From a virus, in the IMG/VR virus record IMGVR_UViG_3300036859_000137, positions 1-61,841 of that record: 61,841 nt of DNA. The stretch is one strand, 5' to 3'. The first letter of the stretch is position 1, and every line of letters begins with the position of its first letter. The notes under the pieces were generated by a model. The model saw nothing but the letters and a program-made list of their open reading frames with translations, was not told the origin of the DNA and did not search any database. Position numbers and translations under genes: made by a program. This document shows, piece after piece, positions 1 to 61,841 of this stretch.

Positions 1-603
1 ATCGACGACGACGACACCGCATCCCGAGACATGGCGATCCAGCTCCACGAGCAGGGCGGAGACGTCTACTGGACCCACGGGCCGCGCGGGACCCTGAACC
101 TGTCCCAGCTGTGGAACGAGTGCTACGGCATCGCCCGGTACGACATCCTCCAGCACTCGTGCGACGAGACGATCTACCGCACCGAGGAGTGGGATACGAA
201 GGTGATCGAGGCGTTCGAGGCGTGGCCGGACCGGGTTGGCCTCGTCTACGGCCGTGACGGGATCCATGACTCGAACCTGGCCACCCACGGGTTCCTGCAC
301 CGCCACTGGGTGGACGCCGTCGGCTACTTCGTGCCTCCCTACTTCAGCTCGGACTACAACGATCTCTGGCTCCATCAGGTGGCCCAGGGCATCGGCCGGT
401 TGCAATTCCTCCCGGACGTGTTCACCGAACACATGCACCCGGCCGTGGGGAAGGGACCGCTCGACCTCACCCATCAGGAGCGCCTCGCCCGGCACGGGCA
501 GGACAACGTGGATCAGCTCTGGAATCAGCTCTTCCCCCAGCGGCAGGAAGACATCCAGAAGCTGATCACCTACATCGGAGACTTCGAGACGGACCAGGCA
601 TGA
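1..603 (+). CDS. GT2-like glycosyltransferase, 5' end cut by window
   Basis: The frame is open from base 1, so this is the C-terminal ~200 residues of a longer protein. The first visible residues are IDDDDTASRD, a DXD-type metal and nucleotide-sugar site, which suggests a GT-A (family 2-like) transferase whose N-terminal Rossmann half lies outside the window. It ends inside an ATGA overlap with the next gene, so it is translationally coupled to the sugar operon. The ATG at 31 is internal and not the likely start. The family call rests mainly on the DDDD motif and the neighbourhood. Confidence 0.6.
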   Translation: MDDDDTASRDMAIQLHEQGGDVYWTHGPRGTLNLSQLWNECYGIARYDILQHSCDETIYRTEEWDTKVIEAFEAWPDRVGLVYGRDGIHDSNLATHGFLHRHWVDAVGYFVPPYFSSDYNDLWLHQVAQGIGRLQFLPDVFTEHMHPAVGKGPLDLTHQERLARHGQDNVDQLWNQLFPQRQEDIQKLITYIGDFETDQA

Positions 604-1499
604 GAGTACTGATCAGCGGAGCCGGTGGCTTCGTCGGCCCCCACCTCCGCAAGCTCCTGGAGAATCAAGGTCATCTCGTCATGGGGTGCACCCTGGCCGG
701 TTGCGACGTCCGTGACTTCGAGCAGGTCCGGCACATGATCTCGGAGTTCCAGCCTGACAAGATCTTTCACCTCGCTGCCGTCTCGTGGCCCGGGGAGTCA
801 CTGCGCAACCCCCGGCGGGTGTTCGAGGTCAACACCGGCGGGACGCTCAACGTCCTGGAAGCGGTCCGGACCACCGGCTCACACGCGAAGGTTCTGATCA
901 CCGGGACGTCCGAGGAGTACGGCTATGAGCGGCCGGACCCCAACGAGATCATCACCGAGACCTCCGTATGTCTGCCGACCACGCCCTACGGCGCGGCCAA
1001 GCTCGGGGCCACGGCAGCCGGGCAGGCATACGCGCGCCGGTACGGGATGCACGTCGTCTGCACGAGGGCGTGGAATCACACCGGCTGGGGACGTCAGGCC
1101 GTCAATGCCGAGTCGTCGTTCGCGCGCCGGATCGTGGCCGTGGAACAGGGACAGACCCGGTTCGTCTCGCACGGGGATCTTTCCGCGTGCCGCAACTTCA
1201 CTTCGGTCCGGGATGTGGTCAAGGCGTACTCACTGGTGATCGACGCCGATCCTGGGATCTACAACGTGTGCTCGGACTACAACATGCCCATGTCGGAGAT
1301 CATGGCCAAGCTCATGGCCCTGTCCCGGCTGGACGTGAACGAGATCTACCTGAAGGAAGATCCGAATCTTGTCCACAGGGATCATACCGTCTGGCCGGTC
1401 CCGTCCTATGACAAGATCACGATGGCTACCGGGTGGGTGCCGGAGACGTCCCTGAACTCCATGCTGTCCGACGTCATGAGCTACTGGAGGCATCAGTGA
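600..1499 (+). CDS. Rmd-like NAD(P)-dependent sugar reductase/epimerase (SDR)
   Basis: A 299-residue extended short-chain dehydrogenase acting on a nucleotide sugar. It has the dinucleotide-binding motif GAGGFVG (7-13), GTSEEYG (102-108) and the catalytic Y130-x3-K134 pair. NHTG at 159-162 and the ~300-residue length fit GDP-4-keto-6-deoxymannose reductase (Rmd) better than the longer GDP-mannose dehydratase. The ATG overlaps the upstream stop (ATGA). It would reduce a 4-keto-6-deoxy sugar; the substrate cannot be read from sequence. Epimerase or dehydratase activity is the main alternative. Confidence 0.82.
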   Translation: MRVLISGAGGFVGPHLRKLLENQGHLVMGCTLAGCDVRDFEQVRHMISEFQPDKIFHLAAVSWPGESLRNPRRVFEVNTGGTLNVLEAVRTTGSHAKVLITGTSEEYGYERPDPNEIITETSVCLPTTPYGAAKLGATAAGQAYARRYGMHVVCTRAWNHTGWGRQAVNAESSFARRIVAVEQGQTRFVSHGDLSACRNFTSVRDVVKAYSLVIDADPGIYNVCSDYNMPMSEIMAKLMALSRLDVNEIYLKEDPNLVHRDHTVWPVPSYDKITMATGWVPETSLNSMLSDVMSYWRHQ

Positions 1500-2704
1500 T
1501 CTGCCGCAGCTGTGGAAGCGATCATCTCGTGGACGTGATCGACCTCGGTCAGCACCGGCTGCCGGACTTCCCCCGGCCCGAGGACCATCGGCCGGACACC
1601 CCCACGTACCGGCTCCGTCTCGTGATCTGCCTGGACTGCACCCTGCTCCAGCTCGGGGAGACGACGCCGCGCGCCAAGCTCTACCACGACCGCTACGGTT
1701 TCCGGTCCGGCACCAACGAGGCGATCCGGCTTGATCTTCTGGAGATCGTCCAGTACGCCCGGATGGTCAAGCCCGGAATCAAGAGCTGGCTCGACATCGC
1801 GTGCAATGACGGCACCCTGCTCAGCAACGTCCCCCCGGAGATCCACCGGACCGGGATCGACCCGGTGACCCCGATCGCCAGGGAAGCGCGCCAGAACAAC
1901 CGCGCCGACCGGGTGATCTACAACTACTTCAGTGCGCACTACTTCCGGCCCCGGGAGTTCGACGTGATCACCTCGATTTCGATGTTCTACGACCTCGATG
2001 ATCCGAACCAGTTCGTCCACGAGGTGAAGCAGTGTCTCGCCCCGGGCGGCATATGGGTGATCCAGCAGAACTACGCCGGGGACATGCTCCGGTCCAACGC
2101 GATAGACAACGTGTGCCACGAGCACGTCACGTACTTCGCTCTGCTTCCACTCATGATCCTTCTGGAGCGTCACGGGCTGGAGATCAATGACGTCACATTC
2201 AGTTCGGTCAACGGGGGATGCATCCGCACTCTCGTGTCCAGGATCGGCGACCGGCCGGTGAGCGCGTCGGTGCAGGAGGCGTACGAGCGCGAGGTGATCA
2301 TGGGTCTCCACCGGCCCGGCGTCTGGACGTCGTGGGGGGAACAGGTCCGGCGGGAGCTGGATCTCACCCGGAGCTTCCTCGTGAACGCGAAGCACCAAGG
2401 CCAGCTGGTCTACCTGTACGGCGCGAGCACCCGGGGCGGGACCATTCTCCAGATGATCGACGCCGGGCCGGACCTGCTCCCGTACGCCGTGGAGCGCTCG
2501 CCCGCGAAGGTCGGAGCGGTCATGTCCGCGACCGGAATCCCGATCATCAGCGAGGAAGCCATGAGGCATGACCGGCCGAACTTCCTGCTCGTCTCCCCGT
2601 GGTTCTTCAAGAGCGTGTTCCTCCGGCGCGAGGCGGAGTATCTCCGCAAGGGCGGCCGTCTCGTGTTCCCGCTTCCGCATTTCGAGATTGCGAGCACGTC
2701 ATGA
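1496..2704 (+). CDS. Nucleotide-sugar C-methyltransferase (zinc type)
   Basis: 402 residues starting at GTG, which overlaps the previous TGA. The three-part layout matches NovU/TylCIII-like deoxysugar C-methyltransferases: an N-terminal zinc knuckle (Cys3, 6, 45, 48), a SAM fold with DIACNDGTLL (100-109) and the downstream signature CHEHVTYF, and a C-terminal domain containing YGASTRGGTI. Members add a methyl branch to a keto-deoxy sugar. Codons before 1496 in this frame lie inside the upstream gene, so the longer frame is rejected. With the Rmd-like reductase it implies a branched deoxysugar, which is rare in phages. Confidence 0.86.
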   Translation: MICRSCGSDHLVDVIDLGQHRLPDFPRPEDHRPDTPTYRLRLVICLDCTLLQLGETTPRAKLYHDRYGFRSGTNEAIRLDLLEIVQYARMVKPGIKSWLDIACNDGTLLSNVPPEIHRTGIDPVTPIAREARQNNRADRVIYNYFSAHYFRPREFDVITSISMFYDLDDPNQFVHEVKQCLAPGGIWVIQQNYAGDMLRSNAIDNVCHEHVTYFALLPLMILLERHGLEINDVTFSSVNGGCIRTLVSRIGDRPVSASVQEAYEREVIMGLHRPGVWTSWGEQVRRELDLTRSFLVNAKHQGQLVYLYGASTRGGTILQMIDAGPDLLPYAVERSPAKVGAVMSATGIPIISEEAMRHDRPNFLLVSPWFFKSVFLRREAEYLRKGGRLVFPLPHFEIASTS

Positions 2705-3495
2705 AGTGGAATGATCACGTGGAAGCCTGGTCCCGGCCGCCGGTGGACGACGTCGGATATCTCAGCTCAGAAGATCTGATGTCCATGGGAGACACCCAGC
2801 TGAACCTGACGATCATGCAAATGGCCCACATCCGTTACGGCGGCTGGAGGAACTACGGCGGGCTGTGGCGCGAGATGCTCCACCTCGACGACACCCACGG
2901 CAAGGATGTGCTCGACTTCGGATGCGGAGTCGGCATGGAAGCCCGGGAACTCCAGGAAGTGGGCAACTACGTCTCTCTCGCGGACATTTCCGAGGCGAAC
3001 CTCCGCCTGGCATATCGGGTACTCCGGCTCGGGGATCATGATCCGGAATCCATTGATCTCTACCGGGTGACCGATGAGCCGCCGTACATCACGGCCGAGC
3101 CCGGATCCTTCGATGTGATCCACTGCTCCGGCGTACTCCATCACATCCCGTGGGCCCGGGAGATCATGATCCGGTTCCACGAGATCCTCCGCCCCGGCGG
3201 AGAGGTCCGGCTCATGCTCTACAGCGACTACGGGTGGTGCCAGGCCACGGGTGACGAGGATCTCCCGCACTGGTCTGCCAACACCGCCTCGCTCCCGGGG
3301 TTCGAGCGCTTCGTGTCGTTCATGGACTCGGTCGGCACGTATGCCGACTGGTACAACCGGGACAAGCTGGAGATCAGGTTCGGTGATCTGTTCGACGTCA
3401 CCGACTTCGCGTATCTCACCGAAGATCTCCGCTTCTGTGCGGCCGTCCTCACCCGGAAAGATCATGCAGTGATCCTGGAAAGGCTGAAGTCATGA
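2701..3495 (+). CDS. Class I SAM-dependent methyltransferase
   Basis: 264 residues starting at the ATG that overlaps the previous stop (ATGA); codons upstream belong to another frame. Motif I is DFGCGVG (72-78), followed by FDVIHCSGVLHHIP and LRPGGEV, typical of small-molecule methyltransferases. No DNA-methylase motif (DPPY or NPPY) is visible. Its place inside the sugar operon suggests O-methylation of the sugar or of a nearby group. The substrate is unknown. Confidence 0.85.
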   Translation: MKWNDHVEAWSRPPVDDVGYLSSEDLMSMGDTQLNLTIMQMAHIRYGGWRNYGGLWREMLHLDDTHGKDVLDFGCGVGMEARELQEVGNYVSLADISEANLRLAYRVLRLGDHDPESIDLYRVTDEPPYITAEPGSFDVIHCSGVLHHIPWAREIMIRFHEILRPGGEVRLMLYSDYGWCQATGDEDLPHWSANTASLPGFERFVSFMDSVGTYADWYNRDKLEIRFGDLFDVTDFAYLTEDLRFCAAVLTRKDHAVILERLKS

Positions 3496-4760
3496 GCGAC
3501 GTCGGTGTCCTCGGACTGGGCAAGCTCGGGCTGATCATGGCCATGGTGCTGGACGTCCACGGGAATCACCGGGTCACCGGCTGCGATTTCTCCAGACGCC
3601 CCACGGACATCCTCACCGGCCAGGCTGATGCGGTGCCGAAGGAAGCGGACATTCTCCATCTGATCGCGAACAACCACCTGAACGTGATCAACGATCCGGC
3701 CTCCCTGGTGGCCAACGCAGATGTGATCTTCGTGGCCGTCCAGACGCCACACCCTCCGGCGTACGACGGAACCGTGCCGGTTCCGGAGGAGACGAAGGAC
3801 TTCGATTACAGCCATCTGATCAGTGCCGTCCGGCAGCTCTCCCGCGCGGCCGACCAGCAGTGCAAGTTCATCACCATCGCGGTCGTCTCCACGGTGCTGC
3901 CGGGAACCTGTGACCGTCTGCTGCGTCCTCTCCTCAGTTCTCAGGTCAAGCTCGTCTACACCCCGTCACTGATCGCACTGGGGAAGGTGGCGGACGATCT
4001 GCTCAACCCGGAGTTCGTGATCCTCGGTACGGACAGCTACGACGATGCGCTGCCGGTCCGGCAGATCTACGCCTCGCTCCACTCGCGGCCGGTGCTGATG
4101 ATGTCCATCCCGTCGGCCGAGCTGACCAAGGTGGCGTACAACACGTATACGTCGATGAAGATCGTTTTCGCGAACACGATGCTGGAGATCGCGGAGAAGA
4201 CAGGGGCCGATGCCGATGCGGTGACCGATGCTCTGTCCCAGGCCACGGTCAATCTCATGTCCCCGAAGTACCTGCGGGGAGGTATGGGCGGGGGAGGGTA
4301 CTGCCATCCCCGGGACGTGATCGCCATGTCCTATCTCGCCGACCGGCTCGATCTTTCCTCGGACCTGTTCGGCTTCCTGGCTCATGCCCGCGAGGCTCAG
4401 TCCATGTGGCTGGCGTCCGTGGCTCAGGATATGCACTATCTGACTGATCTCCCCGTGGTGATCCTCGGCAACGCCTACCGGCCGAACAGCGATCTTGCCG
4501 GAGGATCGGCCGCACTCCTGCTCTTCACCCAGCTCTCCCAGTTCGTCCCGTTGTTGCTCATGATCGATCCGTACACCGGCGATCAGACATGGGACGAGGT
4601 GGAGAAGATCACTGACAGTCCGTGCGTGTTCGTGATCGGCTGTGCACACCGGGAGTTCGCCCGGCTGGAGTTCGAGCCCGGCTCCGTGGTAATTGATCCG
4701 TCCGGCATCATCCCGGACCAGCCTGGGGTCACCGTGATCCGACTCGGGAGGAAGCTGTGA
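3492..4760 (+). CDS. UDP-glucose/GDP-mannose dehydrogenase family enzyme
   Basis: 422 residues, close to the usual ~430-440. The Rossmann motif GLGKLG is at 8-13, the conserved lysine in ELTKVAYNTYT is K213, and the active-site cysteine is C271 in GGGGYCHPRD. Family members oxidise a hexose nucleotide to a uronic acid in two NAD-dependent steps. The C-terminal signature is divergent (GNAYRPNSDLAGGS, with Arg where Lys is common), so the substrate may differ. ATGA overlap with the methyltransferase upstream. Confidence 0.85.
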   Translation: MSDVGVLGLGKLGLIMAMVLDVHGNHRVTGCDFSRRPTDILTGQADAVPKEADILHLIANNHLNVINDPASLVANADVIFVAVQTPHPPAYDGTVPVPEETKDFDYSHLISAVRQLSRAADQQCKFITIAVVSTVLPGTCDRLLRPLLSSQVKLVYTPSLIALGKVADDLLNPEFVILGTDSYDDALPVRQIYASLHSRPVLMMSIPSAELTKVAYNTYTSMKIVFANTMLEIAEKTGADADAVTDALSQATVNLMSPKYLRGGMGGGGYCHPRDVIAMSYLADRLDLSSDLFGFLAHAREAQSMWLASVAQDMHYLTDLPVVILGNAYRPNSDLAGGSAALLLFTQLSQFVPLLLMIDPYTGDQTWDEVEKITDSPCVFVIGCAHREFARLEFEPGSVVIDPSGIIPDQPGVTVIRLGRKL

Positions 4761-4786
4761 CCGCGAACATATACGGAGGGGCGATC

Positions 4787-5389
4787 ATGAACTGGCGCGG
4801 TCCCTACCGGCCCGGGGTGACCGTCGTGATGCCGGTCCATCTGCCCCGGCTGACGAACGGGGTATTCGACCGGGCGCTCCAGTCGATCAGGTGGCAAGAG
4901 CATCCGGTGGACGCGATCAGTATCGCCGTGGACACCACGCACGCCGGGGCGGCAGCGACCCGGAACGAGGCCCTGGAAGCCGTGACGACCGAGTGGACGG
5001 CTTTCCTCGACTCGGACGACCAACTCCGCCCGCACCACATTGGATCTCTTCTCACGGCCGCACAGCGCTCCGGCGCGGACGTGATCTATCCGTGGTTCAC
5101 GATCACTCCGGCCGGAGCCGATCCGTGGCCGGAGCGCGAGGGACAGCCGTTCGACCGGGAGCTGCTCAAGACCACGAACTACATCCCGGTGACCACCCTC
5201 GTGCGCACGAAGCTGATCAAGAAAGTCGGAGGCTTCCGGCCGAAGGGTCCCCCGGAAAATCCCTGCGATGACTGGGGGACATGGGATGCACTGCTGGAGG
5301 AGGGGGCAGAGTTCTACCACCTGAACGAGCGGACATGGTTCTGGTGGTGGTGGGCCGGTAACACCTCCGGACGGGGTGATGTCTGGTGA
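4787..5389 (+). CDS. GT2 family glycosyltransferase
   Basis: 200 residues: a short GT-A domain with VTVVMPVH near the N-terminus, GAAATRN (54-60) and the metal-binding DSDD (75-78). A tryptophan-rich tail (FWWWWAG) follows. A GTG at 4757 overlaps the upstream stop, but ATG 4787 has a strong ribosome site (GGAGGG, 4775-4780) and is preferred. It shares GAAATRN and the RT-K-GGF region with the enzyme at 5601, so the two are paralogues. The acceptor is unknown; virion protein, wall polymer or DNA are possible. Confidence 0.83.
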   Translation: MNWRGPYRPGVTVVMPVHLPRLTNGVFDRALQSIRWQEHPVDAISIAVDTTHAGAAATRNEALEAVTTEWTAFLDSDDQLRPHHIGSLLTAAQRSGADVIYPWFTITPAGADPWPEREGQPFDRELLKTTNYIPVTTLVRTKLIKKVGGFRPKGPPENPCDDWGTWDALLEEGAEFYHLNERTWFWWWWAGNTSGRGDVW

Positions 5390-5592
5390 GGCGGACCATG
5401 CTCCGGTGGACGACGCCGGAGCGAGCGAAGAAGAGGATCAGGCGAGTGATCACCGCCGCGAGCTTCCATCAGACCATCAGGGACTTCTACAGCTCGGGGA
5501 TCCTGGACTGGACCGGTCACATTGGTCTGATCAACGTCACGGAACCCTCGTGCGGGTGCTCGGTGTGCCAGCACGCACGCTTCACGATGTAA
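5386..5592 (+). CDS. Small basic Cys-rich protein
   Basis: 68 residues from GTG, overlapping the previous TGA. The N-terminal half is strongly basic (KKRIRR) and the C-terminus has CGCSVC, a possible metal-binding cluster. It sits between two glycosyltransferase genes with no spacing. I do not recognise the family. Tight coupling and the cysteine cluster make it a likely real gene. Confidence 0.6.
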   Translation: MRRTMLRWTTPERAKKRIRRVITAASFHQTIRDFYSSGILDWTGHIGLINVTEPSCGCSVCQHARFTM

Positions 5593-5600
5593 GGAAGATC

Positions 5601-6263
5601 ATGGGAGAAGCCAAACGCCGGGGGCGCAAGCTCAGTGACCGGCATCTGACCGTGGCGGTCTGTATCCCCACCGTGCCGGGCCGCGAGGACATGCTCATGC
5701 GGGCAGAGCTGTCCGTGATGCGGCAGGACCGCCAGCCGGATCAGTTCCTCGTGGAGGTGGACAAGGACCGTACCGGTGCAGCGGCCACCCGGAACCGGCT
5801 GCTGGAGCGCGTCGAGTCCGACGTGATCGCGTGGCTGGACGATGACGACTGGCTCAAGCAGAACCACCTCAAGGCGTGCATGCGGGTGATCGAGAACAGT
5901 TTCACCGTGGATCTCGTCTATCCCCGTCCCCACATGGTCAATGGGCGTGACCCGACGGCCGTCACTCATCAGGGCCGGTTTCCGGTGTCTCCCTGGGGGC
6001 TGAGGTTCACTCAGGAGATGGCCGCGCACATCATGCAGGTCGGATCGTTCATCCCGATCACTCACCTCGTGAGGACGGAGAGTGTGCGCCGGATCGGTGG
6101 CTTCCCCGAGGGCCGGACGCTGGAGAACGGCCGGTATCAGGGAGAGGACGAGCGGTACCTCCAGCTCCTCTTGGAGCAGGGTGCGGTATTCGAACACCTC
6201 GACGAGCGCACGTGGTACTGGTACGTCAACCCGAAGTCGACCGCAGGGAAACCGGGATCATGA
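5601..6263 (+). CDS. GT2 family glycosyltransferase
   Basis: 220 residues from ATG 5601, which has AAGGA just upstream and GATC fused to the start. GT-A features: VAVCIPTVPGRED (18-30), GAAATRN (59-65) and the acidic DDDD site (80-83). It is a paralogue of the 4787 gene and slightly longer, with an acidic EDERYLQLLLEQ near the end. The longer in-frame extension to 5376 overlaps two other genes and is rejected. It ends in an ATGA overlap. Confidence 0.84.
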   Translation: MGEAKRRGRKLSDRHLTVAVCIPTVPGREDMLMRAELSVMRQDRQPDQFLVEVDKDRTGAAATRNRLLERVESDVIAWLDDDDWLKQNHLKACMRVIENSFTVDLVYPRPHMVNGRDPTAVTHQGRFPVSPWGLRFTQEMAAHIMQVGSFIPITHLVRTESVRRIGGFPEGRTLENGRYQGEDERYLQLLLEQGAVFEHLDERTWYWYVNPKSTAGKPGS

Positions 6264-6511
6264 CCAGAGATCAAGTCTTCACCGAGGTGGAAATCAAGCA
6301 CGAGCGCCGGACAGAAGCTGTCCGCCGGACAATCGTCCATGCCGTGGACATCCTGTCCGCGCGGGAACATCTCCGTCAGGGTGTGTCCGCCCTTCCCGGA
6401 GTGTCCGACGACCCGGACACTGTGGCGGACATCATGGACTTCGTCGATCACTTCGTCATGCGGAAGGAGCAGCTCGACGAGGAGGCCGGACGCTTCGTCC
6501 GAAAGCTCTGA
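6260..6511 (+). CDS. Small helical protein, unknown
   Basis: 83 residues, charged and predicted all-helical (e.g. DIMDFVDHFVMRKEQLDEE). ATGA overlap with the glycosyltransferase makes it the last gene of the sugar operon, before the terminator at 6538. Its DNA starts the dense TGTCC/GGACA tract described in the findings. No family recognised. Confidence 0.65.
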   Translation: MTRDQVFTEVEIKHERRTEAVRRTIVHAVDILSAREHLRQGVSALPGVSDDPDTVADIMDFVDHFVMRKEQLDEEAGRFVRKL

Positions 6512-6537
6512 CACGTCTGACCAGCCACAACTGACAG

Positions 6538-6570
6538 TGTCCGCCGGTTCATTGGACCGGCGGACATTTT
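6538..6570 (+). terminator. Rho-independent terminator
   Basis: A perfect 11-bp stem (TGTCCGCCGGT with ACCGGCGGACA), 7-base loop and TTTT directly after. It closes the sugar operon and separates it from the translocase module. The stem is itself made of the TGTCC/GGACA motif. Confidence 0.85.
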
Positions 6571-6620
6571 CATGTCACAGTGGACATTCATTGGACCGAC
6601 CGAAGGATAGACAAGGGATC

Positions 6621-7460
6621 ATGGACACTGACACGAGCCGGACACGACGCCTTGTCCGGTGGCTGAAGGACAAGATCGAAAAGCGTCAGAACGACAAGGA
6701 CGATCACGACCCGTGGTGGGTCACGCTCATGCTCGACGTCGGCCGACCGGCCGTCGCGATCATGATTCTGACGATGTGCGCGCCCGGCGAGCACTACCTG
6801 ATGCTGGAGGCGCGTTTCTCCGACCCCTTCGCATGGCTGGGACCGGGCACGCTGACCGCGTACGCGGGCATAGCCGCCGTCACGGCCACGAAGAGGCCCA
6901 AGGGGTCACCCGGCCACAAGACGGCCGTCCTGGGTGCCGTTCTGTCGATCGCCATCGCCATGGCAGCTCAGCCGATAGCCCACCTCTGGGGCGTGCAGGG
7001 GATCACGACCGAACGGGTATGGCTGATCATCGTCGTGTCCTCCGTCCCGTCCGCCGTGTTCGGACACCTGCTCCACATGGGGGCCGCGCCAACGATGAAA
7101 CGCCGGACACCGAGGGCGGACAGGAAGCGTGACAAGGCTCCGGACAAGCCCGCCCCGTCATGGGTGACAGAGGGCAAGGTTCACGCACAGCTGTCCAGGG
7201 CGTCTGTGTCCGGCGCCGGACAGACCGGCGGACAGGAGCCGGACACAGACAGGGACAGCATGACGGACACGGACACGAGGGGTGTCCGCCGGATGTCCGG
7301 GGGCTCGATGAAGTCCTTCGCCCTGTCAAAGATCATGGACAACCCCGCTGTCACAGACACCGAGCTGACGGACGCAATCAAGGAATCGTTCGGACAGGAC
7401 AGCAAGGCGAACAGCATCTACGTAGCGATCAAGCGAGCACGCCGGGAGGCAGCGGCATGA
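6621..7460 (+). CDS. Four-TM membrane protein, Spd/DUF2637-like
   Basis: 279 residues. Four hydrophobic segments (about 38-53, 74-91, 101-123, 131-153) are followed by a charged, disordered linker and a small helical C-terminus that looks like a winged-helix fragment. This layout resembles the plasmid-spread membrane proteins next to tra genes of Streptomyces plasmids. It overlaps the translocase gene by ATGA. The start has AAGGG and GATCATG. A role as membrane partner of the translocase is inference from position. Confidence 0.65.
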   Translation: MDTDTSRTRRLVRWLKDKIEKRQNDKDDHDPWWVTLMLDVGRPAVAIMILTMCAPGEHYLMLEARFSDPFAWLGPGTLTAYAGIAAVTATKRPKGSPGHKTAVLGAVLSIAIAMAAQPIAHLWGVQGITTERVWLIIVVSSVPSAVFGHLLHMGAAPTMKRRTPRADRKRDKAPDKPAPSWVTEGKVHAQLSRASVSGAGQTGGQEPDTDRDSMTDTDTRGVRRMSGGSMKSFALSKIMDNPAVTDTELTDAIKESFGQDSKANSIYVAIKRARREAAA

Positions 7461-9415
7461 GTAAGGGCGGGAACGGCACGATGAACGAGGAGTCGGTGAA
7501 GATCACCCGGCTGCGGCACATGCCGCTGCGGTACCGGGCTCAGCCCTGGCTCACCCCGTGGGCGATCATGTTCACGGTCTTTGTGATCAGCTTCATCACG
7601 CACCACTGGGCGAACGGACCGGTGGCTCAGATCTTCCTCACGCTCATGGGCCCTGGCCTGGGCATTGTCACCTGGATCACCTGGGGGCGACGCCACGAGC
7701 ATGCCCAGGTCGCGGCCACCGCGTTCGTCGTCGGCCTGGGGCTGTGGCTGGCGCTCGCGACCGGCCTCGGGCCGCTGACCAGCGCGATGCTCTGGGGGCT
7801 GATCTTCGGTGGCTCGTTCCTGTGCCTGAGCTGGAACATCCGGTATGCCGGGATCACCCCGACCAACAGCCACGACAAGGTGAAGACGGGCCCGGTCGAC
7901 TCGATCGCCGAGGTCAAGGGGCTGAAAAACACGGTGACGAGCAAGGTCAAGCGGGTTGCCGACAAGGCGGGGGAGCGCGTCGAGATCTTCCTGACCCACC
8001 CCGGCGGCCGGAACACGACCAAGGATGTCCGCAAGCGCAAGGACAACATTGCCGGACTTCACGGGGTCGGACCGGACAGTATCCGGGTGTCCGAAGTGGC
8101 CGGACGAGGTGACAAGACGAAGGTCACCGTCCGGCTGGCCAATCCAACCACGGACATCGTTCCGTATCCCGGTCTGTCCATGCCCGGCAAGTCCCTCACG
8201 GCCGGACCGCTGCGGACCGGTGTCCGGGAGGACGGGGCACCCTCTGTCCACTGGATCACCGGAAGTGACGAGGAGTCCCGGGCCGCCTCGTCCACGCTGT
8301 ACACCGGCATGACAGGAGCCGGAAAGACGAGGGCGTACATCCTGTCACTGCTGGAGCAGGTCAGCCGGACAGACTGCGCCGTCCCTGTCATCGGTGACCC
8401 GGAGAAGTTCGCCATGTCCTTTGGGATGATCATGGACTATGTCCCGATTGCGGCGGACGGGCCGGAGCAGGTCGACCAGCTGATCAGGAACCTCCCGGAG
8501 GCCATGCGCTACCGGGCCGCGCTGCTGGGCTCCCTCGGCTACTACGACGGATGGGTGCCGGAGTGCTGGACCAAGCACGGCATCCCGGTGCAGCCGATCC
8601 ATGTGGAGGAGGCGGGCGGGTACCTCGCAGGAAACCCGGAGTTCTTCAAGGCCCTGACCTTGTGCCGGGCCCTGGGACTGCCCATGTCGATCTCTATCCA
8701 CATGGCGAAGTACAACCAGCTCCCCACCGAGTCGCGCGGCCAGTTCGGCAACAGCTTCGCGTTCGGTGTGAAGAAGATCGCGGAGGCCGCGTTCGCCCTC
8801 ACCGCCGAGACGATCCGCGCTGGTGGGGACCCCTCACGGTGGGCGAACAACTACCCCGGCCGGAACATCGCGGAGGTCACCGGCGTGCCGTCCGACGAGT
8901 GGCCCATGACGCACCGGGCCTTCAAGATCACGACCCCGGAGATCGTCGAGACCTTCGACGCCTGCCGCAACCGGGACCCCGGTATCGCGGTGTGCGACGA
9001 AGGAACGTTCGACCGGCTGAGCAGGGGGATCAACCGGCCGCAGCGGATGATCGTTTCCGTGCCGGACTGGAAGGGGGTCGACACCACCCTGACCGTTGAT
9101 CTTTCCGACTACCGGCCGCCGGTGGAGCCCGAGCCGGTCCGGGAATTCTCGATGATCAAGGGCGGCGCCGTGCCGACCGAGCCGGAGATCAACAACGAGG
9201 CTCAAGAGCTGGTCAGCCTCCGGATCGAAGAGCTTCGGGACTCCGGGGTCACCGAGTTGACCAAGGACGATTTCCATGATCTTGAGCTTCCCCGCGACCG
9301 GACGTGGATCTTTCACGAGCTGGCGCGGCGGGTCAAAATCGGGGAGCTGCGCCGGTTCCCCGGCAAGGAAGCCCGGTACGAGATCGTTCCGGCTGCCAAG
9401 AGCGAAGAGGGATGA
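7457..9415 (+). CDS. TraB/FtsK-like DNA translocase
   Basis: 652 residues. Four membrane segments (about 33-50, 57-75, 86-103, 108-126), a linker, then a RecA-type motor with Walker A GMTGAGKT (284-291) and Walker B-like HVEEAGG (382-388). The C-terminal ~65 residues (LTKDDFHDLELPRD onward) look like a winged-helix DNA-reading domain. This is the architecture of the single-protein, double-strand DNA pump of Streptomyces conjugative plasmids and of FtsK. The in-frame extension to 7160 lies inside the upstream gene and is rejected; ATG 7457 overlaps its stop. Confidence 0.85.
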   Translation: MSKGGNGTMNEESVKITRLRHMPLRYRAQPWLTPWAIMFTVFVISFITHHWANGPVAQIFLTLMGPGLGIVTWITWGRRHEHAQVAATAFVVGLGLWLALATGLGPLTSAMLWGLIFGGSFLCLSWNIRYAGITPTNSHDKVKTGPVDSIAEVKGLKNTVTSKVKRVADKAGERVEIFLTHPGGRNTTKDVRKRKDNIAGLHGVGPDSIRVSEVAGRGDKTKVTVRLANPTTDIVPYPGLSMPGKSLTAGPLRTGVREDGAPSVHWITGSDEESRAASSTLYTGMTGAGKTRAYILSLLEQVSRTDCAVPVIGDPEKFAMSFGMIMDYVPIAADGPEQVDQLIRNLPEAMRYRAALLGSLGYYDGWVPECWTKHGIPVQPIHVEEAGGYLAGNPEFFKALTLCRALGLPMSISIHMAKYNQLPTESRGQFGNSFAFGVKKIAEAAFALTAETIRAGGDPSRWANNYPGRNIAEVTGVPSDEWPMTHRAFKITTPEIVETFDACRNRDPGIAVCDEGTFDRLSRGINRPQRMIVSVPDWKGVDTTLTVDLSDYRPPVEPEPVREFSMIKGGAVPTEPEINNEAQELVSLRIEELRDSGVTELTKDDFHDLELPRDRTWIFHELARRVKIGELRRFPGKEARYEIVPAAKSEEG

Positions 9416-9420
9416 TCCAG

Positions 9421-9454
9421 ACCGCCCGGATAGCTATTCAGCCGTCCGGGCGGT
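9421..9454 (+). terminator. Hairpin terminator after translocase gene
   Basis: A perfect 10-bp stem (ACCGCCCGGA with TCCGGGCGGT), 14-base loop, weak T-tract. It starts 6 bases after the translocase stop. Confidence 0.65.
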
Positions 9455-9460
9455 TATCCG

Positions 9461-9599
9461 GTTACCATACGTAAGAATAAGCGAAGTTACCAATACGTAG
9501 GGTAAGAAAAGCGCTGTGCGGCCGTCTAACGAGATCCTTTAGGTACCCCTGTATCTCTGGTCGCCCTCGCCGAGATAGGGATAGTGCCTGGTCAGAGCT
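9461..9599 (+). repeat. Three-copy intergenic element, copy A
   Basis: It contains two imperfect direct repeats around TACGTA (TTACCATACGTAAGAATAAG and TTACCAATACGTAGGGTAAG), then GGCCGTCTAACGAGATCC TTT, then GAGATAGGGATAGTGCC and TGGTCAGAG. The same blocks recur at 34196 and, inverted, at 52580. Confidence 0.9.
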
Positions 9600-9749
9600 T
9601 GATCAATTGGACCATGCTGAACACTGTAAGGGAAGAGCGTGCATAACTGTGAGGCCCCCTGTGAAGAGCCCTGTGAGCCGGGGCTGTGAAGAGCATCTGA
9701 CCTGAGCTGTCCCGCAAGATTCACTACCGACCAGAACAGGAACTCGATC

Positions 9750-10136
9750 ATGACCGACCACGACGAGGTAGAGCTTTACCGGGAGCGGCTCCCCGCTCTT
9801 GTGGACTGGCTCAAGGGTGATCAGATCAAGCGCGCCGTCGAGAGCGGACAGCCGATCATCAACATCACGATCAACGAGGCGCCCCGTCCGGCGCCGCCCG
9901 CTCCGCCGGAGCCGAACATCGCGACCAAGTACGCCGGGCATCTCGTGCTGGCCACTTGGTCCGCGATCGTCTTCGCCGGGATCGCGGTCGTCTTCGTGAT
10001 GATCGCGGAAGCCATCATGATCGCGATGATCTCCCTGGCGGTCTGTGCCATCGCCATCGCGGCGGCCGTCCGGTCCCTCCGGATGTCCAAGGAAGAGGCG
10101 AAGGCGGTCGTCAGGGGACGCCAGGGGCGCCGGTAG
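9750..10136 (+). CDS. Small two-helix membrane protein
   Basis: 128 residues: a charged N-terminal helix, a proline-rich linker (APRPAPPAPPEP), two hydrophobic segments (about 61-80 and 85-107) and a basic tail. Proteins of this shape accompany tra/spd genes on actinobacterial plasmids, which would fit its place after the translocase, but I cannot name a family. ATG has CAGGAA upstream and GATCATG. Confidence 0.7.
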   Translation: MTDHDEVELYRERLPALVDWLKGDQIKRAVESGQPIINITINEAPRPAPPAPPEPNIATKYAGHLVLATWSAIVFAGIAVVFVMIAEAIMIAMISLAVCAIAIAAAVRSLRMSKEEAKAVVRGRQGRR

Positions 10137-10300
10137 GCGCGGCCGGTCCCTCCCTACAGGGGAAGGCGCGCAGGCGCGTATATGCGCGCGTATGGCCACG
10201 GATTCAAAGGAAAGACACGGGAAAAGATCATCATAAGAAGATCCTCGGCCGGTTCTGTACCACGGTCCGAAGGAGGATTGGCCAAAAGATCAGAGATTCC

Positions 10301-10334
10301 AAGGGTCCCCAGCCTGCCAGCCGGGGGCCCTTTT
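10301..10334 (+). terminator. Rho-independent terminator
   Basis: A 10-bp stem (AAGGGTCCCC with GGGGGCCCTT, one G-T pair), 12-base loop, ending in TTTT. It probably ends the translocase-module transcript. Confidence 0.8.
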
Positions 10335-10373
10335 GATCTCCAAAATTAGTCCATGATTTTTTCCATACCCCCT

Positions 10374-10401
10374 TTGACCTGCGCTTATGTACCATAAGAT
10401 C
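10374..10401 (+). promoter_or_regulatory. Possible promoter
   Basis: TTGACC followed after 15 bases by TAAGAT, in an AT-rich stretch downstream of the terminator. The spacing is short, so this is only a candidate start for the transcript running into the small-gene array. Confidence 0.3.
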
Positions 10402-10877
10402 ATTTGCCATCCTTCCCAATCGGCTGTATGTTGGACACGTACCAAAGAACAGCGGGTGATCGGCCCCCCGGGAAGCAAGATCCGGGAACGTCGCAAGATC
10501 CGAAAGGGTCCGTGATCACCTAAGAAGGCAGACAACCCACCGCCTTGATCGTCGGGAGACAGATCGAAGAGCTGAAATGCGGGGATGACGGACCGGAGGG
10601 TCCCCCAAAAAATCACTCGAAGATCCAAGGGAACGGACCGAATCGAACCCGGAGGTCCTTGATCACAAACCACCGCCTTTCCGGCGCTGAGAGATCAAGG
10701 GCAGATGGCGGAGGCGGAAACCTTGTACCGGATGGCTGGACAGCCGTGGATCGAACGGATCAAGATCAGGCCGAGGTGATGATCGCAATGGTCGAGGGGA
10801 TCTCGACACAGTCGATCACCCGAGGGAATCTGATGATCCGAAAATGGACCGGGGGGAGATCCCGGCATCATCTACAT

Positions 10878-10953
10878 GGCGGCGCTGCGATAGACACCGG
10901 ATCGGAAGCCGGGATCGCGAGACGCTGAGGGGGTTCGAATCCCCCCGCCGCTA
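10878..10953 (+). tRNA. Aberrant tRNA-like locus (possible pseudo-tRNA)
   Basis: 76 bases with a 7-bp acceptor (GGCGGCG with CGCCGCT, one G-T) and a perfect T-arm (GGGGG, TTCGAAT, CCCCC), correctly spaced. The middle does not fold into normal D and anticodon arms: the best pairing is GCGAT with ATCGC around an inner CCGG/CCGG hairpin with an 8-base loop. It may be a decayed tRNA, a tRNA-derived site or a tRNA mimic. Confidence 0.35.
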
Positions 10954-10955
10954 CT

Positions 10956-11003
10956 GATCGACCGGCCGCGAGCGCGCCACAGCGTGGAAGCCGGTCGATC
11001 TTT
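10956..11003 (+). terminator. Hairpin ending in TTT
   Basis: A perfect 11-bp stem (GATCGACCGGC with GCCGGTCGATC) followed by TTT, directly after the tRNA-like locus and before the first small gene. Confidence 0.65.
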
Positions 11004-11029
11004 CGCAGGTATGGACAGAGGAGCCGATC

Positions 11030-11191
11030 ATGCAGTTCAACCAGTTCAAGAGCGTCGATGAATTCCTCAAGATCGCTACGGAGAACGGTGTGGTGGTCAG
11101 CCGGGAGGACGTCGATCAATCGGCAGCCGGTGATCTCTTCGTGGACGACATGAACGCTGAAGAGTGGCTGGAGATCATGACGCAGGATTGA
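11030..11191 (+). CDS. 53-residue acidic protein
   Basis: A small acidic, helical protein (FLKIATENGVVVSREDV in the middle). It carries the repeated start cassette (ACAGAGGAGCCGATCATG) and is followed by a hairpin. The central stretch is faintly like a Nif11-type leader peptide, but no glycine-glycine cleavage site is present, so I do not assign it. Confidence 0.6.
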   Translation: MQFNQFKSVDEFLKIATENGVVVSREDVDQSAAGDLFVDDMNAEEWLEIMTQD

Positions 11192-11205
11192 TCATGCTTC
11201 GAGGG

Positions 11206-11228
11206 TCCGGCCGGATCGACCGGCCGGA
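11206..11228 (+). terminator. Short hairpin between small genes
   Basis: A 9-bp stem (TCCGGCCGG with CCGGCCGGA) and 5-base loop, with no T-run. It may be a terminator or an mRNA processing or stability element. Confidence 0.45.
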
Positions 11229-11275
11229 TCTTCGGTGAGTTGATCAAACCCACCGTACGGACAGAGGAGCCGACG

Positions 11276-11431
11276 ATGAGCGAGGCCGACGAGATCATGC
11301 GATTCCAGATCACCGTGTTCGCGATCGAGATAATCGATCATTACATCGCCTGCCAGCAGGTGATCGACGAGACAGTGATCGACATCGCTGAATGCGGTGT
11401 GACCTACCCGAGCACGACCGAGACGGACTGA
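11276..11431 (+). CDS. 51-residue small protein
   Basis: An acidic protein with a hydrophobic centre (FQITVFAIEIIDHYIA) and two cysteines. The start has the repeated cassette GACAGAGGAGCCGACGATG. No family recognised. Confidence 0.6.
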   Translation: MSEADEIMRFQITVFAIEIIDHYIACQQVIDETVIDIAECGVTYPSTTETD

Positions 11432-11441
11432 GGAGCCGACC

Positions 11442-11675
11442 ATGATCGACATTCGCGAAGCCAGCCTGACCAACCCCGACCCCCGGCCGCGCCCCCGCAA
11501 CGAGTACCAAGATCAGTCGGTGTGGTTCGAGGTTCAGGGCAAGTACAACGGCCGGTGGGAGATGCTCACCACGGACGACACCCGCGAGGGTGCCAACGAG
11601 ACCAAGAGCGAGTACGAGGAGAACGCCCCCGAGACCCTGTATCGAGTGGTCCGGAAGAGCGGTCTCGCTGAATGA
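11442..11675 (+). CDS. 77-residue small protein
   Basis: Short disordered start (PDPRPRPRN), then a compact beta-rich segment (SVWFEVQGKYNGRWEML) and a helix. The start cassette (GACTGAGGAGCCGACCATG) begins inside the previous stop, and a hairpin follows. No family recognised. Confidence 0.65.
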   Translation: MIDIREASLTNPDPRPRPRNEYQDQSVWFEVQGKYNGRWEMLTTDDTREGANETKSEYEENAPETLYRVVRKSGLAE

Positions 11676-11687
11676 TCATTGCTTGAG

Positions 11688-11713
11688 GGCTCGGGCCGAT
11701 CATGGTCCGAGCC
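11688..11713 (+). terminator. Hairpin
   Basis: A 7-bp stem (GGCTCGG with CCGAGCC), 12-base loop, followed by TTCACT. Probable weak terminator after the 77-residue gene. Confidence 0.5.
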
Positions 11714-11750
11714 TTCACTGAAGTGATCATTACGGACCGAGGAGCCGATC

Positions 11751-11909
11751 ATGACCGCTAAGACCGCGACCGTACGCAAGAGCGTCCGGCGCCGCGCCGG
11801 TCGCCAGCACATCAGCGACCGCCGGTACTACGTGCAGTGCGCCTACCGCCTCTCGATGGCGATCATCACCCTGGTCGCCCTCTTCGTGATCACACACAAC
11901 GGAGGCTGA
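11751..11909 (+). CDS. 52-residue single-TM protein
   Basis: A basic N-terminus (RKSVRRRAGRQ) followed by one membrane segment (SMAIITLVALFVIT, about 33-48). It carries the repeated start cassette (GACCGAGGAGCCGATCATG). The layout suggests a cytoplasmic basic head and a short outer tail. Confidence 0.65.
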   Translation: MTAKTATVRKSVRRRAGRQHISDRRYYVQCAYRLSMAIITLVALFVITHNGG

Positions 11910-11911
11910 TC

Positions 11912-12136
11912 ATGAGTTACACGCGCCGCGCGTATGTCGACCTTGCCGCGATCCTCGCGAGCGAGGTCGACGAGACCGAGCAGTCGGAGTTCTTGACCGA
12001 GGCCGAGGTTCACCTCGCTGTCGAGACGCTTCAGCTGGTCGGCGAGAAGATCGCCGATCTGTTCGAAAAGGACAACCCCCGGATGTTCGACCGGGAGCTG
12101 TTCATGAGGAACGCCAAGATCGACACAACGGACTGA
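11912..12136 (+). CDS. 74-residue acidic helical protein
   Basis: Acidic and helical (EVDETEQSEFLTEAEVHLA). It starts 2 bases after the previous stop; the ribosome site GGAGG lies in the preceding gene. No family recognised. Confidence 0.65.
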   Translation: MSYTRRAYVDLAAILASEVDETEQSEFLTEAEVHLAVETLQLVGEKIADLFEKDNPRMFDRELFMRNAKIDTTD

Positions 12137-12146
12137 GGAGCCGACC

Positions 12147-12401
12147 ATGAACAAGATCCAAGCTGTACTGGCCAACTACGACGACAAGGGCGGCCCCGGT
12201 GCCGCTCTCCCGGAGGGCGATGTCCTGATCCTCCGGGAGTACCTGATCCTGAAGCTCGAAGCGTCCGGGGTCCCGATCGACGAGGCAGCGAAGATCGTCG
12301 CCGCGTTCCACTGGGGATCTTGGTCCGAGGGCTGGGAGACCGGCTATGCGTCGGCGAAGAGCTTCTACGGTGAGCGTTTCTCCCTGGGGAGCCGGTCATG
12401 A
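12147..12401 (+). CDS. 84-residue small protein
   Basis: Helical protein with an aromatic C-terminus (WGSWSEGWETGYASAKSFYG). The repeated cassette (GACTGAGGAGCCGACCATG) overlaps the previous stop. It overlaps the next gene by ATGA. No family recognised. Confidence 0.65.
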   Translation: MNKIQAVLANYDDKGGPGAALPEGDVLILREYLILKLEASGVPIDEAAKIVAAFHWGSWSEGWETGYASAKSFYGERFSLGSRS

Positions 12402-12760
12402 GCGAACACACGTTCCAGACCGCATTCGCCTTGATCAGCTCTCTCAGGGTCGGCGACCGGGTCCGCGTGCAGCGCGCCGGAGAGCGGGCATACGAGATGA
12501 CCGTCTCCCGTGGGCCGTCCCGGTCCGACGGCAACTGGGGATCACCCGAGAGCCTTCACGTGACGGTGACCTTCGGACCGGGCCGGTACGCCACCGAGGT
12601 CGGTGTAGACGATCTCTGGAGGCGCCGGAAGGGTCACGGATGGATCGGGGGCGGGACCACGATCGAAAAGATCGAGGAGCCCGACGAGGAGGTTCTGAAA
12701 GATCTTGACGTGATGTTCAGCCATCTGGCTGACGATCATGGTGAAGATGAGCCCGAGTGA
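12398..12760 (+). CDS. 120-residue protein, small beta-barrel-like
   Basis: The VGDRVRVQRAGERAYEM and SLHVTVTFGPGRY segments suggest a small beta-barrel (possibly SH3-like), followed by an acidic tail. ATGA-coupled to the gene before. Function unknown. Confidence 0.65.
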   Translation: MSEHTFQTAFALISSLRVGDRVRVQRAGERAYEMTVSRGPSRSDGNWGSPESLHVTVTFGPGRYATEVGVDDLWRRRKGHGWIGGGTTIEKIEEPDEEVLKDLDVMFSHLADDHGEDEPE

Positions 12761-12859
12761 GCTTTGATCACTAGCCTGGCCAGGCTCACTACCTGAGCCA
12801 GGTACGGGGCGCGGATCACCGGGCGGGCACACCCCCGGGATCCGTCGCCAGCACAACCC

Positions 12860-12945
12860 GACCGGCCGGACATGCGACCGTGATCGACGCCTCGCTTCCC
12901 TCGGGACATGCGACCAAGATCACACCGACTCGCTTCCGGCCGGTC
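12860..12945 (+). repeat. Tandem direct repeats inside an inverted repeat
   Basis: Two copies of GGACATGCGACC-nn-GATC-n-CTCGCTTCC (12868-12899 and 12904-12937) flanked by GACCGGCCGGA (12860) and TCCGGCCGGTC (12935-12945). It lies 42-120 bases upstream of the DUF932 gene, a likely regulator-binding or promoter region. Confidence 0.75.
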
Positions 12946-12986
12946 GGCACCCGGAGTCAAGGCAAGATCAAATCGAGGAGCACACC

Positions 12987-13994
12987 ATGTCCATGGAAAC
13001 CCGCGAGTGGCTGTCCAACAACACTCTGATCGGCTTCACCGAGAAGCGCGGAAACGCGTGGCACTACCGCCAGGGCGACAACAACCACTACCCCCAGGCG
13101 ATCCCGGTGGACGACGTCCTGAAGCGGCTGTTCTCGTGGAATCCGGTCAAGGTCCCCGAGCAGTGGACCGACCCCAAGACCGGCCTCACGGTAACCGGCA
13201 AGGACATCGTGATCGTCCGCGACGACATGACCGGTCCGGCCGCGAAGCTCGGCACCTTCACCGACGGCTACCAGCTGCACCCGTATCCGGAGTGGCTGGT
13301 CCACAACGTCTTCTCTCTCGTGGACGCGAGCGAGGAGCTGGGGGTTTCCTCCGCAGTCCTGCTCCGTGGCGGCAAGGTCGCCTCGGTGCAGATCGAGGTC
13401 CCCGAAACGTTCATGGGTCCCGGTGGGATCGAGGCCCGGCCGTTCCTCATGGCCTCGTCCTCGTTCGACGGGTCGATCTCGACCCAGTACGGCCGCGCGG
13501 TCACCCACGTCGTGTGTGACAACACGATGAACGCGGGGCTGAACGAGAAGGGCGGAAAGATCAAGATCCGGCACACCCGGAACAGCCTGGACGGCAAGGT
13601 CCAGGCCGCCCGCGAGGCGCTGGAACTGATCATGACCACGAAGGACGAGTTCTTCGCAGAGGTCGAGACGCTCTTGGACACCGAGCTGACCGACCGCGCG
13701 TTCGACGAGATCGTGGCCGAGCTGGTCCCCCTGGACGACGACGCGACCAAGCGTTCGGTGACCATGGCGATCAACAAGCGCGAGAAGCTGTACGGCCTCC
13801 GCTCGGACGACCGGGTCGCCCCCTGGTGGGGTACGGCGTTCGGTGGCGTCCAGCTCCTGAACACCTTCCGCCAGCACGAGCAGATCGTCCGTGGGGCCCA
13901 CCGGCCGGAGCGGAACATGCTCAACACCGTGTTGGGCAACACCGAGACCGAGGACCGGAGCGATCTTGCCCTCGTCCTGGCACACACCGGCTGA
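12987..13994 (+). CDS. DUF932 phage/plasmid-like protein
   Basis: 335 residues, typical for DUF932. Recognisable segments are LGTFTDGYQLHPYPEW, YGRAVTHVVCDNTMN and the basic IKIRHTRNS. The family is common on phages and plasmids of high-G+C bacteria; its molecular role is not established. The repeat-rich 226-base leader and GAGGAG ribosome site suggest it is separately controlled and well expressed. Confidence 0.85.
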   Translation: MSMETREWLSNNTLIGFTEKRGNAWHYRQGDNNHYPQAIPVDDVLKRLFSWNPVKVPEQWTDPKTGLTVTGKDIVIVRDDMTGPAAKLGTFTDGYQLHPYPEWLVHNVFSLVDASEELGVSSAVLLRGGKVASVQIEVPETFMGPGGIEARPFLMASSSFDGSISTQYGRAVTHVVCDNTMNAGLNEKGGKIKIRHTRNSLDGKVQAAREALELIMTTKDEFFAEVETLLDTELTDRAFDEIVAELVPLDDDATKRSVTMAINKREKLYGLRSDDRVAPWWGTAFGGVQLLNTFRQHEQIVRGAHRPERNMLNTVLGNTETEDRSDLALVLAHTG

Positions 13995-13996
13995 TT

Positions 13997-14173
13997 ATGA
14001 CCGCCCTGGTATGGCTGTGGCTGGCGGGGATCTTCCCGCTGGCCACGGTCGCGGCGGTCCGGCCGCACCGGATCTCCCGGGAAGCGCACATTCTGATCTT
14101 CGTCGTTCTGATCATGGCGTGGATCTGGTGGGGAGCCCTGGTGGTTCTTCCGTCTGTATCTGATATCAGCTGA
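13997..14173 (+). CDS. 58-residue two-TM protein
   Basis: Two hydrophobic segments (about 3-20 and 31-52) with a short basic turn (RPHRISREAH). It starts 2 bases after the DUF932 stop, so it is probably translated with it. Its final codons are part of a 62-bp repeat. Holin-like size, but too little to assign. Confidence 0.65.
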   Translation: MTALVWLWLAGIFPLATVAAVRPHRISREAHILIFVVLIMAWIWWGALVVLPSVSDIS

Positions 14174-14229
14174 ACGCAGCATGGCGGCCGGTCTCCCTTC
14201 GGGGAGGCCGACCGGCCACGGGTGCTCAG
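14168..14229 (+). repeat. 62-bp perfect direct repeat, copy 1
   Basis: Identical to 14401-14462. It starts at AGCTGA (Ser-stop of the gene before) and contains a long hairpin: GGCCGGTC and GACCGGCC arms around CCC-TTCG-GGG. It probably works as terminator or processing hairpin. Confidence 0.95.
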
Positions 14230-14247
14230 ACATCGGAGGTAGCGATC

Positions 14248-14406
14248 ATGGAAAAGTCACCCCTTCAAAGGATCAAGGACGAAGCGTCCGCGATGATCCT
14301 AAACGATCCCGAGCTGGCCGATCAGATGAACCGGTTGATCGTCGAGGCATTCGACGCCGGGGCGCACGCGGTGAGCGAGATGTACGCCGAACTCAACAAG
14401 AGCTGA
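14248..14406 (+). CDS. 52-residue helical protein
   Basis: An amphipathic helical protein (LADQMNRLIVEAFDAGAHA) bounded on both sides by the 62-bp repeat; the second copy begins at its last codons. Ribosome site GGAGG, start GATCATG. No family recognised. Confidence 0.6.
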   Translation: MEKSPLQRIKDEASAMILNDPELADQMNRLIVEAFDAGAHAVSEMYAELNKS

Positions 14407-14462
14407 ACGCAGCATGGCGGCCGGTCTCCCTTCGGGGAGGCCGACCGGCCACGGGTGCTCAG
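14401..14462 (+). repeat. 62-bp perfect direct repeat, copy 2
   Basis: Base-for-base copy of 14168-14229, including the Ser-stop codons and the UUCG-capped hairpin. It suggests recent duplication of a gene-end cassette. Confidence 0.95.
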
Positions 14463-14500
14463 CCGAACACCCTGATGATCATCCCGGATAGGTGGTCACA

Positions 14501-15025
14501 ATGATCCGCAACACGAACGAAACGATCACGATCGCGGACATCACGGTTGCCATGATCCTCGGGCGGCCAGTCACGATCGACTATGAGAAGGCGGACGGAT
14601 CACGGACGATCCGCGTCGTCGAGCCGTTCGAGATCGTCGACCGCGAGCACGCGGTGAAGCGCCCGTTCTTTAGGGCTATGGACCGGCTCAGCCACGACTA
14701 CCGGACTTTCCGGTTCGACCGGCTGTATGCCTACCGCGTGAGCAACGCTCAGGGCCGGTACCGGGTCCCGCGTCCGGCCCCCCGGCTGGTCCCGAACCTC
14801 GTCGAGAGCGACGCGCCGACCGCAGCAGCGAACCCCACAGAAACCTCGTTCGAGGTTTCGCCGGTCGACCCGAGCCACACCCCGGCGGGGTTCGCCCCCG
14901 ACGGCCTCGGGGCCCCCGACGACGGATATGACGACGAGTGGGGCGTGTGGCTGGAAAGCCAGTACGACCCCGACGCCCCGGTGCCCTATCTCCCCACCCC
15001 GTACGCACTCAACAAGGAGAAGTGA
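14501..15025 (+). CDS. Stand-alone WYL-domain protein
   Basis: 174 residues. Residues 1-80 follow the WYL pattern: VTIDYEKADGSRTIR, VVEPFEIV and the signature RTFRFDRL (68-75). WYL domains sense ligands (including nucleic acids) in regulators. No helix-turn-helix is present; instead a disordered Pro/Asp-rich tail follows. It may therefore work as a co-regulator or decoy. ATG 14501 is preferred to GTG 14492; neither has a strong ribosome site. Confidence 0.65.
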   Translation: MIRNTNETITIADITVAMILGRPVTIDYEKADGSRTIRVVEPFEIVDREHAVKRPFFRAMDRLSHDYRTFRFDRLYAYRVSNAQGRYRVPRPAPRLVPNLVESDAPTAAANPTETSFEVSPVDPSHTPAGFAPDGLGAPDDGYDDEWGVWLESQYDPDAPVPYLPTPYALNKEK

Positions 15026-15027
15026 TC

Positions 15028-15240
15028 ATGTACTGGATTCTCTACCGCGATCTTGTCGCGCATGAGCGTGTCCTGATGGAGACCGATGATCTTCAGGAAG
15101 CGACAACCGTCCTGGCGTACGTCGCGCAGATCGACGACTTCGAACTGATCGACTTCAGCGGTGAGCTGGACGGGGTCCTCGATTACCTCCTCGCCGGAGT
15201 CAAGCTCTTCACCAGTGCTCCGGCGAAGGTGGCGGCATGA
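15028..15240 (+). CDS. 70-residue acidic protein
   Basis: Compact alpha/beta protein (MYWILYRDLVAHERVLMET then an acidic helix). AAGGAGAAG ribosome site and GATCATG start. ATGA overlap with the next gene. No family recognised. Confidence 0.65.
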   Translation: MYWILYRDLVAHERVLMETDDLQEATTVLAYVAQIDDFELIDFSGELDGVLDYLLAGVKLFTSAPAKVAA

Positions 15241-15581
15241 GCGAGAAGCCGCGCCGGACCCGGGCCACCGAGGCTCGGGACACGATCCGCGATCTTGAGG
15301 ATCTCGGCCAGCCGGAATCCCTCTCCCCGCTGGAAGGATCTTTCTCTGCCCTCGGGATGCTGATCGTTGATGCGACGCTGTCCGCCGACGAGGAGGCGCT
15401 GACCGTCCTGCGGGACGATCTTCGTCGCCTGATCGCTATGCGGGACCGGGGAGAGCTGATCCTCGGAGCCGAGGAGTACGGCCGGTTGCGTAGTCTCTTG
15501 ATCGGTGCTCTGACGGGGCTCTCCCGGATCGCACCGGCCAAGCCCGGCCACCGCAAGATCGAAACGATTCCCGGAATCTGA
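15237..15581 (+). CDS. 114-residue helical protein
   Basis: Basic N-terminus, then helices with leucine spacing (EALTVLRDDLRRLIAMRDRG). ATGA-coupled to the previous gene. No family recognised. Confidence 0.65.
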   Translation: MSEKPRRTRATEARDTIRDLEDLGQPESLSPLEGSFSALGMLIVDATLSADEEALTVLRDDLRRLIAMRDRGELILGAEEYGRLRSLLIGALTGLSRIAPAKPGHRKIETIPGI

Positions 15582-15593
15582 CCGGAGATGATC

Positions 15594-15692
15594 ATGAAGC
15601 AGTCCCGGGTCCAACAGCAGACACACCGACCGGCCCCGCCGGTCCCTCAGGATCATCGGTCTCCCTCCGGGAAGATCACCTGGAAGAACTAG
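15594..15692 (+). CDS. Possible 32-residue peptide
   Basis: Short open frame (MKQSRVQQQTHRPAPPVP start) with GGAG 6 bases before a GATCATG start, continuing the local gene pattern. Length and composition give no function; could be non-coding leader. Confidence 0.4.
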   Translation: MKQSRVQQQTHRPAPPVPQDHRSPSGKITWKN

Positions 15693-15727
15693 ATCTAAAG
15701 CCATGGACGGCCGTCAGACGGCCGCCG

Positions 15728-15756
15728 GGGGCGACCGTGGCGTCATTGGTCGCCCC
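15728..15756 (+). terminator. Hairpin
   Basis: A 9-bp stem (GGGGCGACC with GGTCGCCCC), 11-base loop. A second small hairpin (GGCCGTC/GACGGCC) lies just upstream at about 15710. Neither has a T-run. Confidence 0.5.
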
Positions 15757-15879
15757 TGGATATGGATCTTGTCCAGGCGGCCATTCTGTGCCGTCCTGGT
15801 ACCGGCCCGGCGCATCCCGCCGGTCCCGGTGTATGGTTGGAACGTTCCGAAGATAGAAGGGAGGTGATCAGCCTCCCTC

Positions 15880-15950
15880 GCCCCCGTTGTGTAACGGATG
15901 CATGCCGCCCCCTCAAGGCGGAGGTGCCGGATCGTGACCGGCCGGGGGTA
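15880..15950 (+). tRNA. tRNA-Glu (CTC), divergent
   Basis: 71 bases. Acceptor GCCCCCG/CGGGGGT, D-arm GTGT/GCAT with G-G in the loop, anticodon stem CCGCC/GGCGG with loop CCCTCAA (anticodon CTC) and T-stem GCCGG/CCGGC. Oddities: base 33 is C instead of the near-universal T, and the T-loop is ATCGTGA rather than TTCGAAT. CCA is not encoded. Confidence 0.75.
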
Positions 15951-15988
15951 CGCAAGGAAAGATCACCACCGGACGAAGGGATCAAAGC

Positions 15989-16135
15989 ATGATCGCCCGT
16001 CTGATGATCGCACGGCGCTTCATCGCGCTCGCGCTGCTCGCCGTTCTCGCCCTCGGTGTCTGTGCCGAGTGCCAGAGCGGAGAGGGCGGCTGGTACCAGG
16101 GCGGAGGTGACTCCGTCCCCCGCGACCGGCGGTAA
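15989..16135 (+). CDS. 48-residue secreted or membrane-anchored peptide
   Basis: Basic start, hydrophobic segment (FIALALLAVLALGVC, about 11-25) and a hydrophilic Gly-rich tail with two cysteines. It looks like a signal peptide or anchor; the lipobox (LGVC) is non-canonical at -1. Confidence 0.55.
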   Translation: MIARLMIARRFIALALLAVLALGVCAECQSGEGGWYQGGGDSVPRDRR

Positions 16136-16151
16136 CCGGTCACCCGTTCGG

Positions 16152-16183
16152 CCGGTCCCCGTTGTCCCCCCGACGGGGGCCGG
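16152..16183 (+). terminator. Hairpin terminator
   Basis: An 11-bp stem (CCGGTCCCCGT with ACGGGGGCCGG, one G-T), 10-base C-rich loop, no T-run. Confidence 0.55.
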
Positions 16184-16208
16184 TCCCTACCCGGAGAGGT
16201 ACACGATC

Positions 16209-16574
16209 ATGGCGCACGTTGTGCAGACGCTCGCGCAGGCGAAGGACAAGATCAAGGAACTTGAGCCGTTCCGGCTCCGGAGCGGCGAGACGCTCTCAGG
16301 CGGTCCGGCCGTGGTCGGTGTGTACGGCGAGCTGCCGGAGCGCTATCAAGAGGATCACGACGAGGCGGTCTACGTCATCACGTCGTACGAGACCCCGATC
16401 GCCTGGGTTCGCGCCGACGGGACCAAGGTGATCCCGGACGTCGGATACTCCGACACGACCAGTCAGCACCAGTACACCGTCAAGGCGGCCTGGAACATGC
16501 CGAGTTGGCCGCTACGAGGACGGGAGCTGCGCCCAGCCGGTGGCGGTCCGCGAAAGGGTGGGATCGACTCATGA
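16209..16574 (+). CDS. 121-residue hypothetical protein
   Basis: Alpha/beta protein (DEAVYVITSYETPIAWVRADG in the middle) with a basic Gly/Pro-rich tail. Ribosome site GGAGAGG and GATCATG start. ATGA overlap with the next gene. No family recognised. Confidence 0.65.
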   Translation: MAHVVQTLAQAKDKIKELEPFRLRSGETLSGGPAVVGVYGELPERYQEDHDEAVYVITSYETPIAWVRADGTKVIPDVGYSDTTSQHQYTVKAAWNMPSWPLRGRELRPAGGGPRKGGIDS

Positions 16575-17164
16575 GCCTTGAGGGATACACCGGACCGACG
16601 TCCGGCCGGATCACGATCGGTGGCGACAAGCCCACCGAGGTCAAGCGCTTCTATGACAAGCCCCTGACCCGCGACGAGCGCAATGCCGTGGCGTGGTTCG
16701 AGGAGCTGTCTCCCCATGAGCAACTCCGGGAAGTCCGGCGCCTGAAGTGGAACCTTGATCAGGCAGAGTCCGACCGCGACGTCTTCAAAAGGACCGCACG
16801 CCGGTTGGACACGGAGATCCTCCACCTTCGTGCCGAGCTGGCCGCGAGGCGGCCGGACGGGTTCGAGATCCCCCGCGCGGCTGACGAGATCCTCAAGCTC
16901 GCGAAGGCATGGGGCTGGAAGACCGTGAAGGCGTGGATCCAGGCAGAGACGTATGGCGTCCCTGACCTGGACTGGTACCGGTTCGAGATTGCCATAGGCC
17001 GGGACGGGATCATCTTCCAGCTCTCGTGGTCCGTCCCGGTGGACGGCCACGGACGCGGTTCGATGATCCGCCGGGGGCTGGCCAAGTACCCCCGGCGCGA
17101 CTGGCACGATGCTCCGTCTCTGACCAAGATCAAGCGGATCATCAAGGGAGCCGAGGATGTCTGA
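16571..17164 (+). CDS. 197-residue hypothetical protein with coiled coil
   Basis: The middle (SPHEQLREVRRLKWNLDQAE and on to about 95) is a charged coiled coil; the C-terminal half has aromatic and basic segments (RFEIAIGRDGIIFQLSW). The frame extends to 16505, but ATG 16571 overlaps the upstream stop and is preferred. No family recognised. Confidence 0.65.
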   Translation: MSLEGYTGPTSGRITIGGDKPTEVKRFYDKPLTRDERNAVAWFEELSPHEQLREVRRLKWNLDQAESDRDVFKRTARRLDTEILHLRAELAARRPDGFEIPRAADEILKLAKAWGWKTVKAWIQAETYGVPDLDWYRFEIAIGRDGIIFQLSWSVPVDGHGRGSMIRRGLAKYPRRDWHDAPSLTKIKRIIKGAEDV

Positions 17165-17318
17165 TGATCAGATCTTTTGGATCCTCGGTCTGTGGGTCCA
17201 CTGGATCATGCCCGTACTGTTCATCGCCATGATGATCTGTTTCGCCATGGCGATTCTCGTCAAGATCTTCCCTCCGAAAAATCAAGTCCGACCGAAGAAA
17301 GAAGACAAGGGATCATGA
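17157..17318 (+). CDS. 53-residue single-TM protein
   Basis: One long hydrophobic stretch (about 6-38, with VLFIAMMICFAMAILV) and a basic tail (RPKKEDKGS). It overlaps the gene before by 8 bases and the gene after by ATGA, so it is embedded in a coupled set. Confidence 0.6.
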   Translation: MSDDQIFWILGLWVHWIMPVLFIAMMICFAMAILVKIFPPKNQVRPKKEDKGS

Positions 17319-18007
17319 CAGACGACAAGCTGTTCGACCCCCGGGAGCTTCCGGGAGCAGAGGTGGTCTACGACGGTCTCGACGACGAGGGCGACGGGGT
17401 GGCTGTGGTCGCCGTCCCGGTGTCCGCGTTCGAGGGGCTCAAGGATCTTCCGCCGGAGATGGCCGAGCTGTTGGCAGAAGGCGCCTCGGTGCCGGATCCG
17501 CTCGGCGATCTGCTGGCCAACTTCCAGCAAATGATCTGGGCGCTGGAGGAGATCGACAAGGCGGCCGAGCGTCATGGTGAGCTGGACGAGAACGGTCCGG
17601 TCCACTCGGCGTTCCCGCTCCTCGCGTGTGTCGGCCAGCCGTACATGGCTGCTGAAGAGATCTTCCGTGCGCACTGCTCGGAGATGCTCGACCGCGTCGC
17701 CACGGGTGCCGACACCCAGCCGCCGACGAAGGCCGAGATGCTCGGGCTCCTGGTGGACGCCTCCGAGTTCCAGGACTTCTGCGGCGGGCTCACCTCGCTC
17801 TACCTCGAACTCACGGAGGCCGTCCTTCCGGCGGTGTTCGAGACGTTCCTGAAGCAAGAGCTGAACGGGGACCGCACGGACGTGGACGCCCAGCGGCAGG
17901 AGTGCGCAGAGGACGTCGAGAACCACCGTGACCAGCTCACGAGGATGCTCACCCGGCCGCGCGAGCGCGGCGGACGCGGGCCCCTCCCCGAGGACGGTCA
18001 GAGCTGA
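17315..18007 (+). CDS. Paralogous acidic protein (with 19732 gene)
   Basis: 230 residues. Residues ~66-180 align with the 156-residue protein at 19732: shared AERHGE, EEIFRAHCSEMLDRVA (EIIYRAHCRELLDRVA there) and KAEM/DAEM. This copy has an extra acidic N-terminal domain and a charged tail. Function unknown; the conserved His-Cys pair could bind metal. Confidence 0.7.
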   Translation: MTDDKLFDPRELPGAEVVYDGLDDEGDGVAVVAVPVSAFEGLKDLPPEMAELLAEGASVPDPLGDLLANFQQMIWALEEIDKAAERHGELDENGPVHSAFPLLACVGQPYMAAEEIFRAHCSEMLDRVATGADTQPPTKAEMLGLLVDASEFQDFCGGLTSLYLELTEAVLPAVFETFLKQELNGDRTDVDAQRQECAEDVENHRDQLTRMLTRPRERGGRGPLPEDGQS

Positions 18008-18009
18008 TC

Positions 18010-18261
18010 ATGGCCACCCCTGAGAAGCGTCGGGACTACGCCCGGAACCTCCGGGCGCGGTCTCAGCGCGGCTGCACGTGGTGTGGGGCGGAGGTACCGC
18101 CTCCTGTTACGTCCGCGTCCTACTGCTCCGACGCCTGTGTACAGGCGGATCACGAGGGGATCGATGATCTCCCTCCGATCATCCCTCTCAGCCCCGGTAA
18201 GGCGATGTCCGCCCGGCCGTGGCAGTCGTACGAGGACCGGCTGAGGAACGGCCGGTCGTGA
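18010..18261 (+). CDS. Small zinc-finger protein
   Basis: 83 residues with CTWCGAEVPP and, 13 residues later, CSDAC: two cysteine pairs typical of a small zinc knuckle. A basic N-terminus (RRDYARNLRARSQR) suggests nucleic-acid contact. Starts 2 bases after the previous stop with GATCATG. Confidence 0.65.
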   Translation: MATPEKRRDYARNLRARSQRGCTWCGAEVPPPVTSASYCSDACVQADHEGIDDLPPIIPLSPGKAMSARPWQSYEDRLRNGRS

Positions 18262-18344
18262 GGTGATCCACAATCTACGTGCCGCTTCCCGGGAGGGACC
18301 GGCACCCGGACCCGCAGCATTCAGTTGGCGACAGGGTGGGATAT

Positions 18345-18418
18345 GCCCCGCTAGCTCAACCGGCCAGAGCAGCTGTTTCGTAATCAGCAGGTTGGGGGTT
18401 CGAATCCCCCGTGGGGCT
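18345..18418 (+). tRNA. tRNA-Thr (CGT)
   Basis: 74 bases. Acceptor GCCCCGC/GTGGGGC, D-arm with AGCTCAA...GAGC, anticodon loop TTCGTAA (anticodon CGT) and T-arm GGGGG/TTCGAAT/CCCCC. The anticodon stem has one T-T mismatch at 31-39. CCA is not encoded. It reads ACG, common in a high-G+C phage. Confidence 0.88.
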
Positions 18419-18451
18419 CTTCACATCATCCGGAACGAGGAAAGGTTGATC

Positions 18452-18631
18452 ATGGCGCATACCTTCAACTTCACCGTAGAAGTCACCCTGGAGCGCGAAC
18501 AGGGCAAGTTCGTGTCCCGCGAGGACATGGCGGCTGAGCTGGAGCAGGCGATCCAGGATGCCGACCCCGGCTCGGTAGACGTGGACGAGTCGAGCTACAA
18601 CGTCGTCGGCTGGGACGTGTCCGAAGTCTGA
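18452..18631 (+). CDS. 59-residue acidic protein
   Basis: A beta-strand (AHTFNFTVEVTLERE), an acidic helix, and a final strand (SYNVVGWDVSEV): a compact alpha/beta micro-domain. GAGGAAAGG ribosome site. No family recognised. Confidence 0.65.
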   Translation: MAHTFNFTVEVTLEREQGKFVSREDMAAELEQAIQDADPGSVDVDESSYNVVGWDVSEV

Positions 18632-18760
18632 CCAAGGGATAATCAAGATCGCCTGGTCTGCCCGCGTTACGACCGTGGGTTAGAAGATCAGGAAGACGTC
18701 GGGTTTTCCGTACCTTTCCCCGGCGCTCGCCGGTCCGGTGTTGCAGCCCGGACCGGAGGA

Positions 18761-18841
18761 TGCCCCGTATGCGCAATGGGCAGCGCAGCCGTCAGGGTCG
18801 CCCCCTGGGGGATGGCACCGGTTCGAATCCGGTCGGGGCAG
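18761..18841 (+). tRNA. Atypical tRNA (Gln-like ends, extended anticodon arm)
   Basis: 81 bases. Acceptor TGCCCCG/CGGGGCA with T1-A72 and G73 as in tRNA-Gln, a good D-arm (TGCGC/GCGCA) and a perfect T-arm (ACCGG/TTCGAAT/CCGGT). The anticodon region is too long: the best 5-bp stem (TCAGG/CCTGG) gives loop GTCGCCC, read as CGC, and an extra GCC/GGC pairing extends it. Identity is therefore ambiguous. Confidence 0.55.
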
Positions 18842-18858
18842 CGGACATAGGAGGGATC

Positions 18859-19143
18859 ATGGAAATTGCGATCAAGGTGATCCAGTTCTCGACGGACTTC
18901 GGGGGCAACCCGCTCCCGTATGTCCCCGCGTTCCGTGAGTGGAACGCTCATGTCGTGTCGTGTGTCCAGTGCGCGCACGCGGATCAGCTCGTGCGCCAGC
19001 TGGCCGGAGATGACGGCACGGCTGAAGTGGATCATGAGGAACTGGAGCGCCTGTTCAACCTCCTGTGTGAGGGCGGCAAGATGCTCCAGCACAACGTCAC
19101 GCGCCGGATGGCACACCAGCACGAGATCAGCCTGCGTAACTGA
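18859..19143 (+). CDS. 94-residue hypothetical protein
   Basis: Alpha/beta start (MEIAIKVIQFSTDFGG) and helical acidic C-terminal half; CVQCAH and a later Cys and His could bind metal. GGAGG ribosome site, start GATCATG, only 17 bases after the tRNA-like locus. Confidence 0.65.
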   Translation: MEIAIKVIQFSTDFGGNPLPYVPAFREWNAHVVSCVQCAHADQLVRQLAGDDGTAEVDHEELERLFNLLCEGGKMLQHNVTRRMAHQHEISLRN

Positions 19144-19156
19144 TCTCATCCCCGGG

Positions 19157-19189
19157 ACGGTCCCCGGTTCCCTCGATGCCGGGGGCCGT
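19157..19189 (+). terminator. Hairpin
   Basis: An 11-bp stem (ACGGTCCCCGG with CCGGGGGCCGT, one T-G pair), 11-base loop, no T-run. Confidence 0.5.
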
Positions 19190-19216
19190 CTCCCTCACCC
19201 GGATAGAGGGATCACC

Positions 19217-19729
19217 ATGAGCGGAATGCTCCACTTCGAATCGAGTCCCGCCCTCGGCAAGGGCGGACCGTACACCACCGCGTACCGGCCGTGGCCACCC
19301 GAGGGCTTCACCGAGCCGACCCGTGAGGAATGGATCACCGTCCTCAACCGGCGCCGGTATCAGTACCTCCGGAAGATCACCACGGACGAGATCGTTCGGT
19401 ACATGGAAGTCCTCGACTGGTTCGGGGACCCCGACTACGGACGGGATCCTCTCCGCGAGGTGACCCGGACGGCCGGTCGGTCCCTCGGGACAGAGGTGGT
19501 CGACTTCCTGCATGTCCTCCGGCGCGAGCTGTACAAGAGGCCGGACCGGCGCCCCTACTTCTCCGTGAGGCACCAGCGCTGCGGGATGTGCGCGCACGCC
19601 AGTGACCGGCTGTGGGAGGCCACCGGCGAGACACACATCCTCGTCGACCGGAACGATGAACCGATCAAGAGCACGTTCGTGTGCGCGCGGTGCTGGTCCC
19701 GGTACGCGATCACCGACGAGGAGGAATGA
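19217..19729 (+). CDS. 170-residue protein with zinc-ribbon-like end
   Basis: Mainly helical, with CGMCAH and CARCW about 35 residues apart near the C-terminus, consistent with a treble-clef or ribbon zinc site. The rest (TTDEIVRYMEVLDWFG, VVDFLHVLRRELY) is not recognisable. It ends 2 bases before the next gene. Confidence 0.65.
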   Translation: MSGMLHFESSPALGKGGPYTTAYRPWPPEGFTEPTREEWITVLNRRRYQYLRKITTDEIVRYMEVLDWFGDPDYGRDPLREVTRTAGRSLGTEVVDFLHVLRRELYKRPDRRPYFSVRHQRCGMCAHASDRLWEATGETHILVDRNDEPIKSTFVCARCWSRYAITDEEE

Positions 19730-19731
19730 TC

Positions 19732-20202
19732 ATGAAGTGGGATCTCATCGGTGATCTTGGGATCTACGAAGATCAGTTCATGCTGATGGGTTGGGCCGAG
19801 GACGAGATCGCCAAGGCTCAGGAGCGCCACGGGGAGACCGGCAAGGGTCGGCTGTGGAACAGCTTCCTGATCTTGAAGGTCACCGAGCAGACCTACATGT
19901 GGTCGGAGATCATTTACCGGGCCCACTGCCGGGAGCTGCTCGACCGCGTTGCGGCCGGACAGGATGTCCGACCGGCCACGGACGCCGAGATGATCGCGGC
20001 CATGCGGGAGTCGAGCCTCACGGCTCCGCTCTCGTCGGCCGCAGCCACCCTGTACTTCCGGATCGCGGCGCGCTCGTTCCCCGAGCTGTGGGCAGCGTGC
20101 GGTGATCATTCCGACCTGACCGCATACGAGGCTGTGCACGGCACGGCTGCCGACGAGCACGAGGGGTGGCTCCGTAAGAAGCTCACCCGTGAGAGGGACT
20201 GA
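19732..20202 (+). CDS. Paralogous helical protein (with 17315 gene)
   Basis: 156 residues, a shorter relative of the 17315 product; shares AQERHGE, EIIYRAHCRELLDRVA and DAEM. GAGGAATGATCATG start region. Two diverged copies 2 kb apart indicate an internal duplication. Confidence 0.7.
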   Translation: MKWDLIGDLGIYEDQFMLMGWAEDEIAKAQERHGETGKGRLWNSFLILKVTEQTYMWSEIIYRAHCRELLDRVAAGQDVRPATDAEMIAAMRESSLTAPLSSAAATLYFRIAARSFPELWAACGDHSDLTAYEAVHGTAADEHEGWLRKKLTRERD

Positions 20203-20204
20203 TC

Positions 20205-20354
20205 ATGTTCAGGAAGAAGCCCAGGCTGGACGAGGACCCGGCCAGCAAGAATCCCACGGGCAACGCCCGCCGGGCGTCCGCCGGACAGCGCCGGAAGAAA
20301 GATCGGAAGCTCTACGGAGGGACCCCGTGGGAGGACCCCGAGAAAGGTAAATGA
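20205..20354 (+). CDS. 49-residue basic peptide
   Basis: Highly charged and basic (SAGQRRKKDRKLYGG), probably disordered. It starts 2 bases after the previous stop with GATCATG. It may bind nucleic acid; no family recognised. Confidence 0.5.
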   Translation: MFRKKPRLDEDPASKNPTGNARRASAGQRRKKDRKLYGGTPWEDPEKGK

Positions 20355-20356
20355 TC

Positions 20357-20665
20357 ATGGGACGTATCACGTTCCGCCGGAGGTTCACGATCATCCCCGG
20401 CCTGCTGTATCTCAACATCAACCGCATGTCGTGGTCGGTCACGACCCGGCTAGGGCCGGTCGGTCATACCCGGTCGTCCACCGGCCGCCGTACGACGTCC
20501 GTCAATCTCCCCGGACGGGGTGTCGGTTACCGGCACACCAGCACGGCCGCAGGGCGTCACCGGGGACAGACCGACGAGGAGCGGGAGACCGAGGCCACCC
20601 GCGAGGAGCTGCGCCGCCGGATCGCCGCGCGGCGTGCCCGGATCCGGCGCATGCGCGACCGGTGA
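20357..20665 (+). CDS. DUF4236 family protein
   Basis: 102 residues. Residues 1-62 fit DUF4236: ITFRRRFTIIPGLLYLNINR, then SVTTRLG and the SVNLPGRGVGYRH motif. The C-terminal 40 residues form an Arg/Glu-rich helix. ATG 20357 (GATCATG) is preferred to the ATG at 20351. Function of the family is unknown. Confidence 0.75.
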   Translation: MGRITFRRRFTIIPGLLYLNINRMSWSVTTRLGPVGHTRSSTGRRTTSVNLPGRGVGYRHTSTAAGRHRGQTDEERETEATREELRRRIAARRARIRRMRDR

Positions 20666-20707
20666 TCCACAACCCATCAGCCCGGACAGGCAGAAAGAAG
20701 AACGATC

Positions 20708-21046
20708 ATGAGTGACCTTTTCGACGTCCCGGAGCAGGACGTCAGGCCCGGTACCTATCAGACGATCGTCCGGCCACACCAGCTCAAGCGGACGGACGTG
20801 TACACCGAAGTCCACGGCAAGAGTGTCCGGAACGTGGTGATCGAAAAGGTCACCTACGGAGAGATCACCTACCGGGGCCGCCCGGTCCCGGTGCTCTTCG
20901 TCCATGGCTACGACGAGATCAACAAGCGCCCGGTCCGCTACACCCGGACCGGCTGGGAGTTCCTCGAAGTGGCCAGGATCGGTGAGGCGCCGGAGTACCG
21001 GCGCGCACTGGACCGGCTCAACACGGTGTCGCAGTTCGTCTACTAG
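20708..21046 (+). CDS. 112-residue hypothetical protein
   Basis: Mixed alpha/beta protein (YQTIVRPHQLKRTDVY, RNVVIEKVTYGEITYRG). AGAAAGAAGA upstream and GATCATG start. No family recognised. Confidence 0.65.
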   Translation: MSDLFDVPEQDVRPGTYQTIVRPHQLKRTDVYTEVHGKSVRNVVIEKVTYGEITYRGRPVPVLFVHGYDEINKRPVRYTRTGWEFLEVARIGEAPEYRRALDRLNTVSQFVY

Positions 21047-21113
21047 TCCCCCGGCGCCGGTCAGCCGCCACGGCGAGGGCACCCGCCGGGGCGGCACCGG
21101 AGAAAGAAAGATC

Positions 21114-21449
21114 ATGAGCAAGAACCTCAACCACACCCAGCTGATCGAGACGGTCGCGGCCGAGTCCGGTCTGTCCGCCGAGATCGTCGGACGTGTCCTT
21201 CGGGCCACGTTCGACGTGATCGGCCGAACCGTGATCGGCAAGGGCCGCGTCACCGTAACGAACTTCGGTTCGTGGTACTCGTCCAAGGTCTCTCCCCGCG
21301 TGCGTCGCAACCCGCAGACGGGCGAGGAGTGGATGGACGGAGTCAAGCACTACCCCCGCTTCACGTGGTCCCCCCGGGTCCGCGAGGCGACGGTGACCGG
21401 TGATGTCCTCCCCACACTGAAGAAGCGCGGTCACCACGCCGCGAAGTGA
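21114..21449 (+). CDS. HU/IHF-family DNA-binding protein
   Basis: 111 residues. N-terminal helices (NHTQLIETVAAESGLSAE), the beta arm and the HU signature RNPQTGE (65-71). HU-type proteins bend and compact DNA; here it could organise the phage genome or assist origin or recombination structures. Basic tail (LKKRGHHAAK). Followed by a strong terminator, so it ends a transcription unit. Confidence 0.88.
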   Translation: MSKNLNHTQLIETVAAESGLSAEIVGRVLRATFDVIGRTVIGKGRVTVTNFGSWYSSKVSPRVRRNPQTGEEWMDGVKHYPRFTWSPRVREATVTGDVLPTLKKRGHHAAK

Positions 21450-21457
21450 TCCACCCA

Positions 21458-21507
21458 AAGGCGCCGCCCCTGGTCGGGATGACCATGGGGCGGCGCCTTT
21501 TCTTTTG
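21458..21507 (+). terminator. Strong rho-independent terminator
   Basis: A 14-bp stem (AAAGGCGCCGCCCC with GGGGCGGCGCCTTT) followed by TTCTTTT. Confidence 0.92.
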
Positions 21508-21563
21508 TTCGGCACGGGTGGACAGTTGGCGTATATCCCCTACGTGTCGTGAGGGGGTGCCCT

Positions 21564-21938
21564 GTGTCAGAGACGATCTGGGCATCAATCAAGACCGACT
21601 GGCACGCCGACGCCGTATGCGGAGGCGCAGCCGATCATCTGTTCTTTCCGTCCGAGGAGACCGAGGCCCGTCTGAACAGGGTCCGGTCTCTCTTCTGTGA
21701 TCTGTGCCCGGTCCGGGCCAAGTGCCTGAACTCCGCCCTGATCCATGGTGACTCCGGCTTCTGGGGCGGGACGTCCACTGGCATGCGCAATGCGATGCTG
21801 CGCACGCGGCACCGGGCGAAGTGCCCGGCGTGCAAGAGCCCCAACCTGATCGAGACAGAGGGGGACACCCCCTATCAGGTCTGCATTGCGTGCGCCGCCT
21901 CCTGGCGGAGTGACCTACGGGTGGCGGAGGCGTCATGA
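21564..21938 (+). CDS. WhiB-family protein with C-terminal zinc ribbon
   Basis: 124 residues. The Fe-S cysteines are C19, C45, C48 and C54, followed by the beta-turn GFWGG (65-69), the diagnostic Wbl layout. An added C-terminal segment has CPAC (87-90) and CIAC (107-110), a second metal site. Wbl proteins bind the primary sigma factor and change host transcription; phage copies can shut off host whiB genes. GTG 21564 is chosen because GAGGGGG lies 7 bases upstream. Confidence 0.88.
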   Translation: MSETIWASIKTDWHADAVCGGAADHLFFPSEETEARLNRVRSLFCDLCPVRAKCLNSALIHGDSGFWGGTSTGMRNAMLRTRHRAKCPACKSPNLIETEGDTPYQVCIACAASWRSDLRVAEAS

Positions 21939-22147
21939 ACCTGGCGGAACTCAATGATCACATCGCCCGCGTCCGCCATGATCTCGAAGCTAAAAAGGAT
22001 GATCTTGACCGACTGCTTCTCGCCGACCCGGCGACCGGGATGATGGTCCGCTTCCAGATCGAATGTCTTGAGCCCCGGCTGCGGGAGCTGGAGCGCCAGG
22101 CACTGAGGACGACCAAGGAAGCCGACGCTCATACGGTCGCTGTCTAA
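21935..22147 (+). CDS. 70-residue coiled-coil protein
   Basis: Charged coiled coil (VRHDLEAKKDDLDRLLL and LEPRLRELERQAL). ATGA-coupled to whiB, last + gene before the strand switch; its stop overlaps the convergent gene by 4 bases. It may partner the WhiB protein. Confidence 0.65.
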   Translation: MNLAELNDHIARVRHDLEAKKDDLDRLLLADPATGMMVRFQIECLEPRLRELERQALRTTKEADAHTVAV

Positions 22148-23274
22148 GCGATCACTACAGGCGCCCGGTCCCTGCGCCTCTCAAGATCGTAAGCATGATG
22201 CCAACATTCCAGCCACCGCCACGCGTTCGGCTCCAGCCGGAAGCCGTCGGCCACCTCGCGCGCTGCTGCCGCCCGCTCCTGCCGGAGCGCCGGTGAGTCC
22301 TGGAGCTTCTTCAGCTCCTGATACCACCGGCGCGGGGTGTCCGCCAGAGCACCGATCACGAGACCGCTCTTCACCCCTCGCTGGTACAGACGCGAGTACT
22401 CCGCCCGGGGAGAGGCCACCCACGGGACCCCGAGCGCGGACATCTCCAGCGGCTTGAGCCAGCTCTTGCACCGGTTGAACCTCGTGTCCGCCAGGGGAGC
22501 CACGCCGATGCCGAGACCGGCCACCGCGCGCGGCCACTCGGTGAGGGCGATCGGGAGATCATGGCCAGACGGGTCCCTGGCAAGACCGAATGCGTACCCG
22601 CATCCAGTCGGGTCACCGATGACCTGAAAGGCGCCAGGATCGGCGCACAGCCGCGCCATGGCCCCGCCTATGGCCGACGGGTCATCCGGGTGCGAGGCGA
22701 GCGACGCTGGCCAGCCGATCCGATCACTGTCCACATGATCCACACCGTAGTAGAACGAGGGCAGGTGATTGAAGATCACTTTCCCTTGACCCTGGCGGGC
22801 GTAGACGTCGAGCAGGGCCGGAGTGGAGACCGTCACGAGCGTCGATTCCCGGCACGCAGCCACGAGGTTGTGCCAGCTGTTCCGGGAGAACTCCCCGCTC
22901 TTCCGGTCGACCAGCCACTGATTCCTCGGGTGGTAGCCCTTGTACGCCGGGTTGCTCGGATGGATCGACGTGAGATCGTCGTCCACATCGGTGACGACCG
23001 CGATCCCGTTCTTGCGCATGAGCGGGATCGCCTCGGCCATGAACTGATGAGTGATCCTCTGGAGCACCACCACATCGGTGTCAAGATCCAGGACTTCCTC
23101 GCAGTGCGAGTCCTTGTCACGGCGCCGGTTGCCGGAGATCCGCAGCCGGATGTCACGCTTCTCCGGCGGACGGAGATCGATATCGTGCCCCTGGCGCTTG
23201 AGTTCCTCGGCCGCCCAGATGAGCCGGAACGCTCCGCACCCGGAGCTGTCCGCCGGATAGATCGTGATCTTCAC
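22144..23274 (-). CDS. GT-B (GT4-like) glycosyltransferase
   Basis: 376 residues from GTG overlapping the upstream stop. The N-terminal domain has DSSGCGAFRLIWAAEEL and TDVDDDL; the C-terminal domain has PTGCGYAFG, GIGVAPLADTRFN and CKSWLKPLEMSALGVP, the typical nucleotide-sugar end motif. It stands apart from the other sugar genes, beside the lysin and tail genes, so it may decorate tail proteins. Acceptor unproven. Confidence 0.8.
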   Translation of the reverse strand: MKITIYPADSSGCGAFRLIWAAEELKRQGHDIDLRPPEKRDIRLRISGNRRRDKDSHCEEVLDLDTDVVVLQRITHQFMAEAIPLMRKNGIAVVTDVDDDLTSIHPSNPAYKGYHPRNQWLVDRKSGEFSRNSWHNLVAACRESTLVTVSTPALLDVYARQGQGKVIFNHLPSFYYGVDHVDSDRIGWPASLASHPDDPSAIGGAMARLCADPGAFQVIGDPTGCGYAFGLARDPSGHDLPIALTEWPRAVAGLGIGVAPLADTRFNRCKSWLKPLEMSALGVPWVASPRAEYSRLYQRGVKSGLVIGALADTPRRWYQELKKLQDSPALRQERAAAAREVADGFRLEPNAWRWLECWHHAYDLERRRDRAPVVIA

Positions 23275-23558
23275 TTGGTCCCGTGCGCCTTCGCCTGAAC
23301 CTTCGCGGTACCGGCCTGGACCGTGACGCCGGTCACCGGCTCTTCCTGGATCGGTACCGGCGCGGCCTTTCCCTTCGCCTGTGTGCGCTTCGCAGGAGCC
23401 TTCCGGGCCGGGGGTACCGGGTCGGGGGTCTCAGGCCCGGAGACGGCCGCCTGCGGGTTCTGGATCTCTGCGTACGGCGGGGCCTCCGGCGGGAGGGAAT
23501 TCTCCACAGCGGCCGTGACGGAGTCGAACACCCGGACCGGGATCTTGTCGTCAGCCAT
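23271..23558 (-). CDS. 95-residue Pro/Ala/Lys-rich protein
   Basis: Low-complexity, basic C-terminal half (PARKAPAKRTQAKGKAAP), likely disordered; short acidic N-terminus. ATG has GATC fused. Sits between lysin and glycosyltransferase genes. Function unknown; histone-like tail or wall-binding linker are possibilities. Confidence 0.55.
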   Translation of the reverse strand: MADDKIPVRVFDSVTAAVENSLPPEAPPYAEIQNPQAAVSGPETPDPVPPARKAPAKRTQAKGKAAPVPIQEEPVTGVTVQAGTAKVQAKAHGTK

Positions 23559-23560
23559 GA

Positions 23561-24904
23561 TCAGGTTCCTTCCGTGAATCCTACGGTGATCTTCAGAGAT
23601 TCGATCTTGGCTGCGATGTCCTCCGGGAGCCCGGAGAGATCCAGACCGGAGAGCACCGTCTTGACCTCCGCCAGGGAGGTTCCGAGGACCGTGAGCGCAG
23701 TCTTGATCTCGGTCAGGCTGGACCCGTTGGTACGGGCCTGCGCGAGGATCTCCAGGAGCCGGAGGTAACCCTCCCGCTCATAACTGGCCAGGGCCCACGT
23801 CGGATTGGCCGGATCATCGTTCGGGGACCGGACCGCATCCTTGTTGACCACGGCCGCGAACGCCTCGGCTTTGACCACGGCCGTGACCTGAGCCTTGATC
23901 GTGTTCGTGATCCATGTTTTGTCTTCAGCGCTGAGCGCCATGTCGTCTCCCTGTGCCCATGTGATCATGTCTGCCCTGCTCGCGAACTGCGCCAGGTCAT
24001 GATCGTAGTCTCCGGCGGTCGAGTACTGATGAATGAGCCAGTTGGACTGGATCGGAGGTGAGCCTGCGGGGATCCCGCCGGTCGCGATCCACAGCCCGTC
24101 ACCGGCGAAGCCGGTCGTGTCCCGGTTGAGCCAGAACGACGTGTTGCAGTAGAGCCCGACCCGGTGGCCCGGGGCCTTTCCCTGCACGTAGCTGATCCAT
24201 GCGTCCTTCTGGGCATTGCTCACCCCGGCATCTTCCCAGTCGAACCACAGGTGATCACCGGGCTGGAGAATGATCTGATCAAGGAACCGGTCGGCCTGAG
24301 CGATCATGTCACCCGGCCGCGCGAAGTGATAGAAGCCGACCGAGAGACCGTGATCTCTGGCCCACTGGCGCTGACCGGTCCACCGGCTCGACACCCACGA
24401 AGAACCCTCGGTCACTTTGATGATCGCGAAATCCACCCGCTTCCCGTCACCGGGGGTGGTGAGAGCGAAGTTGATCGGCTGGAACATGCTCACGTCCACG
24501 CCGTAGATCGCCACGGCTTCCCACTCCTGATTCTGGAAGTACGGAACTGTCCACCCGAGATAGGGCAGACCCCATCGGGAAGTGATCGTACCGGCCTGAA
24601 CACGGGACACCGTCCCGGGGCCGCTGATGTCGATCGACCACACGGAGCCGGTCCCGTCCGAGATCGCGACGTGCCCGTGTCCGGCACTGCCGCCACCCCA
24701 GAAGACGAGGGTTCCCGGCGGCGCGTTCACCGCGCCCGGGTGCTTGAGCGAGGACGGGGTCAGCTGCCACTGCGCCACGGCGTCCCGGTACCCGCTGAAG
24801 CCGTAGCCGTACATCGCGGCGCAGAACTGGCCGCACATACCGACCGACCACGTCCGGGTGATAGCACACTGTGCTAGCGCTTCAGCGACCGAGGAGACAG
24901 GCAT
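23561..24904 (-). CDS. Endolysin: CHAP-like domain plus GH25 muramidase
   Basis: 447 residues from ATG 24904 (GTG 24910 is an alternative). Residues 1-125 resemble a CHAP/NlpC amidase (C24 in GMCGQFC, H78 in GHVAI). Residues 133-325 are GH25: YGVDVSMFQP, FAIIKVTEG, the catalytic FDWEDAG (221-227) and IHQYS. The C-terminal ~120 residues are helical and may bind wall or multimerise. Two catalytic domains would cut glycan and peptide parts of the wall. No signal peptide is visible. Confidence 0.88.
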   Translation of the reverse strand: MPVSSVAEALAQCAITRTWSVGMCGQFCAAMYGYGFSGYRDAVAQWQLTPSSLKHPGAVNAPPGTLVFWGGGSAGHGHVAISDGTGSVWSIDISGPGTVSRVQAGTITSRWGLPYLGWTVPYFQNQEWEAVAIYGVDVSMFQPINFALTTPGDGKRVDFAIIKVTEGSSWVSSRWTGQRQWARDHGLSVGFYHFARPGDMIAQADRFLDQIILQPGDHLWFDWEDAGVSNAQKDAWISYVQGKAPGHRVGLYCNTSFWLNRDTTGFAGDGLWIATGGIPAGSPPIQSNWLIHQYSTAGDYDHDLAQFASRADMITWAQGDDMALSAEDKTWITNTIKAQVTAVVKAEAFAAVVNKDAVRSPNDDPANPTWALASYEREGYLRLLEILAQARTNGSSLTEIKTALTVLGTSLAEVKTVLSGLDLSGLPEDIAAKIESLKITVGFTEGT

Positions 24905-24910
24905 GATCAC

Positions 24911-25456
24911 CTACAGGGGGAGGACGTGCAGGGAACGGAACTGGAAGGTACCGGTACCCGAGCTGACGGAGTACTTCGCCTGGAAGGTGTTCGATCCGGC
25001 CGTCAGCGCGGTCGCGAGGTACCAGCGTGAGGTATAGAGAACTCCGTTGACCCCCATGCCGACCCCACCGGCCGCCCAGTCGTCGGACGCTGCCCGGGTG
25101 GTCGCGCCGGAGATCGCCCAGCTCATCTTGACCGAGGCCGTGGCCCCGTTCGTGTTCGGCCCGATCCGGCCTCCCTGGATCACGATCGCCTTCGTCCCGG
25201 TGGTCACGGTGACCGTCGGTCCCACGGTGGCCAGGTTCGCCGGGGTCGTGCTCGTGGTCGTCTCCTGGGTGTCGACCTTGTCCGTGGTGAAGATCCGTTC
25301 CGCGATGGCGTTCGCGCCGGTGGCCACGAAAAACCCGCTGGGGTTGAGTGCCTTCGCTGCCTCGGTCAGGTTGAGGTTGTCCCTCACATACAGGTTGAAG
25401 TCGGCAGAGGCGACGACCTGTCCGGCAATCGCCGTCATGGGTGCGACCCACGCCAT
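24911..25456 (-). CDS. Tail/virion protein, paralogue 1
   Basis: 181 residues. Starts MAWVAPMTAIAGQVV and ends FQAKYSVSSGTGTFQFRSL, the same frame as the proteins at 25469 and 26364. Thr/Ala-rich beta protein typical of tail-fibre or decoration heads. One of three tandem copies upstream of the lysin. I cannot name its family. Confidence 0.7.
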   Translation of the reverse strand: MAWVAPMTAIAGQVVASADFNLYVRDNLNLTEAAKALNPSGFFVATGANAIAERIFTTDKVDTQETTTSTTPANLATVGPTVTVTTGTKAIVIQGGRIGPNTNGATASVKMSWAISGATTRAASDDWAAGGVGMGVNGVLYTSRWYLATALTAGSNTFQAKYSVSSGTGTFQFRSLHVLPL

Positions 25457-25468
25457 ATGATCATCCCC

Positions 25469-26038
25469 TCAGAACGGCATGACCAGGATGGACCGCACGG
25501 AGGCGAATCCCTGACTGGAGCTGACGGCGTACTTGGCGGTGAAAGTGTTCAGTCCCTGGGTGAGGCCGGTCGCGAGGTAGGCCCGGGAGTCGTAGGCGAA
25601 CCCGGAGGAGCCGAGGCCGACCTCTCCGGCTGCCCATGCGTCCGCAGCGGTGATCGAGGTGGCGCCGGAGACCTCCCAGCTCATTTTGACGGACTGGGTG
25701 GCGGAGAGACCTCCGCCGATCCGGCCACCGACCACGACCAGGCAGGTGGAGCCGGAGAACACCGTGACGGACGGACCGGCCGCCGGTACCCCGCCGGTCG
25801 GTACGGTGTCGTCCATGTCGGCGTACGTGGTCTGTGTGGTCGAGTCCTGCTGATTGACGATCGCCTGCTGGACCACTCGCTCACTGATCTGATTCGTGCC
25901 GGACGTCACAAAATAGCTCCCGGCCGTGGTGGCTTTGGCCGGACATGTCTCGTTCAGGTTGTCCCGCACGAAGGTATTGAACTGGGCTGCGGTGTAGACG
26001 GCTCCCGCCACCGCCGTCATGGGTGCGGTCCACGCCAT
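25469..26038 (-). CDS. Tail/virion protein, paralogue 2
   Basis: 189 residues, MAWTAPMTAVAGAVYT start and FTAKYAVSSSQGF near the end. The middle has VKMSWEVSGATSITAAD, close to VKMSWAISGATTRAASD of paralogue 1. Slightly longer loop. Likely a receptor-binding or decoration head. Confidence 0.7.
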   Translation of the reverse strand: MAWTAPMTAVAGAVYTAAQFNTFVRDNLNETCPAKATTAGSYFVTSGTNQISERVVQQAIVNQQDSTTQTTYADMDDTVPTGGVPAAGPSVTVFSGSTCLVVVGGRIGGGLSATQSVKMSWEVSGATSITAADAWAAGEVGLGSSGFAYDSRAYLATGLTQGLNTFTAKYAVSSSQGFASVRSILVMPF

Positions 26039-26042
26039 GTGA

Positions 26043-26354
26043 TCACGCTCCCATGTCCGGATCCGGGGCGGTCCGCCCGAGATCCTCGTCCGCCCTCATG
26101 ACCGACTGGGGCTGTACCGGATAAGTGGCTCCGGTGGCCGTGTTGAGCCCGGCCTGAAGCTCTTGGTCGGTGACGAGTCCCTTATCCGTGAGTGCCTTGA
26201 GGATCACCGCGAGAATCACGTTGATCGTAAGGAACGCCACCCGGAGTTCGAAGGGCATGTACTTGAGATCGTCCGGCCGACCGCCGGAGAGCTTCTGATA
26301 GATCGTTTTCTGTGCTGACCAGATGGTCGTCACGTACGTCTTCAGCGTCGCCAT
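26043..26354 (-). CDS. 103-residue small protein in tail cluster
   Basis: Helical, one hydrophobic segment (VAFLTINVILAVILKAL, about 40-56). It separates paralogue 2 and 3. Could be a holin-like or tail-associated protein; not assignable. Confidence 0.6.
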   Translation of the reverse strand: MATLKTYVTTIWSAQKTIYQKLSGGRPDDLKYMPFELRVAFLTINVILAVILKALTDKGLVTDQELQAGLNTATGATYPVQPQSVMRADEDLGRTAPDPDMGA

Positions 26355-26363
26355 GATCGTCTC

Positions 26364-26909
26364 CTAGAACGGCAGGACCGCAAGATCACGGTTGACGAAC
26401 GTCCCGGTGTTCGAGACGACCTTGTACTTGGCCTGGAAGGTATTCGATCCGGCCACGAGGCCGGTGACCCGGAAGACCGCCCCGAGGCGAAGCCGGTTCG
26501 CGGCAGCCACCCCGGCGATGTTGATCGCGGAGGCGTCGGAGGCCGCGATGGACGAGGAGCCGGACACGGCGAAGCCCATGAACGTTCCGACGTTGATCGT
26601 GTTGTTCTCCATACCGGCCTTGATCGCCACCCATGCAGAGGTGCCAGTGGTCACCGTGACCGTGGGTCCGACCGTGCCGGAGGTGAGATCCGCGTAGCTG
26701 GTCGAGGTGGTCGTCTCGGCCGTGGCCACGGTGGCGGAGCCGGGGGTCCGCGCGGCAATCGCGTTCGCGGCCGTGGACACGAAGAACTGACCGGCGGCCG
26801 AAGCCTTGGCCGGAGCCGTCTCGTTCAGGTTGTCCCGAACGTACTGATTGAACTGAGCCGCCGAGAACGTCGCTCCTGCGACGGCCGTCATGGGCGCCGA
26901 CCAAGCCAT
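26364..26909 (-). CDS. Tail/virion protein, paralogue 3
   Basis: 181 residues, MAWSAPMTAVAGATFS start and FQAKYKVVSNTGTF near the end, like the other two copies. The central loop region is the most different. A tandem triplicate with divergent cores suggests tuning of receptor binding. Confidence 0.7.
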   Translation of the reverse strand: MAWSAPMTAVAGATFSAAQFNQYVRDNLNETAPAKASAAGQFFVSTAANAIAARTPGSATVATAETTTSTSYADLTSGTVGPTVTVTTGTSAWVAIKAGMENNTINVGTFMGFAVSGSSSIAASDASAINIAGVAAANRLRLGAVFRVTGLVAGSNTFQAKYKVVSNTGTFVNRDLAVLPF

Positions 26910-26911
26910 GG

Positions 26912-27277
26912 TTACCTCACCCCATGCTCTTCGTTCTCCTCGGCCAGCTGGGCGAGGGTCTGACCGTGCGGAACGTTGAACCGGACCGCGATCGGATGAT
27001 CCTGCGGATACCAGTTACGTGTCTGGGGAACCGGACGTTTCGAGAGAATCGCCATGATCTCGTGCTCCCGCCGGGGCCAGGCGATCCGGTCCGTGGTGAA
27101 AGCGCAGTTCGAGCACTGGAAGAACGGGATGCGTGAGTCCCTCGGTCCTCCCATACGGGACTGCCGGTAGAGGAACTCCACGTTGTTGCATCCGGCCGGA
27201 CAGTCCGCCACCCACTCCCCGCTGTAGACGTAGGCGAAGGCCGGACCGATGTCCGGGGGTTTCACAGGTATCGTCAT
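26912..27277 (-). CDS. 121-residue zinc-binding protein
   Basis: Cysteine pairs ADCPAGC and FQCSNC about 35 residues apart suggest a zinc ribbon. Start ATG 27277 has CGAGGAGAAG 4 bases upstream and is preferred to the ATG at 27295. Function unknown; common position for a small tail-associated protein. Confidence 0.6.
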   Translation of the reverse strand: MTIPVKPPDIGPAFAYVYSGEWVADCPAGCNNVEFLYRQSRMGGPRDSRIPFFQCSNCAFTTDRIAWPRREHEIMAILSKRPVPQTRNWYPQDHPIAVRFNVPHGQTLAQLAEENEEHGVR

Positions 27278-27291
27278 GATCTTCTCCTCGT

Positions 27292-29715
27292 TCATGTGCC
27301 GTAGACACCGAAGTCGAACACACCGGTCACCGGATCATCGAACGCGAACGTGGTGAAGGGCGAGTCTCCCTGGATCGGGTCGAAGATACCTTGATCGAAG
27401 CCTGCTCCTCGCACGTCGAAGCGGAACGGGTTGGCCGACTGGAGAGCAGCCTTCTCACACCCGAAGATCACCGAGTGGACCGGAGGGTGCCCCGGCTGGT
27501 TGAACCGCTGGATCGTGTGAGTGATCCGCTCGATGAAGAAGTCGTCGTCCAAGCCCATCTCGTCGTTGCGGATGTGGATCCGGTCACTGATGGTCCGGTT
27601 GACGATCTGGAGGAAGTGGGAGGGATCCTGAGTGATCACCCGGAGCTGCACCGTGGGGCGCCGCTCGGAGTAGCGGAGCAGGATCGCCCCGGCGATGGCG
27701 TCCGCGTCGTTGGCGTTCGCCCATGGCGCGTCGTCGGGGTATGCGCGCTCTCCGTGCACACCGATCGAGCCGGAGTCCTCCCGGTGCACCTTGATGTTCC
27801 GGGCCACGGTGATGGCCCTGGCCCGGACCTGGAGGTTCTGGAGTGTGACGCTGCCACCCACGGCCAGGATCGAGACCTTGACCGAGGCGCCCGATGTCCG
27901 GCTGAGCTGGATCTGTTCCGTACCGGCACCGGATTTGATGTAGTCCGTCACGCTCACGGGGGTGACCGCGTCGAGGAAAGGATCAGTGGTGCTGATCTCG
28001 ATCGTGGTGGACTGGCCGGAGGACAGAGTGATCGAGTCCTCGGTGTTCCAGATGGGGGTGAACGCGTCGTCGGCCGTCCGCTCCGACACGTCGAACGTGA
28101 CGGAGTTGACGATGTCCCGCCAGCCATGGGCATAGGTGAACGGTGCGGTGAAGTCGAGATCTCCCAGGTTGCTGTCCGCCACGGTGCAGTCGAACACGGG
28201 CCCCTGACTGAACGTGGCCTGAGCCGTGGTGGAGTGGGACGACTGGATCCGGTGGTGCCGGTCATGGAAGACGAAGGTCCCGTCCGGCGCCACGTAGGCG
28301 ATAGCCGGGGCACCCTCGGACTTGATCAGATCGTTGATCGCGGTCAGGGCATCGGTTCCCTCGGCCCACCAGAACTTCACGTATGTCGCGCCGACGTCGA
28401 GCTGCCGACCGGCCGTCCACCCGATCTCGTCCAGGATCGCGCCGATCAGCTCCCCGGTCCTCATGGCCTGGAAGACTTCCGTGGACAGGTTGATCCGGGA
28501 AAGATCGTTCAGGGCATCGAGGAACGTGAGCTCCACAGACCGGTCGTCCATGTCGGCCTTGACGTTGAAATCATCGATCCGGCCGGAGAACAGCGGGAAG
28601 ACCGTCCCGGCCCAGGTAACCTGACCCCGCATGGCCCGAGCCGGTTCGAGGGTGCCGTACAGGACAGACGCGGTCCACTCCGGGGAGTACTTCCGGCTCA
28701 CGTTGATCAGGGAGAACGAGGCACTCCCGACGGCCGCAGGGTTCAGCTGGCGGTCCTGGTCGCGGCCGTAACTGATCGAGACGTCACTGATCAGATCCTG
28801 TGTCGCTTCGTCCACTCCGCCGGTGCCCATGAGCCCGAGCATGAGCATCGCGGAGGACGCGGTGAAGTTCCCGTCTCCGTTCCAGTCGATCGCGAACGAG
28901 TAGTCGGGCAGGCCGCCGTCCGCGCACAGGTCCCACGGTCCGTTCGTCGTGGTGGTCGTGGCGCCCCGGCCCGCGAAGGTGATCGAAGCGACTCCGGCGA
29001 TAGCCGTTGCCTGGGAGGCCGTGTTCGCTGGCTTGAGAGCCAGGGAGATCCCCACCGAGCCGTACGTGACAGTATTGCTGGCCGTGGTGGTGCGCTGTGT
29101 CTGGAGCCCGGCCGTCAGGTCGGCATTCGAGTCATACAGCGCCATGGACGGAGCCGTGGAGACGCCATACGCCTCGTTGACCCTGGCCACGTCGGTACCG
29201 ACCGAATCGGTGAACGTCAGGTTGTTGTCCGAGACCGAGCCACGGAACGAGAGAAGCCAGTCATTCGGGGCCACGGTGGTCACCTGCGGGTGGGCGAACG
29301 CGGCGGCCGTCGAGGTGGTCGTGGATCCCTGGATCAGCTCGACCGGGGTCGACTGGTCCACTCCGGTGTAGGCCGCGATGAACCCGAACACCCACGGGTC
29401 ACCGGTGGGCCAGGCGTCAGTGTTGAAGGACATCGACTGCGAGGAGCCGAGTGAGCCATTGTCGATCCGGTGATAGAGGTGGACGTGCGGCCGTCCGGTG
29501 TACGGGGACGAGATCGACGTGCCAGCAGAGTAGTGCCCGAGCAGGGTCCAGCCGGACGGGGTCGAGGTCGGCCCGGTGTTGTCGTCGGTGACAACCGCCC
29601 ACAACAGCCAGTCGGTCGACACATGACCGACCGGCATGGAGAACGACTGCGGAGTGCCGGAGATCGACACGTCCGCCTTGGTCCGGGTGCCGACTGATCG
29701 GAAGCCGATAGCCAC
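27292..29715 (-). CDS. Minor tail protein (large, multidomain)
   Basis: 807 residues from GTG 29715. N-terminal half contains a lectin-like beta domain (DWLLWAVVTDDNTGPTST) and the second half a tail-tip fold (RQLNPAAVGSASFSLINVSR, ITVARNIKVHRED). It follows the tape measure, the standard place for tail-tip or baseplate proteins. Exact tip role is unknown. Confidence 0.75.
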   Translation of the reverse strand: MAIGFRSVGTRTKADVSISGTPQSFSMPVGHVSTDWLLWAVVTDDNTGPTSTPSGWTLLGHYSAGTSISSPYTGRPHVHLYHRIDNGSLGSSQSMSFNTDAWPTGDPWVFGFIAAYTGVDQSTPVELIQGSTTTSTAAAFAHPQVTTVAPNDWLLSFRGSVSDNNLTFTDSVGTDVARVNEAYGVSTAPSMALYDSNADLTAGLQTQRTTTASNTVTYGSVGISLALKPANTASQATAIAGVASITFAGRGATTTTTNGPWDLCADGGLPDYSFAIDWNGDGNFTASSAMLMLGLMGTGGVDEATQDLISDVSISYGRDQDRQLNPAAVGSASFSLINVSRKYSPEWTASVLYGTLEPARAMRGQVTWAGTVFPLFSGRIDDFNVKADMDDRSVELTFLDALNDLSRINLSTEVFQAMRTGELIGAILDEIGWTAGRQLDVGATYVKFWWAEGTDALTAINDLIKSEGAPAIAYVAPDGTFVFHDRHHRIQSSHSTTAQATFSQGPVFDCTVADSNLGDLDFTAPFTYAHGWRDIVNSVTFDVSERTADDAFTPIWNTEDSITLSSGQSTTIEISTTDPFLDAVTPVSVTDYIKSGAGTEQIQLSRTSGASVKVSILAVGGSVTLQNLQVRARAITVARNIKVHREDSGSIGVHGERAYPDDAPWANANDADAIAGAILLRYSERRPTVQLRVITQDPSHFLQIVNRTISDRIHIRNDEMGLDDDFFIERITHTIQRFNQPGHPPVHSVIFGCEKAALQSANPFRFDVRGAGFDQGIFDPIQGDSPFTTFAFDDPVTGVFDFGVYGT

Positions 29716-32700
29716 TACAGCCGTCCCCTCCGCTTGAGCTGGTCGAATGCATCGACGAGCCAGTCCTGAAGCTCATGCCTCGAACCGATCACTCCGTGGT
29801 TCTCCAGGACGAGACGCTCGATTACCAGAGTGGTTCCCCCGCCTCCGGCCGCCGCGAGGGGGAGTCGGTCCACGAGACGCTCGAACGCCTCGGTCTGGCG
29901 CGGTGAGAGGATGCGCTCCGGCTTGTTCGTATTCTTGCCGATCCAGCCCCGCCACCGGGCGAGACCGCCCTCGTCGTACCAGTGCGGAGAGCGGGCCTTC
30001 CACTTCGAATAGGCGTTCATGGGGTTGCCGTACACGCTCTTGATGTACTTCAGACCCCACTTGATCTGCGTGGTCGGGTTGGTCCGCCAGTCAGCGCCCG
30101 CGCTCGCCATCTTCGAAGCGGGCAGTGACTGCGGGATGCCGTACGCCCCAGAAGACTTATTGAGTGCCTTGTAGTTCCAGCCGGACTCACCCATCCATAG
30201 CTGATACAGGGCTGGCCAGTTGCCACCGCCCCAGCCGTACAGGCTTTTCATGAGCAACTGCGCAGTCTGCATCGCCCTGGTCGGGTTGCTCGGGGCACCG
30301 AGACCGATGGCCCCGAGACCGGCGGAGAACAGTTTCTTGATCTTGCCGATGACGTCCTTGACCGAGTCGCCGGTTCCGTAGATGAAGTTTCCGACGTCCT
30401 TGAATCCGATCTTGAGACCGTGGAGCAGGCCCTGCATGAGCGCCTTACCAGCCGGAGTCAGCAACGTCTTGTCGAGGGAGAGCGGACCCTTGTGATCCTT
30501 GATCCATTTCGCGATTCCGCCGACCCACCCGGTAAGATCCTTCCAGATGCTCTTGAGCCCGCTCCAGAAACCGGACAGCACGTCGCGGCCCTTCTGGTAC
30601 AAGAGCTTTCCGACGTCACCGACGGCTCCGGTGATCGCTTTCCTACGCCCGGACACCCATGAGGACACCGTTCCCCAGATGGCCTTGAAGCCGTTGTAGA
30701 GACCGCTGATCGTGTTCCGGCCCTGCTGATACAGCCACTTCCCGGCGCCGGAGAAGAAGTTGATCGTCGGCCGGTAGATGTGGGCCATGAACCACGTGCG
30801 GATCGTGTTCGCGATGACCAGCTGTCCCCTGATCTGGCCCATGATCAAGGACTTGCCCGAGCTGTACAGCCACGATCCGGCATTCCGGAAGAACCCGGTG
30901 ACGGGCTTGAAGACGTGAGCGTTCAGCCATGTCCCGAGAGTGACAGCGATCTTCAGCATGCCGACGATCAAGCCCCGGATCAGGTCGACGCCCAGCACGG
31001 CCATGACCGTGGAGGGGGAGTGGATCCCGAACACGTTCTTGAAGAAGTCGACGATGCCGTGCCAGAGCGTCTTGAAGAACGCGGGGACGCTCTTGGTGAA
31101 GAACGTCGTGGCCCCGTGGAACAGCCCGGAGATCAAGTCACCCCCGGCTTTGTAGAGCACCTTGCCGAACCCTGTGGCGAACGAGGCGATCCGACCGGGG
31201 AGCTTGCTGAAGAACGAGGCGATGGCCTGTCCGGCGACCACGAACCAGTGACCGATGATTCCCGGCAGGCTGGCGAAGAAGTGGCCGACCTGACCAGGGA
31301 GTTTCGAGAAGAACGAGACGAAGCCCTTGCCGAACGAGACAGCGAAGTTGATCGTGGCATCGAATGCCTTCTTCGCGCCATCGCTGATCATTTTCCAGTG
31401 CTTGACGATGTACAGCACCGCCAGGCCGATCGGTCCACCGAGGATCGCGAGGAGCAGGGGCCAGTTGTGCTTGATCCAGTTGATCGTTGCCTTGAAAGCG
31501 GTCTTCACCCCTTCCCAGTGACGCACGATCATGGCCACGGCCAGACCGAACGGACCAGTCAAGATCGTGAAAACAACGATTTGCCAGTTGTTCTTGAGCC
31601 AGTGGACAAAGCCCAGGGTGACCGTTTTGACAAAGCCCCAGACGGCGGCCCACAGCTTCTGGAAGAACTTCGTCTTGGTCGCCAGGAGCACGATGCCCGC
31701 GACCACGGCCACGATCGCAACCACGATCCAGGTGAGCGGGTTGGCCAGGATCGCGGCGGCCAGTCCCCAGAAGGCGGCGGACGTGATCGCGGTCCAGATC
31801 GCGACGAGACGCTCTTGTACCCACAGCGCGGCGAGCTGGACTCTCATGATCATCAGGGAATCTGTCTGCGCCATGGTCGCGATGGTCCACGCCACCTGAG
31901 CGGCAGCGGCCACCGCCGCTCCGGCCGCCCACAGCTTGCTGATCACGTAGGCGGCGGAGAGTGCCGTGACGAGTCCGAGGATGCCGAAGACGAGCGCAAG
32001 CGTGACGTTCTTGTGTTCGGTGAAGAGCTTGACGATCCGGAGCACCACCGGGATCAGCTTGGATCCGATGTTGATGAACAGCACCTGGATCCGCTGCTTC
32101 GCCATGTCGAGCTGGACGTTCAGGAGGTTCTGCGTGATCTTCCAGCCTTCGACGTCCTTCGATGCGTTGTGGAATGACTCCCCGACTTTCTTGACTCGTT
32201 CCTTGTTCCCCTCGGCACTCTCCCCGGTGAGCTGAAGCACGGTGTTCAGGCCGATGGCTCCACCGGCCATTTTCTTGATCGCATCGGTGTACGTCTTGGC
32301 GGCCGGACCGCCGCTCTTCAATTCCCGGCTGAAGCCCTTTGAACGGTTCACGAGGGTCTGGAAGTTGCGGAGCATCGGCTGCTGATCAACGGCCGCCCCC
32401 TTGATCGTCGCCTTCCAGTCGTCCGCCTCGATCTTGCCGGACAGGAACCCCTTGGCAGCCTTCTGGAGTTCCGGAGGCATCTTGCTGATCATGATCCGAG
32501 CGTCCTCGGCCGACTGCTTCGTACCTTCGAACGCGCTCAGAAGGATCTTTCCACTCGGTCCCATCTTGGAAAGGATCGTGGTCGTCAGAAGATCAAAAGT
32601 TCCGGTCAGACCGCGCTTGCCGAGCTTCTGGGAAACGTCGGTGGCGGACAGACCGAAACGGGCCATCTCGCGCTGGGCGACCATGTTCGGAGCCGCCAGG

Positions 32701-33428
32701 GCCCGGATGGTCGCGGCCAGTTCGTGAGTCGCCTCACGGGCGCTGGTGCCGTGCTGGGTCAGGGTGGCCATGGATCCGGCCACCTGCTCAAAGCTGATCT
32801 TATTAGCGGAGGCGATCGGGAGCACCGTGGACAGGGCACCCGAGAACTCCTCCATCGTGATCTTGCCCTCACCAGCGGCGGTTTTCATCGCGTTCATCAC
32901 GCGAGTCGAGTCCGTGGCCTTGAGGTGGTAGCTGGCCATCACGGAGGTCATGGCATTGGTCACATCGGCGAGGTTGGCGTTTTCCTCGCGCGCTCCCTGG
33001 GCTGCGGCTTTGAGCACCTTGAGACCGTTGGAGCCACGGAACCCGGCCTTTTCAATGGTGTACATGCCATCGGTCAGGTTCTTGATCCCCGTGCCGGTCC
33101 CCTCGGAGATCGACAGGATGCCCTTGCGGACGACCTTGAGTCCGTCGGCCGTCTCACCGGCGGCGGTCTGGAGCACGGCCGTGTGAGCCTCGAAGTCACC
33201 GGCCATTTTAACCGAGGCAGCAGCGACGCCGAGACCGACGAGGGATGCACCCTTGCCGATCCTGGCCATGGACGCGCCGACCGTAGCAGCCGACCGGCGC
33301 AGCCCAGCGGCAGATCCGTCGAGCTGGCGGTTAGCGATCTTGAGGTCGGCCGCAAGCTGCCGACCCCACTTCCGGAAGTCCGGAAGGATCTCGATCAGTC
33401 CCCGGCCAACGACTGAAGTCTCAGCCAT
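29715..33428 (-). CDS. Tape measure protein with lytic transglycosylase domain
   Basis: 1237 residues. The first ~450 are a TP901-type tape-measure core (GKGASLVGLGVAAASVKMAG, AREATHELAATIRALAAPN), then two hydrophobic blocks around 510-545 and 585-620, then repeated helical and Gly-rich segments. Near 1100-1190 lies a soluble-lytic-transglycosylase-like fold (GESGWNYKALNKSSGAYGIPQ, IKWGLKYIKSVYGN). It sets tail length and could nick peptidoglycan during DNA entry. Length would give a tail of roughly 180 nm if ~0.15 nm per residue (inference). Confidence 0.9.
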   Translation of the reverse strand: MAETSVVGRGLIEILPDFRKWGRQLAADLKIANRQLDGSAAGLRRSAATVGASMARIGKGASLVGLGVAAASVKMAGDFEAHTAVLQTAAGETADGLKVVRKGILSISEGTGTGIKNLTDGMYTIEKAGFRGSNGLKVLKAAAQGAREENANLADVTNAMTSVMASYHLKATDSTRVMNAMKTAAGEGKITMEEFSGALSTVLPIASANKISFEQVAGSMATLTQHGTSAREATHELAATIRALAAPNMVAQREMARFGLSATDVSQKLGKRGLTGTFDLLTTTILSKMGPSGKILLSAFEGTKQSAEDARIMISKMPPELQKAAKGFLSGKIEADDWKATIKGAAVDQQPMLRNFQTLVNRSKGFSRELKSGGPAAKTYTDAIKKMAGGAIGLNTVLQLTGESAEGNKERVKKVGESFHNASKDVEGWKITQNLLNVQLDMAKQRIQVLFINIGSKLIPVVLRIVKLFTEHKNVTLALVFGILGLVTALSAAYVISKLWAAGAAVAAAAQVAWTIATMAQTDSLMIMRVQLAALWVQERLVAIWTAITSAAFWGLAAAILANPLTWIVVAIVAVVAGIVLLATKTKFFQKLWAAVWGFVKTVTLGFVHWLKNNWQIVVFTILTGPFGLAVAMIVRHWEGVKTAFKATINWIKHNWPLLLAILGGPIGLAVLYIVKHWKMISDGAKKAFDATINFAVSFGKGFVSFFSKLPGQVGHFFASLPGIIGHWFVVAGQAIASFFSKLPGRIASFATGFGKVLYKAGGDLISGLFHGATTFFTKSVPAFFKTLWHGIVDFFKNVFGIHSPSTVMAVLGVDLIRGLIVGMLKIAVTLGTWLNAHVFKPVTGFFRNAGSWLYSSGKSLIMGQIRGQLVIANTIRTWFMAHIYRPTINFFSGAGKWLYQQGRNTISGLYNGFKAIWGTVSSWVSGRRKAITGAVGDVGKLLYQKGRDVLSGFWSGLKSIWKDLTGWVGGIAKWIKDHKGPLSLDKTLLTPAGKALMQGLLHGLKIGFKDVGNFIYGTGDSVKDVIGKIKKLFSAGLGAIGLGAPSNPTRAMQTAQLLMKSLYGWGGGNWPALYQLWMGESGWNYKALNKSSGAYGIPQSLPASKMASAGADWRTNPTTQIKWGLKYIKSVYGNPMNAYSKWKARSPHWYDEGGLARWRGWIGKNTNKPERILSPRQTEAFERLVDRLPLAAAGGGGTTLVIERLVLENHGVIGSRHELQDWLVDAFDQLKRRGRL

Positions 33429-33814
33429 CAGACGTTCGCTCCCATCGCGCGCATGGCGGCAAGTGATGCCTGCGACGCCTCTTCGTCACCCGCCCACCAG
33501 GACGGAGCGCCTTCCTCGATCTCCACTTCTGCGTACTTGTTGCCCTGCCCGGGAACCTGCCACCGGGCCACCCCCAGCCACGAATCAAGCTCCCGCCGGG
33601 AAGCCGTCACATCACCGTCGTCATCCGGCTTCAGTCTCTGGGTCATCGAGTAATAGACGAAGTCCAAGAACTGATCGAACGGAAGATCCAGAAGATCTAC
33701 GCCCCGGCCGGAACACTCACCGTTGAGTTCGTGCCAGACGCGGGGTTCGAGGACCCAGGAGACGAGTCCTCCGCAGACGTCGGGGGGCGCATCCCGTACT
33801 CCCCCATGATCCAT
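33428..33814 (-). CDS. Tail assembly chaperone, frameshifted part (gpT)
   Basis: 128-codon frame read by -1 frameshift from the chaperone at 33697-34125; not expected to start on its own. It begins near the frameshift site and continues for ~117 residues (LGVARWQVPGQGN, helical C-terminus). In lambda the G-T fusion recruits tape measure; the role here is by analogy. Confidence 0.8.
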   Translation of the reverse strand: MDHGGVRDAPPDVCGGLVSWVLEPRVWHELNGECSGRGVDLLDLPFDQFLDFVYYSMTQRLKPDDDGDVTASRRELDSWLGVARWQVPGQGNKYAEVEIEEGAPSWWAGDEEASQASLAAMRAMGANV

Positions 33815-34125
33815 TCGAGAACCTCGTTCACCTGAGGAAGCTCGATCGGCGGCTGGCCGGTGGAGCTGACGGCGTCCGGGTTCGCCGGGTCTTTCATGCG
33901 GTCCTGGAATCGCTTGAAGCTGTCCGGCAGGAGCACGAGTTCCAGGGACTCGCGCATCGTGTCGAACCCCTGCTGAGCAGAAATGTCCTCTCCGAGGGAA
34001 TCGACCTTGAGCGTGAAGTCGATCATGGTCTGAGCCGCGAGGTGCGGCTTTCCCCGGAAGACGTCATTGTCGATCTTGAATTCCACTACGCGTGGCTGCC
34101 TGCTGAAGTCCTTCATGTCGATCAC
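33697..34125 (-). CDS. Tail assembly chaperone (gpG)
   Basis: 142 residues. A helical domain (KDFSRQPRVVEFKIDNDVF start) with a Pro/Ser-rich tail. At 33781-33787 the - strand reads CCCCCCG in the 0 frame as C CCC CCG, an ideal -1 slippery site; a slip gives GMRPP joined to DVCGGLV, a 232-residue fusion. Overlap with gpT is 118 bases. Classic chaperone pair upstream of the tape measure. Confidence 0.88.
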   Translation of the reverse strand: MIDMKDFSRQPRVVEFKIDNDVFRGKPHLAAQTMIDFTLKVDSLGEDISAQQGFDTMRESLELVLLPDSFKRFQDRMKDPANPDAVSSTGQPPIELPQVNEVLEWIMGEYGMRPPTSAEDSSPGSSNPASGTNSTVSVPAGA

Positions 34126-34392
34126 CGTAGCGACCGAAAGACCATGATCTTTCCGGAGCCGTTATGCATGGCCCGGTATGAACATACGGTCACCATCGGT
34201 AAGAATAAGAAGAGTTACCAATACGTAGGGTAAGAAAACCCCTGTGCGGCCGTCTAACGAGATCCTTTAGGGTCGGTGGTATCCCTGGTCGCAGGGTAAG
34301 ATCAAAAGAGTTTCGCCTGGTCAGAGAGTGGTTTTATCAAAACGGACATAGCGGATATCACCATGATCTGTATAAAACCTCGGGCGAGGTAT
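34126..34392 (-). other. Intergenic region with repeat copy B
   Basis: 267 bases between the chaperone gene and the tail-completion gene. It contains copy B of the three-copy element; no gene or clear promoter is visible. Confidence 0.65.
34188..34330 (+). repeat. Three-copy intergenic element, copy B
   Basis: Same orientation as copy A: TTACCAATACGTAGGGTAAG (34214), CTGTGCGGCCGTCTAACG and GAGATCCTTTAG, then CCTGGTCAGAG. Here the genes run opposite to the element, so it cannot be a simple promoter for both sites. Confidence 0.9.
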
Positions 34393-34761
34393 CTAGAACT
34401 TGGACGCTTCCAGGGCCTTGAGCAGGAAGTTGTTCGGGTGCTGGTTGCCAGGGTGGTGAACCTCGCGCCGGTAGAAGACCTCACCGTTGATCTTGAACCT
34501 GAGCTTCCCGCCCTTTTTCTTCGCCTTGATCACGTGCGGCCTCGTTTTGTAGATCACGAAAGTGGTCGCTGGGTGATCGCTGATCACGAGACCGAGACCG
34601 GCGGAGGGGATCGCCCGGATGTGCTCTTTCATGGACCCCGGCGCCATGGTGCGCGCGAGGAGAGCGACGCGCTCCGTGGTCTGCACCACGAGGACGGCCG
34701 ACGCCCGGCCGCGTAGCGCCATCATCTTGGCGGAATTCACCGTGATGAAGTCAGCTGGCAT
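34393..34761 (-). CDS. Tail completion/minor capsid protein (HK97 gp10-like)
   Basis: 122 residues from ATG 34761 (GTGATCAC before it). The C-terminal part (VIYKTRPHVIKAKKKGGKLRF and GEVFYRREVHHPG) resembles gp10/neck-type head-tail connectors. The ORF continues to 34929 but overlaps the upstream gene, so the shorter start is used. Confidence 0.65.
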   Translation of the reverse strand: MPADFITVNSAKMMALRGRASAVLVVQTTERVALLARTMAPGSMKEHIRAIPSAGLGLVISDHPATTFVIYKTRPHVIKAKKKGGKLRFKINGEVFYRREVHHPGNQHPNNFLLKALEASKF

Positions 34762-34765
34762 GTGA

Positions 34766-35275
34766 TCACCCCACCACGAGCCCGGCGTACAGATACAGCT
34801 CGGATCCGTCGCATCCGCCCTCGGGACCGAGCATGAGCTGTGAGCGGACGAAATAGTCGAACCGGTTGGGAACGCTGGCCTTGAGCGCGCACAGCGCCAC
34901 GGAGACCGAGTGCCTGATCTGATTGGCATCGATCATGTTCTGCCTGGCGTGTTTGCTCAGGGTGTCCGTGCTCGGGGCGGTCTGCCCGTTGAGCGCCTGC
35001 GGGGCACACCGGACGATCTGAACAGTGATCTCCGCCAGCTCGTACGGCGGGGCGCAGTCGGTTGAGTCACCGGTGAGCGTGACCGCTTCCGTGGGGAAGC
35101 TCTCCGTGGGAGCAACCCGGGTCAGGCTCACCGCGAGTTGTCCAGCACAGCAGTCGTCCCAGGCGATCTGTCCCGTGGTGATCAAATACCGGGTCGCTGG
35201 AACGCTGAGCCCGTTCTGCGCAGCCGTGAGGATCGCCGAACAGACGGTGTACCACTTGTCGTCACCACTGATCAT
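34766..35275 (-). CDS. Tail terminator/head-tail joining protein
   Basis: 169 residues with several cysteines. It sits between the connector and gp10-like genes, as a tail terminator would. The middle (YELAEITVQIVRCAP) is a beta segment. Assignment by position. Confidence 0.55.
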   Translation of the reverse strand: MISGDDKWYTVCSAILTAAQNGLSVPATRYLITTGQIAWDDCCAGQLAVSLTRVAPTESFPTEAVTLTGDSTDCAPPYELAEITVQIVRCAPQALNGQTAPSTDTLSKHARQNMIDANQIRHSVSVALCALKASVPNRFDYFVRSQLMLGPEGGCDGSELYLYAGLVVG

Positions 35276-36060
35276 GTTCCGGTCCTCCGGTGCGGCACCC
35301 GGTCCACAGAGATCACCCGGCCGCGCTGCATGATCTTCTTCGGGTTGGCCGCGCTCAGGAACATGTCGACGAGATAGAGCCCCGTCTTCCCGTCCCGGAA
35401 AAGATCACCGATGTCCGGAATGGAGATCGAGACCCCCTGACGGGTGAGCTGGGTCACCCCCGGCGGGAGTCGGCACTCCTCGCCGTTCATAGCCTTCAGA
35501 ATCTCGCAGGCGAGTTCACCCATGGCGACCTCGCCCATCTTCGGGACCGGCTGACCGTAGACCGCCGTCACGGACCATGTCCCGGCCTGCGTGTCGTCCT
35601 TGCTCAGATCGTTGCACCGGGGCCACTGCTGGCCGTCGGTGCGGACCAGGATCCGGTTGTTGTCGAGCCGGTACGAACCGGTCGGAGCGGTCGCGCCGTC
35701 GAGCTTGACGGACACGATCGACTGGACCGGGGAGGGAAGGAGCACCTCGCTGATCTGCGTGCACGAGCAGGTCCCCCAGCATGCACCGCATCCCAGGGAG
35801 AACCACGGGTAGGACGATCCTGCGTAGTCCCAATAGGACGTCCAGGGAGCCCCGTAGACGTTCCACCAGGCATCGTCATAGCACTCCTTCCGGCACGGCC
35901 GGAGCGTCGTGGTGCACGTCCCGAACTGGCGGCCGGACAGCGACCACAAGACGTAGGTCGCTGCCGTGACAGCCGCGCCGGTGGCGGTCGGCGACTCCGT
36001 GGAGACATCACAGATCCATCGCACCGGCCAATCGGCGCACGGTCCGAAGTCGGTGGTCAT
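35272..36060 (-). CDS. Head-tail connector (adaptor) protein
   Basis: 262 residues, unusually Cys/Trp-rich N-terminus (CRKECYDDAWWNVYG, CGACWGTCSCTQ) and a beta-rich centre (IVSVKLDGATAPTGSYRLDN). It lies directly after the tail-terminator gene. Adaptor role by position; the cysteine cluster is odd and may bind metal. Confidence 0.6.
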   Translation of the reverse strand: MTTDFGPCADWPVRWICDVSTESPTATGAAVTAATYVLWSLSGRQFGTCTTTLRPCRKECYDDAWWNVYGAPWTSYWDYAGSSYPWFSLGCGACWGTCSCTQISEVLLPSPVQSIVSVKLDGATAPTGSYRLDNNRILVRTDGQQWPRCNDLSKDDTQAGTWSVTAVYGQPVPKMGEVAMGELACEILKAMNGEECRLPPGVTQLTRQGVSISIPDIGDLFRDGKTGLYLVDMFLSAANPKKIMQRGRVISVDRVPHRRTGT

Positions 36061-36069
36061 GATCGCCCC

Positions 36070-37842
36070 TCAGTTCGTCGCATTGATGTTGATCTGGACG
36101 CCAATGTACGGCGGAGCACCGGACAGAGTGGCACCCGCCGGGAACGTCGTCGGCATGGCCGACGTCGCTACACCCGTGGCCTTCCATGCATTGGCCATAG
36201 CTGCGGCTGAGGTGTACGGGTTCCCGGACGCATCGAGGTTGGGAAGCCCCACCCCGTTCCCGTCCCCGTTCAGGGTCACCCATGTCTGCGTTGCTCCGGC
36301 CGTCACAGTGAGCAAACAGATCCAGTAGAGCCCTGGATCCATGACCGTTTGAAAAGATCCGTTCCCGGAGGTCGGAGACATAATCAATGTATTCGCAGCC
36401 GTGCCGGTACTGAGGGGACCACTTGCGGCCGTCGGCTCGGAGATGATCTCTCCGGGGTAACCAGTCCAGCCGACATCGTCATAGATTCCCCACCGGATCG
36501 TGGAGGCGCTTCCGCCGGTCGCACCCGTCTTGATCGCAAGCCGGTTCCAGAATTCCGTGGCCTCCGTCACCAGCATGGGGAGAGCCCAGCACGTACCGGT
36601 CGGAGAAGTGGCGGTGACCGTCATCTCTGTGCCGGTCGTGGCGTAGCTGGTCGTGTGCCAACTGCCGGACTGCCGGGGTTTGCGCAGACCTCCCGCGCGG
36701 GGTGAGGGGACGTTGAAGTTCCGGGTCTGGTACGAGCTGGTCGGCCGGAGGTTCTTCCGCGCCGCCTGGATCGCGTCCACGATCGCAGCCGCGCCGAACT
36801 CGTTGGGATGCAGACCGTCCGAGAACAAGAGCGTGGCGTCTTTGTTGATGATCCCGTCCAGGTCGGCGATCTGGACCATGGAGTCGTACTCGGACTGAAG
36901 CGAGGCGAGCCGGGAGTTCAGGTCGAGGCAGTCCTGATCACGGGATGCCTCGGTACCGGTCCAGCTGGGGTAATTACTGGTGTAGCCGGTCGCGGTGAGC
37001 CGGGCCACATTGCACACGATGATCGGGGGAGGGTTCTTCGATTCCAGCCCCCAGTAATCGAGCATGACCGCTCCGCCACCATCCAAGGTGTTGACGGTCC
37101 CGGTGATCGTCTGCCCGGCGTTGGCGGAGGTGAGCCCGGTGAACCGCTTCGTCACCGGGCAGTGGGACACGGCTGAGGACGGAAGAATGTTGCTCGTGCT
37201 GGTCGTTCCGCTCACGCCGGTCGTACCGCCCCAGGTGACAATACCGCCGGAGACCCCGCCCGCACCGACCAGGGTCACGGCCACGACTTCGCCGTTGTAG
37301 TCGGACGGGAGGGTGAGCGTGAAGTTCGCGTTCGTGGTCGACGTGCACCAGTGCGCCGAGTCGCCCGAGGTGTACCCAACAGCCGCAACCGAACCGAAGC
37401 CCGCACCGTACGACGTCCTTGTGCCGACCTGGAAACCGTTCTCATAGATCACGGCCATACGCCAGCGAGAGATCATGGTCCGCATGGCGTGCTGGTACGC
37501 ATCCTTGAACTGCGTAGTGAACCCGGCCAGCCCGAGATCGTTGATCCCGTAGCAGAACAGCGCCGCACCGCCGTCGGCCACATACGGCCCACCGCGCTGC
37601 GGCTTCTTCGAGCCCTTGAAGAACCGGGCGAAACCGCCGGTGGAGTACCCCTCGATGCAGGCCCGGGATCCGTTGACGGCCCAGTTGCGCTTGTTGGTCG
37701 TCTCGGTGTCCATGGATGCGAAGAACAGCGCATCGGCCCGGCCGGTCTGATAGAAGGTGCCGAATGCATACTGCATGTACGAGTGCCCGAAGATGTTCCA
37801 GAAGTCCGGCACCTGATACGACGGGGGCGGCATGATCGGCAT
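36070..37842 (-). CDS. SGNH/GDSL hydrolase on virion (tail or head decoration)
   Basis: 590 residues. The three SGNH blocks are visible: GHSYM (Ser21), GINDLG (Asn101) and DGLHPNEFG (near 357); the usual first-block Asp is His. The domain is interrupted by Ig-like/Gly-rich insertions, and the C-terminal ~190 residues are a beta-rich fold. Such esterases deacetylate surface polysaccharides, so it could modify host capsule or a glycan carried by the phage. It is placed among head-tail genes, an unusual site for a fibre. Confidence 0.72.
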   Translation of the reverse strand: MPIMPPPSYQVPDFWNIFGHSYMQYAFGTFYQTGRADALFFASMDTETTNKRNWAVNGSRACIEGYSTGGFARFFKGSKKPQRGGPYVADGGAALFCYGINDLGLAGFTTQFKDAYQHAMRTMISRWRMAVIYENGFQVGTRTSYGAGFGSVAAVGYTSGDSAHWCTSTTNANFTLTLPSDYNGEVVAVTLVGAGGVSGGIVTWGGTTGVSGTTSTSNILPSSAVSHCPVTKRFTGLTSANAGQTITGTVNTLDGGGAVMLDYWGLESKNPPPIIVCNVARLTATGYTSNYPSWTGTEASRDQDCLDLNSRLASLQSEYDSMVQIADLDGIINKDATLLFSDGLHPNEFGAAAIVDAIQAARKNLRPTSSYQTRNFNVPSPRAGGLRKPRQSGSWHTTSYATTGTEMTVTATSPTGTCWALPMLVTEATEFWNRLAIKTGATGGSASTIRWGIYDDVGWTGYPGEIISEPTAASGPLSTGTAANTLIMSPTSGNGSFQTVMDPGLYWICLLTVTAGATQTWVTLNGDGNGVGLPNLDASGNPYTSAAAMANAWKATGVATSAMPTTFPAGATLSGAPPYIGVQININATN

Positions 37843-37844
37843 GG

Positions 37845-38246
37845 TCAGCTCTCCGTTCCGAGAGTGAAGTTCACCGTTCCGCTGCCGGAGGTCGAAGCGA
37901 TGATCGAAATTGCCAGCTGGCAGATTCCGTCCGGTACTTCATACCGGTCCCCGGAGTCGAGATACCAATGGGCATTGGTCCCGGAGGCCAGGGGCGCGGT
38001 GTTGTCGAACCGGATATAGACCCGGACCGTGCTCGCGTTGTAGATCAGCTCGGCCACCCGGGATTCGTCGGCCGCGATCTGTGACTGACTGGCCGTGGTG
38101 GACACGGTCCACGAGGTGGCGCCCGCCGTGCTGACGAGATCCGCCTTCGCGGTCCGGATGATCTGCTGAAGATCACCGTTTCCGATCTGGTGAGCGTCGA
38201 TGTTGGCGCCGGAACCCGGGGTGATCGCCACACTTGCATTCGCCAT
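37845..38246 (-). CDS. 133-residue virion protein
   Basis: Ala/Thr/Ser-rich beta protein (ASVAITPGSGANIDAHQI start). Its neighbours are virion genes; a head decoration or fibre role is likely by context. No family named. Confidence 0.6.
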   Translation of the reverse strand: MANASVAITPGSGANIDAHQIGNGDLQQIIRTAKADLVSTAGATSWTVSTTASQSQIAADESRVAELIYNASTVRVYIRFDNTAPLASGTNAHWYLDSGDRYEVPDGICQLAISIIASTSGSGTVNFTLGTES

Positions 38247-38257
38247 GATTCACTCCC

Positions 38258-38593
38258 TCAGATGCTCGGCATGGGACCGACGCCGATCGAGACGTCGAAG
38301 TTGATCTCTACGGACTCGTACCGGTTCGTGCCGTTGCCCACGATGAATGCGGCCCGGTAGTGACCGGCCGTGGCGAACTCGTTCCCGGTGAAGGTGTACC
38401 GGGCCTTGCCATCGATTCCGGTGGGAATCGAGGCGTTCGCGCTCACCGCAATACCGTCGTGCTCCTGATAGTTGAACTTCGCGGTGAACCCGGTGATGTT
38501 GATCACCGTGCCGTTGGCATCGAGGAACTGATACTCCAGTGGAGACGGCTTCTCCCCGATCACGTAGGGCTCACTCAAACTGATCTTACTCAT
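38258..38593 (-). CDS. 111-residue Ig-like virion protein
   Basis: All-beta pattern (FLDANGTVINITGFTAKFNY, RYTFTGNEFATAGHYRAAF) resembling an Ig-like or upper-collar (BppU-type) domain. It overlaps the next gene by 4 bases. Confidence 0.6.
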   Translation of the reverse strand: MSKISLSEPYVIGEKPSPLEYQFLDANGTVINITGFTAKFNYQEHDGIAVSANASIPTGIDGKARYTFTGNEFATAGHYRAAFIVGNGTNRYESVEINFDVSIGVGPMPSI

Positions 38594-40581
38594 GGCTCCC
38601 TCCCACTGATCGCGGAGTCGGATTCCGTTCCTGATGTTGAAGATAGCGGCTGACGGCCGGAGATCGGTCCGGTCTCCTGACCACTGGCGGACACGGTCGG
38701 CTCCCGTCCGTAGACCTGGCCGATCGGCTCGCGTCCGGAGATCACCGTGGGGGTGCCGGTCTGCGGGAGGACGACCGAGGCGCCGAGAGCGGCAACCGCT
38801 ACGATCGCCGTGGCGGGGAGGGCGGAAATTCCGGTTAGCGACGATCGGCCGGAGATCGTCACTGCTGCCGTCCCCGCCAGCGCCCCTGCACCGGCCACCG
38901 GTCCGGGCGCGCTCATGAGGATCGCGGCCACCCCGGCGTTCGCCACGGTCGCTCCGGGAACGCTGGCCTGCTGAGCCGTGAAGCTCACCGGCGCGGCATT
39001 CGGAAGCATCGCGAGGCCGACGGCCGGACCCCGGGCCGACACAGAGACCGAGGCGGTACCGGGGAGAGCACCCACGGCCGCCAGGGAGCCGCGCGCCGTC
39101 AGGGTGATGGAACTGGTCGCGGGGAGGACCGAGAGGCCCGCAGAAGCGCTCTGAGCGCTTTGGATCACTGTTGCCGTTCCGGGGAGAGCCCCGAGAGCGG
39201 CCGTCGGGCTCTGCGCCGTAACGATCATTGAGGCCACCCCGGCAACCACCGTGGCGTCATTGGTGACATATCCCTCCGGAGCACCGGCCCAGGGGATCAT
39301 TCCGCCGTACGGATCATCCGGCAGGAAGAGCGGGACGGAAGGATCAGCCGTTCCCTCGATGACGATCACGGAAGGGGCCAGGCCCGCGAGGATGACCGGC
39401 GCGGCCGATGGGAAGATCCCGAGACCGGTCGTTTCCTGCTGAACCGATGTAGTGACCGAGGCGGTACCGGGGAGAGCCCCGAGCCCGGACGTGGCGTCCC
39501 GGCCGGTAAAGGTGACCGAGGACACCCCGGCCGTTGTAGCGATCCCCGCCGTAGGAATCTGCGCGGTCAGACTCACCACGGCCGCGCCGGGGAGCACCGC
39601 GATGCCGACCGAGGAATCCCGCGCGGTGAAGGTGACCGAGGCGGTACCGGGGAGACCGCCCACGGCCGCCTGCGGCGCGTTCGCTGTCAGGGTGATGGAG
39701 CTGGTCGCGGGCAGTGATTCAAGGCCCGCAGACGGCCCCTGGGCCACGAACGAGATCGCGGCGACTCCGGCGTTCGCGGTCGTGGCCACAGTAGTGATCG
39801 AGTCCGGCGCTCCGGCCCATGGCTGCATCCCGCCGGTGACATCGTCCGGAGTAAGCAGCAGGGGAGAAACCGCGTACGGATCATCGGCTGTGACCGCAGG
39901 ATTCAGACCGGTCTCGCCCGCTAGCGCGAGGAGCAGGAACGCGCTCCGGGTCGGGATCACGAAAGTGATCGAGGCGGTACCCGCGTCCACGATCACGTCG
40001 TGCTGCCAGTCGTCCACCCCGCCCCACGGAGCCAGGGCGACCGGATCCCTGCCCGGGAGGAACAGCCGGTCAAAATCAGCCGCGACCGGCAGACCGAAGA
40101 ACACCTGATCGATGTTGGCCGTCTGCGTGCTGGACAGACCGGAACGGAGCTGGAGGAACAGACGAGCCACACCCGCGAGAGCCGGAGCGGTCTGTGTGGA
40201 CTTGATCTCGGTCCAGGTGGATGCGGGGACAGTAGTGTCCGGCCCGGTCACAGTGCTGATGAACGTCGTGTTGTTCGACTGGTACCAGTCGTTCTGTGCG
40301 TGCCACACCGTGTTCGCCACGGTGCTGAAGACCCAGAACGAGTACACGTACGTCGTCCCCGGAGAGACGACCGGAGCGTTGCCGGTGGTCGTCAGGCCAC
40401 CCATGGCCACATCGCCCGCAGTGGCGTTGCGTGTGGTCAGGATCGACTTCGAGCCTTCGAGGAAGGTGCCGGATCCCTGGACGACCGAGGATGCGCCATT
40501 GGCGAAATCGGCCCAGTTGCCGATCGAGGTCTCTACCGACTGGTGGTTATAGCTGAGCAGGTTCCCGGGGATGAGAGCCAC
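38590..40581 (-). CDS. Repeat-rich virion protein with N-terminal carbohydrate-binding-like domain
   Basis: 663 residues. The first ~170 residues look like a jelly-roll carbohydrate-binding domain (TYVYSFWVFSTVANTVW, IDQVFFGLP). The rest is ~15-20 repeats of about 21 residues with the core LPGTASVTFTAR-x-P-x-AGLAV, a rigid fibrous beta structure. The C-terminus has SGREP-like repeats. A fibre for wall or spore-surface binding is the best guess. Confidence 0.65.
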   Translation of the reverse strand: MALIPGNLLSYNHQSVETSIGNWADFANGASSVVQGSGTFLEGSKSILTTRNATAGDVAMGGLTTTGNAPVVSPGTTYVYSFWVFSTVANTVWHAQNDWYQSNNTTFISTVTGPDTTVPASTWTEIKSTQTAPALAGVARLFLQLRSGLSSTQTANIDQVFFGLPVAADFDRLFLPGRDPVALAPWGGVDDWQHDVIVDAGTASITFVIPTRSAFLLLALAGETGLNPAVTADDPYAVSPLLLTPDDVTGGMQPWAGAPDSITTVATTANAGVAAISFVAQGPSAGLESLPATSSITLTANAPQAAVGGLPGTASVTFTARDSSVGIAVLPGAAVVSLTAQIPTAGIATTAGVSSVTFTGRDATSGLGALPGTASVTTSVQQETTGLGIFPSAAPVILAGLAPSVIVIEGTADPSVPLFLPDDPYGGMIPWAGAPEGYVTNDATVVAGVASMIVTAQSPTAALGALPGTATVIQSAQSASAGLSVLPATSSITLTARGSLAAVGALPGTASVSVSARGPAVGLAMLPNAAPVSFTAQQASVPGATVANAGVAAILMSAPGPVAGAGALAGTAAVTISGRSSLTGISALPATAIVAVAALGASVVLPQTGTPTVISGREPIGQVYGREPTVSASGQETGPISGRQPLSSTSGTESDSAISGREP

Positions 40582-40607
40582 GGGGCCTCACCTCCGGGAT
40601 AGGTCGG

Positions 40608-41141
40608 TCAGCCGATCAGTTCCACACCGAAGTGATGGCATGTGAGAGTGTTCGACGCGGAGGACGTTCCCCAGGTGGCACCCACGGTGATCTGCTTGGC
40701 CGTGGTCGTGTCGATGGTGACCGTGGCGAGCGCGGTTTCCGGGATGGGCCGGTGAGTGACGGCCGTCAGGGAAGTCGCAAGATCGATCCAGCCCGCACCC
40801 ATGATCGTGCCACCGGTTCCGGTACTGCGCACACGGCCCTCGTACTCCATGGACCACTGCCAGTTCGTCGCGCCGGTGGTCGTGGTGATTGCCGAGGTGG
40901 CCGCAAGAGCGACACCGGCCACCGCACCGTAGTAGAACCCGAGGAGCAAGGTCGGGGTACCGGTGTTCGAGAACGTCCCGAACGCCCGGAGCCGGAGCAC
41001 CTGGCCGACGTCGAGCAGGTTCGCCGGAAGGACGATCTGAGGCACCGGAGAGACATCCGCGATGGTCGCCGAGGATGCGTAGGCCGCACCAGCAGTGACG
41101 TTGAGCGGCGGGACCGGGGCGACGTAGAGAGTGCGTGCCAT
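40608..41141 (-). CDS. 177-residue virion protein
   Basis: Beta-rich (LYVAPVPPLNVTAGAAY start, VLRLRAFGTFSNTGTPTLLL). Ribosome site GGAG and GATCATG start. It is next to the 663-residue gene. Decoration or head-tail role unknown. Confidence 0.6.
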   Translation of the reverse strand: MARTLYVAPVPPLNVTAGAAYASSATIADVSPVPQIVLPANLLDVGQVLRLRAFGTFSNTGTPTLLLGFYYGAVAGVALAATSAITTTTGATNWQWSMEYEGRVRSTGTGGTIMGAGWIDLATSLTAVTHRPIPETALATVTIDTTTAKQITVGATWGTSSASNTLTCHHFGVELIG

Positions 41142-41151
41142 GATCTACTCC

Positions 41152-41643
41152 TCAGACCGTCGCCGTGACGATACCGGCCGCATTGAACACAACGGAGAAC
41201 GTTCCTGCCGTCACGGACTGCGCACCGCCGAACCACAGATAGCAGATCCCTTGGTCGGCCACCGTGTTCCCTGCGATCACAGTATCGTCGTAGATCAAAC
41301 AGCCTTCCACGGACGTCATGGTGATCGAAGCGGAGCCGGTGAGGTCGGCCGCGTCGAGCGTGACCGTGCCAGCCGAAGCCACGTTCGTCTTGGACGCCAG
41401 CGCACGGCCACCGGCCACCCACTCGGACGACCCGGTCTTCTCGTTACCAGTGGTCCAGACGCCGGTGTTGTAGCCGGTCAAACCAACGGCCGCCGTACGG
41501 TCCGGGGTAATACCGGACGCGAAAAGTGCGCACTTGATCGTGTCAGTGGCGTATCCGGTGTACGACGTGGCAACGCCGGTCACGCCTGTGAAGAGCGGGT
41601 TCTTCACCCACTCCTGGAAGACGTTGCTCGCGGTCCAGGCCAT
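41152..41643 (-). CDS. 163-residue virion protein (capsid decoration-like)
   Basis: Starts MAWTASNVFQEWVKNP; Thr/Gly-rich with a beta end. The MAWTA start echoes the tail paralogues but the rest differs. GGAAGATCATG start. Position fits a decoration or tail-tube accessory protein. Confidence 0.6.
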   Translation of the reverse strand: MAWTASNVFQEWVKNPLFTGVTGVATSYTGYATDTIKCALFASGITPDRTAAVGLTGYNTGVWTTGNEKTGSSEWVAGGRALASKTNVASAGTVTLDAADLTGSASITMTSVEGCLIYDDTVIAGNTVADQGICYLWFGGAQSVTAGTFSVVFNAAGIVTATV

Positions 41644-41658
41644 GATCTTCCTCCTAGA

Positions 41659-41973
41659 TCACGCGAGCGGAAGAGCTATATAGCTCACCGTGACGCTTGA
41701 CCCGTTCGTGTTCTTCACGTTCAGGGAACCTTCGTCTCCGCTGGTCGGGAAACTCGTGTCCCGGGGACGAAGATCGAATGTGTATTCCTTGTTGGGTAGA
41801 AGTTCGAACCCGTATCCCAAGTTGATCAGGTCCGATCCGCCGACCAGCACACCGGTTGAAGCGGTACGAACGATCACCCGAGACGGGCCGGTACCCGATC
41901 CGGTGATCCCCCATATGTTGGTCGTCGATCCGGCGCCCACAGTGATCGTGTTCGCGTTCACCACGCTGGCCAT
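41659..41973 (-). CDS. 104-residue virion protein
   Basis: Short beta-rich protein (ITVGAGSTTNIWGITGSG, EYTFDLRPRDTSF). Start is ATG 41973, right after the upstream stop. No family recognised. Confidence 0.6.
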   Translation of the reverse strand: MASVVNANTITVGAGSTTNIWGITGSGTGPSRVIVRTASTGVLVGGSDLINLGYGFELLPNKEYTFDLRPRDTSFPTSGDEGSLNVKNTNGSSVTVSYIALPLA

Positions 41974-41974
41974 G

Positions 41975-42289
41975 TCACATCGCCACCTTGAGTACTGCCG
42001 TCGGTGCAAACACCGTGACGTCGTTCGAGCCGTCCGGCCGCTCGGTGATCACGGACATGATCGGACGCCCCCAGGCGTCGTACCGGACGATCTCGCCTGC
42101 CACGTAGTCCTCGCGGACTACGGAATGCACCCGGGACCGGGATCCGGCCGGAACCATGGGGGCGGTGATCCCCGCCAGACCCCGGCACTCGTGGTACCGG
42201 TTCGGAACGTTCCCGGGCGTGACCGCTTCCACCGGGCAGTTGGGGCACACCCAACGGACCGGCGGAAGCGTCAGCAGGACAGCGGCCAT
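41975..42289 (-). CDS. 104-residue zinc-finger-like head protein
   Basis: CPNCP and HEC near the N-terminus (WVCPNCPVEA) indicate a small zinc site, followed by a beta-rich part. ATG 42289 with GATC before it; the longer frame overlaps the upstream gene. Common accessory gene between capsid and tail genes; function unknown. Confidence 0.6.
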   Translation of the reverse strand: MAAVLLTLPPVRWVCPNCPVEAVTPGNVPNRYHECRGLAGITAPMVPAGSRSRVHSVVREDYVAGEIVRYDAWGRPIMSVITERPDGSNDVTVFAPTAVLKVAM

Positions 42290-42291
42290 GA

Positions 42292-42984
42292 TCAGAGGTT
42301 CGCCGTCGGGTCGGTTGCCGAGGCAGGCGGCGCCGTAGTGGTGATGTTCCATAGCCAGTGCTCGGTTCCCAGCAGGGTGATACCGGCGGGGAGCCATGAA
42401 GCGCTGCCGTTCTTGGCCAGCCACCCGTTCGTGGCGGTCGAGACTGCACGCGTCTCGCCCATGATCTCCAGTGTGGACCGGGCAAGCTCGATGTTGTAGT
42501 TACCGATCTTGGCCGCGCCGACGTTGGGCCACGCGTTGTAGATGTACTGCTGGAGGCCAGTGCTGGAGCACGCCCCGGAACCGGCGACCTCCTGCCACAC
42601 CTCCAGGCTGAACCGGTTGGACGATGCACCTTCGAGCAGGGCGAAGCCGTAGCCGGTCGTGGCCGGAGCCGTGCCGAGCGTGAGTTCCCTCATGCTCGAC
42701 ATGTAGGCCGCGCCGGTGACGTTGACCGCACAGAAGTCGATCGTGAGGTTGATCCTCTTCAGGATCGGGTCGTCCTTCTGGTTCACGCACAGAGCGCCGG
42801 AAGCGGTGCGCTCGAAGAACTCCACGCCGTCTTCGTACTGCGGATCCTGGCCCACCTGAGTGAAGGCGGAGTGAACCATCTGCATACCCGAGCCGGTACC
42901 CGTGACCGGGTTACCACAGCTGTCGAGCTTGACGACTCGGTAAACGCGCCCCTTGATCGGAGCGGCAACATTTGACGATGCCAC
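42292..42984 (-). CDS. Major tail protein (tube)
   Basis: 230 residues from GTG. FEDGVEFFERTASGALCVN-type and DPILKRINLTIDFCAVN regions match tail-tube proteins of actinophages. It is located between capsid and connectors rather than next to the chaperones, so the assignment is by similarity in pattern and not proven. Confidence 0.6.
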   Translation of the reverse strand: MASSNVAAPIKGRVYRVVKLDSCGNPVTGTGSGMQMVHSAFTQVGQDPQYEDGVEFFERTASGALCVNQKDDPILKRINLTIDFCAVNVTGAAYMSSMRELTLGTAPATTGYGFALLEGASSNRFSLEVWQEVAGSGACSSTGLQQYIYNAWPNVGAAKIGNYNIELARSTLEIMGETRAVSTATNGWLAKNGSASWLPAGITLLGTEHWLWNITTTAPPASATDPTANL

Positions 42985-42996
42985 GTCTTCAACTCC

Positions 42997-43914
42997 TTAT
43001 GTGGGCACGCCGAGCTGGATTTGCGTAGCGAACAGGGCGCACTCGAACCCGAGCACGTAGACCTGCTGAGCCACCATGTGATGCGTGTTTTCGGACCGGT
43101 CGAACAGCTCGTTGAGTGAGCCCATCTCGACCGACGCCTGATAGCCGAACACGGCACCGGTTCCGTAGATCCACGTGGTTCCGGCCGCCGGGGCAACCCC
43201 TGCGGGGCTTGATCCGGTATACCCATGACCGACGACCACCCGGTTACCGGCGTGGGTGTAGAGCCCGCCATCGCGGTCATCGACGAGATCCCACGCAACA
43301 AAGGTGGGAAGCGCCGTGGTCGGGATATGGATCACTCCGACCCCGTGGTACGCACCGGCGAGAGCCCCCTGAAGCTGCCCGAGACCATCGGCCACATCAG
43401 TCGTCGCACCGCCGGAGGCCGACATGTTGGCCGTGGGCTGGAGAGTGATCGACGAGTCGTTGGGATCGAGTAGGGCCACATTCGCGGCCAGGTGGGGGAA
43501 CACCGTGGTCTGGGCAATGTTCCCGGTCCGGGTCTTACCGGCCGTGCCGGTCCAGAACGCCCGCTCCAACTGGAAGTTCCGGATCTTGTCGAGTGCCTCG
43601 TCCGCGATCGACTGGGCATCGATCAGGCCGACCGGGGAGCAGTCGAACTCCGCATAGCAGGCGAACGGGGTAGCTCCCCGGTTCGTCTGCGTGATGTTGG
43701 ACGCCATGGCTGCCTGAGCAGTCGGCGATCCGCCGGAGCCGGTGACCGCGATGCACTCCTCGTACAGGGTGTCGCCGTTCCCGCACCGGTCGATCCACGT
43801 GATCCCGTTCTGCCAGTGGTTCGTGTCGGCCGTCGGCTTCTGGACCGCGTCCCACAGACCGTACGGGAGCGGGGTGAACGTAGGGCTGTCGACGACCACT
43901 CGGGGTCCAGCCAT
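42997..43914 (-). CDS. 305-residue structural protein after capsid (capsid-like)
   Basis: Segments (DEALDKIRNFQLERAFWTG, HIPTTALPTFVAWDLV, VVVGHGYTGSSP) suggest an HK97-like or decoration protein; the C-terminal half carries a strand-rich domain. It is directly downstream of the major capsid gene, separated by a terminator-like hairpin. It might be a second capsid, vertex or scaffold protein. Unproven. Confidence 0.5.
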   Translation of the reverse strand: MAGPRVVVDSPTFTPLPYGLWDAVQKPTADTNHWQNGITWIDRCGNGDTLYEECIAVTGSGGSPTAQAAMASNITQTNRGATPFACYAEFDCSPVGLIDAQSIADEALDKIRNFQLERAFWTGTAGKTRTGNIAQTTVFPHLAANVALLDPNDSSITLQPTANMSASGGATTDVADGLGQLQGALAGAYHGVGVIHIPTTALPTFVAWDLVDDRDGGLYTHAGNRVVVGHGYTGSSPAGVAPAAGTTWIYGTGAVFGYQASVEMGSLNELFDRSENTHHMVAQQVYVLGFECALFATQIQLGVPT

Positions 43915-43937
43915 GATTCACCGCCTTCCCTTGATCG

Positions 43938-43969
43938 GTTCCGGGGAGGCGGTGAATCCTCCCCGGAAC
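43938..43969 (-). terminator. Hairpin between capsid and downstream genes
   Basis: A perfect 12-bp stem (GTTCCGGGGAGG with CCTCCCCGGAAC), 8-base loop. It would stop or attenuate read-through after capsid, which is typical for highly expressed capsid genes. Confidence 0.6.
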
Positions 43970-43985
43970 GTGAGGACGACGATGA

Positions 43986-45767
43986 TCAGAGCTGAGCACC
44001 AGCGGCGAGGTCGGCCGTACCGGAACCGGCGACACCGTAGGTGATCGTGTACTTGCGGGACTCGTGACCGACCTTGGCGATCATGTGCGTCTCCTCGGCC
44101 CATGCCGCCGTGAAGTCGTTCTCGGCATTGAGAACAGAGTCACGGACCACTCCGAGATCGAGGGACATGCCCTGACCGTGGAGGAACGTGCCGGGCGCGT
44201 AGATCAGCATGTCGACCGCCGTCGGCCACGTGACCAGGGTGGTGACGTTGAGACCGAACTGAGCGGTACCGCGTACCTGGTAGTCGCTCACGAACTGGGC
44301 CCGCACACCACGGTCCGTGAAGTAGCCACGGAGCACGGAGTCCGGAACCGACTCGCGTTCGACCTTGGTCCTCCAGCACAGGTCCGCGCGCATGACCGCG
44401 AGGATCCAGCGGGGCAGGATCACTTCGAGCACCGCGTCTTCCGCCATGGCGAACTTGTTGCGGTAGTCGGTCGCGGCCAGCTCAACGCCGTCCAGGATCG
44501 TTTGGAACGCAGGCTTGCCCGCGAGACCGAGACCCGAGTAGGCCGTCGATCCGGATGCCACGAGGGAGATCAGCCGGGCGTTGATCGCGTGCGCGTAGGC
44601 CATGCGAAGCAGGCGGAGGAAGTTCTGCGTCTGCTCGGGGTATGCCGAGTCCGTGAGGTTGCCCGCCGTCAGGGTGAGGCCGTACGCCTCAAGACGCCCC
44701 GAGGTGAACGAGGAGCAGGGAACGCGGAGGGTCGGCTTGTTGACCGAGCCGGTGACGGTGAGGATGTCGTCCGTTTCGGACCACAGCCACGGGTCGGAAG
44801 TGTTCGCGAAGCTGAACGCGAAGCCACCGAAACCGGATGCCGGGTTCGAGCCACCGGCCTGGAAGAACACGTCACCGATCGCCGGGCTGACCGGCCACTG
44901 GAGACCGCCGCGCGTGACGCCGACGGTGGGCAGGTCGAGCAGGCCCGTGGGCTCATCCGCGATGTTGAAGAAGTTGTAGCGGATCTCGTTCGGTGCACAC
45001 CAGCCACCGGCCGCCGTCAGTGCCGGAGAATCCGGCTCTGACATCATGGCGTCGATCTTCTCCTGGAGCACATACGGATTGGTGTTCATGTCCGCCGTGT
45101 GACGGAACTCGTTCGAGATCGTCGCCACCTTGTGGCGCGGCGCGCTGTTGCCGAGCTGGGTGGTCGGGATGTCGTTCGCCATCCGCGTGAACGCAGCGCC
45201 GAGACCTTCGAGTGAGGTCAGCGCGTTGCCGGTACCGGCCGCCGTGACAGCGAGCTTCGCCTCCGGCGCCTTTACCTTGGGAGCCGCCTGCTGAGTGGCT
45301 CCGAGGGAGGCCGCCGCGCGCTCCGTGACCTGGGTGAAGCTGGCCGAACGATTCTGCCCGAACATCTTCGTGAACGCGTCCGTGACACCGCGTGCCGCTG
45401 CCGCCGCGATCGCCTCGTCGTGCTCCAGGTCGGACCGGGCTGCCTGTACGGCCGCCTCGGGAGTGCCCTCGGCCGGACCGTTGATCGACTCGTTGATCTC
45501 GTTGATCACGCGCTCGGCCTTGAGCTTTGCGGCTGCGGCCGTGTTCTTGGCGCGGACCTCACGGGCTGCCTGCTCGGCCTTGACCTTGCTCAGGCCGTCG
45601 CGCAGCTCGAACGCGTACGTGAGGTCGGCCTCTTCGTAGTTGCCGGGACCCTTGTCGCGGACCTCGTTGAACGCCGCGAGAACCTGATCGTGCAGTTCCT
45701 GAAGTTCGGCGTCACCGAGCGGAATCAGGTCACCCGGGACAGTGATGCGTTCGAGCGGCTCGGGCAC
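43986..45767 (-). CDS. Major capsid protein (HK97 fold)
   Basis: 593 residues from GTG with GGAGG 8 bases upstream. Residues 1-~170 are a helical, charged, scaffold-like region (EADLTYAFELRDGLSKVKAE, EVRAKNTAAAAKLKAE) likely cut by the protease, and ~190-590 carry the HK97-type body (PNEIRYNFFNIADEPTG, GYFTDRGVRAQFVSDYQVR, EETHMIAKVGHESRKYT). N-terminal fused scaffold explains the length. Confidence 0.85.
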   Translation of the reverse strand: MPEPLERITVPGDLIPLGDAELQELHDQVLAAFNEVRDKGPGNYEEADLTYAFELRDGLSKVKAEQAAREVRAKNTAAAAKLKAERVINEINESINGPAEGTPEAAVQAARSDLEHDEAIAAAAARGVTDAFTKMFGQNRSASFTQVTERAAASLGATQQAAPKVKAPEAKLAVTAAGTGNALTSLEGLGAAFTRMANDIPTTQLGNSAPRHKVATISNEFRHTADMNTNPYVLQEKIDAMMSEPDSPALTAAGGWCAPNEIRYNFFNIADEPTGLLDLPTVGVTRGGLQWPVSPAIGDVFFQAGGSNPASGFGGFAFSFANTSDPWLWSETDDILTVTGSVNKPTLRVPCSSFTSGRLEAYGLTLTAGNLTDSAYPEQTQNFLRLLRMAYAHAINARLISLVASGSTAYSGLGLAGKPAFQTILDGVELAATDYRNKFAMAEDAVLEVILPRWILAVMRADLCWRTKVERESVPDSVLRGYFTDRGVRAQFVSDYQVRGTAQFGLNVTTLVTWPTAVDMLIYAPGTFLHGQGMSLDLGVVRDSVLNAENDFTAAWAEETHMIAKVGHESRKYTITYGVAGSGTADLAAGAQL

Positions 45768-45893
45768 TGTGACCTCCGAAGTGAGCCGGAACAGGTGATG
45801 ATGTTGCTCGGCCGCAAGGTAGCAGTAAAAATCCGGATCACCAAAGATCGTCTATGCTTTGATCGATCCGGTGAAACCACAGGTCAGGGCAGC

Positions 45894-45939
45894 AGTGAGC
45901 CCTCACGGGCGAACGAGGAGACGCCTGCGAGGGCTCACT
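45894..45939 (-). promoter_or_regulatory. Long hairpin upstream of capsid gene
   Basis: Arms AGTGAGCCCTC and GAGGGCTCACT (11 bp) with a nested acgggcg/cgcctgc. It lies 127 bases upstream of the capsid start on the - strand. It may be a terminator-like or mRNA-stability element controlling capsid expression. Confidence 0.5.
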
Positions 45940-45975
45940 TTCACGGGGCCGGACCGACCAAGGCGGCCCCGGGTC

Positions 45976-46083
45976 TCACTGCTGGGGCTGCGCCGGAGGC
46001 TGCTCTCCGCCGACGGGCGGGGGCGGCGGGGGCGGGGGAACCTGCCCACCACATCCGCATCCGAGTTCTATGACGATACGCAT
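45976..46083 (-). CDS. 35-residue proline-rich peptide
   Basis: MRIVIELGCGCGGQ then eight prolines and a Gln/Pro tail. GAGGGGAG ribosome site and GATCATG start just after the previous stop. The CGCG could bind metal. Small genes in this position occur in phages, but a function is unknown. Confidence 0.5.
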   Translation of the reverse strand: MRIVIELGCGCGGQVPPPPPPPPVGGEQPPAQPQQ

Positions 46084-46085
46084 GA

Positions 46086-49000
46086 TCATTCACTCCCCTC
46101 GTTCATCATCTGCTGGGCCAGATCGTCCATGACGATCTTATAGGCAGCCTTCCGGTCCATCGGCTCCGGAGGTGCAGGGTGGACGTGTGCCGTGGACAGA
46201 CGGCCGGACGCGATCAGTGCCTGAACCTGTCCACCAGCCACCCGAGCCTTCATGCGCGGCACCACAAATCCGCCGACGTTGACTCCGAGGAGTCCGACGA
46301 GGCGGTGCTGACCACCGATCCGGCGCCAGTCCCCGGAGACCTCACCCGAAGCACGGAGTTCGTGCACGAGCATCGGGTCTGCGTTCGGCCGGATCGCTCC
46401 AGCCACCCAGATGCCGGTGCGGTCCGAGCCGACCGCGACGTCAGCGATGGCGTTTCCGGTGTTCTCGTAATGCTCCTTCGCCGGACCGGCCCCTACGTAG
46501 AGATCCGCGTGATTCGTGGTCACGGTGATCTGCCCGACCGTCACGACCTTGCCGCTGTCGGTGACCAGCTCGCCGGTGGCGAAGTACGGGAAGTCGTCCT
46601 CACGAGGCGGCTGCGTGCACACATCCATGAACCCGATGTGGCAGGCTCCCCACTGCGCCGCGTGGCCGAACACCCGGCCGTCCTCGGTCACGTGGATCGT
46701 GGTGGGCTGGCTCAGCTGGGGGTTCTCGAACCACTCCGCCGGGGGACGCCACTCCGGCCCGCCGTGAGCGACGAGCGTCGCCCTTAGCCGGTCCTTCGGC
46801 GGGATGCTCTTCGCCCTCGTGGCAGCGATCGACGACTGAACCTCGGCGTACTCCTCCAGCGTCGGAGCGCCACCGGCCACGACCGCGCCGGAATCGTCCG
46901 TGAGAGCGATGTACGCCTCGGCGAAAGCAGGGATGTCACAGAGCGTCGCGGCGCGGATCCGACCACCGTGATAGATCACCTTCTCCGGCTGGGCGAAGAG
47001 CATCGCCAGCGGGTCGGCCTCCTCGTCGGCGCCCGCGTTCTCCGGCCACACGAACTCCACATCGGCGTTCCCGATCGAGTCGGCGTCGATGCTCACGCCA
47101 CGGAGGAACTTCTCCTGGACGCGCCGGTGAGCCTCCGCGCCATCCTCGGAGCCGAGGTCGAACACACCCTTGCCCATGATCTTCTGGCCGTCACGCCAGA
47201 TCGAATCAATCCGGCCCACCGTCACAGCCGTCGTGTGGGGCTCCCCGCCGTGGGAATCTTCCTTGTTCCAGCGGAGCAGCACCTCACCGGGCTCGATGTT
47301 CTCCGGCCACGTCAGGGCGCCACCGGCGAACTCGCGGCCGTCTCCAGTCACCTGATCCTCGACTGCGAGGACGCCCTCCCACGGGGCTGTGTCGCCGGAT
47401 GCCTTCATGGGCCCGCATTCGCCGGTGGCGGGGTCCTTCATCATGTTCGGGGGGCACCCGCCATCGTCCGCGAACTCGACCGGGGCACCCCAGATGATCA
47501 TGTCATAGTCGTTCTCCAGCCCGAAGGCTGCCACTTCGTCCTGCGTGGCCTTCAGGTTCGAGGGGACCGGCTTCCCCAGCTTGTTGTAATGCCCACGAAG
47601 GTGGGACTTCGCCCGTGCCACCGCTCCGGAATCACGACCGGACAGGGAGCTGACTCGACCGGCCGCCGCGCTCAGACCGTCCTGATTCAGTGCACCGCCA
47701 GGCTCATGATGGGGCAGGAAACAGCGTTCCTTCACTGATCCCTCACCGGGATCACACGCAGCCGTGGCCGACTTGTACTGCTCGTCGGTGAACCGGGAAG
47801 CAGATCCGTCCCATGCCGCCTGAACGATATCTGTGATCGAGAGATGGGCCGCCATGCCGGTCGTTCCCTCGTCGCAGTCCTCGCCCTCACAGTCGTCGGT
47901 CGCGAGGGTGGCGCCTTCGTAATCGTCGTTCTCGTGAAGCCGCTTGTCCTTCTTCGTGCCGGGGTTCGGCTTGCCGCCCAGCTCTTCGGTCACGGTTGCC
48001 ACGGCGTTGCCTCCTTCAGCCGCATACAGGGCGGCCAGTTGCTTGTCTGCCTTCGCCTCGGTCGCGTGGCATCCCTCGACTTCACCCGTGGCATCCTTGA
48101 TCACTGCCCACGGTTTCGATGATCCGCACTTGCTGCTCTTCGCCACATGCCACGGCACAGTGACCGCCTTCATTGACGCGCTGCCGACCTCGGCCGAGCC
48201 CCAGACGGCGATCATTGTGCCACGGCACCGCCCACCGCCCGCACAGTTGGCGTATCCGCCACCGCTGGACGGGTACGCCTCGGCCGCCTGGGACAGCGAG
48301 GTGAACTCGGTTCCGTCGATCGCCCGGCAGGCTGCGCACGTGGCCTTGTCGAGCACCTCACTGGCCATGTAGAGCCCTGGGGGAGCCACCCGCAGGACCG
48401 CCATACGTCCGGTGTTCTGTGCCGACGACATGGCCGAACCGATGTAGTCCCGGGGCGTCCGGAGCGAAAGATCTTTCAGGTCCCGGTCCACCCGTTCGGC
48501 CACCTGGCGCCCGGACCGGCCGGAGGTGACGAAGGTGAGCGCCCGGCGTCCGGCCGACTGCACGAGGTTGAGCCCGAGGGCTCGCGCGGTGACCCGGGCC
48601 ACGGACCGGATGACCTCTCCGGCCGTGGACGCCGTCAGCTCCTCAGACAGGTCCCACGGAGGGATCTCGATTCCCTGGTGCTCTGCCTCGCGCTGCATCT
48701 CTTTGCCGGAGGTGATCGCGTACCGGGTCATGTGATCGGTGAGCAGAACGGTCAGATGATCAGTGTCCACGGTGAGGTACCCGAGCCGGTCCAGGTCCCC
48801 GTCATCGACGATCTTCGCGATCTGATCACGGAGACTGGCGCGCTGGTCTGCCTCGGTCCGCGCGTAATCGTTCAGAGTCGCGCCGACCGCGTCATCCCAC
48901 TGCTTATCAATCATCGCGAAGTCTGCCCGCGAGGCGATCTCGAAGTCGGTGAGCTTCCGGCGCATGATCCCGGCCGCCGTCACGGCGCCGGTGAGCGGGA

Positions 49001-49526
49001 TGTCCGTGTCCTCATGGCCGAAGCTCACCCGGACCCGGTCGAAGGTAACCGGCCCGAGCCGCTTCTCCAGCTCTTTGACCAGGGTCAGATCGTCTGAGTA
49101 CTCGGCGCAGATATGGGCGACCCAGGGAGTGTGCTGGGCGGGGATCTCCACCCCGATTGGCGCGGCCGTCCACACCGCGTCACACGCCACTGAGTGCGCC
49201 GCTTCCAATGGAGGGAACCACTCGTCGACCGGCTTCTGATCACCAACCGACCACACCCACGAGGGCTTCTCGCTCCCGGCGTTCCAGTGCGCGGCTCCGA
49301 AGATGTTCGCGGTGATCGGAGGGAACTCCGCGAACATCATCATGAGGGCGCCGATGATCTCCTGACGTGCGGCCGGAGTGAACGCGGTCTCGTCGTCCCC
49401 GAGGAAGTGCAGGGTGCAGTGAAGATCTTCCGCTGCCTCCCCGCCCTTGATCGAAAGCCGCTTCGCGTCCTCGGCCGTCGGCATGAGGGCGATCATGCAC
49501 CCGTTCAGGTGATCATCATCAGCCAC
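46086..49526 (-). CDS. MuF head protein fused to capsid maturation protease and 2H-like domain
   Basis: 1146 residues from GTG 49526, overlapping the portal stop; the frame runs to 49619 but that part overlaps portal. Residues ~10-160 look like a 2H phosphoesterase fold (H36-x-T38 in HCTLHFLGD; second motif H138-I-C, with Cys where Ser/Thr is usual). Residues ~180-460 are a MuF-like head protein with CAACRAIDGTEF and a GGRCRG zinc-like cluster. Residues ~690-830 (GREFAGGALTW, GKGVFDLGSED, FLRGVSIDADS) are a prohead protease core, and the C-terminal part continues the fold. Similar fusions occur in actinophages; the 2H-like domain is the odd part. Confidence 0.75.
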   Translation of the reverse strand: MADDDHLNGCMIALMPTAEDAKRLSIKGGEAAEDLHCTLHFLGDDETAFTPAARQEIIGALMMMFAEFPPITANIFGAAHWNAGSEKPSWVWSVGDQKPVDEWFPPLEAAHSVACDAVWTAAPIGVEIPAQHTPWVAHICAEYSDDLTLVKELEKRLGPVTFDRVRVSFGHEDTDIPLTGAVTAAGIMRRKLTDFEIASRADFAMIDKQWDDAVGATLNDYARTEADQRASLRDQIAKIVDDGDLDRLGYLTVDTDHLTVLLTDHMTRYAITSGKEMQREAEHQGIEIPPWDLSEELTASTAGEVIRSVARVTARALGLNLVQSAGRRALTFVTSGRSGRQVAERVDRDLKDLSLRTPRDYIGSAMSSAQNTGRMAVLRVAPPGLYMASEVLDKATCAACRAIDGTEFTSLSQAAEAYPSSGGGYANCAGGGRCRGTMIAVWGSAEVGSASMKAVTVPWHVAKSSKCGSSKPWAVIKDATGEVEGCHATEAKADKQLAALYAAEGGNAVATVTEELGGKPNPGTKKDKRLHENDDYEGATLATDDCEGEDCDEGTTGMAAHLSITDIVQAAWDGSASRFTDEQYKSATAACDPGEGSVKERCFLPHHEPGGALNQDGLSAAAGRVSSLSGRDSGAVARAKSHLRGHYNKLGKPVPSNLKATQDEVAAFGLENDYDMIIWGAPVEFADDGGCPPNMMKDPATGECGPMKASGDTAPWEGVLAVEDQVTGDGREFAGGALTWPENIEPGEVLLRWNKEDSHGGEPHTTAVTVGRIDSIWRDGQKIMGKGVFDLGSEDGAEAHRRVQEKFLRGVSIDADSIGNADVEFVWPENAGADEEADPLAMLFAQPEKVIYHGGRIRAATLCDIPAFAEAYIALTDDSGAVVAGGAPTLEEYAEVQSSIAATRAKSIPPKDRLRATLVAHGGPEWRPPAEWFENPQLSQPTTIHVTEDGRVFGHAAQWGACHIGFMDVCTQPPREDDFPYFATGELVTDSGKVVTVGQITVTTNHADLYVGAGPAKEHYENTGNAIADVAVGSDRTGIWVAGAIRPNADPMLVHELRASGEVSGDWRRIGGQHRLVGLLGVNVGGFVVPRMKARVAGGQVQALIASGRLSTAHVHPAPPEPMDRKAAYKIVMDDLAQQMMNEGSE

Positions 49527-51357
49527 GGCTGCCCACCATTGCTCGTGTACGCCTACCGAGGATCTCGGTTTCCGTAGTGATCCATCCGTTCGTGTCGAGC
49601 CAGGGGACACCCGCACCAACGATCAGCCGTCCGAACGCGTCCAGCTTGGCTTCATACGAACCGGTGGACAGGCGAGTGATCAAGGCGTCTTCGGCTGCAT
49701 GGGTGAACGGGCATCCGTACGCGTTCTCAGAGCAGAGCGGGGGATGCATAAGCACCGGATCCCGGGTCCCGCTGAAGCGGATCGCGTGCATGGCCTGAGC
49801 CTGCTTCAGTGCATGGTCCAGCTGGGCGGCCGTCTTCGCCGGAGGCTTGTCGGGGCTCTTGGCTGGCTGGCCGTCTGGCGCCTTCCCAGCGTTCGGGGGA
49901 CCAGTCTCCTCACCAGTCGTCTTTCCCTCGTCCTGCGGGGGATTCTGTCCGTCCTCGGCCGCTCCTGGCGGAGCGCCGCCGGTGGGAGCCTCCGGCACGA
50001 CCGGTTCGGTGAAGATCCCCGCATGCGTGAGCGCCTCGAACGCCTCGCCGACCATGGCGGGGTTCGTCTGCGTCCGCAAGATCGTCTTGAGAAGCTGCGT
50101 GACTAGCACATCGCCTTCGGGGATGTCGTCCTCGTCGAACCCGGTCTCCCGGCGCAGCGCCTCGCCGTCGATCTCTCCCCGGTCGTACGCCAGCACGGCG
50201 TTTTCGGAGCGGTCCGGCCGGATCGCCAGCTCGCTCATGTCATACCAGACGACCCACTTGCCGACGTCCTTTTCCCCGGACGCGGCCAAGCGGGGCTGGA
50301 GGTATCCGACCGTGAGGCAGTGCGCGATCAGCTCCGCCATCGGAGCGATGTGCGTCTTCAGCGCCGCCTCGTCGAGGTTCCACGCGGTCCAGTGGTTGAC
50401 GTTGCCCCGGCCGGTCATGATCTCGGTGGGGATGTCCATCTTGTTCGCCAGCCGCTCGATCGCGGAGTTACGGCGCTCGATGATCTTCTCTTCGATCTGA
50501 AGAGTGAAGTCGATGTGCTTGATCTTGTCCGCGACCTCGGACGGGACGCGGATCAGCAGGGGGACGATCGCGGAGGCGTGCCCGGGTTCTTTGATCGACT
50601 CAGCCGCGATCTCGACGAACTCCAGGGACAGGGCGTCGGGCTCGTCCTGGAACTCCTCGCGCACCGGGAAGGAGGCTTCCTCGGGGAGGATCAGCAGTCC
50701 GGCCATGGCGAGCCGTGAGAGGTACTCGGCTGTGATATGCCGGTTGACCAACTCCAGCTCTCGCATGATCGGCCGTGCCGATCGGGCCGGAGAGTCGGCG
50801 ATGTGGTAATACCGGGGGTGCGGACGCCACACCCGGACCACGAGGGAGTTCTCCGGCAGCGGGATCCAGCGCACCGAGGGGATCCGGTCCCCGACGACCT
50901 CGAAGTGCCCTCCGGTCGCGCGGACCTCCTCGTTGGACCGGACCATCCACGAGAACGACTTCTCGGTGAGCTGCTCCCCGACGAGGTATCCCTCACCCGG
51001 CACGGACAGCTGGGTGACCAGTCCCCTGATCATCTGAGCCTGTCCGCCGACGCCACCGGCCAGGTCCCGCATGAGCGTGGCCGCGAGATCACTCGACTTG
51101 ACGTCGGAGATCGAGGGTTCGTCAAGGTCGGGATCGAGCAGGGCAGCGCGGAACCGTACGCGGCTCATCATCTGGGAGAGCCAGGTCACTCCGGTGTTGA
51201 ACTCCCCGAGGGCATCGAAGAACTCCCACGCTTCGCGCTGCCACGATTCGTCGGTCTTCATAAGCGGACCGCGCGGGGCCGCGACGATCGTCGCGGCGGC
51301 GGTCAGCGCGTCGGTGTCGGGCTGCGGCTTCGTCCGCCACGGTGCGTACCACGGCAT
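49519..51357 (-). CDS. Portal protein
   Basis: 612 residues from ATG 51357 with GGGAGGATCACC upstream. Portal-type features: long N-terminal helical region, LPENSLVVRVWRPHPRYYHI, NSAIERLANKMDIPTEIM, VWYDMSELAIRPDRSENA. The C-terminal ~150 residues are proline/charge-rich (PPAKTAAQLDHALKQ) before the final domain with zinc-like Cys. Forms the DNA-entry vertex with the terminase. Confidence 0.85.
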   Translation of the reverse strand: MPWYAPWRTKPQPDTDALTAAATIVAAPRGPLMKTDESWQREAWEFFDALGEFNTGVTWLSQMMSRVRFRAALLDPDLDEPSISDVKSSDLAATLMRDLAGGVGGQAQMIRGLVTQLSVPGEGYLVGEQLTEKSFSWMVRSNEEVRATGGHFEVVGDRIPSVRWIPLPENSLVVRVWRPHPRYYHIADSPARSARPIMRELELVNRHITAEYLSRLAMAGLLILPEEASFPVREEFQDEPDALSLEFVEIAAESIKEPGHASAIVPLLIRVPSEVADKIKHIDFTLQIEEKIIERRNSAIERLANKMDIPTEIMTGRGNVNHWTAWNLDEAALKTHIAPMAELIAHCLTVGYLQPRLAASGEKDVGKWVVWYDMSELAIRPDRSENAVLAYDRGEIDGEALRRETGFDEDDIPEGDVLVTQLLKTILRTQTNPAMVGEAFEALTHAGIFTEPVVPEAPTGGAPPGAAEDGQNPPQDEGKTTGEETGPPNAGKAPDGQPAKSPDKPPAKTAAQLDHALKQAQAMHAIRFSGTRDPVLMHPPLCSENAYGCPFTHAAEDALITRLSTGSYEAKLDAFGRLIVGAGVPWLDTNGWITTETEILGRRTRAMVGSRG

Positions 51358-51412
51358 GGTGATCCTCCCGGCCTTGATCGGCCACAGAGTACCGTGATCG
51401 GCTCGAATCCCC

Positions 51413-51853
51413 TCACGGGGTGGGGGCTCCGGCCCCCGCACTGTCGATGAACTTAGAGCACTCCAGCGCGGAATAACCCTCTCGGATGACCTTGAACGCA
51501 TGATCGTACTTCACGGGATCCGGGGCAGCCTTCCGCCCGGCGGGGGACTCCGAATCGAGAAAGACCTGATACAGCGGGCACAGAGCTTTCTGACGGGTGG
51601 TCGTCTGGGCGACGTCCAGCCGGTTGGTCAGATGCTTGAGCTGCCAGCCACCGAACGCCATGGCGAACGTCAGGACAACATCGAGGATCAGGCCGGTGAT
51701 TGCGACCACTGCGAGGACGCGGGTCTCATGAGCCTTTTTGGCCAGGGTGGTGAACTGGATTCCCTCGTCCTGGGCGAGCTTGTGAACCTTGTCCATCAGT
51801 CCGGTGGCCGCCTCGACGAGAGCTTCCACTTCCGCGTGCTCATGCTCCTGCAT
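51413..51853 (-). CDS. 146-residue single-TM protein
   Basis: Helical N-terminus (EVEALVEAATGLMDKVHKLA), one TM (VLAVVAITGLILDVVLTFAM), two cysteines in the tail. Start ATG 51853 is preferred; the long frame overlaps the previous gene. It may be a holin-like or membrane anchor. Confidence 0.6.
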   Translation of the reverse strand: MQEHEHAEVEALVEAATGLMDKVHKLAQDEGIQFTTLAKKAHETRVLAVVAITGLILDVVLTFAMAFGGWQLKHLTNRLDVAQTTTRQKALCPLYQVFLDSESPAGRKAAPDPVKYDHAFKVIREGYSALECSKFIDSAGAGAPTP

Positions 51854-52049
51854 CGTTGGTGCTCCCGGGGGCACGGGGAGGATGGGTGGGCTGCTGCTCG
51901 GCTTCCCTCTTGAGAACCTTCGCGGCTTCCATAAGGTCATCGGCGAACTGCTTGAGTTCCTCGGACGTCCGGAGCATCTCCGCACGAAGACGCTTCGACT
52001 CGGCCAGGACACGATCGATGTGGCTCTGCTGGGGCTGCGCTGCCTCCAT
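51840..52049 (-). CDS. 69-residue coiled-coil protein
   Basis: Coiled coil (RVLAESKRLRAEMLRTSEEL) with a Pro-rich tail. ATG 52049 is chosen because AGGGA lies 9 bases upstream and it starts just after the previous stop; longer starts (52148, 52163) would overlap 95 bases or more. Confidence 0.55.
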   Translation of the reverse strand: MEAAQPQQSHIDRVLAESKRLRAEMLRTSEELKQFADDLMEAAKVLKREAEQQPTHPPRAPGSTNDAGA

Positions 52050-52053
52050 AAGA

Positions 52054-52338
52054 TCAATCCCTGCGAAGCGCTGCCAGGGCGTTGGCAACTGCCTGGCTTG
52101 CTTCTGCGGTTGCGCGCGCTGACTGAGCAATTGTGGTGAGGTACTCATTCCTGACCGCCTCATTGATCTTGATCAGTTCGAGTTCCAGCCGATCACCGCG
52201 CTGCTTGTGGCTTTCCAGCTCGGACGTCAGCCTAGCGAACAGAACGCGGACAGCCGCCAGGGCCAGCAACGCCAGCAGACCCACCGCTCCGTACTGGAGC
52301 AGCAGGCCGGTTACTGGATCGGCTTCAGCGATCAGCAT
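52054..52338 (-). CDS. 94-residue membrane protein with coiled coil
   Basis: One TM (LLLQYGAVGLLALLALAAVRVLF, about 12-34) then a coiled coil (ELESHKQRGDRLELELIKI). Typical small phage membrane protein of the lysis/head region; holin-like or antiholin-like. Confidence 0.65.
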   Translation of the reverse strand: MLIAEADPVTGLLLQYGAVGLLALLALAAVRVLFARLTSELESHKQRGDRLELELIKINEAVRNEYLTTIAQSARATAEASQAVANALAALRRD

Positions 52339-52445
52339 GAGCGCATTGTGGCATGAACGATCTGTCAGGAAGAATTGATCATCGCGACCCGGTGAAAAAT
52401 TATGCAGCGTCTCCCTGTACGGCGTACGGGGCTGAGAAGTTGATA

Positions 52446-52580
52446 ATACTCTGACCAGGCACTATCCCTATCTCGGAGGGGGTGGTGCGCGGGTACCGGG
52501 GACCTCAAAGGATCTCGTTAGACGGCCGTCTGTGGCTTTTCTTACCCTACGTATTAGTAACTTGTCTTATTATTACGCAG
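52446..52580 (-). repeat. Three-copy intergenic element, copy C (inverted)
   Basis: The - strand reads TTACTAATACGTAGGGTAAG, then GACGGCCGTCTAACGAGATC and CTTT, then GAGATAGGGATAGTGCCTGG. The order of blocks equals copies A and B; it is inverted relative to both. Confidence 0.9.
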
Positions 52581-52621
52581 GGGGACCGGATAATCATTCA
52601 CTCCGGTGTATGGGCATAACT

Positions 52622-52659
52622 GAGCCCCCGGCGGAGGGATCAGGACCGCCGGGGGCTTC
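52622..52659 (-). terminator. Strong hairpin terminator
   Basis: A perfect 12-bp stem (AGCCCCCGGCGG with CCGCCGGGGGCT), 11-base loop. It lies 25 bases past the stop of the 52684 gene on its strand. Confidence 0.7.
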
Positions 52660-52683
52660 AGACCCGGATAGGCACTCCCCAGG

Positions 52684-52974
52684 TTACCCGAACGGGCGTC
52701 CATTGGAGTTCATGGGAGGCATGGGCATACCGGCCGGAGCGATCGAAAGCGAGGACATCTGATCCACTTCGTCCTGCAACTGCTTGATCCACTTCTGTGC
52801 ACTGGCCTTGTCCATGACCGCCGTCGTGGTCGAATTGGGGACACGGATCGTGCAGATCAGCAGATCACCCTGCGGCGTCTTGTGCCGCCCGGTGAACAGC
52901 CACGCCGGGACCTGATTCGAGACGCTCGGATGCGCAGGATCGTACGGGGGCGGGCCCTGCGGCTGGTCGGTCAT
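52684..52974 (-). CDS. 96-residue hypothetical protein
   Basis: Pro-rich ends around a compact centre (LLICTIRVPNSTTTAV, SAQKWIKQLQDEVDQM). It overlaps the small upstream gene by 4 bases. A phage accessory protein without a recognised family. Confidence 0.65.
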   Translation of the reverse strand: MTDQPQGPPPYDPAHPSVSNQVPAWLFTGRHKTPQGDLLICTIRVPNSTTTAVMDKASAQKWIKQLQDEVDQMSSLSIAPAGMPMPPMNSNGRPFG

Positions 52975-53072
52975 TTGATCTTCCTCTTCTTCCTCCGAAG
53001 GATCTTAATCGCTCCGATACCCAGAGCGACCGTCCCGAGCGCGACCACGGCCGCAGGCCAGTTGATGTTCAT
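52971..53072 (-). CDS. 33-residue membrane microprotein
   Basis: MNINWPAAVVALGTVALGIG TM segment followed by a basic tail (LRRKKRKIK). It overlaps both neighbours (4 bases each), a pattern of translational coupling. The long frame to 53204 overlaps the DUF1360 gene and is rejected. Confidence 0.55.
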   Translation of the reverse strand: MNINWPAAVVALGTVALGIGAIKILRRKKRKIK

Positions 53073-53476
53073 GCCCACTCCCTCGACCCGAGAAGCGCCG
53101 CACCGGCCCACACCGCGCCGCCCATGAGCCACGGCCACTGGATCCCGATCACGCAGTCCGTGATCAGCACCAGAGCCCCGGAGACATAGGCACTCGCGCA
53201 CCACGGGCAGATGATCAGTTCGGAGAGCCAGTGCGGGGACCAGGACACCCGGGTGACATACCGGGATGCCTTACCGCCGACATCCTTCGGCTGGAATGGA
53301 GCAGGTTTGTCCGGCTTCCTGATCTCTTCCCATTCTTTGTCGGTCAGAGGCCGCCAGCCTCCGGCCAGCCGGTCACGGATCCACAGCACCGGCGGGAACG
53401 TGTCCTTCGTGACCAGCCGGGTCACCCGGTAGGCGCACGCGGAGAGCATGAGCCAGAGCACAAGTTCCCTGATCAC
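53069..53476 (-). CDS. DUF1360 family membrane-associated protein
   Basis: 135 residues from GTG. YRVTRLVTKDTFPPVLWIRD and the ELIICPWCASAYVSG motif match DUF1360, with two hydrophobic segments. Common in phages and sporulating bacteria; role unknown. Confidence 0.8.
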   Translation of the reverse strand: MIRELVLWLMLSACAYRVTRLVTKDTFPPVLWIRDRLAGGWRPLTDKEWEEIRKPDKPAPFQPKDVGGKASRYVTRVSWSPHWLSELIICPWCASAYVSGALVLITDCVIGIQWPWLMGGAVWAGAALLGSREWA

Positions 53477-53664
53477 AGAGTGCCTCCCGGCCCGAAGATG
53501 TTGACAACCTTACGGCTTTTGTCCACTGGAGCAATGATGTTGAGCCGGTCACGTTCCTGCTTGAGAATGACCATGTACGGAAGTGGATCACCGTTGTCCC
53601 GGCGCTTCCGGGCCCGTAGCACGGCGCGCTGCTCCCGCCACTGCCGCCCCCGCCGCCTGCTCAT
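53473..53664 (-). CDS. 63-residue basic protein
   Basis: Very Arg-rich N-terminus (SRRRGRQWREQRAVLRARKR) and a beta end (DRLNIIAPVD). GTGA overlap with DUF1360 gene. Possibly nucleic-acid binding. Confidence 0.6.
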   Translation of the reverse strand: MSRRRGRQWREQRAVLRARKRRDNGDPLPYMVILKQERDRLNIIAPVDKSRKVVNIFGPGGTL

Positions 53665-53666
53665 GA

Positions 53667-53834
53667 TCAGTGCTCCCGTCCTACCGGACGGGCAGGCCGG
53701 ACAGGGTCCGACGTCATGAACAGGTACCGGTCAAAGGCCCGTCGGCCGGAGATCAGGAACCGGATGCCAAGGACGGCCACCCATACCCCGAGAGCTGCGG
53801 CCAACAGGCCAGCGATGATCAGAAAGCCGGTCAT
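53667..53834 (-). CDS. 55-residue single-TM protein
   Basis: MTGFLIIAGLLAAALGVWVA TM then a charged tail. ATGA overlap with the upstream gene and 2 bases before the next. One of several small membrane proteins upstream of terminase. Confidence 0.6.
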   Translation of the reverse strand: MTGFLIIAGLLAAALGVWVAVLGIRFLISGRRAFDRYLFMTSDPVRPARPVGREH

Positions 53835-54199
53835 GCCACGAGCTTCCCGGCGGGCGAGACGCTCGCGGGAACCGGGTTCACCACGGTCTGACGTGTCACG
53901 AAGGATGCGACCAGGGCGAGGGATCCGAGGATCACTGCTTGCTTCTCGCTGGTCCAATCGAGACCGAACGCGGCGAGCAGGGAAAACAGCGCCGTGGCGA
54001 TATGGGTGACGAGAGCGTTGAGCCCGTCGTGGAGCTTGATCGCGTTGTACACGCCGAACGCGAAGACGATCACCGCAGTGATGACACCCTGTACGTGCGG
54101 GGAGACGTCCACACCGAAGCCGGTGAGGACGCCGACGGCACCGGCCACGAGGCCGAGCCACATCGCTTGCTCTCTGCCGAAGATCTTGGTAACGCCCAT
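53831..54199 (-). CDS. 122-residue multi-TM protein (holin candidate)
   Basis: Three to four hydrophobic segments (AMWLGLVAGAVGVLTGFG, VQGVITAVIVFAFGVYNAI, ALVTHIATALFSLLAAFGL, AVILGSLALVASFV). Size and topology fit a holin, but no lysis motif proves it; the lysin gene is far away. Confidence 0.6.
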   Translation of the reverse strand: MGVTKIFGREQAMWLGLVAGAVGVLTGFGVDVSPHVQGVITAVIVFAFGVYNAIKLHDGLNALVTHIATALFSLLAAFGLDWTSEKQAVILGSLALVASFVTRQTVVNPVPASVSPAGKLVA

Positions 54200-54250
54200 G
54201 ACCGGGTTCTCCTTCTGTGATGGTTTGAGCCGGACGGATCATAGCATCGG

Positions 54251-55630
54251 TCAGTGAGGCTCCTGCACGATCTTCTTCCGTGCAGCGTTGCTCCCGATCG
54301 ATCCCGCTCCGGCAGGAGCAGTATGCGCCAGCTTCAGGTGCCAGGCATCCCACACCATGGCGTCGAGCCGGTCCGGGGACCAGTCCAGCTCTTCGTGCCA
54401 GGTGCAGAGCTGGTCCTCAAGATCGTCGAACACTCCGGCGTGGTGCCACCGGCCGTTGGCCGTGAGCGCCGACACCGGCTCCGCGCGTACCTTCTTACCG
54501 CGCGTGGCCGTCACAACCCGGATCGGGATGTTGTACCCGAGCTGTTCGCAGGCGCCCCGGATGGTTGCGATCGCCATGTCCCGGCCGTAGTTCTGCTCCA
54601 CCACGATGTCGTCGGCTTCCCAGTCGACGGCCGCGCGCACGGCGCGCTTCCCCCAGCCCTCGGGCTTGAGGTGGCACGTACGATCGTCGAGGACAAAGCC
54701 GTTCATGAGCGGCTTCACCCGGCGCTCATCCGCACCCGGAGGAAGCCACAGCTGTTTGCCCGCTACCACGATCCCCTGCTCACCGGCGCCGCCGGACGGG
54801 TCGACCCCAACCGTGATCTTGCTCAGATCCGGCACATCGTCCGGGTTGATCCGGTACGCCTCGATCTGCTCGCGGACCCACAGAGCATTCTCATCCTGGT
54901 CAATGATCCGGCCTTCAAGCTCCTGAGCTGCCAGGGAGGTACCGGCGTAGCTCTCCAGCAGGGCTTCCAGGAAGTCCGGAGTCAGGTGGGGATTGTCCCG
55001 GGTCGTGGCGTGCGTGACGACCATGTTCCGGGGTGTCTTCTGCGCGAATTTCTTGATCAATGCACGTGGCCTCGGAGTGGTCGAGCCGACCCAGCGCGGG
55101 TGCGGACCGGTGCGGAGACCGAACCTCATCTGTGCATATGCCTGATCAAGGTAGCGCCAGGCTGCCATTTCCTCGCACCAGACGGCGCACGTGTTACCAC
55201 CGGAGCGGAGCCGGTCGGTGTCCTCTTCGCTGTGCGCGCCGAACACCTTGGCCTCGGAACCGTTCGGCCAGTGGATCACCGTGCCACCGTCACGGGTGAC
55301 CTTGACCGCGCGCGGATCATGGGCCCGGATGCCCGAAGGTCCCTCGTATCCGGAGCGCACCGCGTCACCGAGGGTGGGGCCGATGATCGCCATCCAGTGG
55401 GGAATGGGTCCCGGCATGCAGGGAGGACCGTTGACATGCTCGATCATCCAGTTCGCACACGCGTCCGTCTTACCAGCACCACGGCCCGCCAGAAGCAGCC
55501 AGCCGTACCATTCACCCGGTGGGGGAATCTGGTGCGGGAGCGGTGCCCAGCCCTCCGCCACCCGGCGCACGAGCGCTGCCATATCGTGCAGCCGCCGGGC
55601 GGAGAGCAGTGCAGTCGAGGGACCCGCCAT
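54251..55630 (-). CDS. Terminase large subunit
   Basis: 459 residues. Walker A GRGAGKT (49-55), Walker B CAVWCEEM (about 148-155), then nuclease motifs VGVDPSG (near 275) and DRLDAMVWD (near 425). The packaging motor cuts and pumps phage DNA. No small-subunit gene is recognised next to it. The - strand gene is divergent from the 27-residue + strand peptide. Confidence 0.93.
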   Translation of the reverse strand: MAGPSTALLSARRLHDMAALVRRVAEGWAPLPHQIPPPGEWYGWLLLAGRGAGKTDACANWMIEHVNGPPCMPGPIPHWMAIIGPTLGDAVRSGYEGPSGIRAHDPRAVKVTRDGGTVIHWPNGSEAKVFGAHSEEDTDRLRSGGNTCAVWCEEMAAWRYLDQAYAQMRFGLRTGPHPRWVGSTTPRPRALIKKFAQKTPRNMVVTHATTRDNPHLTPDFLEALLESYAGTSLAAQELEGRIIDQDENALWVREQIEAYRINPDDVPDLSKITVGVDPSGGAGEQGIVVAGKQLWLPPGADERRVKPLMNGFVLDDRTCHLKPEGWGKRAVRAAVDWEADDIVVEQNYGRDMAIATIRGACEQLGYNIPIRVVTATRGKKVRAEPVSALTANGRWHHAGVFDDLEDQLCTWHEELDWSPDRLDAMVWDAWHLKLAHTAPAGAGSIGSNAARKKIVQEPH

Positions 55631-55690
55631 GACGTCAGGCTAGATCATGTCGAGGCGGGTACCAGACCGGAGAGACTCGGAGGTGATCCC

Positions 55691-55774
55691 ATGCGTCTGT
55701 TTCTGATCATCGTTGGTGCGATCTTCGCGGCCTGGCTGCTGATCGCTGTGATCATCCCCGCTCTTGGGCGGTGA
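55691..55774 (+). CDS. 27-residue membrane microprotein
   Basis: MRLFLIIVGAIFAAWLLIAV then IIPALGR: a single TM helix. It is preceded by GGAGGTGATCCC, an excellent ribosome site (55679-55690), and followed by a strong hairpin. It is the only + strand gene in a 40-kb - strand region. It might be a membrane toxin, holin-like or regulatory peptide. Confidence 0.6.
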   Translation: MRLFLIIVGAIFAAWLLIAVIIPALGR

Positions 55775-56091
55775 CCCCGAACAGCACAAACCCCTCCGGA
55801 CCGGCAAGCCGTCTGCGGAGGGGTGTTGTGTGGGAGGGAGGATTCCACCTCCACCGGATCGCAGCCCTCGGATTCGAGTCGAAGATCCGGGCCAGTCGTT
55901 AGCCTGCGAAGGCACAGATTCCGAGGCGCTACCCTCGTCCCGTCCAAGTAGATCACCGTTGGCCAGCCACCCGAGCGGTTGTCTTCCGCCGACCGCACGT
56001 TCGGACCCCGTTCTGCATAGGGCCCTTCCGTCACGCCCCGACCGGGTGCCCCCGGTCGTTGGATCCAGCTTGAATGATCGAATCGGTCGTG
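55775..56091. other. 317-bp structured intergenic region (candidate cos/pac or ncRNA)
   Basis: Contains the hairpin after the microprotein (55784), CCGGATC/GATCCGG arms (about 55854 and 55884) with a nested CTCG/CGAG pair, and no convincing gene. A - strand frame (55645-56034) crosses the microprotein gene and is not accepted. Position beside terminase suggests a packaging-related site or RNA (inference). Confidence 0.45.
55784..55830 (+). terminator. Long hairpin terminator
   Basis: Arms CACAAACCCCTCCG and CGGAGGGGTGTTGTG pair with one bulge; a 17-base loop. It lies directly after the microprotein stop. Confidence 0.75.
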
Positions 56092-57576
<1,485 letters not shown>

Positions 57577-57580
<4 letters not shown>

Positions 57581-57807
57581 GGGGAGATCCTCACGGAAAA
57601 GGCCAGCTGATACTGAAGTGAAGTGATCAGTTTCGCGGTGTCTTCGGGAGTGATGATGACCTGACGCCACGTCTCCTCGTTGTGCAGGGCGAGGCGGATC
57701 TCCCCGGTACCGACGTTCACCGCGACGTCGATCTTCTCCTCGGGATGATCAGGATCTTCGCCCAGGCCGGTCACTTCGAGATCTAGATCACTGCTCCACA
57801 TGCTCAT
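57577..57807 (-). CDS. 76-residue hypothetical protein
   Basis: Acidic, beta/alpha (KIDVAVNVGTGEIRLAL). ATG 57807 overlaps the upstream stop as ATGA and is preferred to GTG 57819. Coupled to the sugar gene; function unknown. Confidence 0.6.
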
Positions 57808-58853
57808 ATGCTCAGCCACTCCGGATGATCAAGGGTCCACTCGACCGTGCGCTTCAGAGAAGTGTCCAGGGCGACCGGTGGATACCATCCGGCCTCGGTG
57901 ATCTTCGAACCGTCGAGCGCGTAACGGAGATCATGGCCCGGCCGCTGGCTGTGGAAGTCGGTGTGCTCGATCAGCGTCCCGACGTCACTGCGGCCCATGA
58001 AGTCACCGATCATGTGGATCAGCTCGATGTTGTCGACCTCACGTTCCCCGACGATGTTGAACCGGTCCGGCCGCGAGGAGCCGTCGGCGTACAGCGAGGG
58101 CGGACCCATGGACACCTGTCCCTCGGGTTCGAGATACCGGCGCGTGAGCCACAGCCATGCATCGGCCAGGTTCCGGGCGTGGAGGTAGAACCGGCTGCCC
58201 GGCTTGCCGGTCGGGCTGACGTGAGCGGTGATCGGCCGGTCGTGGAGGATGTTCCGGATAATCATCGGGACGAACTTCTCGGGATCCTGCATCTCACCGA
58301 TGATGTTCATGGTGTTAGTGATCACCACGGGGAGACCGTAAGTGCGCCACGCACTGATCAGGTACGCCTCCTGCATGGCCTTGCTGGCACTGTACGGATT
58401 GGACGGGGTGACCACGTCCCACTCCCGGTGCGCGTAGTCCTCGGGGGCCGGTCCGTACACCTCGTCAGTACTCATCTGGAGCAGGAGCTTAGGCCGGATG
58501 ATCTTAGCCACCTCGACGAGGTTGAGAATCAGCGCCGTGTTGTTGCTCACGAACTCGACCGGGTGCTTGATCGACCGGTCCACGTGGGACTCGCTGGCCA
58601 CGTTCATGATCACGTCAGCGCCGTGCAGCGCGTGCATCACGGTGAAGCCCGGCATGGTGGTCATGTCCCAGTGGATCACCGACACCCGCCGGGTCCACTC
58701 GGGATTGGTGCAGATCGACTGCTCGACACGCTCCGGCAGCCCCTTGTGCTTGAAACTGATCGGAACGACGATCTCCCAGTCGGTATGCATGAGCAGATGG
58801 CGGAGCACGTGGGAACCGACGAACCCGGACGCGCCGGTGAGAATGACCTTCAC
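57804..58853 (-). CDS. dTDP-glucose 4,6-dehydratase-like (RmlB-type SDR)
   Basis: 349 residues from GTG. GASGFVG at 7-13 (Rossmann), STDEVYG (catalytic Asp/Glu), YSASKA (catalytic Y-x3-K) and NIIGEMQDPEKFVP, all RmlB-like. It makes the 4-keto-6-deoxy sugar that the Rmd-like enzyme and C-methyltransferase would need. It lies more than 50 kb away in this window on the opposite strand, but the missing step suggests one pathway. Substrate dTDP- or UDP- or GDP-hexose is not established. Confidence 0.82.
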   Translation of the reverse strand: MKVILTGASGFVGSHVLRHLLMHTDWEIVVPISFKHKGLPERVEQSICTNPEWTRRVSVIHWDMTTMPGFTVMHALHGADVIMNVASESHVDRSIKHPVEFVSNNTALILNLVEVAKIIRPKLLLQMSTDEVYGPAPEDYAHREWDVVTPSNPYSASKAMQEAYLISAWRTYGLPVVITNTMNIIGEMQDPEKFVPMIIRNILHDRPITAHVSPTGKPGSRFYLHARNLADAWLWLTRRYLEPEGQVSMGPPSLYADGSSRPDRFNIVGEREVDNIELIHMIGDFMGRSDVGTLIEHTDFHSQRPGHDLRYALDGSKITEAGWYPPVALDTSLKRTVEWTLDHPEWLSI

Positions 58854-59113
58854 TTCTTTCCCCTCGGCTTCCTCGGCGCGCGCTTCGTGACTGCCCTGGG
58901 TTTGTGCGCAAAGGCATGACCGCAGTGAGTACAGAGATCCCCGTCCCGGTCCGTCTCACGATGTGCACAGTCCACGATCTTGAACTGCGACCAGACCCGG
59001 CCATGATCATCTTCCAGCGGTTCGACCTCCTCGAACACGAAGCGCGGATCCTTCGTGGCCGATTCGAAAAAGGTACGGGTCTTCAGCTCGTCGAGATCCA
59101 CATAGTTGGTCAT
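58850..59113 (-). CDS. 87-residue zinc-ribbon protein
   Basis: Start ATG 59113 overlaps the upstream stop. A cysteine/histidine cluster (CAHRETDRDGDLCTHCGHAF) near the end is a zinc-ribbon or knuckle, with a basic tail (KRAPRKPRGKK). The basic tail suggests nucleic-acid binding. Confidence 0.65.
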   Translation of the reverse strand: MTNYVDLDELKTRTFFESATKDPRFVFEEVEPLEDDHGRVWSQFKIVDCAHRETDRDGDLCTHCGHAFAHKPRAVTKRAPRKPRGKK

Positions 59114-59622
59114 GAGTCGATCCAATGCTCAGAATCACGTCCGTATGTCTTCTGATTCGCCGGGGTCCACTCAACCAACCGGCCGCCGGTCCAGATCAGC
59201 CGCTCGGGGTGCGCCGTACGAATGATCTCCGGCTCGGTCCACTGGGTGAGCTTCTCTGTCCGTATCCCGGCCCCGTTGAGCGGCCCGTATGTTTGATCGA
59301 GATCCTTGAGCGGATCCTGCTTCTCGGCCAGCCGGTCAACCTCGGCCTGAATCTCGTCGAGCTTCACGTGAGCCGGTACCGGTCCGGAGATCAGCCGATA
59401 GACCAGAGCCCATCCGAGGTAGAGCGGCCACATGGCCAGCCACTCAACACCCTCACGGATCGCCAGTTCATGAGCCCGGTCATGTCCGATCTTCCCGCCG
59501 TAACAGCGCGGCGCCGGAGCACCGTAGATTTTCCGGTACTCCGCGCGGTACGCCTTCCGGGCGAAGACGAAGCACATGACGAGATAGGCGAAGCTCACCC
59601 CGGAAACGATCAACCCGCCCAT
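59110..59622 (-). CDS. 170-residue membrane-anchored protein
   Basis: From ATG 59622 (GAGG 9 bases upstream). N-terminal TM (GGLIVSGVSFAYLVMCFVF), then a hydrophilic part with a second hydrophobic segment (WLAMWPLYLGWALVYRLI) and charged C-terminus. Unknown function. Confidence 0.6.
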   Translation of the reverse strand: MGGLIVSGVSFAYLVMCFVFARKAYRAEYRKIYGAPAPRCYGGKIGHDRAHELAIREGVEWLAMWPLYLGWALVYRLISGPVPAHVKLDEIQAEVDRLAEKQDPLKDLDQTYGPLNGAGIRTEKLTQWTEPEIIRTAHPERLIWTGGRLVEWTPANQKTYGRDSEHWIDS

Positions 59623-59623
59623 G

Positions 59624-59866
59624 TCACACATCCTCGGGTCCGACCGGCGACCAATGCGCCGCATCGTGCACACTCTGATGATCGGCAGCCATCCGGGACA
59701 TCTCCGCCAGGTGGGTGCGGTACGCCTCCAGCAGCATGACCACTTCGTCCACGCTGTAGCCGTGGAACGTCACGTTCCCCTCCACCCCGATTTCGAAGAT
59801 CTGATGGGGCACGGCCGACTTCATCAATCCCAACGCTTCCCGGAAGCTGGGGAGCTGATCATTCAT
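59624..59866 (-). CDS. 80-residue hypothetical protein
   Basis: Start ATG 59866 overlaps the upstream stop as ATGA. Mixed alpha/beta (IFEIGVEGNVTFHGYSVDEV). No family recognised. Confidence 0.6.
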   Translation of the reverse strand: MNDQLPSFREALGLMKSAVPHQIFEIGVEGNVTFHGYSVDEVVMLLEAYRTHLAEMSRMAADHQSVHDAAHWSPVGPEDV

Positions 59867-60660
59867 GGGGTGTACCCCGTCCACGTCAAACCCTTGCCAC
59901 GAGCCCATGCGAGCGTGGCATCGAGGTGTGCCTGATTACTGATCACCAGCGGCGGGACCGTCACCGGCTGGGTCACGTCACCATCCTGGCTCAGCAGATA
60001 CACCATGTCCGAGGACCGGACCTTGAAGTATCCATTGATCCCCCAGCCGTCGCCCCACGAGTTGTAGCCTCCGAGCACGTCGCCGGAGGTACCGACCTGG
60101 AGACCGGACACGCACAGCTCATGGCCGCCCGCCTCCCCGCTCTTGGGATCCACGATCAGGAAGCCGTCCGCGTCCGTCTCGAACATCGAGTTGTACCAGA
60201 CCGTCCCCCACAGAACCGGACCGTTCTGGAGCGCCGCACGCATGGCGTCGTAGCTGAAGGCATGGGTGTACTTCGAGATCAGCCCCAGTTTCACCAGGGC
60301 TTTGGATACCCCGACACCCGAGGAGCCGGTGTCGTCGGGCGGGTATTCCCCGCTGAACTCGTCGAGTGATGTGCCGACCGAGTAGATCTGTACCGCGAGC
60401 GCCTCGTCGACCGGCACGGACACGACCCCCGGGGAGTTGATCGGAGTCACGGTCCGGCCGGTCCGCACCGCGTTGTCCGTACCGATCCATCCGGCCGCCG
60501 CGTTCCCGGTGCACGAACCGAGACTCCCTTGATCGAACACGGGAACACGCCGGATCCAGCTCTTGGATGAAATGGCCGCCTTGGGCAGCACCGGGAGAGC
60601 GAACGCGAAGGAGCGCGGGTCGTGTTCGACCCTCCGTCCGAGGGGATACGGGGTTGTCAT
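59863..60660 (-). CDS. Papain-like cysteine peptidase (C1 family)
   Basis: 265 residues. Oxyanion-hole Gln44 and catalytic Cys50 in QGSLGSCTGNAAAGW, catalytic His180 in GGHELCVSG and Asn200 in GGYNSWGDGWG, all in order for a C1A peptidase. No signal peptide or propeptide is visible, so it acts inside the cell or is packaged. The C-terminal ~45 residues are an extra domain. Rare in tailed phages. Confidence 0.82.
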   Translation of the reverse strand: MTTPYPLGRRVEHDPRSFAFALPVLPKAAISSKSWIRRVPVFDQGSLGSCTGNAAAGWIGTDNAVRTGRTVTPINSPGVVSVPVDEALAVQIYSVGTSLDEFSGEYPPDDTGSSGVGVSKALVKLGLISKYTHAFSYDAMRAALQNGPVLWGTVWYNSMFETDADGFLIVDPKSGEAGGHELCVSGLQVGTSGDVLGGYNSWGDGWGINGYFKVRSSDMVYLLSQDGDVTQPVTVPPLVISNQAHLDATLAWARGKGLTWTGYTP

Positions 60661-61280
60661 GCCGGATACTCCTGACGGTAGAGCCGGTAAAGATCACACG
60701 GAGGAACGTAGCCCGGCCACCGGCCGTCATCGAACAGATGCCAGCCGCCCCGCAGCGCCGTCTCGTCGGCCAGCTGAGAGCAGATCATGTGCTTGGTCGA
60801 CATGATGTAGCTCTTCAGGTGGGGCGCGGGGATGTGGAGATGGTGCAGCGCGATGGCCTGATAGTCGAGCCAGGAGTAGGGCGTACGTACCAGCCCGCGC
60901 GCGGCAGTCGCCACTCCGTCCCGGAACTCCTCGGGGCACCGGAGATAGAGCGTCTGATCGTCACGATGCCAGTTGACCACGTGGCGCGCACCGTCCGGCA
61001 TCGCCTCGACAATCCACGTGACAGTGGGGCTCACCTCGGTCACCGTGAATGCGTGCTGCTTCGCGTCCCATGGGCACCCCATGAGCTTCTGCGCCGCCTG
61101 GATCCCCTTCCCTCCCCACCCGCTGATCGTGGTGATCCCGATGTCTCCGGGCTTGGGTGTGTACGGCAGGCTCACCACGGCTTCTCCTTCGTTCTGCATG
61201 ATCAAGGGAATACAATCTCCGGAGTGTCCCTCGGGACACGCACAGATCCAGTCACCCACCCCGACGAGATGGGGACTCAT
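60657..61280 (-). CDS. Possible permuted papain-like amidase (YiiX/NlpC-like)
   Basis: 207 residues. PGDIGITTISGWGGKGIQAAQ, a His-rich stretch RHVVNWHRDD and a late ICSQLADE give the His-before-Cys order of permuted papain amidases (YiiX/YebB type). The N-terminus (CACPEGHSGDC) has a possible zinc knuckle. ATGA overlap upstream. Would cut amide bonds in wall peptides or lipid; substrate unknown. Confidence 0.5.
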   Translation of the reverse strand: MSPHLVGVGDWICACPEGHSGDCIPLIMQNEGEAVVSLPYTPKPGDIGITTISGWGGKGIQAAQKLMGCPWDAKQHAFTVTEVSPTVTWIVEAMPDGARHVVNWHRDDQTLYLRCPEEFRDGVATAARGLVRTPYSWLDYQAIALHHLHIPAPHLKSYIMSTKHMICSQLADETALRGGWHLFDDGRWPGYVPPCDLYRLYRQEYPA

Positions 61281-61540
61281 CCGGTCTTCCGGACGAACTT
61301 CGGGGTACGGATCACGGTACCGATCCTCCGGTCACGGCCGGTGAACGTCAGTTCCCATACCGCACCGTCAAGGACATGGCCACAGGGGACCAGTGCCATG
61401 TCTTCCATCAGCCCCAGGGTGTTGAACTTCCAGTTCAGGCCGACGAGGAGTGCGTCACAGTCGGGGCAGCGGATGTTCTGATCCTCACTGAATGCCCAGT
61501 CAGGATCAACATTCGGATCTTCTTCGGTGGGTTCAGTCAC
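61277..61540 (-). CDS. 87-residue zinc-ribbon protein
   Basis: From GTG 61540. CPDCDALLVG and CGHVLDG form a likely zinc ribbon; acidic N-terminus. Coupled to both neighbours by 4-base overlaps. Possibly a regulator; no family named. Confidence 0.6.
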   Translation of the reverse strand: MTEPTEEDPNVDPDWAFSEDQNIRCPDCDALLVGLNWKFNTLGLMEDMALVPCGHVLDGAVWELTFTGRDRRIGTVIRTPKFVRKTG

Positions 61541-61833
61541 AGCGTCAGCCTCGGGGTCAGGCCGTGCCCCCGGGCGATGAGGAACGCCTGCTCAGCCAGT
61601 GCCCGGCAGCGTGGCGGAAGGATGTCAGCATTCTGCCCCTTGATCCTTGCGTCGATCATCGCATGCACATTGAAGTGGCACGTGGGGCAAAGATTGATCA
61701 TGGGAGTCTCGACCAGTACTCCGGCCTGCTCGAACCATGACTTGGGGCAGATGTGGTGCGCATTGATCACGGCGCACAAATGCCCTTTGTACAGAGCACA
61801 AGGTTGAAGAGTGATCCGGTTCTCGATGATCAC
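61537..61833 (-). CDS. HNH endonuclease (5' end may be cut)
   Basis: 98 residues. INAHHICPKSW and NLCPTCHFNVH carry the HNH metal site with four cysteines (C12, C20, C49, C52 by this numbering) for the zinc fold. HNH enzymes next to terminase or packaging genes help cut cos/concatemers; here it sits at the window edge. The frame stays open upstream of GTG 61833, so the true start may be outside. Confidence 0.75.
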   Translation of the reverse strand: MIIENRITLQPCALYKGHLCAVINAHHICPKSWFEQAGVLVETPMINLCPTCHFNVHAMIDARIKGQNADILPPRCRALAEQAFLIARGHGLTPRLTL

Positions 61834-61841
61834 CAGCTCAG

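Follow-up and report, generated by a model that had tools for sequence, protein, structure and literature searches.

A candidate phage glycosylation module pairing an extended SDR with a sugar C-methyltransferase

Genes of the operon

The stretch of DNA analysed here, called the window below, is the 61,841-nucleotide IMG/VR virus record IMGVR_UViG_3300036859_000137. It encodes a portal, a major head protein, a tape measure and TerL, and its head genes are actinophage-like. The record is that of a tailed phage, whose hosts are probably soil actinobacteria. No end repeats closing the genome were found in the record, and the virus records compared may all be fragments.

Positions 1–6511 of the plus strand form a tight operon with 4-bp start/stop overlaps (six ATGA/GTGA junctions), encoding the enzymes SDR1, CMT, MT2, UGD, GTa, GTb and GTc (Table 1). 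All of the genes named in an earlier note on this DNA are present, and each matches its stated family with strong statistics. The family search suggested there gave Pfam, PDB and phrog matches that agree with the enzyme families, GTa being without a Pfam match. Some gene calls required correction: the start of CMT is at 1496 (GTG, in a GTGA overlap) and not 1433, that of MT2 at 2701 and not 2599, that of GTc at 5601 (MGEAKRRG) and not 5376, and that of the last ORF at 6260 and not 6212, while a 64-aa ORF occupies the space between GTb and GTc.

Table 1. Features of the operon and two unlinked genes of the window.
Feature	Position	Strand	Assignment	Evidence
GTa	1..603	+	Glycosyltransferase, GT-A fold (GT2-like), 5' cut by window edge	phrog_14945 3e-26
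SDR1	600..1499	+	Extended SDR, RMD/GMD group	PF16363 1.4e-47; closest PDB 2pk3 1.8e-44
CMT	1496..2704	+	NDP-hexose C-methyltransferase, TylCIII/NovU/TcaB9/MtmC type	Methyltransf_14 1.9e-35, Methyltransf_13 1.4e-13
MT2	2701..3495	+	SAM-dependent methyltransferase	Methyltransf_23 9.8e-15, Methyltransf_12 1e-14
UGD	3492..4760	+	UDP-glucose/GDP-mannose 6-dehydrogenase family	PF00984 6.5e-19, PF03721 2.8e-18
GTb	4757..5389	+	GT2, DxD-type motif (FLDSDD)	PF00535 1.8e-11; phrog_14775 3.3e-31
64-aa ORF	5398..5592	+	CxCxxC; fills the GTb-GTc gap	L003 counterpart in same place, 52% identity over 65 columns
GTc	5601..6263	+	GT2 (WLDDDDW)	PF00535 1.3e-7; 87% identity with L003, dN/dS 0.12
83-aa ORF	6260..6511	+	Last gene of operon	ATGA overlap with GTc; 71% identity with L003
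GTB22	22144..23274	-	GT-B (GT4-like) glycosyltransferase	phrog_7162 7.6e-28; GT-B fold matches MshA, ManT, PimA
DHY58	57804..58853	-	RmlB-like 4,6-dehydratase, separate operon	PDB RmlB 1g1a 7.2e-42

Nucleotide-sugar enzymes and methyltransferases

The nearest solved relative of SDR1 is the RMD 2pk3, followed by 6x3b; against the GMD model it scores 77.8 bits (cut-off 415). It has the glycine stretch SGAGGFVG, and its active site combines T-S-E, YxxxK and a GMD-type Arg within the motifs GTSEEYG and NHTGWGR. RMD 2pk3 differs, having S-S-E and a Gln at the position of Arg185, an active-site residue of GMD (the residues themselves were checked in the PDB sequences). A tree of RMD and GMD sequences places SDR1 with neither group. 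The earlier label of Rmd-like reductase is apt as regards the nearest PDB entry, but the GMD-type active-site residues, and the fact that SDR1 is never found beside GMD near a CMT, mean that it may be a 4,6-dehydratase standing in for GMD. The key Arg is His or Gln in some SDR1 orthologues; as it is not universal, SDR1 can be said at most to work like GMD. Its proposed role is as 4,6-dehydratase and/or 4-ketoreductase partnering CMT.

CMT is closest in the PDB to MtmC (4rv9, 2.7e-39) and TcaB9, and matches Methyltransf_13, Methyltransf_23 and Methyltransf_14, with Methyltransf_14 and Methyltransf_13 above their curated cut-offs. With TcaB9, MtmC and TylCIII it shares a three-domain architecture, the Zn-Cys4 site, the SAM motif and a Glu-His pair. 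Invariant in 15 orthologues are the zinc ligands C3, C6, C45 and C48, the SAM motif D100-I...N-D-G-T, and Tyr67 and Glu209-His210, equivalent to Tyr76, Glu224 and His225 of TcaB9. Two further active-site residues of TcaB9 (checked in PDB sequences) are not kept, His181 being Asp and Tyr222 being Cys in CMT. MtmC and TcaB9, the C-methyltransferases of solved structure, are dTDP enzymes, and they are distant from CMT in the tree, where the SDR1-linked CMTs are nested within GMD-linked ones.

The earlier note had called a C-methyltransferase in such a cassette unusual. This is only partly right, since CMTs are rare among isolate phage records (6 of 50,697) yet common in metaviromes (328 matches).

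UGD has the N-terminal and central domains of its family (PF03721, PF00984), and its catalytic Cys271, Lys213, Asn217 and Asp275 are invariant in six orthologues. The C-terminal domain PF03720 reaches 18 bits (cut-off 30) and TIGR03026 169.5 (cut-off 189.8), both below threshold, which marks UGD as a divergent relative of the UDP-glucose/GDP-mannose dehydrogenases. MT2 has weak PDB matches, which include the D-glucose O-methyltransferase 6uv6 (1.7e-4), and is found together with UGD in relatives.

Conservation and gene neighbourhoods

Each of the seven enzymes shows purifying selection (dN/dS of 0.12–0.50 against the relative L003), and the synteny of the module is kept in L003 and L010. Taken with the six ATGA/GTGA junctions, this indicates that the operon is not a chance arrangement. 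In 15 IMG/VR loci and one Micromonospora prophage (L090), SDR1 immediately precedes CMT, and these loci often carry other genes of the operon too. By this comparison of sequences, the SDR and CMT set is a co-inherited, real module. Nucleotide-sugar genes are frequent in metaviromes, as would be expected of passengers taken from hosts with no organised function; given the purifying selection and an adjacency conserved at 41–80% identity across many phages, that explanation is barely credible here.

The module adjoins the major head protein in L026, precedes the tape measure in L005 and L006, follows a tape-measure-like gene in L004 and L013, and lies upstream of TerL in prophage L090. It is not beside head or tail genes in the window, L003 or L010. 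A megablast search of 50,697 phage records with the cassette and a 25-kb structural region gave no match.

Which nucleotide sugar is used

Among 80 IMG/VR CMT loci, a GMD-type SDR occurs within about 3 kb in 38, SDR1 in 8 and both in none; the count of 8 combines two surveys, because the SDR-type pattern alone overlooks some loci (L002, L003, L004). GMD was above its curated cut-off in 4 of 8 CMT loci tested, and in Actinomadura and Micromonospora okii CMT is followed by GMD. No GMD was found in 13 SDR1 phage records, nor in the Micromonospora strain that carries prophage L090, while scores in the four other actinobacterial genomes were 412–416 bits. That Micromonospora host does have RmlB (423 bits).

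The earlier note had also drawn the RmlB-like gene DHY58 into the pathway. The gene is present, with T-D-E and YxxxK intact, but it is unlinked. Of 12 further phage records with a CMT that were searched, only L010 has a close homologue (an orthologue at 61% identity), and the orthologue is absent from the 92.9-kb contig of the nearest relative, L003. The CMT neighbours and tree favour the GDP-mannose (GMD) branch, and judged by its distribution DHY58 is probably not part of the pathway.

The presence of RmlB in the L090 host, and of an RmlB-like enzyme in the window and L010, nevertheless gives some weight to a dTDP route, in which RmlB (DHY58 or that of the host) would make dTDP-4-keto-6-deoxyglucose, CMT would methylate C3, SDR1 would be a plain 4-ketoreductase and the branched sugar would go to the virion. 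Such a route would fit with RMD as the nearest PDB relative of SDR1, with the lack of GMD in the L090 host and with the known dTDP substrates of MtmC and TcaB9. Nonetheless we consider it rather unlikely: the CMT clade is GMD-linked, SDR1 and GMD are mutually exclusive, and DHY58 is distant, in another operon and missing from most relatives.

Glycosyltransferases and the target of the glycan

As the profile search left GTa blank in Pfam, its structure was predicted instead. GTa is about 31 residues short at its 5' end relative to its L010 homologue, and the AF2 model of this full-length homologue (pLDDT 94.1) has a GT-A fold, with the WrtF fucosyltransferase, SpsA and RmlT as best PDB folds. 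GTB22 is likely to be a partner of the operon, since its homologues sit within the module in L011, L184, L185, L172 and prophage L090. No obvious hydrophobic or membrane segments were found in any of the glycosyltransferases.

The virion is the target that we favour, because the module lies near head or tail genes in several relatives, the glycosyltransferases have no hydrophobic segments and no dCMP hydroxymethylase of the thymidylate-synthase type was found. Decoration of the host wall, to exclude other phages or change a receptor, would suit the occurrence of the same SDR1-CMT pair in a prophage, and in a study of groundwater phages, nucleotide-sugar genes carried by phages are interpreted as serving to modify the cell surface (PMC12911398). 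However, besides the two points just given from gene position and hydrophobicity, the scanned window proteins (some small ORFs excepted) include no flippase, polymerase or lipid-carrier transferase, and the host wall is a decidedly unlikely target. Attachment of the sugar to modified DNA bases has a parallel in metagenomic phage glycosyltransferases that modify DNA (Pyle et al. 2024, as described in PMC12619734). It is a very improbable reading here: PF00303 (thymidylate synthase/dCMP hydroxymethylase), and with it a T4-like glucosylated-hydroxymethylcytosine system, was not found in the window or in 12 related records, which are possibly fragments.

Proposed pathway

On balance we favour a phage glycosylation module that makes a C-methyl-branched 6-deoxy sugar and a uronic acid, the glycan most likely being carried by a virion head or tail protein. 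With its catalytic residues conserved, a phage-encoded C-methyl-branched deoxysugar pathway with glycosyltransferases, as first suggested, is still the best reading of the operon. SDR1 and CMT would start from a nucleotide sugar of the host, GDP-mannose being the likeliest candidate. SDR1 would carry out the 4,6-dehydration, in the place held by GMD in related loci; CMT would then methylate C3 using SAM, and SDR1 or the C-terminal domain of CMT would reduce the 4-keto group, giving a 6-deoxy sugar with an additional methyl branch at C3. UGD would supply a uronic acid as the second donor, and MT2 probably O-methylates. GTa, GTb, GTc and GTB22 would assemble a short glycan in the cytoplasm, most likely onto a head or tail protein, with shielding from recognition or altered adsorption as the potential benefit.

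More tentatively, we hypothesise that SDR1 is a new type of GMD from the RMD group, perhaps with a built-in reductase, which displaced GMD beside CMT in an actinophage lineage, and that the virion glycan combines the C-methyl-branched sugar with a methylated uronic acid. This is speculative, though possible. If true, SDR1 phages would be independent of the GMD of their hosts, and the glycan would belong to a class that the literature searched does not report from phages.

Viral glycosylation cassettes are already known, and CMT, the central enzyme here, is frequent in metaviromes; no cassette that synthesises a carbon-branched sugar was found in the literature searched. If the favoured pathway is right, phages produce, by a compact route, rare sugars that are mostly associated with antibiotics and with a small number of glycans on bacterial surfaces, and the Micromonospora prophage L090 offers a testable case for the purpose of virion sugars.

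Comparison with known systems

The earlier parallel with mycobacteriophages has a precedent in the virion glycosylation of Che8, Corndog and Myrna, tailed actinophages with their own glycosyltransferases (Freeman 2023, as described in PMC12363180). However, GTa, GTc and GTB22 have no tblastn matches among mycobacteriophages, and the glycosyltransferases match those of Streptomyces and Arthrobacter phages instead. The cluster of Arthrobacter phage Mimi (gp173, 176, 177) holds homologues of GTB22, GTc and GTa, and in Streptomyces phage Zuko (gp106–108) a GTc homologue adjoins a methyltransferase and another glycosyltransferase. Unlike the window, neither shows an annotated SDR1, CMT or UGD in the region examined, nor a CMT match anywhere in the phage.

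Chlorovirus PBCV-1 uses a viral GMD and glycosyltransferases to glycosylate its capsid (PMC7019647). It resembles the window in its virus-encoded enzymes making nucleotide sugars from GDP-mannose, glycosyltransferases and sugar methyltransferase, but is a eukaryotic virus that O-methylates its sugars, with no C-methyl branch (PMC7019647). The GDP-L-virenose pathway of Coxiella burnetii, an in silico prediction, likewise passes through an NDP-4-keto-6-deoxyhexose, TylCIII-type C3 methylation and a reductase, but serves a bacterial LPS sugar and uses GMD and GMER (PMC3539893). CBU_0691 of Coxiella was considered as a functional anchor and dropped, being itself only predicted.

Among isolates, Synechococcus phage DSL-LC02 (OR032571) has a cluster of GMD, CMT, GDP-fucose synthase and glycosyltransferases, for which no published study was found in the literature searched. 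Like the window it pairs an extended SDR with a neighbouring CMT of that family, and carries several glycosyltransferases and another methyltransferase; it differs in having GMD and a fucose synthase and, in the stretch examined, no uronic-acid dehydrogenase. The DSL-LC02 CMT is annotated simply as a methyltransferase.

Phage genome and sugar operon

The IMG/VR virus record is linear (61,841 bases, GC 64%), and a search for end repeats found none. It encodes a portal, major head protein, head-tail adaptor, tape measure, TerL and lysins, and is therefore a tailed phage. The head protein shares 26-34% identity with counterparts in Gordonia, Microbacterium and Mycobacterium phages and one cyanophage, and megablast of the cassette and the 25-kb structural region against 50,697 phage records gave no DNA match. 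The 1177-residue minus-strand protein has a C-terminal part resembling portal and head-protease proteins and no Pfam match, and is possibly a head protein joined to a candidate enzyme domain.

The genes that the earlier note had read in the operon (Rmd-like reductase, C-methyltransferase, methyltransferase, dehydrogenase, glycosyltransferases) are all present, at 1-6511 on the plus strand. Six junctions have ATGA or GTGA overlaps, and four starts were accordingly shifted relative to the longest-ORF starts. Against L003, the nearest relative, dN/dS values for the seven enzymes are 0.18, 0.26, 0.31, 0.50, 0.24, 0.28 and 0.12 (Nei-Gojobori; dS 0.6-1.1).

Features of the operon and of the rest of the genome
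Feature	Position	Strand	Remark
GTa (glycosyltransferase)	1-603	+	5' cut
SDR1 (extended SDR, RMD/GMD group)	600-1499	+	
CMT (sugar C-methyltransferase)	1496-2704	+	
MT2 (second SAM methyltransferase)	2701-3495	+	
UGD (nucleotide-sugar 6-dehydrogenase)	3492-4760	+	
GTb (glycosyltransferase)	4757-5389	+	
64-aa ORF	5398-5592	+	
GTc (glycosyltransferase)	5601-6263	+	
83-aa ORF	6260-6511	+	
751-aa protein	7160-9415	+	phrog_24831, unknown function
tRNA-Glu(ctc)	15880-15951	+	
tRNA-Thr(cgt)	18345-18419	+	
590-aa protein amid tail genes	36070-37842	-	weak GDSL lipase/acylhydrolase match, 4.6e-6, under curated cut-off
1177-aa protein	46086-49619	-	RNA-ligase-like N-terminal match, phrog_2659, residues 24-211
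DHY58 (RmlB-like dehydratase)	57804-58853	-	
Papain-family (C1) cysteine protease	59863-60660	-	relative adjoins TerL in locus L177
207-aa protein	60657-61280	-	in DHY58 operon

GTb and GTc have DxD-type motifs. The full-length GTa homologue of the related locus L010 is predicted to adopt a GT-A fold (pLDDT 94), its model best matching WrtF fucosyltransferase, SpsA and RmlT in the PDB. GTB22, a glycosyltransferase encoded outside the operon in the window (22144-23274, minus strand), has a predicted GT-B fold (mean pLDDT 80, just one good model out of five) similar to MshA, methylmannose polysaccharide mannosyltransferase and PimA. UGD retains Cys271, Lys213, Asn217 and Asp275, and is thus likely to yield a uronic acid donor, from UDP-glucose or GDP-mannose. 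MT2 co-travels with UGD and may methylate the sugar that UGD produces.

The 751-residue protein directly 3' of the operon, which looks FtsK/Tra-like by eye, is retained beside the module in L002, L003 and L010. L003 also has an ORF (12076-12666), HNH-endonuclease-like by eye, between GTb and GTc, with no counterpart in the window.

The nucleotide-sugar branch

CMT has the complete sugar C-methyltransferase architecture, with the Zn-Cys4 site, SAM motif, Tyr67, Glu209 and His210 invariant. In other phages its neighbour is often GDP-mannose 4,6-dehydratase (GMD), identified by motif at 38 of 80 IMG/VR loci; the call is above the curated-model cut-off at L021, L032, L043 and L053, while at L008, L012, L015 and L025 the GMD model scores best yet falls under it. 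The closest non-phage CMTs (53-55% identity), from Actinomadura and Micromonospora okii, both have GMD downstream. In the CMT tree the SDR1-linked enzymes lie amid GMD-linked ones, with the dTDP enzymes MtmC and TcaB9 outside on long branches. The isolated Synechococcus phage DSL-LC02 has the order GMD, CMT, GDP-fucose synthase, GT, GT4, FkbM methyltransferase, GT, matching the step order of the GDP-L-virenose pathway proposed in silico for Coxiella (PMC3539893). In the Actinomadura loci L086 and L088, CMT and GMD belong to a small bacterial cluster in which an ORF that looks NUDIX-like by eye lies ahead of them.

SDR1 and GMD never occur together within about 3 kb of the 80 CMTs, and GMD was found in none of 13 SDR1 phage records, nor in the Micromonospora host of the prophage locus L090; it is present in four actinobacteria with a free-standing CMT. 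SDR1 carries T-S-E and YxxxK, and has Arg where the compared GMDs have Arg and both RMDs (GDP-4-keto-6-deoxymannose reductases) have Gln. On the basis of the GMD-linked neighbours and tree, this mutual absence and these residues, we propose that SDR1 may have taken over the catalytic step of GMD. The Arg is variable among SDR1 orthologues, overall similarity is highest to RMD, and the SDR tree leaves SDR1 at an open fork between RMD and GMD. PBCV-1 provides a precedent for a bifunctional viral GMD (PMC7019647). The branched-deoxysugar pathway with glycosyltransferases suggested earlier stands in kind; its nucleotide-sugar branch and the role of its first enzyme are probably different. A search of the open-access literature turned up no work describing a C-methyl-branched sugar pathway in a phage.

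A dTDP route with SDR1 acting as the reductase remains an alternative to the GDP-mannose branch, since the Micromonospora host of L090 has RmlB. DHY58 lies at the opposite end of the window from the sugar operon, within a minus-strand operon, and has an orthologue in the contig of L010 and none in that of L003. The 207-residue protein has a 48% homologue directly 5' of GTa in L010 (5913-6464), a possible tie between the DHY58 and GTa operons.

The acceptor

CMT lies two genes 3' of the major head protein in L026, upstream of the tape measure in L005 and L006, 3' of a tape-measure-like gene and the large ORFs that follow it in L004 and L013, and upstream of TerL in L090. The GTs have no hydrophobic segments, the window proteins scanned include no recognisable machinery for lipid-linked export, and no thymidylate-synthase-type hydroxymethylase was found in the window and 12 related records, possibly fragments. 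Taken together, these features make virion proteins the likeliest acceptor, judged from sequence. For the phage of the window itself the positional argument is weaker, since neither here nor in L003 or L010 does the module adjoin structural genes.

Recurrence and hosts

Among stretches matching CMT patterns, IMG/VR contains 328 CMT relatives; phage records contain only 6 in 50,697, with none in actinophages. An alignment search with SDR1 gave 42 loci, 15 with CMT directly 3', the arrangement seen in the window. Of these 15, 8 carry UGD and 7 carry MT2, and the order of GTa, GTb, GTc and GTB22 homologues varies; L003 and L010 keep the complete gene order. The TerL of L177 is 53% identical to that of the window. 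L090, a prophage of Micromonospora sp. NBRC 107566, has the order GTB22-like, GTa-like, SDR1 (47%), CMT (49%), TerL, portal and head morphogenesis protein, and this points to actinobacterial hosts. CMT-like, UGD-like (38%) and MT2-like genes also lie within 6 kb in an uncultured 642-kb phage (LR756502.1, 452403-458127), so that this combination may extend to jumbo phages.
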